DNA of 63,139 bases from assembly GCA_024401855.1 (NCBI GenBank), contig JAKSKH010000012.1, positions 1 through 63,139 on the forward strand. Reading direction: 5' to 3'. This document shows positions 1-63,139 of the stretch, in pieces (within the stretch, counting starts at the first letter, position 1; every line of letters starts with the position of its first letter). The notes under the pieces are model-generated. The model was not told the DNA's origin. It saw only the letters and a list, made by a program, of their open reading frames with translations, and searched no databases. Source of the stretch: Bacteroidales bacterium. Lineage in GTDB: Bacteria; Bacteroidota; Bacteroidia; Bacteroidales; UBA932. A program made the position numbers and the translations under genes.

Positions 1-52
1 TGTCGACCTTCGCGTTACGAATGCGATGCTCTACCGACTGAGCTAAAGTGGC
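1..52 (-). tRNA. tRNA-Thr (CGT), 3' part cut off by window edge
   Basis: Read on the minus strand from position 52, the sequence begins with an acceptor arm GCCACTT, then TA, a D-stem GCTC/GAGC with the AGTCGGTA loop, and an anticodon arm whose seven-base loop is TTCGTAA. The anticodon is therefore CGT, which reads the threonine codon ACG. The variable region AGGTC follows, and the T-arm begins as the window ends. The base pair closing the anticodon loop is A-C rather than Watson-Crick. The 3' acceptor strand lies outside the window, so acceptor pairing could not be checked. Confidence 0.85.
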
Positions 53-70
53 AATCGGAGTGCAAATATA

Positions 71-1492
71 TTATTTTTTCTGCAATTTATAAACAATATT
101 CACAAGTGTGCTTCCCAATATTCCGGCGAATATTGATCCCATAAGGACTGCAATCTTGCCGGCATCGCGCATTGACGTTAATATTTCATGGTCGAGGACA
201 TTCCCGAAAGAAAGAGTATCAACAAATATTGACATGGTGAAGCCTATTCCTCCAAGGCATGCCACAGCAAAGAACATAGGCCAGTTTGCCTTGTCCGGCA
301 TGGCACCTATCTTCAACTTGACCGCTATCCAGCTGAAGAGTGTAATTCCAACCGGTTTTCCGAGCAAAAGGCCAAGGAAGATGCCCAGACCGACCATTCC
401 AAACTCGGGATGGCCTGCGATCGTATCTGTAAATATGTTGAAATACTCAACACCCGGAATAGTGACTCCCGCATTGGCAAGGGCGAAAACGGGCATTATG
501 AAAAAGTTCACCCAGGGACTTAAAGCATGTTCGACTCTGTAGGTCATATCCATGGAACCGCTTTCAATATGCTGCAATTGACGGAGATAGTACTTCTGCG
601 GTCCGTTTGGGAATGACTCACCGTTATTCAGCGAATTGAGCGCGTCCAGTTCAGCAGTGAATTTCTTACGTTTCCTATAATACTGTGCCTTGTTGTATTT
701 AGCTTCTGCCGGGATTAGGAAAGCCATCACCACACCGGACATTGTTGCGTGGATTCCGGAATAGTAGAATAAACCCCATACCAACACTGCCATGAATAAA
801 TAGGGCGCCATTCTCTTTTCGCCTGTCTTCCTGAGTACAACGGTCAGTATTATTACTGCAAACGCGATGACCAGAAGAATGAAGTTGATTTTACCACCAT
901 AGAACAATGCAACCACAAGTATTGCAATGAGGTCATCTGCAATGGCAAGAGCTGTAAGGAACACTTTCAGGGAAACAGGAACTTTTTCTCCTAATACGGA
1001 AAGAATACATACTGCAAAAGCAATATCGGTTGCAGTTGGTATCCCCCATCCTCCTGCCGCTTCCGTACCGTGATTGATTATACTGTAAATCAATGCGGGA
1101 GCTATTACTCCTCCGAATGCGGCGATCACCGGCATCAATGCTTTCTTTGGGGATGAAAGTTCTCCGAAGGCAATCTCCCTCCTGATTTCCAGCCCCACAG
1201 TGAAGAAGAAAATCACCATCAATATGTCGTTGATGAATTTTTCAACGGTCATATCTTTCGGGAACAGAAGGTTGACAGATCCGTCCTCGCTGAAAAGATG
1301 AATCTGCATATTGGTCTCCAATATGCTGTGATATAGTTCCGACGTAATCGGAAGATTAGCCAGAAGCATTGCTATTATTACACAGGCGAGCAGAAGTACC
1401 CCCTGAAACCATGGCTGTTTGGACAGTCTGCCACTTCTTTTACTGAAATTCATAACCCCTTTGTTCCAAGTGTAAATCGGAATCAGTTTCAT
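71..1492 (-). CDS. nhaA: Na+/H+ antiporter NhaA
   Basis: A 473-residue inner-membrane protein with about a dozen hydrophobic segments. It matches NhaA, which exports sodium in exchange for protons to control cytoplasmic pH and salinity. The ion-binding region is visible as TDIAFAVCILSVLG followed by ADDLIAILVVALFYGG, which carries the paired aspartates of the family; GGIGFTMSIFV near the C-terminus is also typical. A hydrophilic insert around residues 265-310 is longer than in the enterobacterial protein and explains the extra length. It is the last gene of the dnaN-led minus-strand operon and starts 3 nt after the preceding stop. The tRNA-Thr lies just downstream on the same strand. Confidence 0.95.
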   Translation of the reverse strand: MKLIPIYTWNKGVMNFSKRSGRLSKQPWFQGVLLLACVIIAMLLANLPITSELYHSILETNMQIHLFSEDGSVNLLFPKDMTVEKFINDILMVIFFFTVGLEIRREIAFGELSSPKKALMPVIAAFGGVIAPALIYSIINHGTEAAGGWGIPTATDIAFAVCILSVLGEKVPVSLKVFLTALAIADDLIAILVVALFYGGKINFILLVIAFAVIILTVVLRKTGEKRMAPYLFMAVLVWGLFYYSGIHATMSGVVMAFLIPAEAKYNKAQYYRKRKKFTAELDALNSLNNGESFPNGPQKYYLRQLQHIESGSMDMTYRVEHALSPWVNFFIMPVFALANAGVTIPGVEYFNIFTDTIAGHPEFGMVGLGIFLGLLLGKPVGITLFSWIAVKLKIGAMPDKANWPMFFAVACLGGIGFTMSIFVDTLSFGNVLDHEILTSMRDAGKIAVLMGSIFAGILGSTLVNIVYKLQKK

Positions 1493-1495
1493 GAT

Positions 1496-2056
1496 TTAAA
1501 AAATTACTTCTATATTTTGGTATAATTTGCTATCCAACAATGTTTTAATCTCTATCCTCCCATTTTGTGGAAGACATTCTCTATGGGAAAGTTCCACAGC
1601 GATGATATCCGCAGTCCTCACAAGGCACCTCGATGTCGCCTGTTCCACAAGGACAGCAATTTCATCAGTACTTAAACCTTTCACCCCTAAATGGATATCA
1701 GTGCCTGCTATCAGTTCGAATTCTCTGGACGGTCCTGCGATAAACTGTTTGTCGAGGTTAAGATCGGGAATGAATGTGGTGTGGTCAAGACATGACGCGC
1801 TTGAAAAACCCTCTTCGGACTCTGTAATAATGTTCTCCGCATAGAGCAGAAAACCGTATCCTATCGCATCATAGTATCTGGAAGCAAATTTGGTTGGAAC
1901 GCATTTACCGGCTTTGCAGATTTTCAAGAACATCACTGGGGAAACACTCACTGACTTTACAAAACCGGGAGCAAAGAAACTTTCATCCCTACTCTTCCAA
2001 CTGGTGTCGGGCCTTGTGACAATATTGCCTTTGTATGTTCTGATTATGATGTTCAA
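1496..2056 (-). CDS. Fumarylacetoacetate hydrolase-fold protein, probably degenerate
   Basis: A 186-residue protein resembling the short FAH-family proteins of Bacteroidales. The best-matching stretch is around residues 45-75 (AGKCVPTKFASRYYDAIGYG), which corresponds to the GKxIPxKFAxRYYDxIGLG region of the family, preceded by RPDTSW in the place of the usual KPDSAL. The N-terminus is shortened, and the strand that normally carries the metal-binding glutamates (YEAEL) reads SVSPVMFLKI here. Metal-dependent C-C bond hydrolysis therefore looks unlikely. The start overlaps the stop of the upstream exonuclease gene by 4 nt (ATGA), which indicates translational coupling in the dnaN operon. It could be a structural or regulatory pseudoenzyme; the function is unknown. 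Confidence 0.6.
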   Translation of the reverse strand: MNIIIRTYKGNIVTRPDTSWKSRDESFFAPGFVKSVSVSPVMFLKICKAGKCVPTKFASRYYDAIGYGFLLYAENIITESEEGFSSASCLDHTTFIPDLNLDKQFIAGPSREFELIAGTDIHLGVKGLSTDEIAVLVEQATSRCLVRTADIIAVELSHRECLPQNGRIEIKTLLDSKLYQNIEVIF

Positions 2057-2916
2057 AACAGTTTGCCTCCATTGAATTTTGCCGTCAGTTTTTCCAGTTT
2101 GAATTTGTTTTCAAGACGCGAAAACTGCGCCTTGGTATCAAGAGTGAATGTTCCCTGCTGCACCCATGCGAAGTATGATGGTTCAGACATATATACCTGA
2201 CGTGCCGTTTTCCCTTTGTGTTTTCCGAAATTTATCACTTCCTCTCCGTTCTCATTGAAAATCAGATGCCCGGAAAAATCGACATATTTCCTGCCAACGT
2301 AGGACGAAAGTGCTTTCACATTGTTCTTCAAGCGCTTTTCATTTCCTTCAATATCCTGATACATGTCCAACTGCCCCTTCAGTACTTCATAAGTTGCCAC
2401 AGTGTCCGCTTCGGCGGTATGAGCGTTTTCAAAGTCATTGCCTCCGCAATAGAAACGATATGCGGCCTTGAGGTTCCGGGGCTCCATGGCATGATAGATG
2501 TTCAGAACGTCAACCATGAGCGGCTGGTGCAGATCAATGTCAATCTGCCTCTTGCAGTACAGTCTGACTCTTTCGAGCTCTTCGGCAAGCATGGGAAGGT
2601 CGAACTTTGCGGAGTTATATCCTGCAAGATCGCTGTCGTTCAACCACTCAACCACTTCATCCACTACGTCGCAGAATCGCGGGCAGTCAACAAGCATGTC
2701 ATCGGTAACTCCGTTTACCTTTGATGCATCGGGAGAAATCGGTCTTTGGCATTGATGTTCATAGTCCCATGGCTTTATCCGCCATGTCTTCAATCTTTGT
2801 TCGGCACCGGGAAAGACCTTTACGAAACTCAATTCGATAATTGAGTCTGTCGGTATGTTAAGGCCCGTGCTTTCAATGTCAAAGAAAAGCAGGGGACGTT
2901 CAAGGTTCAGCTCCAT
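2053..2916 (-). CDS. DnaQ-family 3'-5' exonuclease
   Basis: A 287-residue DEDD exonuclease. Exo I is FFDIESTGL near residue 12, with the first Asp and Glu. Exo II is around AGYNSAKFDLPML near residue 100, and the C-terminal DEDD region contains HTAEADTVATYEVL near residue 165. After about residue 225 comes a second module with FGKHKGKTARQVY and PSYFAWV, the pattern of a small DUF3820-type domain often attached to bacterial exonucleases. It lies 4 nt downstream of dnaN, so the clamp and an exonuclease are made together. Proofreading for the replicative polymerase or a repair role are both plausible. The DEDD motifs make the nuclease fold secure, but the exact role is inferred from position. 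Confidence 0.88.
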   Translation of the reverse strand: MELNLERPLLFFDIESTGLNIPTDSIIELSFVKVFPGAEQRLKTWRIKPWDYEHQCQRPISPDASKVNGVTDDMLVDCPRFCDVVDEVVEWLNDSDLAGYNSAKFDLPMLAEELERVRLYCKRQIDIDLHQPLMVDVLNIYHAMEPRNLKAAYRFYCGGNDFENAHTAEADTVATYEVLKGQLDMYQDIEGNEKRLKNNVKALSSYVGRKYVDFSGHLIFNENGEEVINFGKHKGKTARQVYMSEPSYFAWVQQGTFTLDTKAQFSRLENKFKLEKLTAKFNGGKLF

Positions 2917-2920
2917 AACA

Positions 2921-4039
2921 TTATGAAACCATAATAGGCATCAGTATGCCGCAAACCTTTTCATTTTCAGCTTCTTCCTCTGAGGGGAGAATGAGAACGG
3001 CCCTTCTTGCATCCGCGAATTTCATAACAACGGTCTCGCAGTTCATATTCGAAAGTATCTCCACGAGGAAAGATGACTTGAAGCCTATGCTCAGTTCAGC
3101 CCCGTTGTAGTCGCAGAGAATCTTTTCGTAAGCGGCGAGGGCAAAGCCCAGATCCTGTGCCGTTATTTCAAGCTGCCCCTGCTTGAGGTCGAACTTGATA
3201 TGGTTTGAGGCCTTGTTGGCGCAGACGGCAACGCGACGAACGGTATTGAGCAGCTGAACCCTGTCTATCTTAAGTATGTTGGAATTATTCTGAGGGATGA
3301 CGTCACGATATTTGGGATATTTCCCGACAATCAGTCTGCAAACCATTGTCGTTTCTCCGAATTTGAACACTACAGTGCCGGCATCGAAACTGATTTTTAC
3401 GTTCTCTTCCTTGGAAAGGATTGATTTGAGTATGGCCGCCGGTTTCTTGTGAAGGATGAATGATGCATTCTGGACAGCCTGTACATTCTTGGTTGTATAG
3501 CAGATGAGTTTGTGCGAATCGGATGCTACCAGCGTGGTTGAATTGAGTTCAATGTCGAAGAATATACCGTTCATGGCGGGACGCATCTCATCGTCAGCTG
3601 TTGCATATATGGTGCTGCTGATACCTTCTTCAAGTGTTGCCGCTGGAACTGTGACCGTTACGGCATCCTCCCCTGTTCCCTTGATCTTCGGATAGTCCTC
3701 TGACGGCCAGTATGGCAGTGTTGAGTTACCATTGCTCCAATTGCATTCGAACGTGCTGTCCCCCGTTGTTTTAAGGACAATAGGTTGATCGGGCAGAGCC
3801 TTGAGGAGATCTATCAGTTGTCTTGCGGGAACCGCAATGCTCCCGTCATTCGCGACGCTTTCCGTACTGAGTACGGTGCGCAGTGTAAGTTCTCCGTCCG
3901 AAGCGGTAACCTGAAGTCTCCCGTCATTGAGAACGAACAGGAAGTTTTCAAGGATAGGCAGTGCGGTTTTTGACGGTATCGCTTTGGATAAATCCATGAC
4001 ACCCTTCAGCAATTCAGCGCTCGAGATTGTAAATTCCAT
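2921..4039 (-). CDS. dnaN: DNA polymerase III beta sliding clamp
   Basis: A 372-residue protein matching the bacterial processivity clamp that encircles DNA and tethers polymerase III and repair enzymes. Three repeated clamp folds are recognisable. The N-terminal domain contains ALPILENFLF and the VPARQLIDLLKALPD segment, the middle domain MRPAMNGIFFDI and VASDSHKLICY, and the C-terminal domain NILKIDRVQLLNTVRRVA. The protein ends in ILMPIMVS, corresponding to the usual hydrophobic LMPMR-type tail near the partner-binding pocket. It is the first gene of the unit continuing through the exonuclease, the FAH-like protein and nhaA. dnaA is not adjacent but lies about 45 kb away, as is common in Bacteroidota. 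Confidence 0.97.
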   Translation of the reverse strand: MEFTISSAELLKGVMDLSKAIPSKTALPILENFLFVLNDGRLQVTASDGELTLRTVLSTESVANDGSIAVPARQLIDLLKALPDQPIVLKTTGDSTFECNWSNGNSTLPYWPSEDYPKIKGTGEDAVTVTVPAATLEEGISSTIYATADDEMRPAMNGIFFDIELNSTTLVASDSHKLICYTTKNVQAVQNASFILHKKPAAILKSILSKEENVKISFDAGTVVFKFGETTMVCRLIVGKYPKYRDVIPQNNSNILKIDRVQLLNTVRRVAVCANKASNHIKFDLKQGQLEITAQDLGFALAAYEKILCDYNGAELSIGFKSSFLVEILSNMNCETVVMKFADARRAVLILPSEEEAENEKVCGILMPIMVS

Positions 4040-4062
4040 ATTCTTTCTTTATGTTGTTCACG

Positions 4063-4070
4063 CAAATTTA
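4063..4070 (-). promoter_or_regulatory. Putative Bacteroides-type -7 element for the dnaN operon
   Basis: On the minus strand the sequence reads TAAATTTG, a full match to TAnnTTTG, 23 nt upstream of the dnaN start codon. No convincing TTTG -33 partner is seen at the expected distance. The same intergenic space, at 4074-4090, holds two copies of AATATTC repeated at 10-bp spacing. Confidence 0.4.
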
Positions 4071-4123
4071 AACAATATTCCCGAATATTCTGGCACATAT
4101 TTTGACTTTTTAGCGGACGGAAA

Positions 4124-5617
4124 ATGAATTTAATCCTTCATAAGATGAAAAAAGGTTATCTTGTTTTGCTGTTATCTGTAGCGTTAAGTGCAGTTACAGC
4201 CCTCGGTGTGGTCAAGGCGGCCACCCCGAACGTATCCGAAACCGCTCCCCGGATCTCTTTTGATTCACAGGGGCAGCCTGTTAAAACTGTCAATTTGTCA
4301 CTGTCAGACTATCCTGATTTCACATATGCTGCAGAAAATGCCGTAAACGCGGTTGTATATGTCGAGGTCAGTGTGAAATATCAGCAGCAGTACCAGATGG
4401 CAGACCCTTTCTTCCAGTTCTTTTTTGGAGATCAATACGGAAGACAGCCTCAGCAACGTGAGCAGAAAGGGAGCGGTTCCGGCGTGATTATCCGTTCCGA
4501 CGGATACATCGTCACCAACAATCATGTCGTTGCCAATGCCACAAGCGTCAAAGTCACGCTCAACGACAACAAGACTTATGATGCCACAGTAGTCGGGACA
4601 GACCCTGCAACAGACGTCGCTCTCATCAAAATTGAGGAAAGCGGTCTTCCTGTAATCCAATTTGCCGACTCCGACAATGTCCGTCTCGGAGAATGGGTAC
4701 TTGCCATCGGCAGCCCCCTGGGCCGTGAACTGCAGTCAACAATTACAGCTGGAATAGTAAGTGCCAAGGGACGTCAGATGAACATGGACCGCAAGCCCGG
4801 CGAACTCAAGATTGAATCTTTCATCCAGACAGATGCTGCCGTAAATCCCGGAAACTCAGGCGGTGCTCTCGTGAACAAACAGGGAGAACTCATAGGAATC
4901 AACACGGCTATTGTTTCCACAACAGGCTCCTATGCCGGTTATTCATTTGCCGTTCCTTCCAACATTGTCAGCAAGGTTGTTTCTGACCTTATAGATTTCG
5001 GTTCAGTAAAGAGGGCGCAGCTCGGCATTTCAATGATTAACCTCGATGCCATCGTCAACAGTGAGGATGTTCAAAAAGAATTGAAAATTAATGCCGATGA
5101 CCTGAAACTTTCTTCAATGAGCGGCGTATATATTGGTGAAGTTCTGAAGGGAGGAGCTGCAGACAAAGCCGGAATCAGAAAGGGTGACATCCTTACAGCG
5201 ATAGAAGGCGTTACAGTCAAGAACGGTGGAGCAGTGCAGGAAAAGGTCAACGCTTACCATCCCGGTGACAAGGTTACTGTCACTGTCATCCGTGACGGAA
5301 AGAAAATTGATCTGCCCGTAGAGTTCCAGGGCGTTTCCGACAGCAACGTAGCGGTTTCCGCAGACGGTACGGTATCTTTCTACGGCGCAACCTTGAAAGC
5401 TGCTGACAATGGGGTGGAAATCGTTAATTCCGGCAGCGGGAAGATGGCTCAGGCAGGAGCCGAGGACGGTTTCGTGATCCAGTATGTCAACGAGCAGAAA
5501 GTAAAGAAACCTCAGGACGTCATTGACATTGCAAAGAAAGCAAAGAGATCCATCTTCATAGAGGGCGTAGGCGCCAACGGAAGACCCGGATACTTCGGCT
5601 TCGGCAAAGAAGATTAA
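4124..5617 (+). CDS. HtrA/DegP-type periplasmic serine protease (Do family)
   Basis: A 497-residue exported protease and chaperone that degrades misfolded envelope proteins. An N-terminal hydrophobic segment at about residues 10-32 is a signal or anchor sequence. The trypsin-like domain carries the triad His134 (NNHVV), Asp164 (DVALIKI) and Ser245 (GNSGGAL). A first PDZ domain follows at about 310-395 and a degenerate second one at about 415-490. An inserted Gln-rich loop (residues 86-115) precedes the catalytic core, as in DegP. An internal ATG seven codons downstream could also serve as the start. The gene is divergent from dnaN and followed by a strong hairpin terminator, after which rpoD begins. 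Confidence 0.95.
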
Positions 5618-5637
5618 GCCCGAACCGCAAATATTTC

Positions 5638-5674
5638 ATCGCGGACTGCTTGAGCGGCCCGCGATATTTTTTAT
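5638..5674 (+). terminator. Strong rho-independent terminator between htrA and rpoD
   Basis: A 7-bp stem ATCGCGG/CCGCGAT (5638-5644 with 5659-5665) is extended, after one A-C mismatch, by CTGC/GCGG closed by a TTGA tetraloop, and is followed directly by ATTTTTTAT. This is a textbook intrinsic terminator on the plus strand. Its U-tract ends only about 6 nt before the rpoD start codon, so it also forms the entire rpoD upstream leader. Confidence 0.85.
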
Positions 5675-5679
5675 ACAAT

Positions 5680-6540
5680 ATGAGACAGTTAAAGATTACT
5701 AAATCAATCACAAACAGGGAAAGTGCCTCTCTTGACAAATACCTTCAGGAGATAGGCCGGGAGGAACTTGTTTCTCCGGAAGAGGAGGTTGAACTTGCCC
5801 AGCGTATCCGCAAGGGTGACCAGGAAGCTCTTGAGAAACTTACAAGAGCCAATCTGAGATTCGTTGTTTCCGTTGCAAAGCAATACCAGAATCAGGGCCT
5901 CAGTCTTCCCGACCTCATTAATGAAGGTAATCTAGGCCTTATCAAGGCGGCTGAGAAATTCGACGAGACGAGAGGCTTCAAGTTCATTTCATATGCTGTA
6001 TGGTGGATTCGCCAGTCAATTCTCCAGGCTCTTGCAGAGCAGAGCCGTATTGTCCGTCTCCCGTTGAACCAGGTCGGTTCGCTCAACAAGATCAATAAGG
6101 CTCTCGGAAAATTCGAACAGGAGAATGAGCGTCAGCCGTCAACGGATGAACTGGCGGAGATGATAGACATCCCCAAGGACAAGATTGCCGATACCCTACG
6201 TGTTTCGGGGCGTCACGTCAGCGTGGATGCTCCTTTTGTCGAAGGTGAAGACAACAGTCTTCTCGATGTTCTTCCCAACGAGGACTCCCCCTGCGCCGAC
6301 CGCGGACTCACCAACGAATCGCTCAGCACAGAAATCGAGCGTGCTCTTCAGATTCTTACCGTGCGTGAACGTGAGATTATCAAGAGTTTCTTCGGAATCG
6401 GATGTCAGGAAATGACTCTTGAAGAAATCGGAGAGCGTCTCGACCTTACCCGCGAGCGCGTACGTCAGATTAAGGAGAAGGCGATCCGCAAACTCAAGAA
6501 GCCTTCTGCAAGCAAACTTCTCAAGACCTATCTGGGATGA
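5680..6540 (+). CDS. rpoD: RNA polymerase primary sigma factor (RpoD, Bacteroides type)
   Basis: A 286-residue primary sigma factor. I chose the ATG at 5680 because the protein then starts [21 protein letters not shown], the conserved N-terminus of Bacteroidetes RpoD; the extra ten codons upstream are non-conserved and run through the terminator hairpin. It lacks region 1.1. Regions 1.2 to 2 contain [14 protein letters not shown] and the core-binding/-10 segment [31 protein letters not shown]. Region 3 includes [16 protein letters not shown], and region 4.2 ends with [14 protein letters not shown]. The gene overlaps argS by 4 nt (ATGA). There is no room for a promoter between the terminator and the start codon, so transcripts must come through the hairpin or be leaderless. 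Confidence 0.97.
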
Positions 6541-8267
6541 CGGCTGAACAATTCATCGCCTCCAAGGCCTCAGAGGCTGTAAAGGCTCTGTACAATTCAG
6601 ATGCGTCGGCATCGATGATGCAGGTCGGTGTCACCCGCAAGGATTTCACAGGTGACTATACTCTGGTTGTCTTCCCTCTCCTTAAAATCTCTCATGCCGC
6701 TCCCGCTGCAACTGCGGAGGCAATCGGGAACTGGCTTGTAGGCAATTGTCCTGAAATCAGCGCTTTCAATGCAGTTCAAGGTTTTTTGAATTTGAGTCTC
6801 AGTAATGTTTATTGGAACAACTCCCTCAAATCAATAGTTTCCGATCCATCCTTCGGGCAGCTTCCTTCAACCGGTCGCCGTGTCATGGTTGAGTTCTCGT
6901 CCCCTAATACCAACAAACCTCTTCATCTCGGACATGTCCGCAATAATCTTCTTGGGTCATCCGTTTCAAATCTGCTCAAGGCGGCGGGTGATGAGGTCAT
7001 AAAGACAACCCTGGTGAATGACCGTGGAGTACATATATGCAAGAGCATGTACGCATGGGAGCAGAGATTCAACGGGGCGACACCCGAGAGTACGGGAAAG
7101 AAAGGCGACCATCTTGTCGGAGACTGTTATGTTGAGTATGCAAGGATGGAAAAGGAAAATCCCGAGGTTCTCGACAAGGTCCATGAGATGCTCGTAAAAT
7201 GGGAAGCAGGAGATCCTGCCGTCCGTGCTCTCTGGAAGATGATGAACGAATGGGTTTTTGCTGGATTTGAACAGACCTACAAAGCTCTGGGCATCAGTTT
7301 TGACAAGACATACTACGAGCATGAAACATACCTCCTCGGCAAGGAACTCGTACAGCGTGGTCTGGATATGGGAGTCTTTGTCCGCGAAAGTGACGGATCC
7401 GTATGGTGCGACCTGACCGAAGATGGTCTTGACCGCAAGCTTCTCATCCGTTCCGACGGCACATCTGTATATATAACTCAGGACCTTGGTACTGCTGAAC
7501 GTCGGTTCAGCGAATACAAGCTTGACTCACACGTATACGTTGTAGGAGATGAACAGAACTACCATTTCCAGGTTCTGAAGCTCATTCTGGCCAAACTCGG
7601 CTTCAAATGGGCGGAACAGATCTTCCATCTCAGTTATGGAATGGTGGAGCTCCCTGAAGGGAAGATGAAAAGCCGCGAAGGAACAGTAGTTGATGCGGAT
7701 GATCTCATACAGAAAATGTATGATGAGGCTAAAGCCACTTCCGAGGAGAGCGGCAAGCTTGATGAGATGTCGGAGCAGGAAAAAGATGCTCTCTACAATA
7801 TGATCGGTCTCGGTGCATTGAAGTATTTCATTCTTAAGGTCGATCCCAAAAAAAAGATGCTCTTCAACCCCAAGGAATCAATAGATTTCAACGGCAACAC
7901 CGGTCCTTTCATTCAGTATACACATGCCAGGATACAGTCCATTTTAAGAAAGGCGCATTCGTCTTTTGATGAATTCAAAGTTGATCCCGGAGTGACTTTA
8001 AGCGCAAAGGAAATACGTCTTGTAAAGATAATCAGTTCCTATCCTCAGAAAATCTCCGAAGCTGCAGCTTCATATTCCCCGGCCGTCATAGCCAATTACG
8101 CTTACGAATTAGCCAAGGAGTTCAATCAGTACTATCACGAAACTCCTATTCTTAAGGAAGAATACACCGGCGCTCTTCAGATGCGTCTCTCACTTATAGA
8201 ACTTCTGGCATCAGTCCTTCGAAAAGCAACAGGAATCCTTGGAATGAAACTTCCTGACAGGATGTAG
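6537..8267 (+). CDS. argS: Arginyl-tRNA synthetase
   Basis: A 576-residue class I aminoacyl-tRNA synthetase that charges tRNA-Arg in the cytoplasm. The N-terminal additional domain of ArgS spans about residues 1-95. The ATP-binding HIGH motif appears as HLGH at 130-133 within [17 protein letters not shown], which is characteristic of ArgS. The KMSKS-equivalent is MKSREGT, followed by VDADDL. The C-terminal helical anticodon-binding domain (DALR type) covers about the last 120 residues. The start codon overlaps the rpoD stop by four bases, so the two are coupled. It is followed by a long perfect hairpin. Confidence 0.97.
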
Positions 8268-8279
8268 TCGTAAATTTAT

Positions 8280-8326
8280 AAAGTGAGCTCAAAGTTAACC
8301 GGAACTTTGAGCTCACTTTCTTTTTT
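8280..8326. terminator. Bidirectional terminator, 17-bp stem
   Basis: A perfect 17-bp inverted repeat (8280-8296 with 8303-8319) encloses the six-base loop AACCGG. It is followed on the plus strand by CTTTTTTA and preceded by an AT-rich tail usable from the minus strand. It separates argS from the convergent gene at 8325-8939 and overlaps that gene's stop region. Confidence 0.9.
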
Positions 8327-8939
8327 ATTCGGGAACGGTAAAGTGGACAATGCTTGTGATATCCTGGCATTTCACTTTACAGCTGCCGTCCAGTTTTTCG
8401 CCTGCAGGGAGGTCCTCCAATTGAATCCTACCTGTGATTTTAACTTTATTTCCAACTGTTCCTTCAGGGTTGTCAATTATTATCCATGGGCACTCGGAAG
8501 TGACCTCATAATGCAAGTTCCCGGCTTCTTTTGTCTGAATTATAATGTTAAAACTCCAGTCTTTTTCCGGATAAACATTCAGGAAATAATGGTCAAGGAC
8601 ATATGTTGCCTTAACGGCATCTCTGGTTATTACGTCATTTCCGCGTATCACCTCTGCAACCATACGGGCTGGTTGCAATTTAACAACCATTATACTGTCA
8701 CATGCTCCATATGTTTCCGAAAAGCCTTTCTTATTTCTCAGAGTGAAATTATTTTCGGCACGGACGTAATCGCTTCCACTGATGTTGCTGTTGCGTGATT
8801 TTGACTTCCAACTCCGTGATTGGGAATCGTACACTTCAATCTTGCCTCCTGATAAAGTGTATATGGCTTGTTCAGCCTTTTTTTGAGCATAGGCACTTAA
8901 ACTTATCAAACAGAAACAGATAATGAAAATTTTTTTCAT
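8325..8939 (-). CDS. Exported FecR-like protein, last gene of the caspase operon
   Basis: A 204-residue protein with a clear signal peptide (residues 1-19, ending AYAQ). The first half, residues 25-90, contains IYTLSGGKIEVYDSQSRSW followed by a glycine/serine turn and NFTLRNKKG. This pattern resembles the FecR-type beta domain (a short strand, a tryptophan, then a threshold segment). The second half (about 130-204) has YEVTSECPWIIIDNPEGTVG and repeated beta-strand spacing like an immunoglobulin-like or BACON-type domain. It overlaps the upstream CHASE2 gene by 4 nt. FecR-like and CHASE2 domains are known to co-occur in bacterial sensory proteins, which supports a joint role. The family assignment is tentative and the function unknown. 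Confidence 0.6.
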   Translation of the reverse strand: MKKIFIICFCLISLSAYAQKKAEQAIYTLSGGKIEVYDSQSRSWKSKSRNSNISGSDYVRAENNFTLRNKKGFSETYGACDSIMVVKLQPARMVAEVIRGNDVITRDAVKATYVLDHYFLNVYPEKDWSFNIIIQTKEAGNLHYEVTSECPWIIIDNPEGTVGNKVKITGRIQLEDLPAGEKLDGSCKVKCQDITSIVHFTVPE

Positions 8940-10120
8940 ATGTCAAGATAATAACTTGTGTTATCGTTAAATACTTCTACTATTTTAATGGCGGTGTCAA
9001 CAAATAACATTGATATCAAGAAAAGAAGAATATCCGGAATTCTAAGGAACAAAGAGGTAAAGATCGCGAAACATATCATGACCATTAATATCTCTGCAAC
9101 CATTACTGAAAAAAATGACAGGAAAATCACTCCTATTCGTCTTAACTTACCGGCTCCTTCGAACTCCCTGTCAGCGAAAAACAGCATAAGCAAAGAAAGT
9201 AAAAAGCATAATGTATATGAGAGAGCAAGGTTGGTGACAGCCCGGCATTTTTTAAAAGGACGGTTGTAGGCGGATCTGATGAAGTTATATCCGTTTGATT
9301 TGCAGTAATCACTGCTTGATATCAGAGTATTGACGGTATATCCGATCAATATTACACCGGGCATATTATAAGAATTCTTGACCCTGCACGGGAGAATACG
9401 TATGTCTTTGTAATCTTTGCAATCTCCTATGAGTACAATTTTGCCTTTTATGTCCGACTCCTCAATTTCATCCAAGTCGGAATATGGAATGAATTCCTTA
9501 TTCCTGAAATTAATGGCACATCCATTTATTTCATTGAGTTCCAATCCGTATATCCGGGTAAATGCTTCAGCTACAGAAAATGCGGTCGTTTTCATTGTAT
9601 TCCGTGGATCATTCTCACTATATTGTTCGAAAAGATCAAAGGAAACTGGTGAAGCATAAATATAATCAGGAGTATCAAGTTTATCCTTGTAGAAGGGATA
9701 CTCCCATTCATCATTGACTTCATCTAGAATACAGGGAGAAACAACTGTGCATTCAACTCCGGACAGGGCGTCAACAATTCTATTGTCAGCATCCTGGTCA
9801 AGTTCGTCATTCCTTGGCATGAATACATCAAGACATATGACGGAAGGCTTGAATGAAGCAATTTTATTGATAACGTTTGAAATATCTGTTCGGGAAGAGT
9901 AGTCTGCAATATCAAATACTACAATGTCATTGCTTTCCTGTACAGATTTCGAGTTTTTGTTGTACAGGTTATAAAAACAACTCAGATAATAGTTGTCGTC
10001 AAAACCTGTAAAGGTCCCGGTTAAACCTATACCAAGGATTTTAAGCATCAGGAATGCCAGGATGCAGGCAATGATTGCAGAAAGAGCAGCTCTGATAATA
10101 TGAGACTTCCCTATTCTCAC
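8936..10120 (-). CDS. CHASE2-domain membrane protein without output domain
   Basis: A 394-residue protein. One membrane helix near residues 10-32 is followed by a large extracytoplasmic CHASE2 sensor region (about 35-285). Diagnostic features are IVVFDIAD, the conserved block ASFKPSVICLDVFM, and GKIVLIGDCKDYKDI followed by MPGVILIGYTVNTLI. Three or four hydrophobic helices close the protein (about 300-380). CHASE2 is normally the sensing half of adenylate cyclases, kinases or CHAT proteases; here nothing catalytic follows the membrane helices. It starts 2 nt after the LPP20-like gene and overlaps the FecR-like gene, so it probably passes an envelope signal to, or from, the other exported proteins of the operon. 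That role is inference. Confidence 0.85.
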   Translation of the reverse strand: MRIGKSHIIRAALSAIIACILAFLMLKILGIGLTGTFTGFDDNYYLSCFYNLYNKNSKSVQESNDIVVFDIADYSSRTDISNVINKIASFKPSVICLDVFMPRNDELDQDADNRIVDALSGVECTVVSPCILDEVNDEWEYPFYKDKLDTPDYIYASPVSFDLFEQYSENDPRNTMKTTAFSVAEAFTRIYGLELNEINGCAINFRNKEFIPYSDLDEIEESDIKGKIVLIGDCKDYKDIRILPCRVKNSYNMPGVILIGYTVNTLISSSDYCKSNGYNFIRSAYNRPFKKCRAVTNLALSYTLCFLLSLLMLFFADREFEGAGKLRRIGVIFLSFFSVMVAEILMVMICFAIFTSLFLRIPDILLFLISMLFVDTAIKIVEVFNDNTSYYLDI

Positions 10121-10122
10121 AA

Positions 10123-10815
10123 TTATTCTTCTGAATTACTGTTTTCGTATTGATTGATAAGAGAATCCATACCGATGACCTCATTAATTTTACTTTTGTC
10201 ATTCTCCGGTACATTATTGCAGATGGCATCTCTCAAGAGGTTAATTGCCTGTTTCATATCGTAAAGTACTGTCGTGCGTATCGTATAGGCATTCTTGTCC
10301 TGTTTGTATATGCTCAATGTCGTTATGACCCGACCGAGTTTTCCGGAAACAAGTACTTTTGCTTTTTCCGTGGCTGCAGACATTGAAGCGGCCTGATCAG
10401 GTGTAATTTCATGGTTTTCCAGAGCAATGTCCGCCAGAGCTGCAACGGAAGAGGAAATAGTGGAAACGATTCTGACCTTAGCTAAATTTTCGGCCTCCAT
10501 CTGTGCAGCGGAATAATTCTGTGATGTGGCTTGAGTGGTTACATAAATATATTTCGGATAGCCGTCATCGTCAAGTTGAAATTCTTTTTCCCAGGTACGC
10601 TCAAGTTGCTTTCCAATAGGAAGGTCCATTGTCTTCCATCCTTCTTTTTCAAGTTTTTTGACTTCTTTGTTAACCATCTTGTCGGGGTTCTTATAGAGTT
10701 CCCTTTTCAATTGACGGGATGTTTTTTTGTCATTTGTTTGAGAATTTGCGGGAAAACAGGTAAATACGGTCAATAACAATGCTGACAGACTGATGATTGC
10801 AAATATTCTTTTCAT
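10123..10815 (-). CDS. Exported LPP20-like protein of the caspase operon
   Basis: A 230-residue protein with a signal peptide (about 1-26, ending ANSQ) and no lipobox cysteine. A charged stretch (KKTSRQLKRELYKNPDKMVNK) is followed by GWKTMDLPIGKQLERTW. The middle part has AQMEAENLAKVRIVSTISSSVAAL and KVLVSGKLGRVITTLSIYK, then a strand pair ending YTIRTTVLYDMKQA. This alternation of an alanine-rich helix and strands resembles the LPP20/FlgT-N type fold found in bacterial surface lipoproteins. I do not recognise a named family with certainty. It lies 19 nt downstream of the caspase gene and 2 nt upstream of the CHASE2 gene. Confidence 0.6.
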   Translation of the reverse strand: MKRIFAIISLSALLLTVFTCFPANSQTNDKKTSRQLKRELYKNPDKMVNKEVKKLEKEGWKTMDLPIGKQLERTWEKEFQLDDDGYPKYIYVTTQATSQNYSAAQMEAENLAKVRIVSTISSSVAALADIALENHEITPDQAASMSAATEKAKVLVSGKLGRVITTLSIYKQDKNAYTIRTTVLYDMKQAINLLRDAICNNVPENDKSKINEVIGMDSLINQYENSNSEE

Positions 10816-10834
10816 GTTGATGATTAGTTGTGAA

Positions 10835-13354
10835 TTATTTATTTAACATTATATTTTTCCAATTTTCCTCCATTGAGAATGAAGGGGTCATTACAGGTGT
10901 CTGAGGCTTGTGGTTTACTACAATCGCTTCCCTTTTTACGTTTTCGGTAACATATTCGTTGAGTTCACCGAGTGTGGCGTTTCCTGCACTTTCCTGCAGC
11001 TTTTTCAACAGGTAATATGTGAACAGACCATGTCCTTTGGATTCCAGAGGGTATGCGGTTTCATTACCGGATGCTGCAGAAAATGCTATCATGTTACCCT
11101 GAGGCTGGTTCGCTTTTGCAACAACTGCAACACCTCTGGAAGAATTTGACATCATTTCACCATCCTTGTTGGCCCCGCTGAAACAGGCATCTAACATTAC
11201 GAATACATACTTCGCATTCAAATCTCCAAGTTCACGATATAGGCGGCTTAATGGATAACATACCTCCGTACTTAAGCCGTCAGAATCCACTGGAAGCAGA
11301 AAAGCATCTTTTGTGTTCTCATTCGGAACTCCGTGTCCTGAATAATAGAACAGGACTTTGATGTCGCCTCTATATGCTTCAGCAATTTGCCTGATTTCCC
11401 TCAGTGCTCCAAGCATCATTCCATAGGTGGCATTCTCATATAGACGGATATTGCTTTCAGGCAATCCAAGAGTCTTCTGGCAGTATTTGGCTAAAATGCG
11501 TCCGTCATTCAATGCCATAGGGACATGAGGTGCCATATTGTATTCTTCATTTGCAATAATAACGGCGAATGTCTTGTTGTTGATTTCTGTACACATCGGT
11601 ATGTTTGAATCAACGTCGGAAGTCGAAACATTAACTGTCGTTTTGTTGACTTTTCTGACAGAAGATTGCTCGGATGATGCCAACTGGGAATAATTGATAT
11701 CTGAGAATTCCATATCAACCTGTGCAGTGGTATAGTTCAAAGCATTTGCATTATCATACTTATAGGTTAATCCTGCAGGTGTGCGGAATACTATACTTTT
11801 CAGGGCAAGCTTCTCTCCATCTACACAATATTGGACATCAGACAGTTTGACTCCACCCCAACTCATCTCAAATGTCCTCGCTTCGTTGTTTGCTCTGGGG
11901 ACCGGGATTACAACTTCTCCAAATTTGGATTCGGCAAGAAAAACTTCATTCTCGGCATCATAAGGCTTTAGATGAAAGTCAGATATCCTGACTTCCTGCG
12001 AAAATCTTTTTACATAACTGTCTATCGCTTCCTGGCGAAGTTGGTTGATCATCTTCTCCCGTGTTTCCGGGTTTACGCGATGCTGATATTCATTAATTGT
12101 TTCGTATGGATCTTTAGTCTGCCATTTTTCAAGAGTTGGAGCAATGTATCTTTTTGCATATTCCGGAAATGTCGGGACTTCATCGGCGAGCTGCATATCC
12201 ATTGCAGGTGCATTTTTCTTTTTCTCTTCAAGAGAAATCACTTCAGGAACTACAGATTGCGACAATTTTCCTGCTCCCAACGAAACAAGTTTTTCATTTA
12301 TACTTGCAAATCCTGCTTTATCGTCAGTGTAATTATAAGCTATTGCCAATGCTTCCCAGAACTGTATGGAATAAGAATCCACTTCTAAAACATTCTTCAA
12401 GAAAGGAATTGCGGTTTTGAAGTATTTCTTGGCTTCTTCGTGAAGGTTAAAGGCATTGGATGAACTTTCAGGAAAAAGACTGTTATTATAGTTCAGAACA
12501 GCAGTATTGTAGTAATCAACAGCCAAATGTCGATACACATTCAAATTGTTAGGTTGTTGAACTTTCAATTGCTCATAGAATTCGGCGGCTTTTTGATAAT
12601 TCCCGGAATTTTCATAAGATTTTCCCTGGATTCCCAACAAAGTCTTGTCATTAGGTCTGATAGCTAATGCCTTTGACAGATATGCATTCAGTTTGTCATT
12701 ATCTCCGGAGTCTATGCAATTGTTGATTGCTCTCGCCAATAGTTCAAAATCTTCAGGATATTCGGCAATAGCCATATCCAGAACCCTTTGTGACAGAGAG
12801 AAGTCATTAATGTTATCACATGCCTGGGACATGTAAAAATAAACTACCTTCCTGTGATTCATATCACCGGTTGAGAGATATTCCTTGAAATATTTGATTG
12901 ACTCTTTATATTGTCTGGAATTGAATGATTTGGATGCGGTATAATATACGATCATTGAATAATGCTCATCCTTTTGAAGATTCATCTTTGAAAATGACTC
13001 ATTCATCCCTATATCTACATATGCTTTGGCATAATACAATGACTTTTCAGCATTATCCTTCTGATAGAAAACGGCTGCGTTATAAAGATAGGGCCAAATC
13101 CGTTTCAAATTATTCTTAATATCAATTTCCTCCTGTGAATTTGGTGTGGCTTGAGACAGAAGTGTGCAGTTCGCCTCGTAGCATTCGCGTAAAACATCAT
13201 ATAATTGATCGCCCGAGGTCCCGCTTGAACTATATACAGCGAATTTTTCAAATGTGCTGTAGGCAAGTTCCTTTGTCGTCTGAGACCACGATGAAAAGCA
13301 TAATGAGACGAAAAATATGAGCGAAATAGATTTTTTCATTGAAATGTTATTCAT
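10835..13354 (-). CDS. Exported TPR-caspase (peptidase C14) protein
   Basis: An 839-residue protein and the likely effector of the operon. A signal peptide ends near SSWSQ (residue 25); translation may also start at the second Met (residue 6). Residues 70-365 are helical repeats of the TPR type (for example YQKAAEFYEQLKVQQPNN). Residues about 405-550 form a beta-rich module, with Trp411 and EYxxRVNxETR at 422-432, shared with the WD40 protein of this operon. The caspase domain starts near 595 (KTFAVIIANEEY). The catalytic dyad is complete: His674 in YYSGHG and Cys724 in LDACFSG, with FSAASGNETAY in the position of the substrate-binding segment. C14 enzymes cleave proteins after specific residues. 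Here the protease would act in the periplasm or at the cell surface. Confidence 0.9.
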   Translation of the reverse strand: MNNISMKKSISLIFFVSLCFSSWSQTTKELAYSTFEKFAVYSSSGTSGDQLYDVLRECYEANCTLLSQATPNSQEEIDIKNNLKRIWPYLYNAAVFYQKDNAEKSLYYAKAYVDIGMNESFSKMNLQKDEHYSMIVYYTASKSFNSRQYKESIKYFKEYLSTGDMNHRKVVYFYMSQACDNINDFSLSQRVLDMAIAEYPEDFELLARAINNCIDSGDNDKLNAYLSKALAIRPNDKTLLGIQGKSYENSGNYQKAAEFYEQLKVQQPNNLNVYRHLAVDYYNTAVLNYNNSLFPESSSNAFNLHEEAKKYFKTAIPFLKNVLEVDSYSIQFWEALAIAYNYTDDKAGFASINEKLVSLGAGKLSQSVVPEVISLEEKKKNAPAMDMQLADEVPTFPEYAKRYIAPTLEKWQTKDPYETINEYQHRVNPETREKMINQLRQEAIDSYVKRFSQEVRISDFHLKPYDAENEVFLAESKFGEVVIPVPRANNEARTFEMSWGGVKLSDVQYCVDGEKLALKSIVFRTPAGLTYKYDNANALNYTTAQVDMEFSDINYSQLASSEQSSVRKVNKTTVNVSTSDVDSNIPMCTEINNKTFAVIIANEEYNMAPHVPMALNDGRILAKYCQKTLGLPESNIRLYENATYGMMLGALREIRQIAEAYRGDIKVLFYYSGHGVPNENTKDAFLLPVDSDGLSTEVCYPLSRLYRELGDLNAKYVFVMLDACFSGANKDGEMMSNSSRGVAVVAKANQPQGNMIAFSAASGNETAYPLESKGHGLFTYYLLKKLQESAGNATLGELNEYVTENVKREAIVVNHKPQTPVMTPSFSMEENWKNIMLNK

Positions 13355-14253
13355 TCTGCAGATTTACATATTGAAAAATCCAAAATTTTAACGGACATGC
13401 GATCATCCCTTTTCCTGTTCTTTATCAACCATGACTGAAATTCCTTGTCTGATATAAAATTGGTTGGAAGTTCCCAACTTTTTAAATCGGGGTAAGTTTC
13501 ATCCGCAGGTAAAATGAAAGAATCTGTAGAGAATATCATATATAGACGATCATATTCAATGTCTTTGTCGGTATAAAGACTTAAATTATTTTGTGATGGA
13601 TCATCTGGTGAAAAGAATACATAACGTTTGTTTGCCTGTACAGGAATAAGGTTTCCTTTGCTGGAATTGGTCGGAAGCAAACGCCGGACCGTTGCAGCAT
13701 CTTCAATTACATATACGGCTAAATAACCTTGTAATGGAGTCCTGAACTTGATTGACATATTGTCATTGGATGTAAAGAACGAAGATTCACAACTGTCATC
13801 TGATCCGTTTCTTAAAAGTGCACAGTCGAAATTGACAGTATTTCTTACAATTTCCCGGATCTTTCCTTTTATTGTTACTATTGCAACAAATTGGTCACCG
13901 TTGCGTATGTCCCATTTTACTACAGGCTCCCCTATTGTTTCAAGCCATTCACCCTGGACTTCGCTTTCTCCGATTTCATATGTGTTGGATACAGATTCAC
14001 CATTGATACTGGATATGGTAGTGTTTGTTACAGAACTGACCAGCGTTCCATATTCATCGGCCAGAAGTTTTATTTTGGCTTTTTCCACAGCTGCCGAACG
14101 CGCCTGCTCACGTGACATATAATCCGGATAAACATACTCATATGTTATTTCCCTTATACGTATATCCTGGGCGCAAACGGTCAATTGAACTGCAAGAGAC
14201 AGCACAATGACGGAACAGAGCGGGCAAAGTATTTTTTTTACTTTAAAAAGCAT
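13351..14253 (-). CDS. Exported protein with DUF4384-like C-terminal domain
   Basis: A 300-residue protein with a signal peptide (about 1-28, ending VCAQ). The N-terminal half contains MSREQARSAAVEKAKIKLLADEYG, an LPP20/FlgT-N-like helix, and strands ending QFVAIVTIKGKIREI. The C-terminal half (about 170-290) has MSIKFRTPLQGYLAVYVIED, RRLLPTNSSKGNLIPV and RYVFFSPDD, the signature layout of DUF4384. DUF4384 domains are often fused to or encoded beside caspase-like peptidases in bacteria, consistent with its position. It overlaps the WD40 gene by 11 nt upstream and the caspase gene by 4 nt downstream, so the three are translated as a coupled set. The molecular function is unknown; a ligand-binding or adaptor role is plausible. 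Confidence 0.75.
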   Translation of the reverse strand: MLFKVKKILCPLCSVIVLSLAVQLTVCAQDIRIREITYEYVYPDYMSREQARSAAVEKAKIKLLADEYGTLVSSVTNTTISSINGESVSNTYEIGESEVQGEWLETIGEPVVKWDIRNGDQFVAIVTIKGKIREIVRNTVNFDCALLRNGSDDSCESSFFTSNDNMSIKFRTPLQGYLAVYVIEDAATVRRLLPTNSSKGNLIPVQANKRYVFFSPDDPSQNNLSLYTDKDIEYDRLYMIFSTDSFILPADETYPDLKSWELPTNFISDKEFQSWLIKNRKRDDRMSVKILDFSICKSAE

Positions 14254-16312
14254 CTACAAAAATGAATTCTACTGATATTCTCCTATATTCGGCCCCTTTG
14301 TTTTCAGAAACTTCAACTACATAATTGTAATCTGTTTTCATACGTGAAAGTTCGTTGATATTGTCTTCAATATATTTTTTCAGACCAACTGCACGCACAA
14401 AAGCCAATTGTTTGTTGGTGGATATCCCTTCATCCTTGGTAATGGTGACATCAGAAAGCGAGCCATTGCTAATTATAGGCTGGTTTACATAACGGCCGAA
14501 ACTTTCATCATATCTTATTGGACGTACGATAGGTGTGTTGTCTGCCGTTCCTGTGATTTTTATATTAACTTTCTTGCCATCCTTGATGTACTGGGCGAAA
14601 TCAGCAGCAAATGCCTTGCAGATTATATCGAGCATTGATTTTGCCGCGCCTGATTCTTCAGGACGATATTTTCCGGGACCGAAATCCTCTCGTTCCGAAA
14701 AGGCTGCATCCACATTATAGCTAACACCAACCCTGTAGTTTAATATCTTATTTCCCTCTGAGTCATAATCCGTATCGACATGAGTGAGTACACTTATATT
14801 CGTGTGATTTGATATTGTGTTTGTTTCAGTCGCTGTAGAAACGATTTCCTGTTTGATCGCCTCCAGTTTCTGCTCCTCCATATTAGTCATTTGAATAAGC
14901 TCAAGAGGTACAAAATCTTCCTTCAAATTAAGGAAGTCAAGAGTTTTACGCTCTCTGTTATCAAAGAGGAAGGTCTTTCCATTGACTTTGTTATACACTT
15001 CAACGTAAATCAACTCGAATGTATCTTCATCTGTAACGGTATATTTTGCATTACTGAATCTCAAATTCTCGATATCGGAGAAATCCACTACTTCGTTTTC
15101 CGGGATTGTAAGGAATACGGAGGGCATGCTGTCAAAATCAATGGTAAGGACAGAAGTTTCCATATTATATCCTCCGAGAGTTGCTGTAGAATTCTCGAGC
15201 AGATTCTCAGCCATTCTGGTAGATGCTTCCTCTTCATAAAAAGACATCTGTTTCAGTCTGGTTTCATCATTTACGCGTTTATTGTATTCTTCAATGCTTT
15301 CTCCGTCCATTTGTTTCATCCATTCATCCATTCTTTCGTCAATCTCGCCTGACACAAGTTTTCCGTAATAAGGAGAAAGCGAATCCAAATTAACATACGC
15401 AATCTTATATTTGGAATAAATTGCCAGATAATCGTCCCCCATTGAACTTCTGATAAATTTCAAGCTGATTATCCCATCTGTCTTGATGTCAAGTCCCAGA
15501 CATTCAGGAGTGAACAGACGGTTTTGAATTACAATATGATTCGGAGAGGTGACAACTGCAATATATTTCCCATCACGGTTTATGTCACATGCAGTTGCTT
15601 CTCCCATTCCTGAAAATTCCTTCATCAATTTAAAAGAATGTGCATCATATAATGTAAGTTTACCGTCCGAAGTTGTAACAGCGAAGAAGGAGCCATCCTT
15701 TGCAAATGATAAAGAATTGACACAGACAGGTCCGGATATTTCTTTTTTGATTTTCCAGGATTCAATATCTCTGATTTGGATCAGTCCGTTTTTGATTAAA
15801 GCCAGATAATAACCGTTGTCACTTATAATAATATCTTCGGCCGCGAAAGAAGCTTCCTGCGTTCTGGTTAAGGTATAGTCACTTGTACTATAGAAGACAA
15901 CCTTACCATCTGACAAGCATGCTGATATGTATTTTGCATCAGGGGCATAGCATATTGCTGTAACAGGAGTTTCAAGCTTGATTTTATCGAGGATATTCTC
16001 AAATTTCAAACGGTCATATATGTATATCTTAGGATTTTTCTCTTCGTAGCTCAACGCGCATGAAAAACCTGCCGGATTTACCTTGAAAGAGTTGACATTC
16101 CTTGTGTTGGATTTGCCGTTTATGATGTTGTCTTTGTAATCGAATATGAAACTGCCGCCTTTAAAGTATGATGCAACTTGATAAAAATCACACGTTTCAG
16201 AAGGAATAGAATGTTCATAGGATTTGTACACCTTAAGAGAGTCTGCCGCATAAAGGATATCCGGAAGAATACAGGACAAAAATATTGCCGTCGAAATGTG
16301 AAACTTTTTCAT
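14243..16312 (-). CDS. Exported WD40-like / OmpA-C-like protein with module shared with the caspase
   Basis: A 689-residue protein with a signal peptide (about 1-22). Residues 30-320 hold repeated beta-propeller blades of the WD40 type (ITAICYAPDAKYISACLSDGKVVFYS and LSFAKDGSFFAVTTSDGKLTLYD are two of them). Residues 326-460 repeat the module of the caspase protein, with Trp331 and EYNKRVNDETR at 342-352. After a coiled linker, residues 520-689 look OmpA-C-like: YNVDAAFSEREDFGPGKY, then VNIKITGTADNTP, then TNKQLAFVRAVGLKKYI. In OmpA-C this part binds peptidoglycan, which would anchor the protein to the cell wall. It starts 4 nt after the transglutaminase-like gene. It is probably a scaffold, and its pairing with the caspase is inferred. 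Confidence 0.75.
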   Translation of the reverse strand: MKKFHISTAIFLSCILPDILYAADSLKVYKSYEHSIPSETCDFYQVASYFKGGSFIFDYKDNIINGKSNTRNVNSFKVNPAGFSCALSYEEKNPKIYIYDRLKFENILDKIKLETPVTAICYAPDAKYISACLSDGKVVFYSTSDYTLTRTQEASFAAEDIIISDNGYYLALIKNGLIQIRDIESWKIKKEISGPVCVNSLSFAKDGSFFAVTTSDGKLTLYDAHSFKLMKEFSGMGEATACDINRDGKYIAVVTSPNHIVIQNRLFTPECLGLDIKTDGIISLKFIRSSMGDDYLAIYSKYKIAYVNLDSLSPYYGKLVSGEIDERMDEWMKQMDGESIEEYNKRVNDETRLKQMSFYEEEASTRMAENLLENSTATLGGYNMETSVLTIDFDSMPSVFLTIPENEVVDFSDIENLRFSNAKYTVTDEDTFELIYVEVYNKVNGKTFLFDNRERKTLDFLNLKEDFVPLELIQMTNMEEQKLEAIKQEIVSTATETNTISNHTNISVLTHVDTDYDSEGNKILNYRVGVSYNVDAAFSEREDFGPGKYRPEESGAAKSMLDIICKAFAADFAQYIKDGKKVNIKITGTADNTPIVRPIRYDESFGRYVNQPIISNGSLSDVTITKDEGISTNKQLAFVRAVGLKKYIEDNINELSRMKTDYNYVVEVSENKGAEYRRISVEFIFVDAF

Positions 16313-16316
16313 AAAT

Positions 16317-17777
16317 TTATAATACTATGATATTTACTGAACTGTTATCCATTCCCGTCATTGTGTTTCCAACAGGTGCGCCGATAAATGTGGGGTCACA
16401 TATTGTGAAATCCCCTTCTTCAAGTTGAATGTAATCTCCTTCAGGACCGTTTGAGAATTTCACGGCTGTTGCCAGATGGTTGGGATAATAAATTAAGGCA
16501 ACATCCAAACCGAGAAGATCCCGAACAAGATGAGAGTAAAGGATTGATCTGTCTTCACAATCGCAATAAGGGTAATAAAGAGTTTCTTCGGCAAAGAAAA
16601 CACGGTCCCCTCCCCATACCTTGTCATCATATTCATACTCAAAGGAAGTCTGTACAAAATCCAGAAGTATATCAGCTCCTTCTATTTCAGTTTTACCGTC
16701 AATCTTCTTGATTAAAGAAGGGTATAGAATGTTTTTAGCAGATTCGCTCAAGGGGGTATTTGCATATATGGCCCACCTGGTCATGAAATCATCTCCAATC
16801 TGTCCTGAAGGATATGTATCAAAAAATCGTATCTGTTCTTCATTGATGTCACACTCGGATGTAACCGAATATCTTTCTGATTTGAAATTTCTCTTTTTGT
16901 GCCCGGCATCTCCAAACATTTGCTCCTGTTCTATCTTCAGGGAGAGTCCTTCTTCTTCCGGATACGGAATGTCTGCTATAAAGAGCTTGTTTTCATCGCT
17001 GTCAAAGACATAATAATTACTACCATTTATCTTGAAGAAAGGTCTGTTGTATACAATACAGTCTGTTCCGTATAGGAAAAACAGTCTGTCTCCATCAAGA
17101 CCAAGCCTCATCTTGTATCCTGACTGAGAAAAGATATATGCAATCATGAATGTTGCAGAATCGCTGTTGCCCAGATATGAGTTTACAAAAGACTTCAAAA
17201 GTTGGAGATAAGCCCAGTCACACAGTTTCTTCTGTGTCCTGATTTCAAGACAGTCTGAAATCATGCTGTCGTACGAATGGGAAGATAATTTTTTCCATCC
17301 CCGCGACAAATCCCCCAAATTCAATGACTCGAGTTTGAATTTTCTTCTTGACTGAGGAACACGTACCGTAAGATTCATTCCGAAGCATGAAAAGTTTATA
17401 TTTTCCAGTGTCGTTTCTTTTGATTTCTTTATCGGTTCGACCGGCTTTGGCTGAGGTTTTGGTGCCGGGGCCTGAATAACTTTATCAAAATGTATCGGCA
17501 CAGGCTTTATGTCCTTATCCTTAATTTCCAGATTGTTCTCGTATCTTACCGGAGGCAACGGCTTCTGTTCCGGTTTTTCAATGGGAGCCATCGCTGTGAA
17601 TTCCTTCCAGTTGGTAAGAAGAAAATCAGCATACTGTTTATTGATCTGATCTCTAAAAGAATCAAACTCATTTGAAGCCTCTTTGAAAAAATCATCAAAT
17701 TCTTTCTGAAAATTATTTTGGCCCCATACTTGAAATTCTATAATTGCGAAAAGAATGAGGAATAATATTTTTTTCAT
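16317..17777 (-). CDS. Exported transglutaminase-like cysteine protein, first gene of the caspase operon
   Basis: A 486-residue protein with a signal peptide (about 1-19, ending VWGQ). An acidic/aromatic helix (FQKEFDDFFKEASNEFDSF) is followed by a Pro/Lys-rich linker (residues 70-125) with several PKP-type repeats, suggesting an extended envelope-spanning segment. The C-terminal third contains a transglutaminase-type triad: Cys407 in CDCEDRS, His434 in YYPNHLATAVKF and Asp461 in FTICDPTFIGAPVG. Such folds act as peptidases, amide-bond ligases or deamidases; which applies here is not visible. As the first gene it follows a 211-nt promoter region with two palindromes. The triad was found by eye and its spacing is typical of the superfamily. 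Confidence 0.75.
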   Translation of the reverse strand: MKKILFLILFAIIEFQVWGQNNFQKEFDDFFKEASNEFDSFRDQINKQYADFLLTNWKEFTAMAPIEKPEQKPLPPVRYENNLEIKDKDIKPVPIHFDKVIQAPAPKPQPKPVEPIKKSKETTLENINFSCFGMNLTVRVPQSRRKFKLESLNLGDLSRGWKKLSSHSYDSMISDCLEIRTQKKLCDWAYLQLLKSFVNSYLGNSDSATFMIAYIFSQSGYKMRLGLDGDRLFFLYGTDCIVYNRPFFKINGSNYYVFDSDENKLFIADIPYPEEEGLSLKIEQEQMFGDAGHKKRNFKSERYSVTSECDINEEQIRFFDTYPSGQIGDDFMTRWAIYANTPLSESAKNILYPSLIKKIDGKTEIEGADILLDFVQTSFEYEYDDKVWGGDRVFFAEETLYYPYCDCEDRSILYSHLVRDLLGLDVALIYYPNHLATAVKFSNGPEGDYIQLEEGDFTICDPTFIGAPVGNTMTGMDNSSVNIIVL

Positions 17778-17988
17778 ATTCGTTTAATAATTACAATACA
17801 AAACCGTACCCTGCCAATCAGCAAGGTACACTTCAAATGCAAATTGATTCAATCGGAATTGAATCAGTAATTTGTTTCATATGATGGAATAGCTCTTAAC
17901 TTTCCAAAGTTAAATATTATTTTTAATATCCAATATAATAACGCCTTATCTTTAACAAATAATTGATTTAATGGAGTATATTCCAATA
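17778..17988 (-). promoter_or_regulatory. Upstream region of the caspase operon: promoter within a palindrome, plus a second inverted repeat
   Basis: On the minus strand TAACTTTG (17905-17912) matches the Bacteroides -7 element, and TTG lies 18 nt upstream (17931-17933). The -7 element sits inside a perfect 8-bp inverted repeat TTAACTTT-CC-AAAGTTAA (17896-17913). A second inverted repeat of 9 bp, TGATTCAAT/ATTGAATCA with a CGGA loop, lies at 17845-17866 in the leader. The predicted leader is about 120 nt long. Confidence 0.5.
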
Positions 17989-18705
17989 TTATAAAGGAGA
18001 GATACTGGCAAGGCCGTTCTTCCTTATTGTCAACCTCGGTTCTCCAAGGTATTTGACAACGGATGTCCCGGATATTTGCCCGGAGATTTTTTCTGTGCAG
18101 TTAACCCTTACTATTCCTGCACCATTTATGTTCAGATTGCAATATTCACAGCCGAATCCTTCTCCCATCACAACGCGTGAAGCTCCATCTATTTTTATAC
18201 TGACATTCTTCGAATATCCTGTTATCGTTGCGTTCACAGCCCCCGCACAATAGATGGAAAGCCCTTCCGTATGTATTTTCCCTATGACTTTTGCGGCACC
18301 AAACAAATCGAATGACAAACTGTCCTGAATGACAGGTGCCGGGATCTCAAGTGTTGTGGCGCCTGCAAGAATCAGTTTTTCAATGTCATCGGAAACCGGT
18401 AAATATATGACAGGTGTCTTACCTCCAAGTATGGCACTGACGCTCTCCCCTTCTTTGTATCTTACGTTCAATTGATTGTCTTCAACGACAAATTCAATGT
18501 TTTTTATTACTCTGTCCGCGGCATCAATCTTCAAAGTATCTTCAGTCACACTATATATGACTTTGAAGTTCCCTCCTATCTTGACTGTGTTGAAATAATC
18601 AGTGATTTTTATCGGTTTTGTCTTTGCAGAAGCAAAATCAGCATCGATGATTGTCAATGCGGCAAAGAGTGTAAAAATAAACAGCTTGTTGATTTTAAGT
18701 GACAT
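17989..18705 (-). CDS. DUF2807 (GIN-domain) exported protein
   Basis: A 238-residue protein with a signal peptide (about 1-27). The body shows the repeated beta-solenoid pattern of DUF2807, the putative adhesin-head or GIN domain common in Bacteroidota: DYFNTVKIGGNFKVIYS, VVEDNQLNVRYKEG, then short repeats such as LILAGATTLEIPAP, LSFDLFGAAKVIGKI, LSIYCAGAVNATITG and VSIKIDGASRVVMGEG. The molecular function is unknown for the family; members are secreted or outer-membrane-associated. It is the last gene of a six-gene minus-strand run (21778 to 17989), 14 nt after the TfoX-N gene. It is followed by the promoter region of the caspase operon. Confidence 0.85.
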   Translation of the reverse strand: MSLKINKLFIFTLFAALTIIDADFASAKTKPIKITDYFNTVKIGGNFKVIYSVTEDTLKIDAADRVIKNIEFVVEDNQLNVRYKEGESVSAILGGKTPVIYLPVSDDIEKLILAGATTLEIPAPVIQDSLSFDLFGAAKVIGKIHTEGLSIYCAGAVNATITGYSKNVSIKIDGASRVVMGEGFGCEYCNLNINGAGIVRVNCTEKISGQISGTSVVKYLGEPRLTIRKNGLASISPL

Positions 18706-18719
18706 AGTATTTATATTTT

Positions 18720-19109
18720 TTATTCCTTGAAATCTGTTACATATTTCTCGAAAAAATATTTTTTTCTTCCCGTCTCTTCCCGGTTTGTTCTATTTTTCTT
18801 TCTCGGTCTGCTTATCGGAAGGTCATCGTAAACAGCCTCTGCAATTCCACACAGTTGCCCATCCGAAATGTTATCTGGAATGACATAGAACAGCTTGCTT
18901 CCCGGAAACAATTCTATCTTTTCATTCTCAGGAAGAAGCCTTTCTATCGTTGGCCCGGGTTCCAGCAGCAATTGTCCGTCAGATATGAATCCAAGAACCT
19001 TGCCAGCCATGTGAATAACGTATCCACCCATCATAGGCCTGACGGTGACAACCTCAAGCTTTGAAAATTTATTGCGTATATATTCAGCGTATTCTTTATT
19101 TAATGGCAC
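18720..19109 (-). CDS. TfoX/Sxy N-terminal domain protein
   Basis: A 129-residue protein matching the TfoX N-terminal domain. Key features are EYIRNKFSKLEVVTVRPMMGGYVIH and the strand ending GKVLGFISDGQLLLEPGP, followed by LFYVIPDNISDGQLCGIAEAVYDDLP, then a basic tail (RPRKKNRTNREETGRKK). The C-terminal TfoX domain is absent, as in many short homologues. In gamma-proteobacteria TfoX/Sxy activates competence genes; in Bacteroidota this single-domain form has no known role, so no competence function should be assumed. It lies 12 nt after the FKBP gene and 14 nt before the DUF2807 gene. Confidence 0.85.
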   Translation of the reverse strand: MPLNKEYAEYIRNKFSKLEVVTVRPMMGGYVIHMAGKVLGFISDGQLLLEPGPTIERLLPENEKIELFPGSKLFYVIPDNISDGQLCGIAEAVYDDLPISRPRKKNRTNREETGRKKYFFEKYVTDFKE

Positions 19110-19121
19110 AGTTGAGATCAG

Positions 19122-19613
19122 TTATTCGAGATAATCGTATTCGTTGTATATGTCGCAAAGCTCAATTTCAAAGATCAGCATTTTATAAGGTTCTATTGCG
19201 GCTGCTCCTATTTCTCCGTATCCAAGTTTGCTTGGAACATACAATATGGCCTTTCCTCCTACGCCAAGCATCGACAATCCTTCGGCCATTCCGGTGATGA
19301 CGGCATTCATCCTGAAAATTGCAGGTTTTTCCAGAGAAGAGTCAAATACGCTCCCATCAGCAAAGTATCCCTTGTATTTGACATATACTTCATCCACACC
19401 ATGAGGCTTCTTTCCTTTTCCCTTATCAATAATGACATATTGAAGCCCTGATGAAGAGCATTTTACTCCCTTGACACTTTTGTTTGTAGAAAGGAAAGTT
19501 TTTTCTTCCTCCTTATTTTTACTGTAGTTGTCTTCCTGCGCAAATGATTCTGTCTGGAAAACAAATAAAAATGCAGTTGCAACTATAAGTAAATTATATA
19601 ATAGCTGTTTCAT
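19122..19613 (-). CDS. FKBP-type peptidyl-prolyl cis-trans isomerase, exported
   Basis: I place the start at the ATG at 19613, giving 163 residues beginning MKQLLYNLLIVATAFLFVF, a good signal peptide; the longer reading from 19637 would overlap the M48 gene by 20 nt and spoil the signal. The FKBP fold is shown by VDEVYVKYKGYFADGSVFDSS, then FRMNAVITGMAEGLSMLGVGGKAILYVPSKLGYGE, then a last strand MLIFEIELCDI. Enzymes of this family speed proline isomerisation and act as folding helpers, here in the periplasm. The start lies 4 nt after the stop of the M48 protease gene, so the two are probably co-translated. Confidence 0.9.
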   Translation of the reverse strand: MKQLLYNLLIVATAFLFVFQTESFAQEDNYSKNKEEEKTFLSTNKSVKGVKCSSSGLQYVIIDKGKGKKPHGVDEVYVKYKGYFADGSVFDSSLEKPAIFRMNAVITGMAEGLSMLGVGGKAILYVPSKLGYGEIGAAAIEPYKMLIFEIELCDIYNEYDYLE

Positions 19614-19617
19614 GTTT

Positions 19618-20388
19618 CTATTTCCGTTGCATTGCATCTGCTTTGGCCTTCACGCGCTCGGCACGTTTTGCGCTGTCCGGGTGCGATGAGAACATCTTTT
19701 GCACCAAAGATGACTGGGAACTGCCTGACAGTTCTACAAGCTTGTTCAAGGCGTTGCTCATACTGTATGGGCTGTAACCATGTTCCGTCGAGAACTTCAA
19801 ACCATAGTCATCGGCGGCATACTCCTGCTTTTGTGAGTATTGTGAACTGACGAAAGATTCTCCGATGTCTCCAAGAATCGACTGTGAGAGCGTTCCTATT
19901 GTTCCGCCCGCGGAACTCAGGACACCTCTCGCGGCCTGTGCGAGATAGGCGTTTTTCATGGCATGTTTGCTGTCCTGATGAACTACATGTCCGCATTCGT
20001 GCCCGATTATCGCCATGAGTTCGCTGTCATCCATAATATCCATCAGGCCGCTGTAAACGCGTATCGAACCGTCTCCACAGGCAAATGCATTCACTTCATT
20101 GGTCTCATATACCTTGTAGTTGATCTTAAGGCCTTCGATGTCTTTTACGTCCGAAAGAAGCCTTCCGAGCCTGTTCTGGTAAGATTGAGAAGCCAGTTTG
20201 TTCTGTGCGTCCAGTTTTGCAATTGTCTGTTGACTGAGTGCCGCCACCTGCGCATCGGTAATGGATGCTGCAGTAAGTGCTGATGTTGCGGCAGATGCAA
20301 GCTGGACAGGGTCCAGATTCAGATTTGACATAATGCTGCAACCAGTCAAGGTGAGTGCGGTGAGAAGCAGGAATGTTATTTTTTTCAT
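19618..20388 (-). CDS. M48-family metalloprotease, lipoprotein
   Basis: A 256-residue zinc protease of the BepA/LoiP type, which helps quality control of outer-membrane proteins. The signal peptide ends with the lipobox LTGC at Cys17, so it should be lipid-anchored. The zinc-binding HExxH is HECGH (residues 130-134), and the downstream glutamate ligand lies in QKQEYAADDYGLKF. Between them is the usual helix-rich insert. The last residues (FSSHPDSAKRAERVKAKADAM) correspond to the HPxxxxRV active-site loop seen in this family. It overlaps the MscS gene by 4 nt and is followed directly by the FKBP isomerase, giving a protease plus foldase pair for the envelope. Confidence 0.92.
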   Translation of the reverse strand: MKKITFLLLTALTLTGCSIMSNLNLDPVQLASAATSALTAASITDAQVAALSQQTIAKLDAQNKLASQSYQNRLGRLLSDVKDIEGLKINYKVYETNEVNAFACGDGSIRVYSGLMDIMDDSELMAIIGHECGHVVHQDSKHAMKNAYLAQAARGVLSSAGGTIGTLSQSILGDIGESFVSSQYSQKQEYAADDYGLKFSTEHGYSPYSMSNALNKLVELSGSSQSSLVQKMFSSHPDSAKRAERVKAKADAMQRK

Positions 20389-21335
20389 AACGTATTTGAC
20401 TTTTCTTGTTGGCTGGATATTGTAACATCCATGTGAGGATATGAAAAACCGAATCCGTGTTCAGGCAGTTCGGAGTAAAATTTCTTCAGATTTGAGAAAT
20501 ATACGCCCCAATAGTCCTTGGAATTGACCCAAGCCCTGGCCGTGAAGCTTATATCGTTTTCATTCATTGAACTCAAGGCGACGAAAACATCATCTGCCCC
20601 CTGTGTCTTTGAATCTAGAATCCTTTCGTCTCCCATAAGGATAGATTTGATGGTACGTGTAACTTCTTCCGCATCCGAACCGTACTCTACATTAACAGTC
20701 CAGTCAACTCTTCTTAAAGGCATTGATGAGAAATTTTCTATGTTGCCGGATGACAGAGAACCATTCGGAAGTATTATAGAATGATTGTCAGTGGTTAATA
20801 TTCTTGTATTTACAATTGACATGTCGGTTACTGTACCGCTATATCCCATTGCGGATATGAAATCTCCAGTTTTGAACGGCTTGAAAACCATAATCATAAT
20901 TCCTCCGGCAAAGTTCTGTACAGTCCCGCTGAGCGCCATGCCGACAGCCATTCCACCCGCGGCGAGCAGTGCGGCTATGGAAGTCGTATTGACCCCGAGT
21001 GCACTTATGCTGATTATTATCAACAAGACATAAAGGGTGGCTGTGACAAGGGAAAGTATAAAAGATGAAAGAGCCCCTTCAACCTTTCTCTTGGTGAAAA
21101 TTATTCCGAGCGCCTTCCTCAATCTTCTGATAATCCATACGCCGACGATGTACAGAGCAAGCGCGGCAAGAATTTTCAGACCGAATTGAGCGAACTTGTC
21201 TCCCAGATTGTGCAGGAATGTGTTCGGGTCGCTCTTAATCTGCTCAATTATCTGTTTCTGGACAATCTTGAGAGTGTCGGCAACGTTTACGGGAACATCC
21301 GGTGAAGATGTGATCTGAAGAGGGAACATAATCAT
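20385..21335 (-). CDS. Small-conductance mechanosensitive channel (MscS family)
   Basis: A 316-residue inner-membrane channel that releases solutes during osmotic downshock. Three membrane helices are seen (about 55-75, 95-120, 122-150). The pore-lining third helix carries the small-residue pattern LLAAGGMAVGMALSGTVQNFAGGIMIMVF typical of MscS TM3. The cytoplasmic beta domain begins with FKTGDFISAMGYSGTVTDMSIVNTRI and DNHSIILPNGSL. The N-terminal segment is longer by about 40 residues than in E. coli MscS. It starts 2 nt after the 146-residue gene and overlaps the M48 gene, in an operon aimed at the cell envelope. Confidence 0.93.
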   Translation of the reverse strand: MIMFPLQITSSPDVPVNVADTLKIVQKQIIEQIKSDPNTFLHNLGDKFAQFGLKILAALALYIVGVWIIRRLRKALGIIFTKRKVEGALSSFILSLVTATLYVLLIIISISALGVNTTSIAALLAAGGMAVGMALSGTVQNFAGGIMIMVFKPFKTGDFISAMGYSGTVTDMSIVNTRILTTDNHSIILPNGSLSSGNIENFSSMPLRRVDWTVNVEYGSDAEEVTRTIKSILMGDERILDSKTQGADDVFVALSSMNENDISFTARAWVNSKDYWGVYFSNLKKFYSELPEHGFGFSYPHMDVTISSQQEKSNTL

Positions 21336-21337
21336 AT

Positions 21338-21778
21338 TCAGCTTATTCTCAAATTCTTTTCAATTGTTTCGAAGATGTTATTCAAAAGGGTTTCGTTTTC
21401 AGCAAAAGCAATAATGATCGCGAGAATGCCCTTCTTTGTTTCCTGCGCGAGAAATTTTATCGGATATCCATCTTCGGTTTCCCCGATAAAACCCCAGGCG
21501 TTTTTCCCGTTGAATTTGGATTTGAATATCGGGGGTTCGATATTTTCGTCATCATCGAAACCGACGGTTTCCGCGTAGTTTGCGAACGCCTGGTCTTCTA
21601 CAGTTTCACCCTCCGGCATTTCTCCGACATATATATCAATCAGAGCGGTTTCCGATGAACTGTCAGATGCAGGGATTCTTGACTCTAAATGCGAAATCTC
21701 AACACCGCTCTCATCCAAATATTCTTCCCGTTCGGTTACCCAGTTTTCGGGCATTCTCAATTTTATATCGTATTTCAT
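21338..21778 (-). CDS. Hypothetical 146-residue cytoplasmic protein
   Basis: I do not recognise this protein. It has no signal peptide or membrane helix. It starts MKYDIKLRMPENWVTEREEYLDE and has an acidic middle (GFDDDENIEPP). The C-terminal half, GKNAWGFIGETEDGYPIKFLAQETKKG then LAIIIAFAENETLLNNIFETIEKNLRIS, has the strand-helix layout of small PsbP/DUF1795-like folds, in which a final amphipathic helix packs on a sheet. That comparison is weak. It is the first gene of the operon with MscS, M48 and FKBP genes; an imperfect TAGTTTTA element lies at 21799-21806 on the minus strand. It is probably expressed because of this position. Confidence 0.65.
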   Translation of the reverse strand: MKYDIKLRMPENWVTEREEYLDESGVEISHLESRIPASDSSSETALIDIYVGEMPEGETVEDQAFANYAETVGFDDDENIEPPIFKSKFNGKNAWGFIGETEDGYPIKFLAQETKKGILAIIIAFAENETLLNNIFETIEKNLRIS

Positions 21779-21838
21779 TTTAATTGATTTTAAATAAGTA
21801 AAACTATCATGTTATGACATGAAACATCTTTGTTATGC

Positions 21839-22699
21839 CTATTGTCCGTTCCCTTTTTCCCAAAAATCCACATTTGCAGGAATCTCATTCCTGATTCTGA
21901 CCGAAGTTTCTCTGTCGGTTTCATCTTCAAGCAGCGGGAAGAATTTCAGACCTGTCCTGTTTTCAAGCTCCTTCAAAGACAATGCCTTTTCAATTGAAAT
22001 TCCGGCAGAATGATAAGGTCTGTTTTCAAGAATGAACCCACAAGCATGGAATTCATGCCCTTTTCTCATAAGAAGAGCCTTATAGTATGCATCAGGGACA
22101 TAAATTTTTTTATCGTCATTGTCCAGAACATATTCTTCTTTGCCATTGTCGTACAGACATCCGGAAACGACATACAGGGTGTCGCACCTCTGACTCCATT
22201 CACGTACCCTGTTTTCAAGGACCGCCCAGATGCCTCCATTCATCGATTCTTCCTGAGGAGTCATGTTCACTCCATAAAAGGTCTGTACGTTCGCTTTGTA
22301 TTCAAGTCTGTCCGCCGACGGAATCTGGTGCCCCCTGGAATAATTGCCTCCGTTCCCACGTCGATATCCTTTCAAAAGCAACGGCTGTTCCGATGCAGGC
22401 AGATAAGGGCACAATCCGAAAGCGTTGCTCCTCTTCCCTTTCCCTATATTGCTTTTGCATAATGGGTAAGCCACCCAGTCGGCCGTCATATGCTTTAAAT
22501 TCCAGCAGAACGTATAGTTCCTTTGAAGCTTACCGTCAACTTTCATATGCAGAGAAACGATATTGGAACTGTCGTTCGTTTCTACAGCCGGGATTTCCAT
22601 CCATTTGCCGGGATGGCACGAGCGGTTCTGCTGTGCACATGAACACAGGGCAAACACGAATGTAAGGATAAGACAACTGTAAATTTTGGTCATTACCAA
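21839..22699 (-). CDS. Exported DNA/RNA non-specific endonuclease (NUC/EndA family)
   Basis: A 286-residue protein with an N-terminal hydrophobic segment ending in FALCSCAQQ, which may be a lipoprotein or simple signal. The beta-beta-alpha metal nuclease motif normally reading DRGH is SRGHQIPSADR here (near residue 120), keeping the catalytic histidine. It is followed by FYGVNMTPQEESMNGGIWAVLENRVREW, containing the metal-binding asparagine, and by TLYVVSGCLYD. These enzymes cut DNA and RNA without sequence preference and are often used to scavenge nucleotides. It is a single gene, divergent from the fucosidase gene and 60 nt downstream of the 146-residue gene on the opposite side. Confidence 0.88.
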   Translation of the reverse strand: MVMTKIYSCLILTFVFALCSCAQQNRSCHPGKWMEIPAVETNDSSNIVSLHMKVDGKLQRNYTFCWNLKHMTADWVAYPLCKSNIGKGKRSNAFGLCPYLPASEQPLLLKGYRRGNGGNYSRGHQIPSADRLEYKANVQTFYGVNMTPQEESMNGGIWAVLENRVREWSQRCDTLYVVSGCLYDNGKEEYVLDNDDKKIYVPDAYYKALLMRKGHEFHACGFILENRPYHSAGISIEKALSLKELENRTGLKFFPLLEDETDRETSVRIRNEIPANVDFWEKGNGQ

Positions 22700-22717
22700 G
22701 CTATAAACCTATACAAA

Positions 22718-22750
22718 TTTGATAAAAATTCCATTCCTATGCAATATTTG
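22718..22750 (+). promoter_or_regulatory. Putative Bacteroides-type promoter of the GH29 gene
   Basis: TTTG (22718-22721) is followed after 21 nt by AATATTTG (22743-22750), one mismatch from TAnnTTTG. The predicted start point is about 25-30 nt upstream of the GH29 ATG at 22786. Confidence 0.4.
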
Positions 22751-22785
22751 CTATATTAGTATCCGTAAAGTTATCAAAATCATAT

Positions 22786-24903
22786 ATGAAAAAATCATTA
22801 CTGTTATTCCTTGTTGCTTCCTGCATTGCCTGTAAACCATCCGTTTCTTACCCGGACAATGTTAACACCGTTGCCGTAAATCCGGAAGACACTCCGGAGC
22901 AGATTATCGCAAAAGCCGTTGAAACCAAGCCTTCCATACGTCAACAGATAGCAATGGACGATGAATTCATCGCTTTTGTCCATTTCGGCCCCAACACCTT
23001 TACTGGCCGTGAATGGGGCACGGGAATCGAAGATGCGGCCGATTTCAATCCGACTGGCCTCGATACCGACCAATGGTGTCGTACGATGAAAGAGGCGGGG
23101 ATGAAAAAAGTAGTTCTCACTGTAAAGCATCATGACGGATATGTCATTTATCAAACCAGATACACCGATCATGGGATAATGTCCTCCCCCTTCATGGACG
23201 GGAAAGGTGATGTTCTGAGAAGTTTGAGTGAATCATGTGCCAGATATGGATTGAAACTCGGAGTTTACCTTTCTCCGGCAGACCTCTGGCAGATGGAAGA
23301 CGGCAATCTGTATGGCAACGGGAGCGTAGCATCGCTCAGGACCATTCCGAAGCAGGTTGAAGGACGTCCTTTCGCAGACCGTCGCACTTTTCAGTTTGTC
23401 GTTGATGACTACAATGAGTATTTCCTCAGCCAGTTGTTCGAACTTCTCACCGAATATGGTCCGATTCACGAGGTATGGTTCGACGGAGCGCACCCCCGTC
23501 ACAAGGGAAACCAGCAGTATAACTACTCTGCCTGGAGGGAACTCATACGTACGCTTGCTCCGGAAGCAGTTGTCTTCGGAAGGGAAGACATACGCTGGGT
23601 GGGAAACGAAGCCGGGGATGTACGTGATTCTGAATGGAACGTAATACCTTATATCGGAGACAACCCTGACACAATGGTCAATTTCCATGATATGACTGAC
23701 AAGGATCTTGCTACCACAGAAACTCTCCTAAGCGCTCCCAAACCATTCTTCCTTCATTATCAGCCTTCAGAAACGGATACATCCATCCGCGACGGATGGT
23801 TCTTCCGCGATGATGATGAGCAGAAAGTGCGCAGCGCCGACAATGTTTTCGATATATACGAACGCGCCTGCGGAGGGAACTCCATCTTCATTCTTAATCT
23901 TCCTCCCACCAAGGACGGAGTCCTCGGCGAACGTGATGTTAAAAGTCTCGTTGAAGTTGGTCGCCGCATCCGCGAGACATACGGTACAAACTTGTTCAGG
24001 AAAAACCTTCGCAAACCCGCTGAAGTAGGTGAAGGTCTGGTGTTCAGGACCAAGAAGCCCTGCGATGTCAACAGAGTGGTGCTCTGCGAGCCTGTAGCCT
24101 TTTCCGGGGAACGCATTGAAGAATGTGCAATTGATGCATGGGTGGACGGTGAATGGCGTGAAGTCGCAACTGCCGGAAATGTAGGACACAAGCGAATCGT
24201 CCGTTTCGCATCAGTCAATACGGACAGAATCAGAGTTCGCGCAACAAAATCCAGGGCCGATGCAATCCTTTCATCCGTCAGCGCACATCATTATGCCGAA
24301 CATCCTGTCAATCTTTCCATTACCCAGGACAACGAGGGCTTGGTATCAATCAATCCCGACTGCGGTGATTTCACCTGGAATTATACCGGTCAGAACAGTG
24401 TGCAGAACATTACCCTCAGCAACCGTATACACTATACGACGGACGGCAGTGACCCTGACAGCTCTTCACCCGTCTATTCCGGACCGTTCAAGTTTGAAAA
24501 TGGAACAGTCAAGGCCATATCGTTCATCGGAAATGACTGCGGCGACTTATGTGAACAATATGTAGGTTACGACAGAAGTGCTTGGAAAACTGACATACAG
24601 CCCATGTATACTCTTGTTGACTGCGGAAAAGAAATTGAGATCCACTTTATGAGATTTGTCCCCAACATCAACAATTATCATGGAGATTACGTCAGCAAAT
24701 GCGATGTTTCCGTCAGCTCGGACGGTAAAAAATGGACCAAAGTTGCAACGGAGGAATTCGGAAATATCCAGAATGATCCGACACCAAGAAAAATAACTCT
24801 GGCCCGGCCTTGTGAAGCGCGATATATCAGGCTGGATGTACTTGAACTTGTCGGCGATGGAGACGGTTTCCAGAGTGTGGACAGTTCAATAGAAGTTTTA
24901 TAG
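22786..24903 (+). CDS. GH29 alpha-L-fucosidase with carbohydrate-binding C-terminal domains
   Basis: A 705-residue exported glycosidase that releases alpha-linked L-fucose. A signal peptide with a cysteine at residue 16 (VASCIACKPS) suggests a lipoprotein. The GH29 barrel spans about 45-400: FIAFVHFGPNTFTGREWG, KKVVLTVKHHDGYVIY, and the probable nucleophile aspartate in IHEVWFDGAHPR near 230, followed by a catalytic-loop glutamate region around GREDIRWVGNEAGD. After the barrel comes a discoidin-like beta domain (about 400-505), then a chitobiase/beta-hexosaminidase-C-like insert (IHYTTDGSDPDSSSPVYSGPF), then a second F5/8 type C domain (about 605-705). It is transcribed convergently with the sulfatase maturase, and the two stop codons overlap by 6 nt. 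No SusC/D is nearby. Confidence 0.93.
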   Translation: MKKSLLLFLVASCIACKPSVSYPDNVNTVAVNPEDTPEQIIAKAVETKPSIRQQIAMDDEFIAFVHFGPNTFTGREWGTGIEDAADFNPTGLDTDQWCRTMKEAGMKKVVLTVKHHDGYVIYQTRYTDHGIMSSPFMDGKGDVLRSLSESCARYGLKLGVYLSPADLWQMEDGNLYGNGSVASLRTIPKQVEGRPFADRRTFQFVVDDYNEYFLSQLFELLTEYGPIHEVWFDGAHPRHKGNQQYNYSAWRELIRTLAPEAVVFGREDIRWVGNEAGDVRDSEWNVIPYIGDNPDTMVNFHDMTDKDLATTETLLSAPKPFFLHYQPSETDTSIRDGWFFRDDDEQKVRSADNVFDIYERACGGNSIFILNLPPTKDGVLGERDVKSLVEVGRRIRETYGTNLFRKNLRKPAEVGEGLVFRTKKPCDVNRVVLCEPVAFSGERIEECAIDAWVDGEWREVATAGNVGHKRIVRFASVNTDRIRVRATKSRADAILSSVSAHHYAEHPVNLSITQDNEGLVSINPDCGDFTWNYTGQNSVQNITLSNRIHYTTDGSDPDSSSPVYSGPFKFENGTVKAISFIGNDCGDLCEQYVGYDRSAWKTDIQPMYTLVDCGKEIEIHFMRFVPNINNYHGDYVSKCDVSVSSDGKKWTKVATEEFGNIQNDPTPRKITLARPCEARYIRLDVLELVGDGDGFQSVDSSIEVL

Positions 24904-26055
24904 TTCCTTCATGATTTCAGCCGGCCCCTTGCCTTCGGACAGCAGTTCCTTCATTCTGTCCATATATGGACTGACGTGGCTGAAATAGGCTTTCAAGCCG
25001 CTGCAAAGCACATTTTTGCCTGCTACGCGATGCTCCGGGCATTCTCCGTGGCAGGCAAAATTGTATTTGCACTTCAAACAATCTGCAGGAAGGGAATTTC
25101 TCTTGGAAAGAGCGAAGTCAATCCTTTCTTTCGACTCGAAGATCTCTCTCAGGCTATTCTCCTTTATATTTCCGAGACGATATTCAGGACTTACAAAATG
25201 GTCACAGGGATAAACGTCTCCGTTATGTTCGACCGTAAGGGAATCGCTGCATATTTCATTTATTGAGCATACGCCCGGAGTCAAACCGCACCATTGTGCA
25301 AGGGTGGCATCGAAAATCTGCACATAATACTCTCCTACATCCTGTCTTATCCATTCATCGAAAACATCACAGAGAAAATCACCGTACCCGGTTGAAGACA
25401 CCGCCCATGGTAGAGTCTTGTTGGCCGCCGGGAGAAATTGCATGTAACGGCTTTCTATCTCATTTCTGAAGAATCTGTAGATCTCCGCTCCCCTGCCCTC
25501 CGAAAGATTGTTCACCACACTCAGCGTGTTGAATTCAACTCCGAATCTTTTGAACAGGGAGATTGCACGCAGAACAGAATCAAAAGTGGAATTTCCGGAT
25601 TTTGACTTCCTGTATCCGTCATGTATGTCTCTTGGACCGTCTATAGAGATCCCTACAAGGAATTCGTTATCCCTGAAGAAACAGCACCAGTTTTCGTCAA
25701 CTTTCGTTCCGTTCGTCTGCAAGGTGTTGAACACCTTTCTGCCGTCCGCATACTTGCGTTGAAGTTTCAGCGCCTTCCTGAAAAAATCAATGCCGGACAG
25801 CAGCGGTTCTCCGCCATGCCAGCAGAAAGTTACCTCACCGGTTTCGTTAGCTTCAAGATATTGTCTGACATATGTATCAAGCAGCTCATCACTCATAAGA
25901 GGCTCCCTACCTCTGTACAGTCCGGCTTTTTCCAGATAATAGCAGTATCTGCAGTTCAGATTGCAGGCACTTCCCGCCGGTTTCACCATTGTTCCGAAAG
26001 ACACCGGAGCAGTAAAGTGGCGGGCGTCTTCTATTGTGAAGATATCCTTATTCAT
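24898..26055 (-). CDS. Radical SAM anaerobic sulfatase-maturating enzyme (anSME)
   Basis: I take the ATG at 26055 as the start (385 residues, MNKDIFTIEDARHF), because the longer reading adds fifteen unconserved codons inside the sulfatase gene. The radical SAM cluster CxxxCxxC is Cys31, Cys35 and Cys38 (CNLNCRYC). Later cysteines form the SPASM region: CGLTPGVC, then SLTVEHNGDVYPCDHFV, then CLKCKYNFACHGECP, holding the two auxiliary iron-sulfur clusters. The enzyme oxidises a serine or cysteine of a sulfatase to formylglycine in the cytoplasm before export. It overlaps the sulfatase gene by 8 nt, so maturase and substrate are produced together. Confidence 0.95.
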   Translation of the reverse strand: MNKDIFTIEDARHFTAPVSFGTMVKPAGSACNLNCRYCYYLEKAGLYRGREPLMSDELLDTYVRQYLEANETGEVTFCWHGGEPLLSGIDFFRKALKLQRKYADGRKVFNTLQTNGTKVDENWCCFFRDNEFLVGISIDGPRDIHDGYRKSKSGNSTFDSVLRAISLFKRFGVEFNTLSVVNNLSEGRGAEIYRFFRNEIESRYMQFLPAANKTLPWAVSSTGYGDFLCDVFDEWIRQDVGEYYVQIFDATLAQWCGLTPGVCSINEICSDSLTVEHNGDVYPCDHFVSPEYRLGNIKENSLREIFESKERIDFALSKRNSLPADCLKCKYNFACHGECPEHRVAGKNVLCSGLKAYFSHVSPYMDRMKELLSEGKGPAEIMKEL

Positions 26056-27670
26056 TTTCGGCAATGATGGGATCTTCGTATATTGTCTGCAACCTCGCAA
26101 GTTCTTTCCTGAGCTTCCGGATTATCTTCTCTGTCCCCGGTTTTCCGTAAATATTGTTCATTTCTTCCGGATCGTTCCTGAGGTCGAACAACTCCCATTC
26201 ATCAATGTCATTATAGAAATGCATAAGTGAATATCTCTCTGTCCTGACTCCGTAATGTCTTCTTACACAATGCTCTGCGGGATATTCATAATAATGGTAA
26301 TACAATGATTTACGCCATCCTCTGTTATTTCCGTAAAGGAGATTGAGATAACTTTCACCCTGAATGTCTTCGGGTATGTCTGCTCCGGCCAGTTCGAGGA
26401 AGGATGGCGCATGATCAATATTCTGGACCATACCGTCAATGTCTTTTCCTCTCAAGGCCGTCCTGCAGCAGTCCGGCATGCGCACAAGCAGAGGTGTCCT
26501 GAAACTTTCCTCATACATGAAGCGCTTGTCAAAGTATCCGTGCTCCCCCATGAAAAACCCCTGGTCGGATGTATATATCACAATTGTGTTCTCAAGGAGA
26601 CCATTTTCTTTCAAGTAGTCATAAACGCGTCCGACATTACGGTCAATGGAATGAATAACTCTGCAGTAATCATGCATATAACGCTGGTATTTCCATTGAT
26701 ACAGAGCGTCCCCGCTCAAACTGTCTTTCTTGAACTTTTCTATTATGGGAAGGTAGTGCGCATCCCAGACAGCCTGCTGCTCCTCCGTCATTCTACCCGG
26801 CCGGAACTCTCCTGTCTGGAGATACATGCCGCGGCCATAACTTTCAAGCATGGGATTCTCGGGCGTGTGGATTTCGTTCTCCCTGTCAGCCATCTTCAGG
26901 TCATAGACAACATTCATATCCTTTATGATGCTCATCTCCTGATTGGCTGCGGCTTTCCTTCCGGAATAATCGTCATAGAAATTGTCCGGGAGGGGATATG
27001 TTATGTCATTGTATAGATCAAGGTCGCACAGATCGGGCATCCAGGTCCTGTGGGGAGCCTTGTGATGCAGGAAGAGACAGAAAGGCTTCGATTTGTCGCG
27101 TCCGTTTTCAAGCCATTCGAGAGCAATGTCCGTGGTGATGTTCGTTGCATATCCCAGTTTGACACAGTTCTGTCCGTTGTCTATGAAGACAGGGTTGTAG
27201 TAGTCTCCCTGTCCGGTGAGAATGTTCCAGTAATCGAAACCTGTCGGCTCGCTCACAAGATGCCACTTCCCTATCATTGCAGTGGTGTAACCGGCATCGC
27301 GAAGCAGTTGCTGTACAGTCTGCTGGCTGCCGTCAAACACTCCATGCTCATTGTTGGTGAAACCATTCTTGTGCGAGTGCTTGCCGGTCAGCAGACAAGC
27401 CCTTGAAGGACCGCTGAGTGAGTTTGCGACGAAGCTGTTGGTGAATCTTACTCCTTCAGAAGCTATCCTGTCTATGTTGGGAGTATCGAGGAAACGGTTG
27501 TCATACGCGCTTACAGTCTGATACGAATGATCGTCGCACATGATGTAAACTATGTTCAACGGTTTCTTACCTGACTTCTGCTTCCCGCCTGAACAGGAAT
27601 TCAATAGAGGAATCAGGGAAGAAAGGACAGCCGTACCTGCAAAACTTGCAAATATCGCCTTATTTGCCAT
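26048..27670 (-). CDS. Formylglycine-dependent sulfatase (S1 family), serine type, lipoprotein
   Basis: A 540-residue alkaline-phosphatase-fold sulfatase. The signal peptide ends in LLNSC with Cys26 as the probable lipidated residue. Metal-binding starts with IVYIMCDDHSYQ (Asp46, Asp47). The activation signature is SGPSRACLLTG, with Ser86 as the residue converted to formylglycine; it is the S-x-P-S-R type that depends on anSME rather than on the aerobic enzyme. Other family marks are GKWHLVSEP and YTSDQGFFMGEHGYFDKRFMYEESFRTPLL. It removes sulfate esters from glycans. Together with the GH29 enzyme it suggests sulfated, fucose-containing substrates such as mucin or fucoidan; the exact substrate is not predictable by eye. 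Confidence 0.95.
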   Translation of the reverse strand: MANKAIFASFAGTAVLSSLIPLLNSCSGGKQKSGKKPLNIVYIMCDDHSYQTVSAYDNRFLDTPNIDRIASEGVRFTNSFVANSLSGPSRACLLTGKHSHKNGFTNNEHGVFDGSQQTVQQLLRDAGYTTAMIGKWHLVSEPTGFDYWNILTGQGDYYNPVFIDNGQNCVKLGYATNITTDIALEWLENGRDKSKPFCLFLHHKAPHRTWMPDLCDLDLYNDITYPLPDNFYDDYSGRKAAANQEMSIIKDMNVVYDLKMADRENEIHTPENPMLESYGRGMYLQTGEFRPGRMTEEQQAVWDAHYLPIIEKFKKDSLSGDALYQWKYQRYMHDYCRVIHSIDRNVGRVYDYLKENGLLENTIVIYTSDQGFFMGEHGYFDKRFMYEESFRTPLLVRMPDCCRTALRGKDIDGMVQNIDHAPSFLELAGADIPEDIQGESYLNLLYGNNRGWRKSLYYHYYEYPAEHCVRRHYGVRTERYSLMHFYNDIDEWELFDLRNDPEEMNNIYGKPGTEKIIRKLRKELARLQTIYEDPIIAENE

Positions 27671-27681
27671 TGTCCGAAGCT

Positions 27682-28833
27682 TTAAATTTCAACCCAGACA
27701 GCCCCCTCTGCGCTGCTTGCAACACAGGCGTTTATGAACTTGACTCCACGAAGTCCATCCTCCGCATCCGGGAAATCCAGATCCCAACTGCCGTCATTGG
27801 ACTTTCCATTGATAATGTTCAACAACGCATCGGCAAAGGATTTGTATATATTGGCGAAGGCCATTGTCAAGCCTTCAGGATGTCCGGACGGAATCCTGTT
27901 CATCTCCAGGGCATGGCCTGACGTGTGCGCCGCACGTGTGTATATCTGAGTCGGTTTTCCTTTCAGTGTAACTTTAAGGAAATCCGGATGCTCCTGCTCC
28001 CACTCAATTGCGCCCTTTGTTCCGAAAATCCTTATCGCAAGGCCATTGTAGTGTCCGGCTGCAATCTGTGAACATGAGAATGTGCCGTGTGCCCCATTGT
28101 CGAATTCAACCAGCATGTTTGCATTCAAGTCCAATTCATGGCCGAACCTGTCCAGCATTGCGGCCAGTTTCCTGACGTGGCATCCCGTCATGTAAGAGAC
28201 GGTTTCCTCAATATGGGTTCCAATGTCGCCGACACAGTTTGAAATCCCGCTGAATTCAGGATTCATCCTCCATACAGAAAGTTTCTTCCCGGAAGACTCG
28301 GCGCAGTCCACTTCATCCATCAGCCAATCCTGCAGATATTCGGCTTTCACATCTACGACCTCACCGATTTCTCCGTTCTGTATCAGCTCCTTCGCCTGCT
28401 TTACCATATTGTAACCGGTATAGGTGTATGTCACGCAGAACAGGACATTTTTCTCCTTCGCCAGCCTGCACAGTTCTTCGGCTTCTTCAATGCTGAAGCA
28501 AAGAGGTTTCTCGCATACCACATGTATCCCTTTCTCAATGAATGCCCTGGCAACTTCATAATGGAAACGGTTGGGAGTGCAGATGACAACGAAGTCGATT
28601 GTGTCTTCCCTTGCCGATTCCATCTCGGCCATCGTTCTATAATCCGGATATATTCTTCCTTGCTCAATTCCATAGTGCTTCCCGCATTCAATGTTGCTTT
28701 GCGCATTTGATGAGCTGAAGCATCCGGCAACAAGATCCGCCTGTTCGTTTATTGCAATGGCTTTGCGGTGAACACCGCCGATGAAAGCTTTAAGGGTACC
28801 GCCGACCTGGCCGTAACGTAATTTTGTTCTCAT
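27682..28833 (-). CDS. Gfo/Idh/MocA-family oxidoreductase (cytoplasmic)
   Basis: A 383-residue NAD(P)-dependent sugar oxidoreductase. The Rossmann domain begins LRYGQVGGTLKAFIGGVHRKAI, with a serine/glutamine-rich loop, then FVVICTPNRFHYEVARAFIEKGIHVVCEKPLCFSIEEAEEL, where EKP holds the conserved catalytic lysine. The alpha/beta substrate domain has GDIGTHIEETVSYMTG and several histidines (NGLAIRIFGTKGAIEWEQEHP). No signal peptide is visible, unlike the second Gfo gene at 29924. It is 4 nt downstream of the TIM-barrel isomerase gene on the same strand, and 11 nt upstream of the sulfatase gene. The likely role is oxidation or reduction at one carbon of a sugar during the pathway described in the findings. 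Confidence 0.93.
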   Translation of the reverse strand: MRTKLRYGQVGGTLKAFIGGVHRKAIAINEQADLVAGCFSSSNAQSNIECGKHYGIEQGRIYPDYRTMAEMESAREDTIDFVVICTPNRFHYEVARAFIEKGIHVVCEKPLCFSIEEAEELCRLAKEKNVLFCVTYTYTGYNMVKQAKELIQNGEIGEVVDVKAEYLQDWLMDEVDCAESSGKKLSVWRMNPEFSGISNCVGDIGTHIEETVSYMTGCHVRKLAAMLDRFGHELDLNANMLVEFDNGAHGTFSCSQIAAGHYNGLAIRIFGTKGAIEWEQEHPDFLKVTLKGKPTQIYTRAAHTSGHALEMNRIPSGHPEGLTMAFANIYKSFADALLNIINGKSNDGSWDLDFPDAEDGLRGVKFINACVASSAEGAVWVEI

Positions 28834-28837
28834 ATCT

Positions 28838-29827
28838 TCAGTTTTTTATTGCGTCATCGAATTTGATCGCGGATTTCGGGAAATCAATTTTCCTTACAAA
28901 TGCGCATGCTTCCCTTGCGCCGTATTCCCTGTCCATTCCTGAATCTTCCCATTCAACGGATAGGGGACCTTCATAGTTGTGGGCGTTAAGAACTCTTATT
29001 ATTTCCTCGAAATTCACGTCTCCGTGTCCGAGAGAACGGAAATTCCACCCTCTTCTCAAATCGCCGAATTCAATATGCGAACCGAGAAGACCGTTCTTCC
29101 CGTTGAGTGTTACGGCGCAGTCTTTCATATGAACATGGTAAACCCTGTCCATGAAATCCTCCAGGAAGACGTGCGGAGTAACACCCTGCCACTGAAGATG
29201 GCTGGGATCGAAATTAATGCCGAATTCAGGACGGTCGCTGAATTTCTTCAGAAGCCTTTCCGTCGAATAATAATCGAAGGCAATCTCTCCCGGATGAACT
29301 TCAAGACAATATTTGATTCCATTCTCCTTGAAAACATCAAGAATGGGGCACCAGAGGTCATGAATTTGCTGGAAGCCGTCTTCTATCTGTTCTTCTGTTG
29401 TCTGGGGGAATGAGTAGAACCATTTCCAGATTGGGGAGCCCACGAAACCGGTGACACAGTATGCACCAAGTTTTCTGGCGGCAACAGCAGAAGCTTTCAT
29501 GGTCTGAACAGCCCATTTTCTTATTTCGTCGGGCTTTCCGGCAAATTCCGCCGGGGCGAAATTGTCAAGTCTCGGATCATTGTAATCGCCCACGCACTGG
29601 CTTGGCACGTGAGCGCAGAGAGCCTTTACAACGAGATTGTGCTTTTTAAAGACATTTTTGATGCTTTCAACGTATGAATCATCCGCGGCCGCCCTTATGG
29701 GATCGAGGTGATTGCCCCATATCGCCAATTCGATACCGTCATAACCCATCTCCGCAGCCTTGCCGCAAAGGGTGTCAAGATCCATGTCTGCCCACTGGCA
29801 GCTCATAAGTGTTACTAAACGTGGCAT
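28838..29827 (-). CDS. Sugar phosphate isomerase/epimerase family TIM-barrel protein
   Basis: A 329-residue protein of the AP-endonuclease-2 fold family that includes inositol and sugar isomerases and 3-keto-sugar enzymes. The barrel starts PRLVTLMSCQWADMDLDTLCG, followed by YDGIELAIWGNHLDP. Metal ligands are likely in YCLEVHPGEIAF (Glu, His), INFDPSHLQWQG (Asp, His), VYHVHMKDCAV (His, Lys) and PLSVEWEDSGMD (Glu). No signal peptide is present, so it is cytoplasmic. It is the first gene of the minus-strand run with the Gfo, sulfatase and anSME genes, and its start faces the divergent exported Gfo gene across 96 nt. Confidence 0.9.
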   Translation of the reverse strand: MPRLVTLMSCQWADMDLDTLCGKAAEMGYDGIELAIWGNHLDPIRAAADDSYVESIKNVFKKHNLVVKALCAHVPSQCVGDYNDPRLDNFAPAEFAGKPDEIRKWAVQTMKASAVAARKLGAYCVTGFVGSPIWKWFYSFPQTTEEQIEDGFQQIHDLWCPILDVFKENGIKYCLEVHPGEIAFDYYSTERLLKKFSDRPEFGINFDPSHLQWQGVTPHVFLEDFMDRVYHVHMKDCAVTLNGKNGLLGSHIEFGDLRRGWNFRSLGHGDVNFEEIIRVLNAHNYEGPLSVEWEDSGMDREYGAREACAFVRKIDFPKSAIKFDDAIKN

Positions 29828-29877
29828 ATGAATTAAAAATTAGTTATCGTGTTTCAACAAATATAACAAAATAAATG

Positions 29878-29885
29878 TATCTTTA
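29878..29885 (+). promoter_or_regulatory. Putative -7 element TATCTTTA for the exported Gfo/DUF1080 pair
   Basis: TATCTTTA differs from TAnnTTTG only at the last base and lies 38 nt upstream of the ATG at 29924. The same octamer precedes the GH127 gene at 33932-33939, so the two plus-strand units may share promoter type. No clear TTTG element is found at the -33 distance. Confidence 0.35.
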
Positions 29886-29923
29886 CATCCAACAGCATAG
29901 ATTAACACTAAAACACAAATAAT

Positions 29924-31231
29924 ATGAACCGTAGAGAATTCATTGAAAAAGCGGCAACGATCGGTGCCGGAATAAGCGCCAGCCCGTTCATCGTAAGAGG
30001 TGCGGATAAGAAAGTCAGTCCTTCCGACAAGATCAAAGTCGGTCTGATCGGATGTAACGGCATGGGATTCAGCGACCTTTCAGCTTTCCTTAACAACCCC
30101 GAGGTCGAGTGTGCCGCAATCGCGGACATAGACAGGAATGTGCTTGAGAAAAGAGGTGCGGAAACTGAAAAGATCCAGGGAAAGAAAGTAAAGCTGTATT
30201 CCGACTGGAGAAGGCTCATTGACAACAAGGATATAGACGTAGTCATAGTTGGCACCCCGGACCACTGGCACTGTCTTCAAATGGTTGCAGCCTGCGAGGC
30301 CGGCAAGGATGTATATTGCGAAAAGCCCCTCGGCAACAGCATAGAAGAATGCAATATCATGGTCCGGGCAGCACGTAAATACAACCGCGTTGTCCAGGTT
30401 GGACAGTGGCAGCGCAGCGATCCTCACTGGCAGGACGCCGTAGATTTCGTCCGCAGCGGGAAACTCGGAAAAATCCGCACCGTCCGGGTGTTCTCATACC
30501 AGGGCTGGTGTCCCTCAATCCCGGTCAAGCCCGATTGTCCCGTCCCCGACGGAGTTGATTATGACATGTGGCTCGGCCCCGCTCCTGAACGCCCGTTCAA
30601 TCCGAACCGCTTCCATTTCACGTTCAGGTGGTTCTGGGATTATGCCGGCGGACTGATGACCGACTGGGGCGTTCATCTGCTTGACTACGCCCTTTACGGA
30701 ATGGATGTCACTGCCCCCAGATCAGTAATGGCATCAGGAGGCAAATACGGTTATCCCGACGATGCATGCGAGACTCCGGATCTCCTTCAGACCGTATATG
30801 ATTTCGGTGATTTTACCGTTCTGTGGGATCATGCCATAGGCATTAATGACGGAGCGTACGGACGCACGCACGGAGTGGCTTATGTAGGTGAAAACGGCAC
30901 TCTCGTTGTCGACAGAGGCGGATGGGAAGTAATTCCCGAGAATGTAAACGGCGTGCAGAGGATGGAGGCGGTACCGCTGCATGAAAGCTATGGAGGAGGC
31001 GGACTCAACCTTCATGTCAAGAATCATCTTGAGTGTATAAAGACACGTAATGTTAACTGTAACGCGAGCATAGAGATCGGAGCGCACATCGCCAAGTTCT
31101 CACAGCTCGGAAACATTGCCTATCGTACCGGGAAGAAACTCTTCTGGGATGGAAAGACATTCAACGATGCAGAGGCCGACTCTTACCTGTGCAAGACTTA
31201 CCGTGCACCCTGGGAACTCCCTAAAATCTGA
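29924..31231 (+). CDS. Exported Gfo/Idh/MocA-family oxidoreductase (Tat-type signal)
   Basis: A 435-residue protein whose N-terminus NRREFIEKAATIGAGISASPF has twin arginines followed by a hydrophobic stretch, as in Tat signals that export folded, cofactor-bound enzymes. The Rossmann domain contains VGLIGCNGMGFSDLSAFL and VVIVGTPDHWHCLQMV, then CEAGKDVYCEKPLGNSIEEC with the conserved lysine of EKP. A long substrate domain follows, with RWFWDYAGGLMTDWGVHLLDYALYGMD. Periplasmic Gfo enzymes of this kind carry tightly bound cofactor and oxidise glycosides. The next gene, DUF1080, starts 22 nt downstream, so the two should work together outside the cytoplasm. Confidence 0.93.
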   Translation: MNRREFIEKAATIGAGISASPFIVRGADKKVSPSDKIKVGLIGCNGMGFSDLSAFLNNPEVECAAIADIDRNVLEKRGAETEKIQGKKVKLYSDWRRLIDNKDIDVVIVGTPDHWHCLQMVAACEAGKDVYCEKPLGNSIEECNIMVRAARKYNRVVQVGQWQRSDPHWQDAVDFVRSGKLGKIRTVRVFSYQGWCPSIPVKPDCPVPDGVDYDMWLGPAPERPFNPNRFHFTFRWFWDYAGGLMTDWGVHLLDYALYGMDVTAPRSVMASGGKYGYPDDACETPDLLQTVYDFGDFTVLWDHAIGINDGAYGRTHGVAYVGENGTLVVDRGGWEVIPENVNGVQRMEAVPLHESYGGGGLNLHVKNHLECIKTRNVNCNASIEIGAHIAKFSQLGNIAYRTGKKLFWDGKTFNDAEADSYLCKTYRAPWELPKI

Positions 31232-31253
31232 CAAACCATTTAATTCATATAAC

Positions 31254-32045
31254 ATGAAGAAATTTTTGTTTTCTGTATCCGCATTAGTATGCGTATCAGT
31301 TATGTGCTTTGCACAGGGCTCCATCCCTGCAGGATACAAGGATGACCGTACCGAGCATATGAAGCCCGGAATGTCTGAATTCTATGCACCCCAGCCTTCC
31401 AAGGTCAGCCCCGGCTGCCAGAAGTGCGGCGGAGCTCCTTCAGATGCCATCGTCCTTTTTGACGGCAAAAATCTTGACAAGTGGTGCTCATCACGTACTG
31501 GAGAGGCAGCAGGTTGGACGGTTAACGGTGATGGAACAATGACAGTGAACAAGAAAGCCGGTGATATCCGTACAAAAGAGACATTCGGCGACTTCCAGCT
31601 TCACATCGAATGGTGTGTTCCGGAAGACATTCAGGGAGAGAACCAGGCTCGCGGCAACAGCGGTGTATTCCTTCAGGGCAAGTACGAAGTCCAGGTTCTT
31701 GACAACTATGAGAACCAGACTTACGTGGACGGTATGGCCGGAAGTATCTACAAGCAGTCAACACCTCTCGTAAATCCTTGTCGAAAGCCCGGAGAGTGGA
31801 ACGTATATGACATCATCTACACGGCTCCCACATTCAAGAAGGACGGAACATATCGTACACATCCCTACGTAACGGTGATATTCAATGGTGTACTCGTTCA
31901 GAACCACACCATGATACTCGGAACTACAGAATACATAGGATTCCCGACCTGCGCACCTCACGGAGACGGTCCTATCGAGCTCCAGAGCCATGGAGATCCC
32001 AGCAAACCTATCAGCTACAGGAATATCTGGATACGTAATCTATAG
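31254..32045 (+). CDS. DUF1080 (3-keto-disaccharide hydrolase family) exported protein
   Basis: I start at the ATG at 31254 because it gives a clean signal peptide (MKKFLFSVSALVCVSVMCFAQ); the longer frame reads through the upstream gene. The 263-residue protein shows DUF1080 marks: IVLFDGKNLDKWCSSRTGEAAGW, the strand KETFGDFQLHIEWCVPE, GNSGVFLQGKYEVQVLDNY, then EWNVYDIIYTAP and GVLVQNHTMI, forming a concanavalin-like sheet. A cysteine pair (SPGCQKCGG) lies in the linker after the signal. Family members are named 3-keto-disaccharide hydrolases and act on oxidised glycosides, which fits the oxidoreductase gene just upstream. A bidirectional terminator follows. Confidence 0.9.
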   Translation: MKKFLFSVSALVCVSVMCFAQGSIPAGYKDDRTEHMKPGMSEFYAPQPSKVSPGCQKCGGAPSDAIVLFDGKNLDKWCSSRTGEAAGWTVNGDGTMTVNKKAGDIRTKETFGDFQLHIEWCVPEDIQGENQARGNSGVFLQGKYEVQVLDNYENQTYVDGMAGSIYKQSTPLVNPCRKPGEWNVYDIIYTAPTFKKDGTYRTHPYVTVIFNGVLVQNHTMILGTTEYIGFPTCAPHGDGPIELQSHGDPSKPISYRNIWIRNL

Positions 32046-32061
32046 TATCGATTTAAATTAA

Positions 32062-32100
32062 AAATCCGGTCGAGGCTTTCGCCAAGACCGGATTTTTTTA
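32062..32100. terminator. Bidirectional terminator, 10-bp GC-rich stem
   Basis: AAATCCGGTC (32062-32071) pairs with GACCGGATTT (32086-32095), with an inner GGC/GCC pairing, followed by a run of T on the plus strand and a T-rich stretch on the minus strand. It ends the DUF1080 gene and the convergent 134-residue gene. Confidence 0.88.
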
Positions 32101-32502
32101 TTCTTCACCTTCACCGTCGTCCGAATCTTCGATATCGTCTTTCTCCTCCTCTTCATCAGCGCTGCTCAAATCCTCGAGTTCCTTGGTGCCCGGGATGGTA
32201 TCGTCCGGAGCTTCGGGGACCATTGATGATCCTGCAATCTGCTCGATTTCCGACTCCCCTTCCCTGTCAAGCCAGTTCTCAACGTCTTCGAAACTGTCAC
32301 GTTCCACAGGAATCTTGACAAGATAAATGTCTTCGGGCAGCTCAATTGTGATGGCATAAAAGCTGTCACCGCTGGGTTTATGATATTCCTTAATATCTTC
32401 TTCGCAGGATTCAAGGCCATCGGGATACTTCTCGTTGAAGGCCTTGCGAAGATCATCCTGCATCTTCTCAATGCTTATGATATGGCGTTTCTTTTCTGAC
32501 AT
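32098..32502 (-). CDS. Hypothetical small acidic protein with disordered C-terminus
   Basis: A 134-residue cytoplasmic protein I do not recognise. The first 85 residues look folded: SIEKMQDDLRKAFNEKYPDGL (helix), then DSFYAITIELPEDIYLVKIPVER (two strands), then DSFEDVENWL. The last 40 residues are mainly Glu, Asp and Ser and should be disordered. Such acidic-tailed small proteins may bind basic partners, but no function should be assigned. It is a single gene: convergent with DUF1080 across a shared terminator, with a plausible promoter upstream on the minus strand (TTG, 20 nt, TAATATTG at 32522-32529). Confidence 0.7.
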   Translation of the reverse strand: MSEKKRHIISIEKMQDDLRKAFNEKYPDGLESCEEDIKEYHKPSGDSFYAITIELPEDIYLVKIPVERDSFEDVENWLDREGESEIEQIAGSSMVPEAPDDTIPGTKELEDLSSADEEEEKDDIEDSDDGEGEE

Positions 32503-32606
32503 TTCCTCTCGAATTGGAACGCAATATTACACAGCGTTTTTCAATCTTGCAAGAGTAAGGAACTGATGAAGTATTTTGTTTCAGGATAAGTGTGTGAATG
32601 TCAATA

Positions 32607-33881
32607 TTATTTCCTTCCAAAATTTTTATCTGCAAAATCGAGCATCCAGATCCAGTCAATGGCGGATATGCCGTGATCGTTGTTGCGACGGACATAAGCA
32701 AGGTTGGAACCTATTGCTTCTGTTCCGTAGTCCTCAGGCCATGCAACCTTCGGAAGACCTTCCTTTCCAAGCATCTCCCATACGGGACTTGCCGCCTGCA
32801 AGGCCATGAATTCACTTTCCGTATCATACCAGGGCTCGTCGAATCCCTGGATCATCAGCGATCTCGGAGCAACGCAGGCCAGGAAAAGATGCTGGTCAAA
32901 ATTCAGGGAGGCTTCATTGTCGGCGTATTTTGCATATGCCTTGCAATACCAGTGGAGGAAGCTGGTCGTTTCGGTCTTTATGTTTTCTCCATAATAGTGC
33001 TTGGCAAGGGGGGCTCCGCCTCCACCGGTCTGGTTGGGAACGACGACGGGGAACCTCTCATCGAAAGCCCCGGCAATGAGAGCCGCCTTTCCAAGGCGCG
33101 AATATCCGGTAAGGAGCACCTGCTTTTCGTTGAGCTGAGGGTCGCGTTCTATCATGTCCATTCCGCGCATAAGGCCCCATCCCCATGCATTGAGTGAAGT
33201 TGTGTTGTCCGTACGCTCGGGATCGCGTTTGCCCCAGAGGTCGAATATCCTGGTATATGCTATTTCAACATCCTCTCCCGGATCCGGGTCCGGGGATATG
33301 TCTTCATAGCATGCTGTCACAACTGCGTATCCGCGGGCAATCAGGATATTTACAGGTATGATTGTGGGAGAATTCAGTTTGTTCATGGAGCCTCTTCCGG
33401 TATCGTACGACGAAAGACCGACTCTTGTATAGTTCGGATATCTCAATATCTCCTCATCGTCAAGAACCGTGTGGTTCCCACCGTAGTTCAGGAGAAGTAT
33501 TACAGGAACCGGACCTTTAACATGCTTAGGGGTAATGACAAGCCAGTCAATCTTCGGACCGCTTTTGTCGGGTTTGAACCACATTCTTATCTGCCTGCGA
33601 ATCGCGAAACCAGCAAGCGTTTCCCCTTCATCGAGGGTTTCGGTCACAACGGTTTCAGGGGCCGAAGGCATCCTGCCGTACATCTCGCTCTGGAAAATAT
33701 CAAGAATTTCCTGCCTGCGGAGCTGCCAGTCTTTTGCATTCTTTACTTTTTTACCGTTCACAAACTCAAGTGGATTCTCCAAGGTAAACGGAGGAATCTT
33801 CGATTTGTCATAATTCTGAGCTTGGATTTCCGTAATTCCCGAAATCAGGGCCACGGCGAAAACGAATAGAATTTTCTTCAT
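32607..33881 (-). CDS. CE15-like glucuronoyl esterase (alpha/beta hydrolase), exported
   Basis: A 424-residue protein with a signal peptide (about 1-22, ending EIQAQ). It matches bacterial CE15 carbohydrate esterases. The nucleophile is Ser261 in TGYSRLGKAAL, the family's GxSRxGK motif, followed by AFDERFPVVVPNQTGGGGAP. The catalytic histidine is probably His403 in RNNDHGIS. CE15 enzymes split ester bonds between 4-O-methyl-glucuronic acid and lignin alcohols; gut members act on plant cell-wall glucuronoxylan, but substrate may vary. The gene is divergent from the GH127 gene across 74 nt. A full TAnnTTTG match (TATGTTTG) lies at 33913-33920 on the minus strand. Confidence 0.85.
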   Translation of the reverse strand: MKKILFVFAVALISGITEIQAQNYDKSKIPPFTLENPLEFVNGKKVKNAKDWQLRRQEILDIFQSEMYGRMPSAPETVVTETLDEGETLAGFAIRRQIRMWFKPDKSGPKIDWLVITPKHVKGPVPVILLLNYGGNHTVLDDEEILRYPNYTRVGLSSYDTGRGSMNKLNSPTIIPVNILIARGYAVVTACYEDISPDPDPGEDVEIAYTRIFDLWGKRDPERTDNTTSLNAWGWGLMRGMDMIERDPQLNEKQVLLTGYSRLGKAALIAGAFDERFPVVVPNQTGGGGAPLAKHYYGENIKTETTSFLHWYCKAYAKYADNEASLNFDQHLFLACVAPRSLMIQGFDEPWYDTESEFMALQAASPVWEMLGKEGLPKVAWPEDYGTEAIGSNLAYVRRNNDHGISAIDWIWMLDFADKNFGRK

Positions 33882-33912
33882 ATAATGTTGTTATGGGTTA
33901 GCGTTCCTTTTA

Positions 33913-33920
33913 CAAACATA
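33913..33920 (-). promoter_or_regulatory. Putative -7 element TATGTTTG of the CE15 gene
   Basis: On the minus strand TATGTTTG fully matches TAnnTTTG, 31 nt upstream of the CE15 start codon. On the plus strand the same 74-nt divergent region carries TATCTTTA at 33932-33939 for the GH127 gene. The two elements face away from each other about 20 nt apart, so the promoters probably overlap. Confidence 0.45.
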
Positions 33921-33955
33921 AGAAATTTTACTATCTTTAGGAAAATATAACAAAA

Positions 33956-35983
33956 ATGAATAAATATTATCTTCTGCCACTTTGCGCTATTCTCTTCCTT
34001 TCCTGCAGTAAGGAAAAAGTTTATACCGTTTCCGAATTTCCTGCTGATCGTTCCAGTGTTTGTTATCAGGGCAACAGAGCTCCCCTTGTGCACGAACAGC
34101 TTATCAAACTTCCTACAGGCAGCATCAGGCCCGGAGGATGGCTTCTCAGGCAGCTTGAACTTCAGAAGGACGGTCTTAACGGCCATCTCGGAGAAATTAG
34201 CATCTGGCTGCAGAAAGACGACAATGCCTGGCTTACAACAGGAGGGAAATGGGGATGGGAGGAGGTCCCCTACTGGTTGCGTGGATATTCGTCTCTGGCA
34301 TATATCTTCAAGGATGAGGCCATGCTTGCAGAAACCCGACTGTGGATAGATGCTATATTGTCATCACAGCTTCCCAACGGAAACTTCGGCCCTTCCTCCG
34401 ATGTCAAAGGAGAGGAATGCCAGGATTTCTGGCCAAATATGATAGTTCTCTGGATTCTTCAGGATTATTATGAGTTCAGCGGAGACGAGAGAATCATCCC
34501 TTTCATGACACGTTACTGTGAATACCTTCTTTCCGTACCCGACGACAAGTTCCTGGAGAGCTACTGGGAAAACAGCCGTGGAGGCGACAACCTCTGGAGC
34601 GTAGTCTGGCTTTACAACCGTACCGGAGATCCGGGACTTCTCGAACTTGGTGAAAAAATTCACAGGAATACCGCGGACTGGACAAAATCGACCGAACTGC
34701 CCAACTGGCACAACGTAAACATTGCCCAGAGTTTCAGAGAGCCTGCCACCTATTATCTTTTCTCCGGCAAGGAAGAGATGATCGGAGCCACTTATAATGA
34801 TTTCGATCTTATCAGGCGTACCTTCGGCCAGATGCCCGGAGGAATGTTTGCCGGAGATGAGAACAGCCGTATAGGATTCATCGACCCACGCCAGGGTACG
34901 GAGACTTGCGGATTCGCCGAGCAGATGGCGTCAGATGAAATACTTATGCTTATCACCGGAGATACTTTCTGGGCGGAAAACTGTGAAGATATAGCATTTA
35001 ACAGCTATCCTGCAGCCTTTATGCCTGATTACAAGGCTTTGCGCTACCTCACTTGTGCGAATATGACAGTCAGTGATTCCGAGAATCACCGTCCGGGAAT
35101 TGACAACGGCGGTCCTTTCCTTGCCATGAATCCTTTCAGCAGCAGATGCTGCCAGCACAACCATGGGTTTGCGTGGCCGTATTATTCCGAATTTCTTGCA
35201 ATGGCAACCCCTGATAACGGAATTGCATTTGCACTTTACAGCGACTGCGAAGTTACCGCTAAGGTCGGTGAGAAGGCGGAAGATGTTGTCCTCAGGGAAG
35301 AAACACGATATCCCTTCGACGAAAATATCAGGATAAGCGTGGTTGAAGGAAATGCAACTGAATTCCCGATATATGTAAGGATCCCATCATGGTGCCCGAA
35401 ATCCGAAATCAGCAGAAACGGCAAGAAGATCGCTTCATGTTGCGAATCCGGAAAATTCCTTTGCATCAATGCCTTATGGAAAGAAGGAGATGTATTGGAA
35501 ATAAGTTTCCCCATGTCTGTATCAAAAAGATTCTGGGCTGTCAATCAAAACAGTGTCAGTGTCGATTACGGTCCTTTGACCCTTTCCCTCCTCATAGATG
35601 AGGAATATAAACAGGTCGACAGCAAATCCACGGCAATCGGTGATTCTAAATGGCAGAAAAACGCCGACCCGGAGCTTTGGCCATCTTATGAAATATATGC
35701 GGCTTCTCCATGGAACTATTCTTTGGCCACAGATTCCGACATAACTATTTCAAAACGTCCCTGGCCGATGAACAACAACCCTTTCACCATAGAAAACTGC
35801 CCGTTGAGATTTTCTGCAAAAGGTAGGCTCATCCCTTCCTGGGGGTTTGACGAATACGGTTTGACCGGAGTTCTTCCAAATGAAAAGGCAAAGCGTTCGG
35901 ACAGAGTCGATGACATCACTCTTGTTCCGATGGGAGCCTCAAGACTACGTATATCAGCCTTCCCCACCTGCACATCTGAATAA
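33956..35983 (+). CDS. DUF1680 / GH127-like glycoside hydrolase, lipoprotein
   Basis: A 675-residue exported enzyme with a lipobox (FLSC, Cys17) at the end of the signal peptide. It matches the (alpha/alpha)6 barrel family described as beta-L-arabinofuranosidase (DUF1680): GGWLLRQLELQKDGLNGHLGE, then VPYWLRGYSSLAYIF, then QLPNGNFGP. Around residues 355-410 is AFNSYPAAFMPDYKALRYLTCANM, and MNPFSSRCCQHNHGFAWPYY supplies the cysteine/histidine motif expected of the active-site zinc in GH127. A beta domain follows. Substrate specificity cannot be fixed by eye; arabinofuranosides are the family expectation. Its start is preceded by TATCTTTA, and it is 2 nt upstream of the S51-ATP-grasp gene, so they are co-transcribed. 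Confidence 0.88.
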   Translation: MNKYYLLPLCAILFLSCSKEKVYTVSEFPADRSSVCYQGNRAPLVHEQLIKLPTGSIRPGGWLLRQLELQKDGLNGHLGEISIWLQKDDNAWLTTGGKWGWEEVPYWLRGYSSLAYIFKDEAMLAETRLWIDAILSSQLPNGNFGPSSDVKGEECQDFWPNMIVLWILQDYYEFSGDERIIPFMTRYCEYLLSVPDDKFLESYWENSRGGDNLWSVVWLYNRTGDPGLLELGEKIHRNTADWTKSTELPNWHNVNIAQSFREPATYYLFSGKEEMIGATYNDFDLIRRTFGQMPGGMFAGDENSRIGFIDPRQGTETCGFAEQMASDEILMLITGDTFWAENCEDIAFNSYPAAFMPDYKALRYLTCANMTVSDSENHRPGIDNGGPFLAMNPFSSRCCQHNHGFAWPYYSEFLAMATPDNGIAFALYSDCEVTAKVGEKAEDVVLREETRYPFDENIRISVVEGNATEFPIYVRIPSWCPKSEISRNGKKIASCCESGKFLCINALWKEGDVLEISFPMSVSKRFWAVNQNSVSVDYGPLTLSLLIDEEYKQVDSKSTAIGDSKWQKNADPELWPSYEIYAASPWNYSLATDSDITISKRPWPMNNNPFTIENCPLRFSAKGRLIPSWGFDEYGLTGVLPNEKAKRSDRVDDITLVPMGASRLRISAFPTCTSE

Positions 35984-35985
35984 TA

Positions 35986-37887
35986 ATGAAGACTCTGATT
36001 TTATCCGGAAGCCTGTGCAGGCTTGGTGAAGACCACTTTACAGAAGAGATTACTGCAGAACTTCATGCCCGTTTGCAGGAGGATGCAGTAATCCTTCTTG
36101 TCAGTGCGGCTCCGGATGATTTCTCTTTCACGAAGTACGTTCTTGAATCGACTGTCGAATGTTTCATGAACAGCGGTATCCCTTTTTCTTCCATAACCAT
36201 GCTTTCAAGGGAGAACTGCCACGAAACAGCCAGGCTTGTATCCGAATCGGATCTTGTAATGCTTTGCGGCGGTCACGTTCCCACGCAGAATGAATTTCTG
36301 CACGAAACAGGATTGCCGGACATTCTCAGGAATTACCCGGGAATCGTAATAGGATGCAGTGCCGGAGCCATGAACTGTGCAGATATGGTATATTCCCATC
36401 CGGAGCTGGATGGAGAAAGTACCGATCTTCATTATCAGAGATGGCTGAAGGGGCTTGGACTCACCGATATAAATCTTGTGCCGCATTTCCAGCAGACGAG
36501 GAATGCATTACTTGACGGAAGACGTTTATTTGAAGATATAATCTTCCCGGACAGCTGGCGGCATCCATTCTATTCCATTCCCGACGGAACATATATCATT
36601 GTTGAAAACGGAAAGCCCGTCCTTCACGGCGAGGCATACATAATACAAAACAGTCAAATCAGAAAAATTTGTGACCAAGGAGGCACATACACTTTTATGA
36701 ATTTCATCTTCATTTCACCTCATTTCCCAAAAACTTACTGCCACTTCTGCTCACGTTTGAAGGCGGACGGTGTTAATGTTCTCGGTATCGCCGATACCAA
36801 TTTTGAAAATCTCGCCCCGGAGCTGAAGGACTCCCTGACCGATTACTATAAAGTTGACAATCTTGAAGATTATCAGCAGGTATTCAAGGCCGTGGCTTTC
36901 TTTTCTTTCAAATACGGAAAGATAGACTGGATCGAGTCGAATAACGAATACTGGCTCGAACAGGATGCCCGCCTCAGAACCGATTTCAATATTACAAGCG
37001 GATTAAAGTCTGATAAAATCGGCTTTATCAAGAACAAGTCGCAGATGAAGGTATGTTACGCCAAGGGGAATATTCCAACTGCCAGACAGATAAAGGCTTC
37101 CTCCGGGCTTGACGCCGTTCTTGAATTCACTTCCAGAACAGGATATCCCATAATTGCAAAACCGGACAACGGAGTAGGCGCTGAGGGAACTTTCAAGATA
37201 TGTTCAGACGATGAACTTAAGAAGTTCTTTGATGGTCATACTAACAATTATCAGTATTTCGTGATTGAGGAATTCATTACAGGAGAGCTCGTTTCGTATG
37301 ACGCAATATATAATTCAAAGGCTGAACCGGTTTTTGAATCAATGTGTCACTTCCCTACTCCTATAATGGATATAGTCAACAATAACCTTGACAATTGTTA
37401 CTACGCGGACAAGAAAGTGCCCGAAGCTCTCTCCGAAATAGGACGGCGTACGGTAAAGGCTTTTGGCGTGACCGGACGCTTTGTTCATCTTGAGTTCTTC
37501 CGTCTTGACAGGGACCGCGAAGGTCTCGGGAAAAAGGGCGATTACGTAGGGCTCGAGGTCAATATGCGTCCTGCCGGAGGATATACTCCCGACATGATGA
37601 ACTTTGCGCACAGTACGGATGTGTACCAGATATGGGCCGACATGGTTGCTTTCGATGAAGCCAGGAAAGGATTCGGAAAACAATATTACTGTGCATATGC
37701 GAGCAGAAGAAAAAGCCGCAGCTACGTTCACAGCAATTCAGAAATCAGGGATAAATATTCACAAAATCTTGTGATGTGTGAGGAGATGCCGGGAGCCCTC
37801 TCTTCTGCACTTGGTGATTTTGTCTACATGGCAAGATTCGACACAAAAAATGAGATAGATGAATTTTTTAAATTTGTAAAGAAGTAA
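35986..37887 (+). CDS. Fusion of peptidase S51 (dipeptidase E-like) and ATP-grasp ligase
   Basis: A 633-residue cytoplasmic protein made of two enzymes in one frame. Residues 1-230 are S51-like: LILSGSLCRLGE, LVMLCGGHVPTQNEF, nucleophile Ser125 in VIGCSAGAMNC, and a likely histidine in VPHFQQTRN. Residues 238-633, starting at an internal Met (nt 36697), match stand-alone Bacteroidales ATP-grasp proteins: MNFIFISPHFPKTYCHFC, NNEYWLEQDARLRTDFNI, GYPIIAKPDNGVGAEGTFKI, YFVIEEFITGELVSYDAI and LEVNMRPAGGYTPDMMNF, the metal-binding asparagine/glutamate segment. There is no stop between them. ATP-grasp enzymes join an acid to an amine, and S51 hydrolyses peptide bonds, so the fusion pairs synthesis and breakdown. 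It lies between GH127 and SGNH-esterase genes. Confidence 0.85.
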   Translation: MKTLILSGSLCRLGEDHFTEEITAELHARLQEDAVILLVSAAPDDFSFTKYVLESTVECFMNSGIPFSSITMLSRENCHETARLVSESDLVMLCGGHVPTQNEFLHETGLPDILRNYPGIVIGCSAGAMNCADMVYSHPELDGESTDLHYQRWLKGLGLTDINLVPHFQQTRNALLDGRRLFEDIIFPDSWRHPFYSIPDGTYIIVENGKPVLHGEAYIIQNSQIRKICDQGGTYTFMNFIFISPHFPKTYCHFCSRLKADGVNVLGIADTNFENLAPELKDSLTDYYKVDNLEDYQQVFKAVAFFSFKYGKIDWIESNNEYWLEQDARLRTDFNITSGLKSDKIGFIKNKSQMKVCYAKGNIPTARQIKASSGLDAVLEFTSRTGYPIIAKPDNGVGAEGTFKICSDDELKKFFDGHTNNYQYFVIEEFITGELVSYDAIYNSKAEPVFESMCHFPTPIMDIVNNNLDNCYYADKKVPEALSEIGRRTVKAFGVTGRFVHLEFFRLDRDREGLGKKGDYVGLEVNMRPAGGYTPDMMNFAHSTDVYQIWADMVAFDEARKGFGKQYYCAYASRRKSRSYVHSNSEIRDKYSQNLVMCEEMPGALSSALGDFVYMARFDTKNEIDEFFKFVKK

Positions 37888-37894
37888 ATACGGA

Positions 37895-39322
37895 ATGAAA
37901 AAGTTATCAATTATCGCTGCATTGCTCATATCAGCGAACCTTCTAAATGCGAAAGTCGAACTTCCATCAGTAATCAGCGACAATATGGTTCTCCAGCAAA
38001 ATACCGATGTCGCTCTCTGGGGAAAGGCAAAGCCGGGCAGTAAAGTGACGGTCAAGCCTGAGTGGACAAATGAGAAGTTCACCACAAATGCAGACAAGGT
38101 AACCGGTAAATGGTTATTGAGGGTAAAGACACCTTCCGCCGGAGGTCCGTATGAAATAAATTTCAACGACGGCGAAGAAATCAAAGTCAGCAATGTACTT
38201 ATAGGAGAAGTCTGGTATTGTTCCGGCCAATCCAATATGGAGATGCCCATGAAGGGATACCGTTCGCAACCTGCAAGCGGAGCTGCCGAATTTATTGCCA
38301 AGGCTAAAAAATCACGTCCGATCAGACTTTGCAACATAGAATGCAATTCTTCCACGCAGGTTTTGGAACATTCCAATGGTATGTGGGAGGAACACACCCC
38401 ACAAGCCGTTGCGAATACCAGTGCAACTGCATATTTCTTTGCTGAGGAGCTGCAGTCAGTTATCGATGTACCTGTCGGAATTGTTGTGAGCAGCTGGGGC
38501 GGAAGCAGTATAGAAACTTGGATCAGAAGGGATTATCTTGAGAAGGATTTCCCGGAACTGGAATATGGTCACCTTGACGGAAAAAAGGAAGTCAGAGCCG
38601 TTCAGCAGGATCCATGTCTGCTTTTCAACGGTCAGGTTGCTCCGCTTGTTCCCTATACCTTCAAAGGTATGATATGGTATCAGGGCGAAACCAACAGGGG
38701 CCGTGAGAATCAATATATCCGGCTTCAGGAAACTTATGTAAGAATGATGAGAGAATTGTTCTGCATTCCCGATGCGCCGTTCTATTTCGTACAGATTGCG
38801 CCATATCCCTATGACAAAGCCGAGGATTGGACCAGCGGATACTTCTACGAGGCGCAGCAGAAATCTCTCGACGTAATCCCGAACAGCGGAATGGCCGTCA
38901 CCTGTGATGCAGGCGAGTACGGCACAATACATCCGGCAGCAAAAAAGGAAGTCGGTCACAGGCTTGCCTTTCTTGCACTTGAACGCAACTATGGAATAAA
39001 TGCGATTAATGCCGATTCCCCGGTTTACAGGAGTGCGGAATTCACAGAAGGAAAAGCAATCGTTGAGTTCGATACACGGGACGATGAAGGTCTTTCACCT
39101 ATGGGAAGGAATATTCAAGGTTTCGAAATTTCAGGCGACGACAGAATCTTCCATAAAGCTGATGCTTATGTCAATGATGGAAATAAAGTCATTGTATCGT
39201 CAAAGGATGTCCCTGAACCTGTTGCTGTACGCTATTGCTTCCGCAATTGGTGCTATGGGAATCTCTACAACAACTATGGTATTCCGGCCGCGCCTTTCAG
39301 AACTGACAGCTGGGATCTTTAG
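37895..39322 (+). CDS. Sialate O-acetylesterase-like SGNH hydrolase, exported
   Basis: A 475-residue exported esterase with a signal peptide (about 1-19, ending LLNA). After a beta domain (PSVISDNMVLQQNTDVALWGKA, near residues 25-110) comes the SGNH core: VWYCSGQSNMEMPMKGYR with the nucleophilic serine, VVSSWGGSSIETWI as block II, and KGMIWYQGETNRGRENQYIRL as block III. The catalytic histidine block is probably near GTIHPAAKKEVGHRLAFLAL. Enzymes of this family remove O-acetyl groups from sialic acid or other glycans. It starts 7 nt after the S51-ATP-grasp gene and fits the glycan district as a decorating-group remover. Confidence 0.92.
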   Translation: MKKLSIIAALLISANLLNAKVELPSVISDNMVLQQNTDVALWGKAKPGSKVTVKPEWTNEKFTTNADKVTGKWLLRVKTPSAGGPYEINFNDGEEIKVSNVLIGEVWYCSGQSNMEMPMKGYRSQPASGAAEFIAKAKKSRPIRLCNIECNSSTQVLEHSNGMWEEHTPQAVANTSATAYFFAEELQSVIDVPVGIVVSSWGGSSIETWIRRDYLEKDFPELEYGHLDGKKEVRAVQQDPCLLFNGQVAPLVPYTFKGMIWYQGETNRGRENQYIRLQETYVRMMRELFCIPDAPFYFVQIAPYPYDKAEDWTSGYFYEAQQKSLDVIPNSGMAVTCDAGEYGTIHPAAKKEVGHRLAFLALERNYGINAINADSPVYRSAEFTEGKAIVEFDTRDDEGLSPMGRNIQGFEISGDDRIFHKADAYVNDGNKVIVSSKDVPEPVAVRYCFRNWCYGNLYNNYGIPAAPFRTDSWDL

Positions 39323-39343
39323 AGATTAAACATCCGAGTTCAC

Positions 39344-39871
39344 ATGAATACTTTGATTATAGTGGATTTACAGGAAGACTTCTACAGTCCGGACGGATCT
39401 CTGTATGTCAGGGGTGCGGAAATACTCCCTGAAAGAATTGCCGGTATAACTGAAAATTACAATAATGTGATTTTTACCCTGGACTGGCATCCGCTCAATC
39501 ATTGTTCCTTCAAACAGAATGGAGGTCCCTGGCCTGTACATTGCCTTATGTACAGCCGGGGAGCTTCATTGCCTGATGAAGTCCTTTCAAAACTTGATAT
39601 CACAAGGCAGAATGTTTTCTACTATCATAAGGGCAACAGATCCTACGAAGAAGAATATGAGGCTTTCAAATCGATATCCGATGAACTTCTAAAAGTGCTC
39701 AACGATAGTGAAAAGATAGATATCTGCGGATTATGTGGTGATTATTGCGTAGGTCTGACCCTGAAAAGACTCGCAGAACTTGGATTAAAGCCGAAGATCA
39801 GGGTTTTGAAGGAGCTTATCGGTTCTATAGACGACGGAACGGCATTGAACAGATATATCAGCGAACTCTGA
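39344..39871 (+). CDS. Nicotinamidase (PncA-like, isochorismatase fold)
   Basis: A 175-residue cytoplasmic enzyme that hydrolyses nicotinamide to nicotinate for NAD salvage. The catalytic triad is Asp8 (VDLQEDF), a lysine after GPWPVHC in the central segment, and Cys135 in GLCGDYCVGLT. Metal ligands match DWHPLNHCSF (Asp47, His49, His53), typical of nicotinamidase rather than isochorismatase. It is slightly shorter than the E. coli enzyme. It lies 21 nt after the SGNH gene on the plus strand and ends in a long inverted repeat that spans its stop codon and that of the convergent ABC gene. Confidence 0.85.
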   Translation: MNTLIIVDLQEDFYSPDGSLYVRGAEILPERIAGITENYNNVIFTLDWHPLNHCSFKQNGGPWPVHCLMYSRGASLPDEVLSKLDITRQNVFYYHKGNRSYEEEYEAFKSISDELLKVLNDSEKIDICGLCGDYCVGLTLKRLAELGLKPKIRVLKELIGSIDDGTALNRYISEL

Positions 39872-39882
39872 TATATCTGTTC
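39847..39882. terminator. 15-bp perfect hairpin spanning both convergent stop codons
   Basis: The arms 39847-39861 and 39868-39882 are perfect 15-bp complements around the loop CGAACT. The repeat covers the last codons and stops of pncA (plus) and of the ABC gene (minus). No U-run follows, so it is not a standard intrinsic terminator; it may block read-through or shield 3' ends of both messages. Confidence 0.6.
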
Positions 39883-41453
39883 TATAATTCAATCACAGCA
39901 TCGGCAAAAGACAATATTTTTTCTCTGTGGGAAATAAAAATAATAGTTTTTGCACGATAACGCGATTCCAAGAGATTCTTCAAGAATTTTTCTTCCGTAT
40001 CTTTATCCAGAGCAGAGGTCGCCTCATCAAGGATAAGGATGCAACCGGGGTGCAGAAGAGCTCTGGCTATTGATATTCTCTGCGCCTGTCCTTCGCTCAG
40101 ACCGGAGCCGACTTCGCCGCAAATGGTGTCAAGTCCTTCGGGAAGGTCATACACAAAATCGGCCTCAGCTATATGCAGAGCGTCTTTCATGTCATCTTCA
40201 GAAGCATTCGGTGAAGAAAGGAGAAGGTTTTCCCTTACTGTACCGCTCAACATGCTGTTCCCCTGAGGGACATACATAAAATTTGAAATTGGCACATATG
40301 TAATATTACCGACTTTGGGTTTTAAAAGGCCCATTATAAGCTTTGAAAGCGTACTCTTACCCTTACCTGTAGGACCGGAGACAACTGTGAGCCTACCGCT
40401 TTCAAAGCGGCAGGAGAATTCATCAAAGACATTCTGCCTGGCCCCAGGATAAGAATAGGAAATGGAATCAATAACTATGTCCGGGGCTTTCTTGAGCAGA
40501 GTCGGATCTGTGGGTATGTCCTTGTTTTTGGACAGAATTTCAATAAGTCTGTCTCTTGATGTAAGAGAATGAATTATAGCCGGTATCTGGCTCACAAGTT
40601 CGGCTATAGGTCTCTGTACCTGACCAACAAGCTGCAGAAACGCAGTCATCATTCCGTATGTTACAACACCGTCACGAATTCCAAAAACGCCCCATAGAAA
40701 AGCAGAAACATAACCGGCAGTGAAACCGAAAGACATAAAGGTGCTGGCAACAGCATGATAATTGAGGCGCTTGATATTCTGGCCTTTCAAATCTGTTTGA
40801 ATATCATCAAAATGAGATATGACGCGTTCGACACCTGTAAGTGTAAGTACTACAAGTCTGTTCTGAAGATTTTCCTGGACATACTGTTGTCTTTCGCTGT
40901 CAAGCTTGCGTATTTTTTCAGTCAGTTTTCGAATTGTCCAGAAGAACATTCTTGAACCAAGAACGCCGACAATCATGATTATGACAAGAATGACCAACAA
41001 TTTGGGCGCGAGTGTGACAAGATATACGGATGCCACAATCAATTGGTAAAAGGTAACCGCAATCAAGGGAATTCTTGAACAGATCAGGTTATTGATTACA
41101 TTGACATCCTCCTGAATCCTGTTCGTGATATCGCCGCTCAGGTGCTCCTCCCTGCCTGTCCAGCTTGACTGCAATGCGGCGGAAAAGACATTATGTCGAA
41201 TGATGTTACCGGTGTTGAGCAGATTAATTCTCTCCCAATAGGAATATGCAACGCCGCTGATAATCTGAACCAGCATGATACAACCCATATACCATACATA
41301 GGTCGTCATGTCACCATCACACTTGTGAGTGGCGATATCCACCAGCATCTTGCTGTCCCATACGAACATTATGGATGCCATGACACGGACGAACCCTATA
41401 ATGATACTTATAAGGGTCCCTGTTATTGTTTTTCGGGAGAGAAACCGCTTCAT
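39882..41453 (-). CDS. ABC transporter, fused membrane and ATP-binding domains (exporter type)
   Basis: A 523-residue half-transporter. Six membrane helices lie in residues 15-300 (for example LISIIIGFVRVMASIMF and GCIMLVQIISGVAYSYW). The ATPase domain has Walker A GPTGKGKST, a signature LSEGQAQRISIARALL (LSEGQ rather than LSGGQ), Walker B CILILDEATSAL and the switch histidine IFISHRE. It is an exporter type, without a C39 protease domain. Its start overlaps the PqqD gene by four bases (ATGA), and that gene in turn overlaps the S26 peptidase gene. Its position at the end of the HprK-S26-PqqD run suggests it exports the product of that set. Confidence 0.92.
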   Translation of the reverse strand: MKRFLSRKTITGTLISIIIGFVRVMASIMFVWDSKMLVDIATHKCDGDMTTYVWYMGCIMLVQIISGVAYSYWERINLLNTGNIIRHNVFSAALQSSWTGREEHLSGDITNRIQEDVNVINNLICSRIPLIAVTFYQLIVASVYLVTLAPKLLVILVIIMIVGVLGSRMFFWTIRKLTEKIRKLDSERQQYVQENLQNRLVVLTLTGVERVISHFDDIQTDLKGQNIKRLNYHAVASTFMSFGFTAGYVSAFLWGVFGIRDGVVTYGMMTAFLQLVGQVQRPIAELVSQIPAIIHSLTSRDRLIEILSKNKDIPTDPTLLKKAPDIVIDSISYSYPGARQNVFDEFSCRFESGRLTVVSGPTGKGKSTLSKLIMGLLKPKVGNITYVPISNFMYVPQGNSMLSGTVRENLLLSSPNASEDDMKDALHIAEADFVYDLPEGLDTICGEVGSGLSEGQAQRISIARALLHPGCILILDEATSALDKDTEEKFLKNLLESRYRAKTIIFISHREKILSFADAVIEL

Positions 41454-41719
41454 TCTTCAATAATCCCTGCTTCTTTCAAGCAATTGGCTACCTTTTCCGA
41501 GTCCTCGGCTGCAATTTCTTCGGAAACATCGTACTTGTCAAGCAGAAGCCGGCGCATATCATCAACTGTAAAATCCTTGTCCTTCAAAGAGTCCCAAAGG
41601 TATGCCGCCGTCGAATTCAACGCAACCATCTTGTTGAAATTGACAAGTCTGGCATCTTCAGCCACAACGATGAACTCATGTCCGAGAGGACGCATCTTAA
41701 ATCCTTTCTTGATTCTCAT
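41450..41719 (-). CDS. PqqD-like peptide chaperone
   Basis: I place the start at the ATG at 41719, giving 89 residues (MRIKKGFKMRPLG); this ATG overlaps the S26 stop by four bases. The sequence MRPLGHEFIVVAEDARLVNFNKMVALNSTAAYLWDSL matches the PqqD/RiPP recognition-element fold: three strands, then helices with NSTAAYLW, then DDMRRLLLDKYDVSEEIAAEDSEKVANCLKEAGII. PqqD domains bind the leader of a precursor peptide and present it to a modifying enzyme. No precursor gene is visible here. It overlaps the ABC gene by four bases. Confidence 0.85.
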   Translation of the reverse strand: MRIKKGFKMRPLGHEFIVVAEDARLVNFNKMVALNSTAAYLWDSLKDKDFTVDDMRRLLLDKYDVSEEIAAEDSEKVANCLKEAGIIEE

Positions 41720-42144
41720 ATAATTCTTCTGTAAATAGCCAGGATATATCTTCTGGCAGGTTTCAACTTTCGCCATAAGACGGCTTTCCCGGGAACGATT
41801 TCTCTTCCGGATGGCTTTATTATTTTAATTGCCGTTCCCAACACATCTGCACGGGTACAGACTTCGGTTCCAATTAAATTTCCATCTCCCATCAAAGTAA
41901 GTACGTTCCCTTCTATATCAATCACTCTGTGCAGGACATAACGGTCAGATGTTACGTGGGCAAGAACTATGTCACCTGTCTGAATGGACTCCGGGCCTCT
42001 GTTAAACAGCATGACACTGTCTTCCCCTCCCCTGATAAACGGATCCATGCTGTTGCCTTTGGTCCGAAGGACAACCTCCCTGCCTTCCGAAAGCATTCTC
42101 CCGACTTCAGGTAAAAGGATATTGTTTGGAATCAAATGTTGCAT
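41716..42144 (-). CDS. S26 signal peptidase-like protein (SipW/ER type)
   Basis: A 142-residue protein resembling S24/S26 peptidases. Ser32 in KGNSMDPFI is the expected nucleophile. The second catalytic position in RYVLHRVIDI is a histidine (His72), not the lysine of LexA-like or ordinary signal peptidases, which places it with SipW/ER-type Ser-His enzymes. TGDIVLAHV and LTLMGDGNL are further conserved segments. There is no N-terminal membrane helix, so it may be soluble or associate with the transporter. It overlaps the upstream HprK-like gene by 13 nt and the PqqD gene by 4 nt. It could cleave the leader of an exported peptide; that is inference. Confidence 0.8.
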   Translation of the reverse strand: MQHLIPNNILLPEVGRMLSEGREVVLRTKGNSMDPFIRGGEDSVMLFNRGPESIQTGDIVLAHVTSDRYVLHRVIDIEGNVLTLMGDGNLIGTEVCTRADVLGTAIKIIKPSGREIVPGKAVLWRKLKPARRYILAIYRRII

Positions 42145-43010
42145 ACGGCATTGTAACAGGTTTCCGCGGCTTCCGGATCCGGACGGCAGTTGAGCACGAA
42201 TGACGCTTGTTCAATAGCTATCCTGGAAATTGTATCATGAAGTCCGTCGGCTATCTTATCAATGAATCTTGCTCCGGAAGCGGATGAGGAAATCAAAGCA
42301 TATGCCTCCAGGACGGAAAGTCTTGAAATTGAATTTGACTTTGAACGGGAGATTCTGACCATTGCGCCGAGAGGGAATGACATATTCCTGTAACATGGCG
42401 TTTTTCCGCTCCATGGTGTACCAAATACCATTACCTGACCATCTTCCATGATGCGGACTGCAGGATTGTCATCGTTCAGGAGGAATGTGTCAGGGATATT
42501 TTGAATCCACATTCTGCTGTGGGTGCTTTTGCCGGTGCCGCTTTTTGCAAGAAACATATATGCCTTTCCATCATGAACAATAACGGATGAATGCATTTCC
42601 AGAGTATCAAGCTTTGAAGTGCTGAAGGCAAACATGAACATTGCGGCATTGTCGACGGCAAATCTTATATATTCTTTTGCGGAAACATACAGGCTGCCAT
42701 TTTTAAAATCCTTGTCAACGCAAAGCGAAGCAACTGTATCCATATCAGAAAGCGGCGACATTTCAACGAACCAGATGTTCTTATTTGAATATAAATCAAG
42801 ACGGGATTCCCCGGGAACTCTCTGAACAAGAACAGATTCAAGTTCATCCGGCCGTGCTATGCCGGAATATGATACAGACAGATTGAATATTGGAGATGAA
42901 GAATTGAATTCAATTTCGAACGGTTCGTAATTGGAAAACCGGTCAGGAAAAACACCATCGGGGAATTCGATGGAGAAACAATGACCTGCAACACAGTATA
43001 ATTTAACCAT
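42132..43010 (-). CDS. HPr kinase-like P-loop protein
   Basis: I choose the ATG at 43010 (293 residues, MVKLYCVAGHCF), 2 nt after the psd stop; the longer frame overlaps psd. An N-terminal beta domain of about 140 residues precedes a P-loop: Walker A FLAKSGTGKSTHSR (residues 153-166), followed by TFLLNDDNPAVRI (Asp180, Asp181) and VFGTPWSGKTPCYRN. This matches the HprK-like proteins that lie with PqqD-like and peptidase genes in lasso-peptide and related clusters, not the true HprK/P of carbon repression. In such clusters the kinase may phosphorylate the peptide. It overlaps the S26 gene by 13 nt. The substrate is unknown. Confidence 0.8.
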   Translation of the reverse strand: MVKLYCVAGHCFSIEFPDGVFPDRFSNYEPFEIEFNSSSPIFNLSVSYSGIARPDELESVLVQRVPGESRLDLYSNKNIWFVEMSPLSDMDTVASLCVDKDFKNGSLYVSAKEYIRFAVDNAAMFMFAFSTSKLDTLEMHSSVIVHDGKAYMFLAKSGTGKSTHSRMWIQNIPDTFLLNDDNPAVRIMEDGQVMVFGTPWSGKTPCYRNMSFPLGAMVRISRSKSNSISRLSVLEAYALISSSASGARFIDKIADGLHDTISRIAIEQASFVLNCRPDPEAAETCYNAVCNI

Positions 43011-43012
43011 TG

Positions 43013-43669
43013 TTATTTCAAAATTGCAATAACGGATTCGCAAGCTCTTGAAAGATCGCCGACAGAAACTTTAATCTCTGCATCCAGAGGGAGAAAGTAA
43101 TCTATTCTTGAACCGAACTTGATGATCCCACACTGGCTTCCGGCACTAACCTTCAACCCGTCTGCCGCATAGTTGACTATTCTTCTGGCAAAACCGCCGG
43201 CAATCTGCTTAAAAAAAACATCCTGACCCGACCCGGTTTTTATGCAGGTACAGGTATGCTCGTTTTCCTCAGAAGCCTTCGGCTTGAATGCCAGGGCATG
43301 AAGACCGGGATGATATTTATAATAATTCACCGTTCCGCTAACGGGCCAGAAGTTTGCATGAACGTCAAAGAAGTTCATGTAGATTGACACCTGAATACAT
43401 TCTCTCTTCAAGAATTCCTTTTCATAAGCCTTTTCAACAATTACTATTCTTCCGTCTGCAACAGATAGAACATTATTGTTCCCTTCAACAGGAATTCTTT
43501 TAGGAATCCTGAAGAAAAACAGCTGCCAGACACAGAACCAAAGAATGAAAACAATCAGAGGGAATACGACAAGCGGCTTTTTTACAAATATAAGCAGGAC
43601 TGCAATCAATACAGCTGCAATACAATAGACCAAAGCAATGGTCCCGCGGGAATTCTTGTCTATTTTCAT
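43013..43669 (-). CDS. psd: Phosphatidylserine decarboxylase (short form)
   Basis: I take the ATG at 43669 (218 residues, MKIDKNSRG), which overlaps the cdsA stop as TAATG; the longer frame runs into cdsA. Two membrane helices lie near residues 8-45. The self-cleavage site is FGSR, within IIKFGSRIDYFLP, the form usual in the short bacterial and archaeal-type enzymes, where glycine-serine is split to make the pyruvoyl group. The enzyme turns phosphatidylserine into phosphatidylethanolamine. The gene follows cdsA, the preceding step of phospholipid synthesis, and is followed by the HprK-like gene with only 2 nt between. Confidence 0.93.
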   Translation of the reverse strand: MKIDKNSRGTIALVYCIAAVLIAVLLIFVKKPLVVFPLIVFILWFCVWQLFFFRIPKRIPVEGNNNVLSVADGRIVIVEKAYEKEFLKRECIQVSIYMNFFDVHANFWPVSGTVNYYKYHPGLHALAFKPKASEENEHTCTCIKTGSGQDVFFKQIAGGFARRIVNYAADGLKVSAGSQCGIIKFGSRIDYFLPLDAEIKVSVGDLSRACESVIAILK

Positions 43670-44505
43670 TAAAACTGTCCTGTTAAAGTGAGGTATATAC
43701 AAGCAACTGGAACTGCAAAGAACGAACTGTCAAACCTGTCAAGCATTCCGCCGTGCCCCGGTATGCAGTTGCCGGAATCCTTGACTCCATAATGTCTTTT
43801 CCATACAGATTCAAACAAATCCCCGCAAACCCCTGAAACGGAAATTATTATGGCAAGACTGACACATTGGACAAGCTTGAAGGGAAGCAAACCGGTATAG
43901 TAAAGGACAACCGATGCAATTATGCTGAACAATATACCGCTCCAGAAACCGACCCATGACTTTTTGGGAGAAATGGAAGGGGCAAGTTTGCGTGAGTTCT
44001 CCTTCTGTCCGAAAATAGAACCGAGACAGTACGCTCCGATATCGCTTATCCATATCAGAACAAAGAAGGCAAGCAGGAGTTTACCGTCAAAATATCCGCA
44101 CCTGTAAACAAGAAATGGAGAAAGTCCGATTGGTAAAGCTATGTAGGCAAGACCGGTATATACAAGCGGAAGTTTTTCAAGATTCACCCTCTCCTCGCGG
44201 GTAAGGAATATGAATGAAATTCCTATAGTAAGCAGAAGCAGAAAGCTGAGGCAAAGCCAGGATATAGAAATGCCATACCTCACATGCGAATATACAGTGA
44301 TAAAAAATACAGTGGATGTGAGCAGGGCAAGACGACGCTGTGCCGGATATTCATCACCCATTGAGATGTTATAGAACTCATCAAGAGAAAAGAGCATGAC
44401 GGTCAGGAAGACAGCGCCGAACAGAAGAGGTTTCAACATCAGACTGGCAACAATGACCAGCACGAAAGCTATTCCCGTAATAGTTCTTAAAGTAAGATTA
44501 TTCAT
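43669..44505 (-). CDS. cdsA: Phosphatidate cytidylyltransferase
   Basis: A 278-residue inner-membrane enzyme with about eight hydrophobic helices that makes CDP-diacylglycerol from CTP and phosphatidate. The CDS signature is seen toward the C-terminus as SPKKSWVGFWSGILFS and the segment CGDLFESVWKRHYGVKDSGNCIPGHGGMLDRFDS, containing the catalytic aspartates. WISDIGAYCLGSIFGQ is also typical. It overlaps the ftsH stop by 8 nt and shares TAATG with psd, placing all three in one unit. Confidence 0.96.
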   Translation of the reverse strand: MNNLTLRTITGIAFVLVIVASLMLKPLLFGAVFLTVMLFSLDEFYNISMGDEYPAQRRLALLTSTVFFITVYSHVRYGISISWLCLSFLLLLTIGISFIFLTREERVNLEKLPLVYTGLAYIALPIGLSPFLVYRCGYFDGKLLLAFFVLIWISDIGAYCLGSIFGQKENSRKLAPSISPKKSWVGFWSGILFSIIASVVLYYTGLLPFKLVQCVSLAIIISVSGVCGDLFESVWKRHYGVKDSGNCIPGHGGMLDRFDSSFFAVPVACIYLTLTGQF

Positions 44506-46426
44506 TGTAATTATCCTTTACTTTAGGTCCCAGAATCTTTTCAACGTCATCGGCAAAGATAACCTCCTTTTCGAGGAGAATTGAAGCAACTTCTCTCCAT
44601 TGCTCCTCGTGCTCCTTAAGAATAGCCATTGTCCTGTCATGGATATCATCTACAATTCTCTTGACTTCCGAATCCATTACTTCCGCTGTTTTCTCGGAAT
44701 ACGGCTTGGTCAGGTCATATCCACGTGAGCCTGTTGAATCATAAAATGAAAGATTTCCGACACGTTCGCTCATTCCGTAATACTGAACCATGCCATAAGC
44801 CATTCCGGTAAGTCTTTCAAGGTCATTCTGGGCACCTGTTGAAGGTTCACCGTTGATGATTTCCTCAGCGACACGGCCACCGATCAGGGAGCACATCTCG
44901 TCTGTCATCTGGCTCTTTGTATAAAGTTTGTGCTCTTCAGGAAGATACCAGGCCGCTCCCAATGCATTCCCGCGAGGGATGAGTGTGACTTTGAACAGAG
45001 GGTTGGCGTGTGGCAGAAGCCAGCTTACAACAGCATGACCGGCCTCGTGATATGCAATGCTTTTCTTCTCTGCCGGAGTGATTACGGAATTCTTCTTCTC
45101 TATTCCTCCGATGATTCTGTCGACGGCATCGAGAAAATCCTGTTTGTCTATCTCCTTCTTGTCCTTTCGCGCTGCGGTAAGCGCAGCCTCATTGCACACA
45201 TTAGCTATATCCGCACCGGAAAATCCCGGAGTATGCTTTGACATGAATTCAATATCGAAGTCAGAAGAGACCTTGAGATCCTTCATGTGGACCTTGAATA
45301 TCTCTTCCCTTTCCTTAAGCTCGGGAAGTTCCACATGAATCTGTCTGTCAAAACGGCCGGCACGCATCAAAGCCTTGTCAAGAATGTCAGCACGGTTGGT
45401 GGCTGCAAGAACTATGACACCACTGTTCGTCCCGAATCCGTCCATTTCTGTCAGGAGCTGGTTCAATGTATTCTCCCTTTCATCATTGGAAGAGAAACCC
45501 ACGTTTCTTCCACGGGCACGTCCTACAGCATCTATTTCATCTATGAAAACAATGCATGGAGCTTTCTCTTTTGCCTGTGTGAACAGATCTCGGACGCGGC
45601 TTGCACCGACACCTACGAACATTTCAACGAAATCAGACCCGCTTATGCTGAAGAAAGGCACATCCGCCTCTCCGGCTACAGCTTTTGCAAGCAGCGTCTT
45701 TCCTGTTCCCGGAGGACCGACAAGAAGCGCACCTTTTGGAATCTTTCCTCCCAATGCAGTGTATTTTGTGGGATTCTTGAGGAAATCAACTATTTCTACG
45801 ACTTCTTCCTTTGCACCGTACATGCCGGCAACGTCCTTGAATGTTACATTGACTTTGTCCTTGTCTGTAAGTTTACCGTTTGCCTTGCCTACACTGAAAG
45901 GATTCATACCGCCGCCTGCACCACCTCCCATATTCTTTCCCATTCCACGAAACATCCAGCTCCAAAGAATGATAAGCATTAAAACCGGGAATATCCATTC
46001 CATAACGTTGCTCCAGATCTTTGCATCATTCTCCATTATGATCTTAACCCTGTCTTTCTCAGGAAGGGAGTCATTCAATCTGGCGAATTCCGTTTCGGGA
46101 TCAAATTTGCTTGATGTCAGGAAATAAAACTGAGGAGCGCTTTTAGGCAGTTTTCCACCGGGAAAAAGGTCGGCATAACCGGCGGCTTTTTCAGGTTTTA
46201 GAGAAATGCTGCCTTTGAAGTCATTGCGTACGAAACGAATCTCCTTGATATCACCGGACGAAATCATATTCTGAACCTGTGCCCATTCGATCTTGAGAGC
46301 CCTGGTGTCACGGTTGCTGAAAAGCATGAATCCGATGCCTATGATCAGGATTATATACAACCAAGAAAGATTGACTCTTACAACCTTGATTTTCTGTGGT
46401 TTCTTATTATTTGAACTTTTAGCCAT
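44498..46426 (-). CDS. ftsH: ATP-dependent zinc metalloprotease FtsH
   Basis: A 642-residue membrane-bound AAA+ protease. Two membrane segments lie at about 22-38 and 140-155, separated by a periplasmic domain, with a glycine/methionine-rich linker after the second. The AAA module has Walker A GPPGTGKT, Walker [13 protein letters not shown] and the second region of homology ([24 protein letters not shown]). The protease has zinc motif HEAGH and a downstream glutamate/aspartate ligand region near [17 protein letters not shown]. It controls the turnover of membrane proteins and, in many bacteria, of lipid-synthesis enzymes, which fits its place before cdsA. A full TAnnTTTG element lies at 46454-46461. 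Confidence 0.97.
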
Positions 46427-46453
46427 ATTACGGAAATATATTTATCTTGCATA

Positions 46454-46461
46454 CAAATATA
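46454..46461 (-). promoter_or_regulatory. Putative -7 element TATATTTG of the ftsH operon
   Basis: On the minus strand TATATTTG is an exact TAnnTTTG match, 27 nt upstream of the ftsH start codon. No clear TTTG is seen at the best -33 distance, though a TTG lies 15 nt upstream. Confidence 0.5.
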
Positions 46462-46520
46462 CTACAAAAAATACTCCAATCCGATATGTCAGTCACAATA
46501 TCTCATTGCATTAACCCAAG

Positions 46521-46557
46521 AAAAGGAAATCCGTCCGAGGCGGTTCTCAGACGGATT
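46521..46557 (-). terminator. Hairpin terminator after rpe
   Basis: AATCCGTC (46528-46535) pairs with GACGGATT (46550-46557), with an inner GAG/CTC pairing. On the minus strand the stem is followed by the T-rich stretch TTCCTTTTCTT. It lies 34 nt after the rpe stop and before the ftsH promoter. Confidence 0.7.
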
Positions 46558-46591
46558 CTTTCCCTTTGCAAGAAGAATTGGAATATGTGTT

Positions 46592-47242
46592 TTATAGATT
46601 CCTCAGTTTCTCAATAGTGGCGGACGGGTCCTGTGACCTGAAAACATGGCTGCCGGTAACTATTATTGATGCTCCCGCCTTCTTGAGGGCTTGAATATTT
46701 GTATCCCTGACGCCACCGTCAACCTCAATCGGAGTATCAGCGCCGTATCTGTCAATCGCCTCTTTCAATTCTTTGATTCTGCTGTAGGTATCCTCTACAA
46801 GATCCTGACCTCCGAAACCGGCAAAGACTGACATTACGAGGAAATAGTCCGCTTTACCAATGTATTCGAAAAGACTTCGGACAGGTATATCGGGATTGAT
46901 GGCAATCCCTGCTTTAATGCCAAGACGATGAAGACTGTCGATGTATGTTCCGGTATTGTCTCCGGAGACTTCCAGATGGAAACTCACCATCTGAACCCCT
47001 TCTTCATGAAGTTTGTCGAACCATTTGTCAGGATTGACGACCATGAGGTGAGCATCCATAGGTATACGGGCAACTTTTGACAATTGGTCGATAACAGGAA
47101 AACCAAACGAAATATTGGGAACAAAACTGCCGTCCATGACATCAAGGTGAATGATATCGGCAGTTTTGTTCAACATTTCAATTTCCGTCCCCAGGGATAG
47201 GAAATTTGCGGCAAGAAGAGATGGAGCTATCTGAACCGGCAT
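46592..47242 (-). CDS. rpe: Ribulose-phosphate 3-epimerase
   Basis: A 216-residue TIM-barrel enzyme interconverting ribulose 5-phosphate and xylulose 5-phosphate. Family signatures are plain: IAPSLLAANFLSL at the start, IIHLDVMDGSFVPNISFG (metal-binding His, catalytic Asp), DAHLMV, HLEVSGD, MSVFAGFGGQ and VDGGVRDTNI. The start codon lies within the end of pepD (16-nt overlap), so it is translated with it. A terminator hairpin follows. Confidence 0.96.
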   Translation of the reverse strand: MPVQIAPSLLAANFLSLGTEIEMLNKTADIIHLDVMDGSFVPNISFGFPVIDQLSKVARIPMDAHLMVVNPDKWFDKLHEEGVQMVSFHLEVSGDNTGTYIDSLHRLGIKAGIAINPDIPVRSLFEYIGKADYFLVMSVFAGFGGQDLVEDTYSRIKELKEAIDRYGADTPIEVDGGVRDTNIQALKKAGASIIVTGSHVFRSQDPSATIEKLRNL

Positions 47243-48651
47243 ACTACGTCCTCCAACAACATGACAAACTTATCAAGGGATGCAAGATCGAGTTTCTCTC
47301 CGGGTGCATGGACACCTCTGAGGGTCGGCCCGAAGGAGATCATATCCAGACCGGGGAATTTTTCCAGGAAGAGACCGCATTCAAGTCCGGCATGAATTGC
47401 CTTGACCTCCGGTTCCTGATTGAAAAGTTCCCGATAAGATTCAACACAGATATTCAGAATGTTAGAGTTCATGTTAGGAGCCCATCCGGGATAACCGTTG
47501 TTGTGGATGGTCACAGCACCGAACGTTTTGAAATTGGCCTCCACTTTTGCAGCAATCAAGTCACATTGACTCTTCTGTGAACTTCTCTGACTTGTCTGGA
47601 TCTTGACGGAATCTTCCAACGTATGGACCGAAGCCAGATTTGTGGAAGTTTCCACAAGACCGTCTATATCCTGATTCATTGAATAAACCCCATGCGGACA
47701 GATGAACAGGGAAGTTATGATCTTCCTGCATGTTCTCTTGTCAACAGCCCTGCGTTTGCTTTCCACAACTGTGGAAGAAAAAGTCAGATCCGGCTCAGTG
47801 GTGTGGAACTCGTTAAGAATATCCTTGGAGAATGATTTGAACCTTTCAATCGTATCCTCTGCATTCTCCACGGCAATCACCGCTTCAGCCTCACGGGCGA
47901 TGGCATTTGATTTTCCACCACCGTCAATTGAAATCAGAAGGAAACCGTATTTCAGTTCATAATAAAGGAATCTGGCAAGCTCCTGTACTGCATTCATCCT
48001 GTTTTTATTGATGTCATCTCCGCTGTGTCCTCCAATGCCGCCTCCTATGTCCAAACGGACGCAAGAATAACTTGAAGGTATGTTTTCCCGGGTCTTAATC
48101 CTGAAAGAAGCATCGGTATGTATTCCTCCGGCGCATCCTATGAACAATTGTCCTTCATCTTCCGAATCGAGGTTAATAAGAGTCCTGCCCTCGAAAAAGC
48201 CGGGCTTGAGAGCAAAAGCGCCGTCCATTCCCGTTTCTTCCGAAATGGTGAACAGACATTCAATCTTACCGGTCGGGGTCTTGTCTTCCAACAAGGCCAG
48301 ACATGCCGCTATTCCAATGCCGTCATCCGCACCCAAGGTTGTTTCTTCAGCAATCATCCACCCATCCTTTATCACATATTTCAACGGATCGGTTTCAAAG
48401 TTGTGAGCGGAGTGCTTTGCTTTCTCACATACCATATCCTGATGGGCCTGTAGTACAATGGTAGGAACATTCTCCTTTCCTTCAGCAGCGGGGCGGACAA
48501 TAAGAACATTGCCGGTCTTGTCTTTCCTGTGCTCTAAATTGTGCATTTCCGCCCAATCGACAAGCCATCGGGTTATTTTTTCCTCATGACCTGACTCCCT
48601 TGGAATAGTGGCGATAGTCTTGAATATATCAAGAACAGCTTTGGAATTCAT
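47227..48651 (-). CDS. pepD: Aminoacyl-histidine dipeptidase (PepD, M20 family)
   Basis: A 474-residue cytosolic metallopeptidase that splits X-His dipeptides such as carnosine. The M20 metal ligands and catalytic residues are visible: TIVLQAHQDMVC (His, Asp), TTLGADDGIGIA (Asp), FTISEETGMDGAF (Glu-Glu) and NLDSEDEG. The dimerisation domain covers about 200-390, and HAPGEKLDLASLDKF closes the site near the C-terminus. It is 23 nt downstream of dnaA and overlaps rpe. Between 47502 and 47807 the coding sequence holds six copies of TGTGGA or its complement (see findings). Confidence 0.94.
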   Translation of the reverse strand: MNSKAVLDIFKTIATIPRESGHEEKITRWLVDWAEMHNLEHRKDKTGNVLIVRPAAEGKENVPTIVLQAHQDMVCEKAKHSAHNFETDPLKYVIKDGWMIAEETTLGADDGIGIAACLALLEDKTPTGKIECLFTISEETGMDGAFALKPGFFEGRTLINLDSEDEGQLFIGCAGGIHTDASFRIKTRENIPSSYSCVRLDIGGGIGGHSGDDINKNRMNAVQELARFLYYELKYGFLLISIDGGGKSNAIAREAEAVIAVENAEDTIERFKSFSKDILNEFHTTEPDLTFSSTVVESKRRAVDKRTCRKIITSLFICPHGVYSMNQDIDGLVETSTNLASVHTLEDSVKIQTSQRSSQKSQCDLIAAKVEANFKTFGAVTIHNNGYPGWAPNMNSNILNICVESYRELFNQEPEVKAIHAGLECGLFLEKFPGLDMISFGPTLRGVHAPGEKLDLASLDKFVMLLEDVVCRFR

Positions 48652-48674
48652 ATATAAAAGAATTGGTGGTAAAA

Positions 48675-50096
48675 CTATTCGGCTGCAACAAGCATTGACT
48701 CGATATCAGAGACATATTTCTTGAAAACTTTGTCTGTTGACATAAGGTCAGCGACTGTATTGCATGCATGAAGAACCGTAGCATGATCCTTGCCACCGAG
48801 TTCGGAGCCGATTGCGGCCAGTGAAGAATTTGCAATCAGATTACGTGACAGGAACATTGCGATCTGGCGTGACTGCACAATCTGACGTTTCCTTGATTTG
48901 GAAAGGAAATCATCCTTGCTTATGTTGAAATAGTCGCAGACTGTCCTTCTTATGGTTTCAATGGACATCACGCTGTCTTCCTCCCCTATTACGTTCTGCG
49001 ACAATTCACGGGCTATATCAATCATCGCTTTGTTCTTCTGCACCGTTGAATAAAGGATCACGGAAATAAGAAGCCCTTCAAGTTCCCTGAAATTTTTCTT
49101 AACCCTGGAAGCAAGATACTCGAGAACCTCTTCAGGGACATCCGCACCCTCTCTGGATGCTCTCAGCCTGAGCATGTTGAGTCTGGTGTTATAATCGGGA
49201 TGCGAAAGCTGGACAGGCAAGCCCCATTTGAATCTGGACAGAAGCCTCTCCTCAAAATTCTTCAACTCGGCGGGAGACCGGTCGGAAGTCAGTATCAATT
49301 GCTTGCAATTCTGATGCAGATGATTGAATACATTGAAGAAGGCATTCTGCGAACCTTGACCTATCAGGTCCTGGATATCGTCGACAATAAGGACGTCTAT
49401 CTTCATGTAAAAAGCGAGGAAATCCGTCAACTTGTTATGGATGTTCACTGCATCCATATACTGCGTCTTGAACTCATTGCCGGTTACATAAAGGACAATA
49501 AGGTCCGGGAATCTCTCCTTGATGGCGATACCGATTGCCTGTGCGAGATGAGTCTTGCCGAGTCCGGGACCTCCGAACAGGAAAAGAGGATTGAAAGGAT
49601 TCTTTCCGGGAGCTGCGGATATGGTCTCGCCGGCGGCAATTCCCATTTTATTACATTCGCCGGAAACGAAATTGTCAAAGCAGTATTCGGGTTTCAACCT
49701 CGGGTCAATCTGCACGGGATGAAGTCCGGGATAAATGAAAGGACTAGGATTACCGCTCATCTGAGTAGTTACGGCAACAGGTCTGTTTGTCGGCGTAGGG
49801 GAAGCGGAACCCGGAAGAGTTACAGGAGACTGCCCCTGTACCGGCCTGATGGTATACAGAAGCTTTGCATCGGAGCCGATTACTCTCTTGAGTGTGAATT
49901 TAAGAACATCAAGGAACGCATCCTCAAGATACTCGCGGTAGAAATGAGTAGGAACTTCAATCGTGAGAGTCGATCCCTGAAAGGAAACCGGACGGACAGG
50001 TTTGAACCAGGTATCAAACTGCTGTGGCTCCACAATGTTACCAAGAATGTGGAGACATTCAGCCCATATACCAATATGTTTTTCCTGCTCGTTCAT
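48675..50096 (-). CDS. dnaA: Chromosomal replication initiator DnaA
   Basis: A 473-residue initiator. Domain I (about 1-90) begins HIGIWAECLHILGNIVEPQQFDTWF, followed by a proline/threonine-rich linker. The AAA+ domain has Walker A GGPGLGKTHLAQAIG, Walker B DVLIVDDIQDLIGQ and an arginine-rich sensor segment LILTSDRSPAELKNFEERLLSRFKWG. Domain IV, which binds DnaA boxes, carries GGKDHATVLHACNTV near the C-terminus. dnaA leads a unit with pepD and rpe. No TTATCCACA boxes are visible just upstream. An imperfect -7 element (AATCTTTG, 50115-50122) lies 18 nt before the start. Confidence 0.97.
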   Translation of the reverse strand: MNEQEKHIGIWAECLHILGNIVEPQQFDTWFKPVRPVSFQGSTLTIEVPTHFYREYLEDAFLDVLKFTLKRVIGSDAKLLYTIRPVQGQSPVTLPGSASPTPTNRPVAVTTQMSGNPSPFIYPGLHPVQIDPRLKPEYCFDNFVSGECNKMGIAAGETISAAPGKNPFNPLFLFGGPGLGKTHLAQAIGIAIKERFPDLIVLYVTGNEFKTQYMDAVNIHNKLTDFLAFYMKIDVLIVDDIQDLIGQGSQNAFFNVFNHLHQNCKQLILTSDRSPAELKNFEERLLSRFKWGLPVQLSHPDYNTRLNMLRLRASREGADVPEEVLEYLASRVKKNFRELEGLLISVILYSTVQKNKAMIDIARELSQNVIGEEDSVMSIETIRRTVCDYFNISKDDFLSKSRKRQIVQSRQIAMFLSRNLIANSSLAAIGSELGGKDHATVLHACNTVADLMSTDKVFKKYVSDIESMLVAAE

Positions 50097-50354
50097 GATT
50101 TAAATTTGACGATGCAAAGATTGATGAAAAAAAAATTATAAAAAATATGCGACAGTATTTTATTTTTTGAAAATTCGTTGTAAATAAAAGATTGGAAAGT
50201 CCTAAACGTTTATTTAATAAATGATTGAATAAGAACTATTTAAAAAAATAAACGCCCAAGACATATACATAATTTTTAAATGCTTGTTTTTAATAATTAA
50301 AAATAACGGAATTATGGAAAATATGTCAATGGACTATAGCGGACAGAAAGAAAA
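50097..50354. other. AT-rich intergenic region upstream of dnaA, without DnaA boxes
   Basis: This 258-nt stretch separates dnaA from the 3' end of the amidase gene. It is very AT-rich and contains a perfect AT-only inverted repeat TTTTTAAT-A-ATTAAAAA at 50287-50303, which may end amidase transcription. I see no TTATCCACA or near match, so there is no support for an origin here. A short ATG-started frame at 50314 runs into the amidase gene in antisense and is not supported as a gene. Confidence 0.5.
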
Positions 50355-51398
50355 TCAATTCTCAAACTCAACGAAAAAACATTCGGAATTCTTTTTCTTT
50401 ATCTCCCTGTACATTTTCATCGCCTCTTCCTTTGAAGAAGAAACTCCGACGATGTACTTGGTAAGCCCGCCGGCTTTTACCTTATAAGGTTCATATCCGA
50501 GGAATACAGGAGAATTTTCAGGAATTGTCTTCGAAGATGCGATGATCTGTGTACCATAGAGTTTTCCGCCGGAAGGAGCTACACTTGAAGGAACGGCATT
50601 GACAGTCAGCGTACGGTCATAATGTGACTTATACTCCTTGAATGCTTGAAAGATCCGTTCCGCCAGGTCTTCCCGGTTGGCCGGCTGTCGCAATACGGAC
50701 AAGTCTGAACTGTTGGACATGAAACCGAGTTCGATAAGGACCGCAGGCATCGAAGTTTTCCACAGTACATAGAATGGATTCTGCCATATGCCTCGGTTTG
50801 ACTTAATGGGCCCGCCTGCAAGACAGTTGCCTGCGGTTTCGGCAAACTTCAGACTTTGCTCAAGGTTTGAGTTCTGCATAAGAACCATGAAAATGTACGA
50901 TTCCGGGTCGGATGGATCGAAACCTTCATGTTTGGTGGAATAATCATCCTCGAGGAGAATTACCGAATTCTCGCGCTGACACACATCCATGTTATAAGCG
51001 TACAGATCCTTGTTCTTGTTGGATGACTGGCCGAGAAGATGCAAAGAATAACCGTTCGGGCCGGTACTCCTGGCAGCATTGATATGAATTGAAATGAACA
51101 GATCGGCATTCTTCCTGTTTGCAAATTCAGCCCTGTCGTCGAGCGATACGAACTCATCCTTAGTCCTCGTGAGTGCTACCTTAAGATCAGGATACGCTTT
51201 TCGCATTTTCTCGGCAAGTCTTACGGAAATGTCAAGGGTCATCGTTTTTTCATAATTCTTCTTGTCAGGACTGATACACCCGGGGTCCTTTCCACCGTGT
51301 CCGGGATCGATTACCACTGAATTCAAGGTAATCTGTCCGTACGAAGTAAAGGCAGTCAAGACCAATGACAGAAGAATTATATGGATTGCTCGTTTCAA
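50355..51398 (-). CDS. N-acetylmuramoyl-L-alanine amidase (Ami_3), exported
   Basis: A 347-residue exported enzyme that cleaves the amide bond between muramic acid and the peptide in peptidoglycan. The start codon is TTG (51398-51396), giving a typical signal MKRAIHIILLSLVLTAFTSYGQ; no in-frame ATG makes a better one. The catalytic zinc motif is VVIDPGHGGKDPG, with other ligands in a glutamate-bearing segment and LFISIHINAA; MPAVLIELGFMSN is the C-terminal glutamate motif. The last 80 residues look like a SPOR-type domain (GYEPYKVKAGGLTKYIVG). It is divergent from lptD, with -7 element TAATTTTG at 51424-51431 on the minus strand. Confidence 0.94.
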   Translation of the reverse strand: MKRAIHIILLSLVLTAFTSYGQITLNSVVIDPGHGGKDPGCISPDKKNYEKTMTLDISVRLAEKMRKAYPDLKVALTRTKDEFVSLDDRAEFANRKNADLFISIHINAARSTGPNGYSLHLLGQSSNKNKDLYAYNMDVCQRENSVILLEDDYSTKHEGFDPSDPESYIFMVLMQNSNLEQSLKFAETAGNCLAGGPIKSNRGIWQNPFYVLWKTSMPAVLIELGFMSNSSDLSVLRQPANREDLAERIFQAFKEYKSHYDRTLTVNAVPSSVAPSGGKLYGTQIIASSKTIPENSPVFLGYEPYKVKAGGLTKYIVGVSSSKEEAMKMYREIKKKNSECFFVEFEN

Positions 51399-51408
51399 AA
51401 AATATGAG

Positions 51409-51431
51409 TATTTTTGTAGATTGCAAAATTA
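51409..51431. promoter_or_regulatory. Overlapping divergent promoters of amidase and lptD
   Basis: On the plus strand TATTTTTG (51409-51416) matches TAnnTTTG and has TTG (51386-51388) exactly 20 nt upstream, serving lptD. On the minus strand TAATTTTG (51424-51431) matches the same element and serves the amidase. The two -7 boxes lie 7 nt apart, so the two polymerases cannot bind at the same time. Confidence 0.55.
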
Positions 51432-51447
51432 AGCAAAAAAACGTTTT

Positions 51448-54180
51448 TTGGGAAAAACAAGGCTCATATTTTCTATATTGTCGGTACTGATGTTGATCCT
51501 CGGCTCAACGGATGTTTACGCGCAATTGCCAAGAAAAGCCAGAAAACCGGAAAAAAAAATTTACGGAACCCTGACAATCAGGGAAAAAGAAGCGCCCGAC
51601 TCAATCACGCTGGCCAGGATTGATTCCCTTCACAAAGCCGATTCCGTACACAGGGCCGATTCTGCGTCACTTCTTGAAAAGAGCTCTTTGGACAGGCCTG
51701 CGTTCACAACGGCCAAGGACTCCATTGTCGAAATTTTTGAAAACGGACACAGAAAGATATTCTATTACGGAGATGTAAGCGTGACGTATCAGGATATCAA
51801 GCTGACGGCCGAATATATGGAATACGACATGACCCGGAGCGAAGTCTTTGCCAAAGGAATATATGATTCGATTGCCGGTGAATGGAAAGGTCTTCCTGTA
51901 ATGACTCAGAACGGCAGCACCTACAACATGGAGGAAGTCACATACAATTTTGATACGAAGAGAGCCAAAATAAAGAATATGGACACACAGACCGATGACG
52001 GCCTCGTCCACGGCAAAAGTATCAAGATGTTCGAAGACAATTCCATCAACATGACAGGTGGACGTTATACCGTCTGCGATGCCGAACATCCTCATTATTA
52101 CATGAATCTCACCATGGCCAAGGTTATAACCAAGCCATCCCAGAAAACGGTGTTCGGTCCCGCATATCTTGTCGTTGAAGATGTAAAGCTGCCCTTCGTC
52201 GCCCTCCCCTTCGGATTCATTCCCAAAAGACCGGACCGAGCCACAGGTCTGCTCATGCCGACATTCGGTGAGGAGGAAGCCCGAGGTTTCTACCTCAGGG
52301 ATATGGGAATGTATTTCGTATTCGGAGATTATCTTGACCTGTCGGTTACAGGAGATTACTACACACTCGGGTCCTGGGCTGTTGACATCAACTCCCGATA
52401 TCTTGTAAAATACAAGTTCACGGGTAATTTCTCTTTCAACTACTCTCATGACCAGAAGGGAGAGAAAGGCAGTCCCGATTTCTTCTCCACATCAAACTTC
52501 GGACTCAGATGGACCCATCAGCAGGATTCCAAGTCCATCCCCGGCATGACGTTCAGCGCCTCCGTCAACTTTTCCAGCCCGTCCAACAGCAGATACAATT
52601 CACACTCGGTGACCGAGGCCCTACAGAACCAGACTCAGTCATCAATATCTTTCTCCAAGAACTGGAACGGAAAATTCAACTTCAGCATAAACGCCACTCA
52701 TAACCAGAATTCAAGGGACTCCTCCTACAATATAACGTTCCCTAACATCACTTTCTCAATGAGCACGATATACCCGTTCAAGAAAAAGAACAGGGTCGGC
52801 AAGGAAAAGTTCTACGAAAAAATCTCAATCGGATATAATACGAGCCTGCAAAACAGCATAAACTTCAAGGCATCTGAATTCAACATCAAGGACCCGGCGT
52901 TCATCAACAAGATGAACAACTCGATGAATCATAATTTCAGTCTCGGCCTTCCTGCCTTCCAGCTCTTCAAATATCTCAACTTCACCCCCGGCATAAGCTA
53001 CGGCATGAACTGGTACTTCCGGGACTACAATGCCGTGTACGATGAAGAGAAGAAGAGCGTATCCACGCAAAAGGGCGACATGTTCGGAGCGTTCGGAATA
53101 GTTCAGCGAGGTTCCGCATCACTCAGCATGAGCACCCGGCTGTACGGAATGTTCAACTTCGGTACTTTCCACAAGATACAGGCCATAAGACACGTCATAT
53201 CACCTTCCGTCGGACTGTCCTACACTCCGGACATGTCCGGAACCTGGAACGGATATACCAACTACATCTATACTGATTCGCAGGGCGAACAGAAGACATA
53301 TACATACAACAGGTTCACAGGTTCGAGCGGAGCCGGACAGAGACAATCCGCAACGGCCTCCATATCTATTGGAAACAATCTTGAAGCCAAAGTCAGGGAC
53401 TTTGCGGATACAACCGGAAAGGGAACAAAGAAGGTAAAGCTGATAGACCAGTTCAACATCGGAACAAACTACGACTTCATGAAGGATTCCCTGAACATGG
53501 CTACGGTTTCGATGAATCTCACAACTACGCTGTTCAACAAAGTCAGCATATCATCAAGCCTTGGGTTCGATCCCTACGCCGTAGACAAACACGGAACCAA
53601 AATCAACAAATTCGCCCTCGGTCAGGGCCAGGGGCTTCTCCGCTTCACGAATGTCTCGGCATCCGCTTCATATACTCTTTCCGGACAGGGAACCATAAAA
53701 GGCGATGACGGTCAGACCGGAGGAGGAGGAAACGCCGCAAGTTATTACCAAAGGGTATATTATCATCCCGTAACCGGAGAATATATCCCCGGAGGATGGC
53801 TGTATTATACCAACCCCAACGTTCCCTGGTCTGTAAACCTGAGCGCAAACTTCAGTCTTTCAAAGTCATACAGCTATGACAGGGAACTTGACAGACTGCA
53901 AACCAACAACCGTATCACCGCCACTCTCCAGGCATCCGGCAACTTACGGATAAGCCCCAAGATGAACATGTCGGTAAGTACCGGATACGATTTCGTGGCC
54001 AAGAACATTTCCACGACTCAGTTCAGCTTCACATACGATCTTCACTGTTTCAACATAAGTGTACAATGGGTTCCGCTCGGAACTTACAAGTCATACAGTT
54101 TCAGAATTGCGGCGAATGCATCCGCACTTCAGGACCTGTTGCAGTTCAGGAAGAGTAATAGCTACTGGGACAATTTCTAG
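51448..54180 (+). CDS. lptD: LPS-assembly outer-membrane protein LptD
   Basis: A 910-residue outer-membrane protein that inserts lipopolysaccharide into the outer leaflet. The start codon is TTG (51448): no ATG precedes it in frame, and the signal peptide (about 1-26, ending DVYAQ) follows directly. Residues about 90-240 form the OstA/LptA-like jellyroll (FYYGDVSVTYQDIKLTAEYMEYDMT, then TYNMEEVTYNFDTKRAKIKNM). The remaining 650 residues are beta-barrel strands rich in alternating aromatic residues, ending in a typical last strand (FRIAANASALQDLLQF). It faces the amidase gene across 49 nt. Confidence 0.92.
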   Translation: MGKTRLIFSILSVLMLILGSTDVYAQLPRKARKPEKKIYGTLTIREKEAPDSITLARIDSLHKADSVHRADSASLLEKSSLDRPAFTTAKDSIVEIFENGHRKIFYYGDVSVTYQDIKLTAEYMEYDMTRSEVFAKGIYDSIAGEWKGLPVMTQNGSTYNMEEVTYNFDTKRAKIKNMDTQTDDGLVHGKSIKMFEDNSINMTGGRYTVCDAEHPHYYMNLTMAKVITKPSQKTVFGPAYLVVEDVKLPFVALPFGFIPKRPDRATGLLMPTFGEEEARGFYLRDMGMYFVFGDYLDLSVTGDYYTLGSWAVDINSRYLVKYKFTGNFSFNYSHDQKGEKGSPDFFSTSNFGLRWTHQQDSKSIPGMTFSASVNFSSPSNSRYNSHSVTEALQNQTQSSISFSKNWNGKFNFSINATHNQNSRDSSYNITFPNITFSMSTIYPFKKKNRVGKEKFYEKISIGYNTSLQNSINFKASEFNIKDPAFINKMNNSMNHNFSLGLPAFQLFKYLNFTPGISYGMNWYFRDYNAVYDEEKKSVSTQKGDMFGAFGIVQRGSASLSMSTRLYGMFNFGTFHKIQAIRHVISPSVGLSYTPDMSGTWNGYTNYIYTDSQGEQKTYTYNRFTGSSGAGQRQSATASISIGNNLEAKVRDFADTTGKGTKKVKLIDQFNIGTNYDFMKDSLNMATVSMNLTTTLFNKVSISSSLGFDPYAVDKHGTKINKFALGQGQGLLRFTNVSASASYTLSGQGTIKGDDGQTGGGGNAASYYQRVYYHPVTGEYIPGGWLYYTNPNVPWSVNLSANFSLSKSYSYDRELDRLQTNNRITATLQASGNLRISPKMNMSVSTGYDFVAKNISTTQFSFTYDLHCFNISVQWVPLGTYKSYSFRIAANASALQDLLQFRKSNSYWDNF

Positions 54181-54187
54181 TGACGTA

Positions 54188-54242
54188 TTGCTCTTGTTGT
54201 GAAAATTAATTACATTTGTACGTCAATCGCATATCGCGATAT
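54188..54242 (+). promoter_or_regulatory. rho promoter and 12-bp palindrome in its leader
   Basis: TTG (54188-54190), 20 nt, then TACATTTG (54211-54218) matches the Bacteroides promoter. The leader contains the perfect palindrome ATATCGCGATAT at 54231-54242, 17 nt before the ATG of rho at 54260. Confidence 0.55.
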
Positions 54243-54259
54243 CTAAAATCATTATAAAT

Positions 54260-55903
54260 ATGCCACACAGCCTTTTCGAGCTTAGCACGATGAGTAGAGA
54301 ACAGCTCGAGACAATTGCAAAAGAATTCAAGATCAAAACCAGAAAACTTGATGATGAGAACCTCGCTTACGCCATCCTTGACGCTGAAGCTGAGGCCGAA
54401 TCAGTAAAACCGGCTAAAACTGTAGAAAAACCAAAAGCGAAACGCGGACGTCCCGCAAAGAAGGCGGAAGAAAAGAAGTCCGAAGAGGCTCCGGTTGAAA
54501 CCGACAAACCGGCCCCAACGGAGCAGAAGAAACGCGGACGCAAGAAGAAAGTCGAAGAAACTTCTACGGAAAAACCGGCGGAGGTTGAAAAAGAAATCAA
54601 GGATACACGCAAGCAGCAGAGTCCAAAACCGCAGCAGCAGCCGGTTCAGAAGGAAGAACAAGCTGAGCAGGAACATGCGGACCGGCATAAGAACAATATC
54701 CAGCAGAACCAGCAAAGGCCCAAACAGCAACCGCAGCAAAAACCGGCAAAGCCCAAAGCGCCGGAATATGAAGGTACGGTAGAGGCGACCGGAGTTCTTG
54801 AAATAATGCCGGACGGATACGGTTTTCTCCGTTCATCAGACTACAACTACCTTAATTCTCCTGACGATATCTACGTGTCCCAGCAGCAGGTGAAGCAGAA
54901 TGCGCTCAAATCCGGAGATACCGTTACCGGAGAAATCCGCCCGCCCAGGGAAGGAGACAAATATTTCCCCCTCGTCAAGGTCAAGATGGTGAACGGACGC
55001 ACACCGGAGTTCATCAGGGACAGGGTACCTTTCGATTTCCTCACTCCCCTCTTCCCGGAAGAAAAATTCAACCTGCTCGGAAACGGACATGAAAAGGACC
55101 CTTCATGCCGCATCGTCGACCTCTTCGCGCCTATAGGCAAAGGGCAGCGAATGCTTATCGTCGCACAGCCCAAGACGGGTAAGACAATGCTCCTCAAGTC
55201 CCTTGCCAACGCAATCGCCGACAATCATCCGGAAGTGTACATGATTGTTCTTCTTATCGACGAACGTCCCGAGGAAGTGACGGACATGCAGAGGAGCGTC
55301 AAGGCAGAAGTGATAGCGTCAACCTTCGACGAGCCTGCAGAGCATCACGTCAAGGTTGCCAACATGGTTATCGAGAAAGCCCGGCGTCTTGTAGAATGCG
55401 GACATGACGTAGTCATTTTTCTCGACTCCATCACACGGTTGGGACGTGCCTACAACACGGTTCAGCCTGCATCCGGAAAGGTCCTCACCGGCGGTATAGA
55501 TGCCAATGCGCTTCAGAAACCCAAACGTTTCTTCGGAGCCGCCCGTAACATAGAAGGCGGCGGTTCGCTTACCATTCTCGCAACCGCCCTTACCGAAACA
55601 GGTTCAAAACAGGACGATATTGTCTATGAGGAATTCAAGGGAACGGGCAATTCGGAAATCCAGCTCGACCGCAACCTTGCAAACAGGAGAATCTTCCCCG
55701 CAGTCAACATCCTCCTTTCAGGAACACGCCGCGACGACCTGCTTCTGGACAAGAGTACGGCCAACAGAATATGGATTCTACGGAAAATTCTGGCAGACAT
55801 GAATCCTGCAGAAGCAATGAACTTCATGCTCCAGCATATGGACGAATACAAGACCAACAAGGATTTCCTCGACAACATGAGCAAGGTTTCTTCTAGAGAC
55901 TGA
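54260..55903 (+). CDS. rho: Transcription termination factor Rho with disordered insert
   Basis: A 547-residue hexameric RNA helicase that ends transcription. Residues 1-45 are the Rho N-terminal helix-loop domain ([21 protein letters not shown]). Residues about 50-170 are a low-complexity insert of Lys, Glu, Pro and Gln, with two (K)RGR(P/K)K-type repeats. The RNA-binding domain follows: [23 protein letters not shown]. The ATPase contains Walker [11 protein letters not shown] and the Rho signature RGP-type segment [15 protein letters not shown], then [23 protein letters not shown]. Long insert regions are common in Rho of Bacteroidota. Confidence 0.96.
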
Positions 55904-55908
55904 AAGAA

Positions 55909-57492
55909 ATGAAGCTATCAGGAATATTTGCCGCTTTGCTGGCCCTGATGCCTGCAGCCGCTTTCGCACAGGACACTGAAGATTTTGACTTCAATCTTGA
56001 ATGCACGAGCATAATGGCCGGCAGAAAGGCCACGGCGGACGGTTCGGTCATAACCTCCCACACCTGCGACGGAACCTCCCACACCTGGGTGAACATCGTT
56101 CCGGCCGCTGATCACAAACCAGGAGAAACCACTGTCATACGGAAGAATTGGAGGCGGACGAAAAATGCCTCCGATACAACCGGAATAAAGGTTGTTGGAG
56201 AAATTCCCCAGGTCCATCACACTTACTCCTACATAAACACCGGCTACCCTTCCCTTAATGAGAAACAGCTTGCAATTGGAGAGACCACCTTCACGGGACC
56301 GGATACCCTCATCAATCCCAATTCAATGCTGCTTATAGAAGAATTGTGCAGGCTTGCGCTCGAAAGATGCGACAATGCCCGCGACGCCGTCATTCTGATG
56401 GGAAGCCTCGCAGAGGAATACGGGTACGGAGACGGAGGGGAATGCCTTACCGTTGCAGACAAAAACGAAGTCTGGCACTTCGAAATCACCGGTAATGGAA
56501 AGAACTCCACCGGTGCCGTCTGGGCCGCCCGACGAATTCCGGACGACCACATCGGCATATCTGCAAACATCACCCGTATAGGTGAGATTGACCGTTCGGA
56601 CAAGGCCAACTTCCTCGCATCCGACAATATCGAGACGGTTTGCAGACAGCACGGGCTTTGGGATGGAAAAGAACCTTTCGTATTCTGGAAAGCGGTCAGG
56701 TGCGACTATGCAAAGGGGACGAATTTCCGAGAGCGCGAGTTCCACGTATTCAACACGCTTGCCCCGTCACTCCACCTTAGTTTCGACATGGATGAAATTC
56801 CATTCTCCGTAAAGCCCGACACACTCGTAGATGTCCGTACTGTAATGGCTCTTCTGAGAGATACTTACGAAGGGACAGAATTCGACATGTGCAAGAACGT
56901 AAAGATGGAAGTTGAAGCAAAGGATACAATTCCCGCACATCAAGTAACAAGTCCCGTTGCCAATCCATGGCTTACAACCCAGATGCGCAACACTCTTAAC
57001 ACCATAGCGCCCGGTACTGTGGAATTCCGGAGGACGCTGGCTGTAGCCTGGTGCTCGTATTCTACAGTCATACAGCTCAGGAACTGGCTTCCTGACGGAA
57101 TAGGAGGAATATGCTGGTACTCGGTAGACAATCCCGCACAAAGTCCCAGAATCCCCATTTTCTGCGGCGCCACCGAACTGCCCGAGGCCTTCAACGAATG
57201 CGGCCAGAAACAATATGTCCCCGACTGTGTCCTCTGGCAGTTCCGCAGAGCAAACAAAATAGCAACCGTCAACTGGCAGACAAGCAAGGATGAATTCAGC
57301 CGTGAAGTGCTTGAAATGGAAAAAATCGCTTTTGAAGGACTTCCGGAACTTGAGCAGATCTACAAAACCGCACAAAGGAAAGACAAGCCCGGACTGCTGA
57401 ACAATTATACCTCCGACTTCTACAGCAAAGCCGCGTCGCGATGGAATGAGCTTGAAGCCAGATACTGGCTGAAGTACGGACGCGGATTCTGA
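55909..57492 (+). CDS. C69-family dipeptidase, exported
   Basis: A 527-residue N-terminal nucleophile hydrolase. The signal peptide ends near AAAFAQD; the family's catalytic Cys is Cys32 in LECTSIMAGRKATADGS, which would become the N-terminus after self-cleavage. Other marks are SHTCDGTSHTWVNIVPAAD, VVGEIPQVHHTYSYINTGYPSLNEKQLAIGETTF and SLAEEYGYGDGGECLTVADKNEVWHFEI. These enzymes release dipeptides of broad specificity. The gene starts 5 nt after rho and 4 nt before mnmE in a plus-strand unit. Confidence 0.93.
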   Translation: MKLSGIFAALLALMPAAAFAQDTEDFDFNLECTSIMAGRKATADGSVITSHTCDGTSHTWVNIVPAADHKPGETTVIRKNWRRTKNASDTTGIKVVGEIPQVHHTYSYINTGYPSLNEKQLAIGETTFTGPDTLINPNSMLLIEELCRLALERCDNARDAVILMGSLAEEYGYGDGGECLTVADKNEVWHFEITGNGKNSTGAVWAARRIPDDHIGISANITRIGEIDRSDKANFLASDNIETVCRQHGLWDGKEPFVFWKAVRCDYAKGTNFREREFHVFNTLAPSLHLSFDMDEIPFSVKPDTLVDVRTVMALLRDTYEGTEFDMCKNVKMEVEAKDTIPAHQVTSPVANPWLTTQMRNTLNTIAPGTVEFRRTLAVAWCSYSTVIQLRNWLPDGIGGICWYSVDNPAQSPRIPIFCGATELPEAFNECGQKQYVPDCVLWQFRRANKIATVNWQTSKDEFSREVLEMEKIAFEGLPELEQIYKTAQRKDKPGLLNNYTSDFYSKAASRWNELEARYWLKYGRGF

Positions 57493-57496
57493 AACC

Positions 57497-58828
57497 ATGG
57501 AACACATTGCCGATACCATATGCGCTCCTGCAACCTCTACGGGGACATCAGCCATCAGCGTCATACGCGTCAGCGGAGACAAAGCCCTGAGCATAACTGA
57601 CAGGATAATCACATTCAGGAACGGCGACTCATCATCTTCCGAGGGATACAGAATCAAGTTCGGAACCGTACGCGGAGGAATTGATGACGTTCTGGTAAGC
57701 ATTTTCCGGGCACCTCATTCCTATACCGGGGAGGACGGGGTTGAAATCAGCTGTCACGCATCGCCTTATATTGTAAAAAGGATCCTGGAACTCCTTGTTG
57801 AAGAAGGGGCAAGGAATGCCGGCCCCGGAGAATTCACGCAAAGAGCTTTTGTAAACGGCAAGCTTGATCTTGCCCAGGCCGAGGCCGTCGTTGACCTTAT
57901 ATCCTCAAGATCGGAGGCGTCTCACCGCGTGGCAATGAATCAGCTACGCGGAGCATATTCCTCGGAACTGCGCACTCTGAGGGATAAACTTCTCGAGCTC
58001 ACCGCGCTGATGGAGCTCGAACTTGATTTCAGCGAGGAAGATGTCGAATTCGCAGACCGCTCACAGCTGAAATCACTTCTCGAAGAGGCTCTTTTGCATA
58101 TAGGTAAACTCGTCGATTCCTTCAGGACAGGCAATGCAATCAGGAACGGTGTGCCTGTTGCAATCGTAGGGGCTGTCAATTCCGGCAAGAGCACACTGTT
58201 GAATGCCCTCCTTGGCGAAGAAAGGGCCATTGTTTCCAATATTGCAGGTACTACCAGAGACACAATAGAAGAAACATTAATGTTAGGAGACATTCTCTTT
58301 AGATTTATCGACACTGCAGGCCTGCGCGCGACCGATGATGAGATAGAAAAGTACGGCATTGAGCGTACTCTCAAAATGATTGAGAAAGCTGAAATTGTGA
58401 TAGAGCTTACAGATGCCTCAGCAAACGGTGATATAGAGAGCGTCAGCGTATCTCCCGACCGAAAACTCATAAGAGTAAGCAATAAGACCGACCTCTCCCC
58501 CGCTCTCCCCGGAACAATAGGTATCTCCGCGCTTACCGGAAGCGGACTGGATGAACTGAAATCACGCATAGTAGAGAGCGTCCGCGGCCGTTTCGACGGA
58601 AGCGAAACCCTCGTTACAAACGTCCGCCACTTCGAAGCCCTCACCCGCGCCCGCGATTCCTTGATCTCCGTCCGTAACGGACTCGGTCTCGGAGTCCCCA
58701 CAGACCTTGTATCGGAAGACCTGCGCTCCGCCGTCAATGAACTCAACTGCATCTTCGGCGACAGCGGCGGCATTGACTTCAAGGCCGTCACCGATGTCAT
58801 ATTCTCAAGGTTCTGCATCGGCAAATAA
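57497..58828 (+). CDS. mnmE: tRNA modification GTPase MnmE (TrmE)
   Basis: A 443-residue GTPase that, with MnmG, makes the 5-carboxymethylaminomethyl modification of wobble uridine in tRNA. The N-terminal folate-binding domain (about 1-115) starts DTICAPATSTGTSAISVIRVSG. The helical domain encloses a G domain near 210-365: VGAVNSGKSTLLNALLG (P loop), IAGTTRDTIEE (G2), DTAGLRATDDEIEKYGI (G3) and VSNKTDLS (G4). The C-terminus ends IFSRFCIGK, with the essential cysteine. The last codons are the integration site of the mobile element that follows. It starts 4 nt after the C69 dipeptidase gene. Confidence 0.97.
   Translation: MEHIADTICAPATSTGTSAISVIRVSGDKALSITDRIITFRNGDSSSSEGYRIKFGTVRGGIDDVLVSIFRAPHSYTGEDGVEISCHASPYIVKRILELLVEEGARNAGPGEFTQRAFVNGKLDLAQAEAVVDLISSRSEASHRVAMNQLRGAYSSELRTLRDKLLELTALMELELDFSEEDVEFADRSQLKSLLEEALLHIGKLVDSFRTGNAIRNGVPVAIVGAVNSGKSTLLNALLGEERAIVSNIAGTTRDTIEETLMLGDILFRFIDTAGLRATDDEIEKYGIERTLKMIEKAEIVIELTDASANGDIESVSVSPDRKLIRVSNKTDLSPALPGTIGISALTGSGLDELKSRIVESVRGRFDGSETLVTNVRHFEALTRARDSLISVRNGLGLGVPTDLVSEDLRSAVNELNCIFGDSGGIDFKAVTDVIFSRFCIGK
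58802..58828 (+). other. Candidate left attachment site (attL) at the 3' end of mnmE
   Basis: The final codons of mnmE (TTCTGCATCGGCAAATAA, 58811-58828) are the highly conserved FCIGK-stop. The same position, the 3' end of mnmE (thdF/trmE), is the attachment site of SGI1-type islands in Gammaproteobacteria. Integrase genes follow 1.3 kb downstream. The matching right-end repeat lies outside the window. Confidence 0.5.
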
Positions 58829-59106
58829 ACTTGATACACAAATACATACAATACTTTACATAAAGTACTACTAAAACACACTTTAGGGACAGTGAATTGA
58901 AGTGTTCATTTCGGGCCTTATTGTGTGTTTTTTGGGCTTTATATGGCATTAAAAGTGCCTGTATTTGAACCACACCCCCTAGATTTGAACCACACGAAGA
59001 CCTGAGCGTGCAGGTGTTGTGGGATTTATAGGGATTGCATCCATTTGCATCTATTTTGGTCAGTTTGCAACAGTTTTTGACAGTTTAACACTAACCAAAT
59101 AGATGT
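58829..59106. repeat. Regulatory/recombination region with phased direct repeats
   Basis: This 278-nt stretch holds an inverted repeat TACTTTA-CA-TAAAGTA (58852-58867); two 13-bp direct repeats ATTTGAACCACAC exactly 20 bp apart (58963-58975 and 58983-58995); an ACCTG/CAGGT inverted repeat (59000-59015); TTGCAT twice at 10-bp spacing (59035-59050); and CAGTTT three times at exactly 10-bp spacing (59061, 59071, 59081). Spacing by whole helical turns is typical of arm-type recombination sites or operators. Confidence 0.75.
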
Positions 59107-60024
59107 ATGGAATTCGAATTAATTTGTGAATGGTGCGGGCTACCATTTCTCTCAAATCAGCCCCACACGCGCTTCTGTAGCGATAAATGCGCCAAGCTTT
59201 ACTCCAAACAGCGCTACCGGCAAATGGGAATTGATGCTCTTGAAGCGAAGATTTGCGCGCAGACATCAGATACCCTACGTGATAATCTTCGGTCAAAAGA
59301 CGTCCTGAGCACCTCAGAAGCTGCAAAGTACCTTGGAGTGTGCCGGACTACCGTTTCTCGCTACCTCGCCCTTGGAATGCTTCCGGCAGTGCAACTCCCC
59401 GGTAAGAATCTCTTCCGGAAGACTGATCTAGACAAAATTCTCAATCTGGAGACCGGAGTCACACGATTGAAAGGAGAAGTTTCCGGTATAGATACCGACA
59501 CTTCCAATCTGACAACAATAGACAGGGCATCGAAATACTACGGTGCAAGCGCTGTCACTATGCTCAAGATTCTTAATGATAGAGGTATCCTCCCTATCGT
59601 CTTTGCCGGTATCAATTATTTCAAGAAGGATGACATCCGGAGGATATTCGGCTCAAGCCCCTTGAAAGATACTGTCAAGACTCAGCAGTGGGTTACTCAC
59701 GAGCAGATTGAACTAGAATACAGAATGACATATACTGCGGTGACACGGCTGCTTCGGGAGTTGAAAATTCCAAGCAAGAGAGTGAACAGGGTCACGTATT
59801 ACTCGATGGATCACCTGAAGGCCAGGAAGAAGGAAATGGATGCTGCTTTCAGTGAACTGTATTACACGGTCCCGCAGATTAACGAAAAGTACCATCTGTA
59901 TGACTGCAAAGTCTACAAGCTGCTGGAGAAATATCATGTTAAGCATTTCAAGAATGGGAAGACCGTCAAAATCGTAAAAGAACAGTTTGACAAGATCTTC
60001 GCCATACCAGAATTCGTTCTGTAG
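59107..60024 (+). CDS. Zinc-ribbon protein with four excisionase-like HTH repeats
   Basis: A 305-residue DNA-binding protein. A zinc ribbon is formed by Cys7, Cys10, Cys24 and Cys28 (CEWC and CSDKC). Then come four repeats of the MerR/excisionase-type helix-turn-helix with wing and terminal helix: residues 66-112 (STSEAAKYLGVCRTTVSRYL), 136-181 (TIDRASKYYGASAVTMLKIL), 194-240 (VTHEQIELEYRMTYTAVTRLL) and 252-299 (YTVPQINEKYHLYDCKVYKLL). Each ends in a hydrophobic helix after a short basic wing. It is the first gene after the repeats and precedes the integrase by 76 nt. A role as excisionase or directionality factor, or as regulator of the integrase, is inferred. No named family was recognised beyond the HTH folds. 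Confidence 0.75.
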   Translation: MEFELICEWCGLPFLSNQPHTRFCSDKCAKLYSKQRYRQMGIDALEAKICAQTSDTLRDNLRSKDVLSTSEAAKYLGVCRTTVSRYLALGMLPAVQLPGKNLFRKTDLDKILNLETGVTRLKGEVSGIDTDTSNLTTIDRASKYYGASAVTMLKILNDRGILPIVFAGINYFKKDDIRRIFGSSPLKDTVKTQQWVTHEQIELEYRMTYTAVTRLLRELKIPSKRVNRVTYYSMDHLKARKKEMDAAFSELYYTVPQINEKYHLYDCKVYKLLEKYHVKHFKNGKTVKIVKEQFDKIFAIPEFVL

Positions 60025-60034
60025 CATAATACCA

Positions 60035-60089
60035 TTCTATTCTTGTTCTATTAACATTCTACAACTATTTAATAATAAATATATTAAAT
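60035..60089 (+). repeat. Phased TTCTA repeats and inverted repeat upstream of the integrase
   Basis: TTCTA occurs three times at exact 11-bp spacing (60035, 60046, 60057). It is followed by an AT-rich 8-bp inverted repeat ATTTAATA/TATTAAAT (60067-60074 with 60082-60089) 12 nt before the integrase ATG. This could be an operator for the four-HTH protein. Confidence 0.5.
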
Positions 60090-60100
60090 AATATTGCGCC

Positions 60101-61249
60101 ATGACAAAAGTATCACTGAGACTAAGGCAAGCTAGAAATCCGAAGATGTCATATTACTACCTTGACTTCTATCCCCCTGTGTTCAATCCTGCCACCAGGC
60201 AGACACGAAGGCACGAGTATCTGCAAATATCAAGATACAACGAGCCGGAGAATCAGATTGAAAGGGACCACAACCATCAGGTCGACCTTAAGGCAGAGGC
60301 TATCAGAAGCCAGAGGGAAATTGAGATAATCAACATGGAATATGGTCTGTTCGACTCCAGGGTTCTGAAAGATGACTTTCTTGAATTCTTCAGGAATGAA
60401 GCGGAGACCAAACATTCGAAATGGCATGCGGCCTGTGAGCATTTTACAAAGTACACTCACGGCAAGTGCACCTTTGGGAATATCAGCATAGAACTGTGTG
60501 AAGGGTTCAAGGACTATCTGCTCAATGAGGCAACGAACCGCAGGACGGGCGAAATTATCAACGTCAACTCGGCTTCAGCGTACTATTGTATGCTCAAGTG
60601 TGCTATGAGGGATGCCTATAAGGCGAAGAAGCTGAAGTTTAACCCCAACGACTACCTGGATAAGATACCGACAAAGCAGACCAGAAGGCCATTCCTGACC
60701 ATTGAAGAGGTGAAGGCTTTGAAGAACACGCCTTGTGATTACGATGTGCTGAAGAATGCCTCAATGTTCGCAATTCTAACTGGGCTAAGACGCAGCGACA
60801 TAATAACGCTGAAATGGGAGGATATCGTGGAAGCTCCTGATGGCGGACCTTGTATCATCAAGAGGATCGTGAAGGGGGATCGAGATGAAATCATATACAT
60901 CAGTGACGAGGCTTTGTCCTACTGCGGGAAAAGATATGACAAGGGGCAGGTCTTCCCGGGACTCACCAAGATAATGACGGACAAACCCTTGAAACGGTGG
61001 CTTAAACGTGCCGGAATCACAAAGGATTTCACATTCCACTGTTTCCGCCACACGTATGCTACACTTCAGTTGGCCGGTGGAACTGATATCTTCACGGTAT
61101 CTCATCAGCTCACACACCGGTTTGTATCAACGACTCAAATTTATGCCGACCTGGTAGATGAGAAACGTCGTGCGTCGGCTAACGCTCTAACTCTGTTGAA
61201 CAATGGAAATAAGACTACTAAAACAAAGAATCGGACAAGGAAAGGTTAA
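60101..61249 (+). CDS. Tyrosine recombinase (integrase), apparently intact
   Basis: A 382-residue site-specific recombinase of the Bacteroides mobile-element type. An N-terminal arm-binding strand region (about 1-80) is followed by a SAM-like core-binding domain (about 85-190) and the catalytic domain. All catalytic residues are present: Arg230 in TGLRRSDI, a lysine in the beta-turn near 258, His313 and Arg316 in HCFRHTYAT, His339 in HQLTHR, and the nucleophile Tyr348 in TTQIYADL. The protein ends in a basic tail (KTTKTKNRTRKG). It overlaps the next, truncated integrase-like gene by 47 nt. Confidence 0.93.
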   Translation: MTKVSLRLRQARNPKMSYYYLDFYPPVFNPATRQTRRHEYLQISRYNEPENQIERDHNHQVDLKAEAIRSQREIEIINMEYGLFDSRVLKDDFLEFFRNEAETKHSKWHAACEHFTKYTHGKCTFGNISIELCEGFKDYLLNEATNRRTGEIINVNSASAYYCMLKCAMRDAYKAKKLKFNPNDYLDKIPTKQTRRPFLTIEEVKALKNTPCDYDVLKNASMFAILTGLRRSDIITLKWEDIVEAPDGGPCIIKRIVKGDRDEIIYISDEALSYCGKRYDKGQVFPGLTKIMTDKPLKRWLKRAGITKDFTFHCFRHTYATLQLAGGTDIFTVSHQLTHRFVSTTQIYADLVDEKRRASANALTLLNNGNKTTKTKNRTRKG

Positions 61250-62180
61250 GCTCGTTCTCGAATACGAACCGCCACTTGCCAGCACTATCGACGGACATAT
61301 GGTTGACAGGGAAAGGCTTGATTTTGAAATCTATGAAAAGCCTCGCACGGAGCGGGAGGAACTGTTCAACAAGATGATTCTCGATAGGGCCGAGAAGATC
61401 CGGCAGTACAGGATGGAGAGTATTGAAAGCGGAAAGATATCTCTGTACAGGAATATGTCCGAGTTGGGATTCGTCGACTTCTATAAACGTTCTGCCCGCG
61501 AAATGGCAAGTTCATCGAATTATACTGCCGGACTAAAGTACTTCAGAGATTATACAAAGGACTTCTGCCCGTTTAATGCCGTAAACAGGAATCTGTTCAT
61601 CGGATACAGAGATTTCCTGATTTCCAAGACACAGGAGGAAGTCGGGGCCTTGAATGTCAATACGGCAAAAGGATACTTCAACCAATTCAGGATGATTCTC
61701 AGAATGGCTTTCATGCAGGGGCTTGTGAAGGCTGACTACTCCGATTGCGATGAGATAATCCACGAGGCCCCTCACAAGGAGATGTACTACATTCAAAGAA
61801 GCCATATTCATGCCTTGAATGAAGTGGAATGCTCGATTCCAGATATAAAGAACATGTGTTTCTTCCTCCTCCTGACCCGTTTCCGTATCGGAGAAATCTG
61901 GGATCTTGACTGGTCGGATGTAATAAGATTCCCCGACGAAAGGCCCTTTATCATGAAGAAACTGACAGGGAAAAAGGATAAGATCCGACTGTACATATCG
62001 GGCGAAGCTATGAAATATCTTGGAAGGCCGAAGAAAAGCGGTCGAATCTTCAAGAAGATGTCGTACGTCTATGCCAGGAACCGTCTTCGTGAGTGGGTGT
62101 CTAGTGCGGGCCTTCCCGGAGAACTGGTCACTTTCGAAAGCTTCAGAAGAGGATTCGATACAATTGAAAGTTTCCTTTAG
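61203..62180 (+). CDS. Truncated tyrosine integrase-like protein lacking the catalytic tyrosine
   Basis: A 325-residue protein similar in layout to the upstream integrase: a core-binding domain around residues 85-180 and a catalytic-like domain from about 195. The first arginine is kept (Arg228 in LLTRFRIGEI), but the HxxRH motif is TFESFRRGFDT, where His is replaced by Glu312 and the second His by Arg316. The protein ends at residue 325, only about ten residues after this motif, so the His/Trp and the nucleophilic Tyr are missing. It may be a dead partner or a remnant cut by the toxin-antitoxin module that starts right after its stop. It overlaps the intact integrase gene by 47 nt, suggesting they were once a functional pair. 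Confidence 0.75.
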   Translation: MEIRLLKQRIGQGKVKLVLEYEPPLASTIDGHMVDRERLDFEIYEKPRTEREELFNKMILDRAEKIRQYRMESIESGKISLYRNMSELGFVDFYKRSAREMASSSNYTAGLKYFRDYTKDFCPFNAVNRNLFIGYRDFLISKTQEEVGALNVNTAKGYFNQFRMILRMAFMQGLVKADYSDCDEIIHEAPHKEMYYIQRSHIHALNEVECSIPDIKNMCFFLLLTRFRIGEIWDLDWSDVIRFPDERPFIMKKLTGKKDKIRLYISGEAMKYLGRPKKSGRIFKKMSYVYARNRLREWVSSAGLPGELVTFESFRRGFDTIESFL

Positions 62181-62181
62181 C

Positions 62182-62233
62182 ACACTTTAAAGTGTATGAA
62201 ATTTTGCGCAATAAATTAAAATAGATATATTTG
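62182..62233 (+). promoter_or_regulatory. Palindromic operator and consensus promoter of the toxin-antitoxin pair
   Basis: A perfect 14-bp palindrome ACACTTTAAAGTGT lies at 62182-62195. Seven nt later TTTG (62203-62206) is followed after 19 nt by TATATTTG (62226-62233), an exact Bacteroides promoter. The -7 element ends 1 nt before the toxin ATG at 62235. Confidence 0.75.
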
Positions 62234-62234
62234 T

Positions 62235-62609
62235 ATGAAAATATTGGCTAGTAGAAATGAAGTTCAGAACTTTATCTCTCGATTCTTACCAAAGTTTGAA
62301 ATCTGGGGTGTGATCTTCCTCGACAGGGAGAAGAACAATGAAGCTCTCAAAGCTCTTGGAATCTCAAACAAGATTCGTGAAGAGGTTATTAAAAGCATCG
62401 AGGTCGATGACTATGTCCAGACAATCATTCAAGAGGTATCCTTCGGGGATATGTGGGTTTTCGGAAAGGACTACAAAGGCACCGAGCTATATATCAAAAT
62501 AGCGATGGGCCAACCGGACTCAAAGACCATCTGCATTTCATTCCACGAGGCAGAATACCCCATACAGTATGCTTACAAAGAAAATATCGGAAAGAATGAC
62601 GGACATTAA
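62235..62609 (+). CDS. MqsR-like toxin
   Basis: A 124-residue protein resembling Bacteroidota MqsR-family toxins, RNases of the RelE fold. The N-terminal helix region (LASRNEVQNFISRF) is followed by VIFLDREKNNEALKALGISNK, then EVIKSIEVDDYVQ, and then the sheet DMWVFGKDYKGTELYIKIAMGQPDSKTICISFHEAEYPI. The strand ELYIKI and the ICISFH segment match the end of MqsR. It precedes an antitoxin-like gene whose ATG lies 14 nt before this gene's stop, the usual toxin-antitoxin overlap. The family was recognised by pattern and gene order, so I give moderate confidence. Confidence 0.7.
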   Translation: MKILASRNEVQNFISRFLPKFEIWGVIFLDREKNNEALKALGISNKIREEVIKSIEVDDYVQTIIQEVSFGDMWVFGKDYKGTELYIKIAMGQPDSKTICISFHEAEYPIQYAYKENIGKNDGH

Positions 62610-63057
62610 AAGTCCTATTACCGGAGGGCCGGTGACTGAAATCACCGGGATTCAGACCATGGAATTCAGGAAGGAGTCATATGAGGTTCCTGTGCGTTTC
62701 TACAAGTGCGTGGATTCCGGAGAAGAATTCACTACCGGCGACCAGGATGAAGAGTGGTCTACTGTTCTGTATTCTCAGTACCGTCAGAAGCACGGTATCC
62801 CCTCACCTGACCAGATACATGAACTGCGGTCACAGATCGGTCTGTCTCTCCAGGAATTGACATCCATTCTCGGGTTTGGAACAAATCAGCTCTCACAGTA
62901 CGAAAAAGGAGAGGTTCCAAGCGAGTCCAACGGAAAGCTGCTGTCCCTTTGTATGAAAAAGGATAATCTCAGGATGCTGTTACGCTTGAGTAAAGACAAG
63001 TTTACCAAAGCGGAGTACAGGTCGCTCAATGACAGAATCAATTCAGTCAACAAGTAA
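62596..63057 (+). CDS. MqsA-like antitoxin with degenerate zinc motif and HTH domain
   Basis: I take the ATG at 62596 (153 residues, MTDIKSPITGGPVTEI), as an earlier ATG at 62569 would add nine unconserved codons inside the toxin gene. The N-terminal part corresponds to the MqsA zinc domain, but the expected CPxCGG is SPITGG and the second pair reads YKCVDSGEEF, so only one of four zinc cysteines remains. The C-terminal part has an XRE-type HTH: IHELRSQIGLSLQELTSILGFGTNQLSQYEKGEVP. It would bind the palindrome upstream of the toxin gene and repress the pair. Known Bacteroidota relatives also show S/T instead of cysteine, as far as I recall. Confidence 0.75.
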   Translation: MTDIKSPITGGPVTEITGIQTMEFRKESYEVPVRFYKCVDSGEEFTTGDQDEEWSTVLYSQYRQKHGIPSPDQIHELRSQIGLSLQELTSILGFGTNQLSQYEKGEVPSESNGKLLSLCMKKDNLRMLLRLSKDKFTKAEYRSLNDRINSVNK

Positions 63058-63064
63058 TTTTCAT

Positions 63065-63072
63065 TATTTTTG
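63065..63072 (+). promoter_or_regulatory. Putative -7 element TATTTTTG of the histone-like gene
   Basis: TATTTTTG is an exact TAnnTTTG match, 20 nt upstream of the ATG at 63093. A -33 partner is not clear. Confidence 0.45.
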
Positions 63073-63092
63073 TCAAACTAAAATCTATTATC

Positions 63093-63139
63093 ATGAAAGA
63101 ACTGGTATCAAAGATCAACGAACTCTGCGCTGCATTCAA
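63093..63139 (+). CDS. Histone H1-like (Hc1-type) DNA-binding protein, N-terminal fragment
   Basis: Only the first 15 codons are inside the window: MKELVSKINELCAAF. This is the start of the small basic histone H1-like proteins common in Bacteroides, which begin MKELxxKINxLxAxF and continue with a lysine-rich tail. The 3' part is outside the window, so the assignment rests on the N-terminus alone. Confidence 0.55.
   Translation, partial: MKELVSKINELCAAF

Follow-up and report, generated by a model that had tools for sequence, protein, structure and literature searches.

Organization of the locus

The window analysed here, a 63,139-nt stretch of DNA from a Bacteroidales bacterium, contains seven minus-strand open reading frames at 8325..17777, transcribed in the order A, B, C, D, E, F, G with intergenic distances of 4, –11, –4, 19, 2, and –4 nt (Table 1). 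A preliminary description of the locus gave the same coordinates and packing (gaps or overlaps under 20 nt). It read the genes as an exported set centred on a caspase-like protease, a view that the intact catalytic dyad and predicted export signals described below bear out.

A crude in-house scanner that favours Q detected cleavage-like signal-peptide sites with Gln at +1, consistent with the Q-rule for Bacteroidetes signal peptides (PMC5837995), in five of the six soluble proteins (A, C, D, E, and G), from which we infer that the soluble proteins are exported. F has a membrane segment at its N terminus and at least two more toward its C terminus, with 9 residues after the last. Six signal peptides and one membrane protein had been proposed for the set; the sixth soluble protein, B, is the exception. 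The inverted repeat between G and argS is probably a bidirectional terminator, and the gap upstream of A also holds a terminator-like hairpin (17805-17830). The TAnnTTTG in this gap was rejected as a promoter of A, the motif being no commoner than chance (32 in the window vs. 40 expected).

Table 1. Features of the operon and its flanks
Feature	Position	Strand	Description
Inverted repeat	8280..8319	.	Perfect, 17 bp, between convergent argS and G
G	8325..8939	-	204 aa, predicted exported
F	8936..10120	-	394 aa, CHASE2 membrane protein without cytoplasmic output domain
E	10123..10815	-	230 aa, predicted exported, family without Pfam match
D	10835..13354	-	839 aa, predicted exported TPR + MID + caspase (C14) protein
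D, caspase domain	10838..11611	-	Residues 582-839
D, Cys724 codon	11183-11185	-	Catalytic dyad
D, Asp722 codon	11189-11191	-	Acidic pair
D, His674 codon	11333-11335	-	Catalytic dyad
D, Asp617 codon	11504-11506	-	Acidic pair
D, MID	11675..12169	-	About residues 396-560
C	13351..14253	-	300 aa, predicted exported, DUF4384 domain
B	14243..16312	-	689 aa, WD40 propeller + MID + C-terminal alpha/beta domain
B, MID	14894..15376	-	About residues 313-473
A	16317..17777	-	486 aa, predicted exported, transglutaminase-like, first gene
A, Asp461 codon	16395-16397	-	Triad
A, His434 codon	16476-16478	-	Triad
A, Cys407 codon	16557..16559	-	Triad
Gap upstream of A	17778..17988	-	211 nt; one TAnnTTTG at 17905-17912

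D has an intact C14 catalytic domain

D belongs to peptidase family C14 by its Pfam match (E = 8.8e-19; 68.5 bits vs. a cut-off of 21.4); TPR, also above cut-off, is the only other family in the Pfam scan. Its AlphaFold model has a mean pLDDT of 87.5. The His674/Cys724 dyad is intact, as first reported, and is kept in 101 of the 112 aligned caspase rows spanning the site and lost in the other 11. Among rows with a residue at these positions, Asp617 (113/113) and Asp722 (112/112) are invariant. By our own reading of motif positions, they would correspond to Asp95 and Asp211 of TbMCA2, which are reported among the residues of its proposed S1 pocket (PMC4357240). The invariance of the pair and this putative correspondence suggest that D would cleave after Arg or Lys. 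Pfam and NCBIfam scans of D detected neither a C11 or C25 domain nor a type IX sorting domain, and a sequence search of solved structures returned TPR matches and weak matches to MALT1 and metacaspase-9 (E 0.29 and worse).

D matches the PADLOC caspase model (7.9e-11), and this match, like the patchy distribution and low GC content described below, would be expected of a conflict system, directed at phages or other bacteria, in which a caspase is the effector (CATRA/EACC1-like). We nonetheless consider such a system very improbable here: the proteins are exported by sequence, the operon's seven genes include no NTPase, nuclease, or EACC1 partner, the EACC1-caspase model in the NCBIfam scan scores D at 72.5 of 140 bits, below its cut-off, and the remaining genes have no convincing PADLOC match.

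B and D share a domain

The WD40 match of B lies above the Pfam cut-off, and its AlphaFold model has a mean pLDDT of 85.8. A sequence search of solved structures with B returned many WD40 proteins, including Apaf-1, a match that says no more than WD40. Following the propeller, B contains a domain, MID, that is also present in D (hhalign probability 98.2%, E = 5.1e-14), with a nearly identical order of elements in the two separately predicted models. A domain common to the WD40 protein and the caspase is a new observation.

The C-terminal end of B had been described as OmpA-like, and the set as including a putative peptidoglycan anchor. The OmpA-like fold has the order beta-alpha-beta-alpha-beta-beta, and the AlphaFold model of this end is compatible with it in order of elements, the comparison being one of order and not of fold. 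However, this end has no Pfam profile match, nothing among PDB sequences at E 10, and an hhalign probability of 1.6% against E. coli Pal and OmpA; in view of this lack of profile support, we set the OmpA-like label aside, and the putative anchor likewise has no support from sequence.

Assignment of the remaining proteins

For A, the Transglut_core match in Pfam is noise (E = 0.1; 13.3 of 23 bits), and that of a relative is weak (0.0023; 18.6 of 23 bits), both below cut-off. Yet A contains Cys407, His434, and Asp461 in the Cys-His-Asp order of the transglutaminase-like superfamily, and in an alignment of 55 rows these are invariant wherever a residue is present (47/47, 47/47, and 48/48, respectively). 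DUF4384 in C likewise scores below cut-off in the window (E = 3.8e-4; 20.9 of 27 bits), but eight of nine members of the C alignment, counting that of the window, reach E 0.01 against it (best 6e-8). CHASE2 in F (9.9e-11) is above cut-off, so that the original WD40, TPR, and CHASE2 labels all hold.

Two other labels also lack profile support. E had been called LPP20-like, and none of eight members of its family matches any Pfam family at E 0.01. An LPP20-caspase fusion suspected by eye in one related stretch (L033) was also dropped, Pfam showing C14 alone above cut-off there. G, described as FecR-like, matches only BBS2_Mid and GLPGLI in Pfam and NCBIfam, both below cut-off, and with phmmer at E 10 it matches itself alone among 2652 ORFs of 178 stretches. 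By eye, G resembles the N-terminal region of those A proteins that are linked to F, but neither phmmer nor hhalign supports homology, and this idea was dropped. Sequence searches of solved structures with A, E, and C returned nothing informative.

Families A–F recur together in Bacteroidales

Within 8 kb of 79 C homologues, we found a caspase in 64 cases, E in 55, A in 29, B in 14, and F in 7. Among 37 C loci from a draw spread evenly over the order, a nearby caspase is present in 21 cases, E in 17, A in 12, and B in 4; the 16 without a nearby caspase include some on short contigs and some distant C relatives. E lies directly upstream of C in 47/79 loci, and an A-type gene directly follows F in seven of the eight other F loci. 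In 15 of the 79 C loci, the operon run that holds C includes neither a caspase nor any of the families A, B, E, and F; in eight of these a B-caspase pair adjoins C on the opposite strand, which is linkage and not one transcript. Among C loci with full flanks, 4 of 34 have no partner within 8 kb. Ten other stretches contain five of the six families A–F, and apart from the window none of the 178 stretches (2652 ORFs) contains all six.

This recurrence shows that A–F form a system and are not accidental neighbours. The expectation that all seven families would co-occur in the same order held only for the co-occurrence of A–F: gene order among relatives is reshuffled, and G falls outside the recurrent set. 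Accessory domains in 38 scanned caspases include TPR_14 (10), LRR_5 (8), WG (7), and Sel1 (6). Named species or strains with caspase-bearing relatives include Segatella copri (L116), Leyella stercorea (L096), Palleniella intestinalis (L127), Odoribacter lunatus (L126), and Muribaculum sp. An289 (L139).

At the genome level, in the even draw, a C14 caspase is present in all 35 other genomes with C, vs. 107 of 308 without C. A is present in 28 genomes without C14 and missing from 10 of the 35 with C. D-like genes occur in no more than 34 of the 149 genomes of the family, and a phylum-wide search with C found its own genome alone (1/296). This patchy distribution, together with the low GC content (38.8% vs. 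46.2%), suggests lateral acquisition here. A clean empty site was not found, argS and the M48 gene lying on different contigs in all 15 other genus genomes with both. Plasmid carriage was discarded as a candidate: 14 records contain caspase matches, but these are distant and each spans less than 80% of D.

Regulatory and surface-protein context in relatives

Three related operons (L100, L122, and L133) contain ECF sigma genes, and three loci (L044, L087, and L127) carry tandem active and inactive caspases, which fall in supported sister clades. Some operons with a caspase or C (L059, L064, L100, L107, L122, and L147) have Mfa-like, Lcl_C, or Big_2 proteins, lipoprotein-like by eye, as neighbours, some of these matches in L064 and L100 being below cut-off. 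The sigma genes, the surface-type proteins in a few operons, and the tandem inactive caspases lend indirect support to regulated envelope proteolysis.

The surface-type neighbours also bear on a role for D in maturation of surface lipoproteins or type V pilins, as for clostripain (fragipain) or Arg-gingipain elsewhere in Bacteroidota, since clan-CD proteases process both in this phylum (PMC12632263, PMC5954841); moreover, D's own genome contains 17 Mfa_like_1 matches (15 above cut-off) and a single C14 gene. Against this, an in-house Mfa model, which fails to pick up the weak cases in L059 and L064, detected an Mfa-like gene outside the own pilin loci only in L147 and L148 among the stretches searched, and D-like genes are distributed too patchily for a protease serving pilins in general. 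With adjacency rare by this model and the gene patchy, we demoted this reading to a rival and judge it unlikely.

We are more doubtful still of a secreted digestive or virulence-type set breaking down foreign or dietary protein. An exported protease accompanied by a second cysteine-enzyme-like protein could serve such a purpose, many of the bacteria are from gut or rumen by their record titles, and PMC4933709 raises the speculation that bacterial metacaspases degrade proteins outside the cell. However, bulk digestion needs neither adapter repeats, a docking domain, and a CHASE2 receptor nor inactive paralogues and sigma factors, and there is no uptake gene among the operon's seven.

Discussion

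We favour, by a modest preference, the view that the operon encodes a modular, regulated Arg/Lys protease complex in the cell envelope of Bacteroidales, in this genome probably gained by lateral transfer. D would be an exported type-C14 protease (metacaspase/orthocaspase-like) cutting after Arg or Lys, docked to partners through its TPR part and MID. B would be an exported WD40 scaffold with the same domain, C and E small exported accessory proteins, and A a second, transglutaminase-like cysteine enzyme. F would act as an inner-membrane CHASE2 receptor whose partner is probably periplasmic, because F has no cytoplasmic output. A periplasmic or envelope signal most likely assembles or releases the protease, which would then cut envelope or surface proteins. 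The preliminary description had proposed, as a putative function, that envelope damage or foreign contact would be sensed and answered by proteolysis of surface proteins.

A bolder version, which we offer tentatively and think rather unlikely, is an "apoptosome outside the cytoplasm", located in the envelope. In it, the active caspase would be under the control of WD40 and TPR/MID scaffolds, the CHASE2 receptor, and in some relatives dedicated inactive caspases, its cleavage of an anti-sigma factor or of surface lipoproteins would carry the envelope signal, and the whole would be a mobile cassette reshuffling among Bacteroidales.

Most discussion of caspases treats them as proteases of death or defence in the cytoplasm. 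If exported caspase gene sets recur in Bacteroidales with a docking domain of their own, in some relatives with inactive partners and in others with an embedded sigma factor, they would be a separate mode of regulated proteolysis at the bacterial surface, and the operon families provide a short list of testable partners. The remark in the preliminary description that such effectors are usually cytoplasmic overlooks metacaspases for which signal peptides are reported as probable (PMC3501461) and Bacteroidota clan-CD surface proteases (PMC12632263).

Among the latter, fragipain of Bacteroides is, like D, a clan-CD cysteine protease outside the cytoplasm in Bacteroidales (PMC12632263); Arg specificity is listed for its family, C11 (PMC4357240), and Arg/Lys cleavage is predicted for D. 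D differs in belonging to C14 and in its multi-gene operon with WD40, DUF4384, CHASE2, and transglutaminase-like partners. Gingipain R (C25, Porphyromonas) shares the clan-CD caspase-like fold, export, and Arg/Lys cleavage (PMC4357240; export and cleavage are predicted for D), but D is of another family and shows neither a C25 nor a type IX sorting domain in the Pfam and NCBIfam scans. On the best reading, by analogy, the D system would work like the clostripain and gingipain surface proteases without belonging to them.

Prokaryotic metacaspases/orthocaspases (C14B) share with D the C14 domain, the His-Cys dyad, and the same companion domains, including cyanobacterial DUF4384, WD40, and CHASE2 fusions (PMC8283722, PMC3501461). 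There the companions lie in one protein, whereas here they are separate genes for predicted exported proteins, and in CHASE2-fused C14B the caspase is thought to face the cytoplasm. Pseudo-orthocaspases (PMC6426788) have lost catalytic residues, as have the 11 relatives of D noted above; unlike them, some inactive copies here sit in a tandem pair with an active caspase, and the window copy is intact. New here are MID, the invariant acidic pair, the tandem active and inactive caspases, the ECF sigma genes, and the combination of low GC content and patchiness.

Layout, labels, and predicted export of the gene set

The coordinates given in the preliminary description for seven minus-strand genes, lettered A to G by order of transcription, were reproduced exactly, and the successive intergenic gaps from A to G are 4, –11, –4, 19, 2, and –4 nt. 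A 211-nt gap forms the upstream boundary, and an inverted repeat the downstream one, facing a convergent gene named argS by eye from its sequence. A terminator-like hairpin lies in the leader of gene A, with the start codon 27 nt further on; it could be the end of the upstream operon or an attenuator.

Features of the window and of stretches of related genomes (L handles)
Feature	Position	Strand	Description
Gene A	16317-17777	minus	ORF
Gene B	14243-16312	minus	ORF
Gene C	13351-14253	minus	ORF
Gene D	10835-13354	minus	ORF
Gene E	10123-10815	minus	ORF
Gene F	8936-10120	minus	ORF
Gene G	8325-8939	minus	ORF
Inverted repeat	8280-8319		perfect, 17 bp, between G and argS; downstream boundary of the gene set
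Leader hairpin	17805-17830	minus	upstream of gene A
Glycan degradation region	22786-35983		alpha-L-fucosidase, sulfatase, and GH127 genes
ECF sigma gene + small protein	L100:10909-11839		in operon with C, E, and A-type genes
ECF sigma gene + small protein	L122:12366-13329		in operon with C, E, and A-type genes
ECF sigma gene + small protein	L133:5155-6121		in operon with C, E, and A-type genes
Tandem caspase pair	L044:777-4141		one active, one inactive
Tandem caspase pair	L087:15121-18815		one active, one inactive
Tandem caspase pair	L127:11876-15195		one active, one inactive
Caspase cluster	L110:533-12794		five caspase-domain genes around a C homologue in 12 kb
Second B-type gene	L088:5965-7734		between WD40 and caspase genes
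Second B-type gene	L112:5995-7752		between WD40 and caspase genes

Pfam supported the caspase and TPR domains of D, the WD40 domain of B, and the CHASE2 domain of F, whereas the DUF4384 (C) and transglutaminase (A) labels scored under the curated cut-offs, and LPP20 (E), FecR (G), and OmpA (end of B) had no profile support. In an alignment of 55 A rows, Cys407 and His434 are kept in 47/47 covering rows and Asp461 in 48/48. Many A-type relatives sit in longer open frames of ~860–920 residues (e.g. G653:C1:542927-544390).

Signal peptides had been described for all six soluble proteins; in five of them (A, C, D, E, and G), the N-terminus resembles a signal peptide and has Gln at +1, the pattern of Bacteroidetes signal peptidase I substrates according to an excerpt of PMC5837995. 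Among relatives, Gln occupies +1 in 38/41 A, 83/92 C, 60/66 E, 87/114 caspase, and 15/23 B proteins, counts that are upper estimates because our scanner favours Gln. F has one membrane segment before its CHASE2 domain and at least two after it, with 9 residues beyond the last, and therefore lacks a cytoplasmic output domain.

Recurrence of the partner genes

Used as a query against genome contigs, C retrieved 145 relatives. The 80 retained carry titles that refer either to Bacteroidales taxa or just to Bacteroidota/Bacteroidia; 79 C loci were counted, L146 having no C ORF by our model. This sample is biased, since the loci are best hits. The families located within 8 kb of C were caspase (64 loci), E (55), A (29), B (14), and F (7); of the 34 loci flanked by at least 8 kb on each side, 29 include a caspase, and 4 lack all five of these families. 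The same operon run as C holds a caspase in 53 loci, E in 53 (directly upstream of C in 47/79), A in 23, B in 7, and F in 6. In 15 it holds none, and eight of these runs have a B–caspase pair beside C on the opposite strand. An A-type gene directly follows F in 7/8 other F loci.

In a sample drawn evenly across the order, which overlaps the best-hit sample, C occurs in 36/344 genomes and a C14 (caspase/metacaspase) domain in 143/344. With the source genome excluded, C14 is present in 35/35 genomes with C vs. 107/308 without (Fisher 2e-15, uncorrected for kinship), and A (78/343) and C (35/343) occur together in 25. Of the 37 C matches, many of them on short contigs, 21 have a caspase within 8 kb, 17 have E, 12 have A, and 4 have B. 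Among 178 stretches searched, including the window, ten others carry five of the six families A–F and none carries all six, and G matched only itself among their 2652 ORFs; the partner set is therefore recurrent, with both order and content reshuffled.

Several variant loci were observed. L058, L059, L063, and L064 form a second subtype with caspases of 860–900 aa, followed in the first three by a 205–234-aa gene (an outer-membrane beta-barrel by Pfam in L059) and preceded in the last three by a DUF4384-type gene; Mfa2 or weak Mfa-like genes lie close by in L059 and L064. The second B-type genes of L088 and L112 (585–589 aa) have an outer-membrane-protein-like start by eye. The source genome has 17 Mfa_like_1 (type V pilin-like) matches on contigs C25, C42, C45, and others, many clustered and apart from the caspase operon.

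Caspase active site and the domain shared by B and D

Among 114 caspase-domain ORFs from the window and loci L033–L152, near-duplicate loci included, 112 span both catalytic positions (His674 and Cys724 in D): both residues are kept in 101 and missing from 10, and a single ORF, in L078, lacks His alone. Asp617 (113/113 rows) and Asp722 (112/112) are invariant, inactive copies included, so their conservation could reflect structure rather than specificity. Excerpts of PMC4357240 place Asp95 and Asp211 of the metacaspase TbMCA2 among potential S1 pocket residues and give metacaspase cleavage as after Arg/Lys; by our own motif reading, rather than superposition, Asp617 and Asp722 would correspond to these. 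The AlphaFold model of D has a mean pLDDT of 87.5 and a pTM of 0.51, so how its parts sit relative to one another is uncertain. Just past the catalytic Cys is a low-confidence loop (728–742), and the almost invariant Arg740-Gly741 at its end is a candidate self-cleavage site.

D residues 396–560 align with B residues ~313–473 (profile alignment probability 98.2%, E 5.1e-14), a stretch, here called MID, for which Pfam scans of B and D reported no family. Separate models show near-identical element order, helices then strands with one helix between, plus one additional short strand in B. MID is plausibly a docking module tying scaffold to protease.

Putative regulatory genes and inactive caspases

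ECF sigma factor genes stand in three related operons, L100, L122, and L133 (NCBIfam sigma70-ECF, 7.9e-8, 1.4e-10, and 2.7e-11, respectively; over the cut-off in L133 only), and Pfam listed nothing for the L100 protein at E 0.01. Downstream of each lies a gene for a small protein, which by eye spans the membrane once and has no family match of note, and then an A-type gene.

The caspase tree comprised 106 of the 114 rows, after removal of 8 that were short or identical; catalytic columns were retained, and the bootstrap had not fully settled. Inactive copies of the tandem pairs, with L109 and L117, form one supported clade whose supported sister is the active partners; the pairing is therefore probably ancient and maintained. 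A second inactive lineage (L054, L056, L057, L072) falls elsewhere; these and L055 are same-family MID-caspases that have lost both catalytic residues and adjoin no C homologue. Repeat and other domains in 38 scanned caspases include TPR_14 (10), LRR_5 (8), WG (7), Sel1 (6), and CARDB (2). The sigma factor genes, active/inactive pairs, and repeat domains are more in keeping with a controlled protease than with a digestive enzyme.

Origin of the operon

GC content is 38.8% in the operon and 46.2% elsewhere in the window (mean GC3 0.382 vs. 0.502). The next three genes upstream (17989-19637) are likewise low (0.38–0.41), so the upstream compositional edge is not sharp; beyond 19637 GC jumps back. 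D-like genes occur in 7/101 genus genomes, the source genome included, and no other one matched full-length. With modest support, D groups with Prevotellaceae and two same-family TPR caspases, apart from the two same-genus caspases in the tree. Lateral acquisition of the operon is likely.

Relation to known systems

Among the matches listed from an open-licence PMC library, we found no account of this Bacteroidales gene set. The excerpted sources describe related elements: a metacaspase–CHASE2 fusion and prokaryotic metacaspases that probably have signal peptides, both in 2012 (PMC3501461), cyanobacterial orthocaspases with DUF4384 and WD40 (PMC8283722), and a TRADD-N-linked conflict component in which CHASE2 is one variable domain (PMC8195603). 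They also report a Bacteroides surface clostripain that processes pilins and lipoproteins (PMC12632263) and processing of Mfa1 by Arg-gingipain (PMC5954841). Judged from sequence, the caspase gene set is real, recurrent, and predicted to be exported, and would represent a new form of clan-CD surface proteolysis in Bacteroidota.
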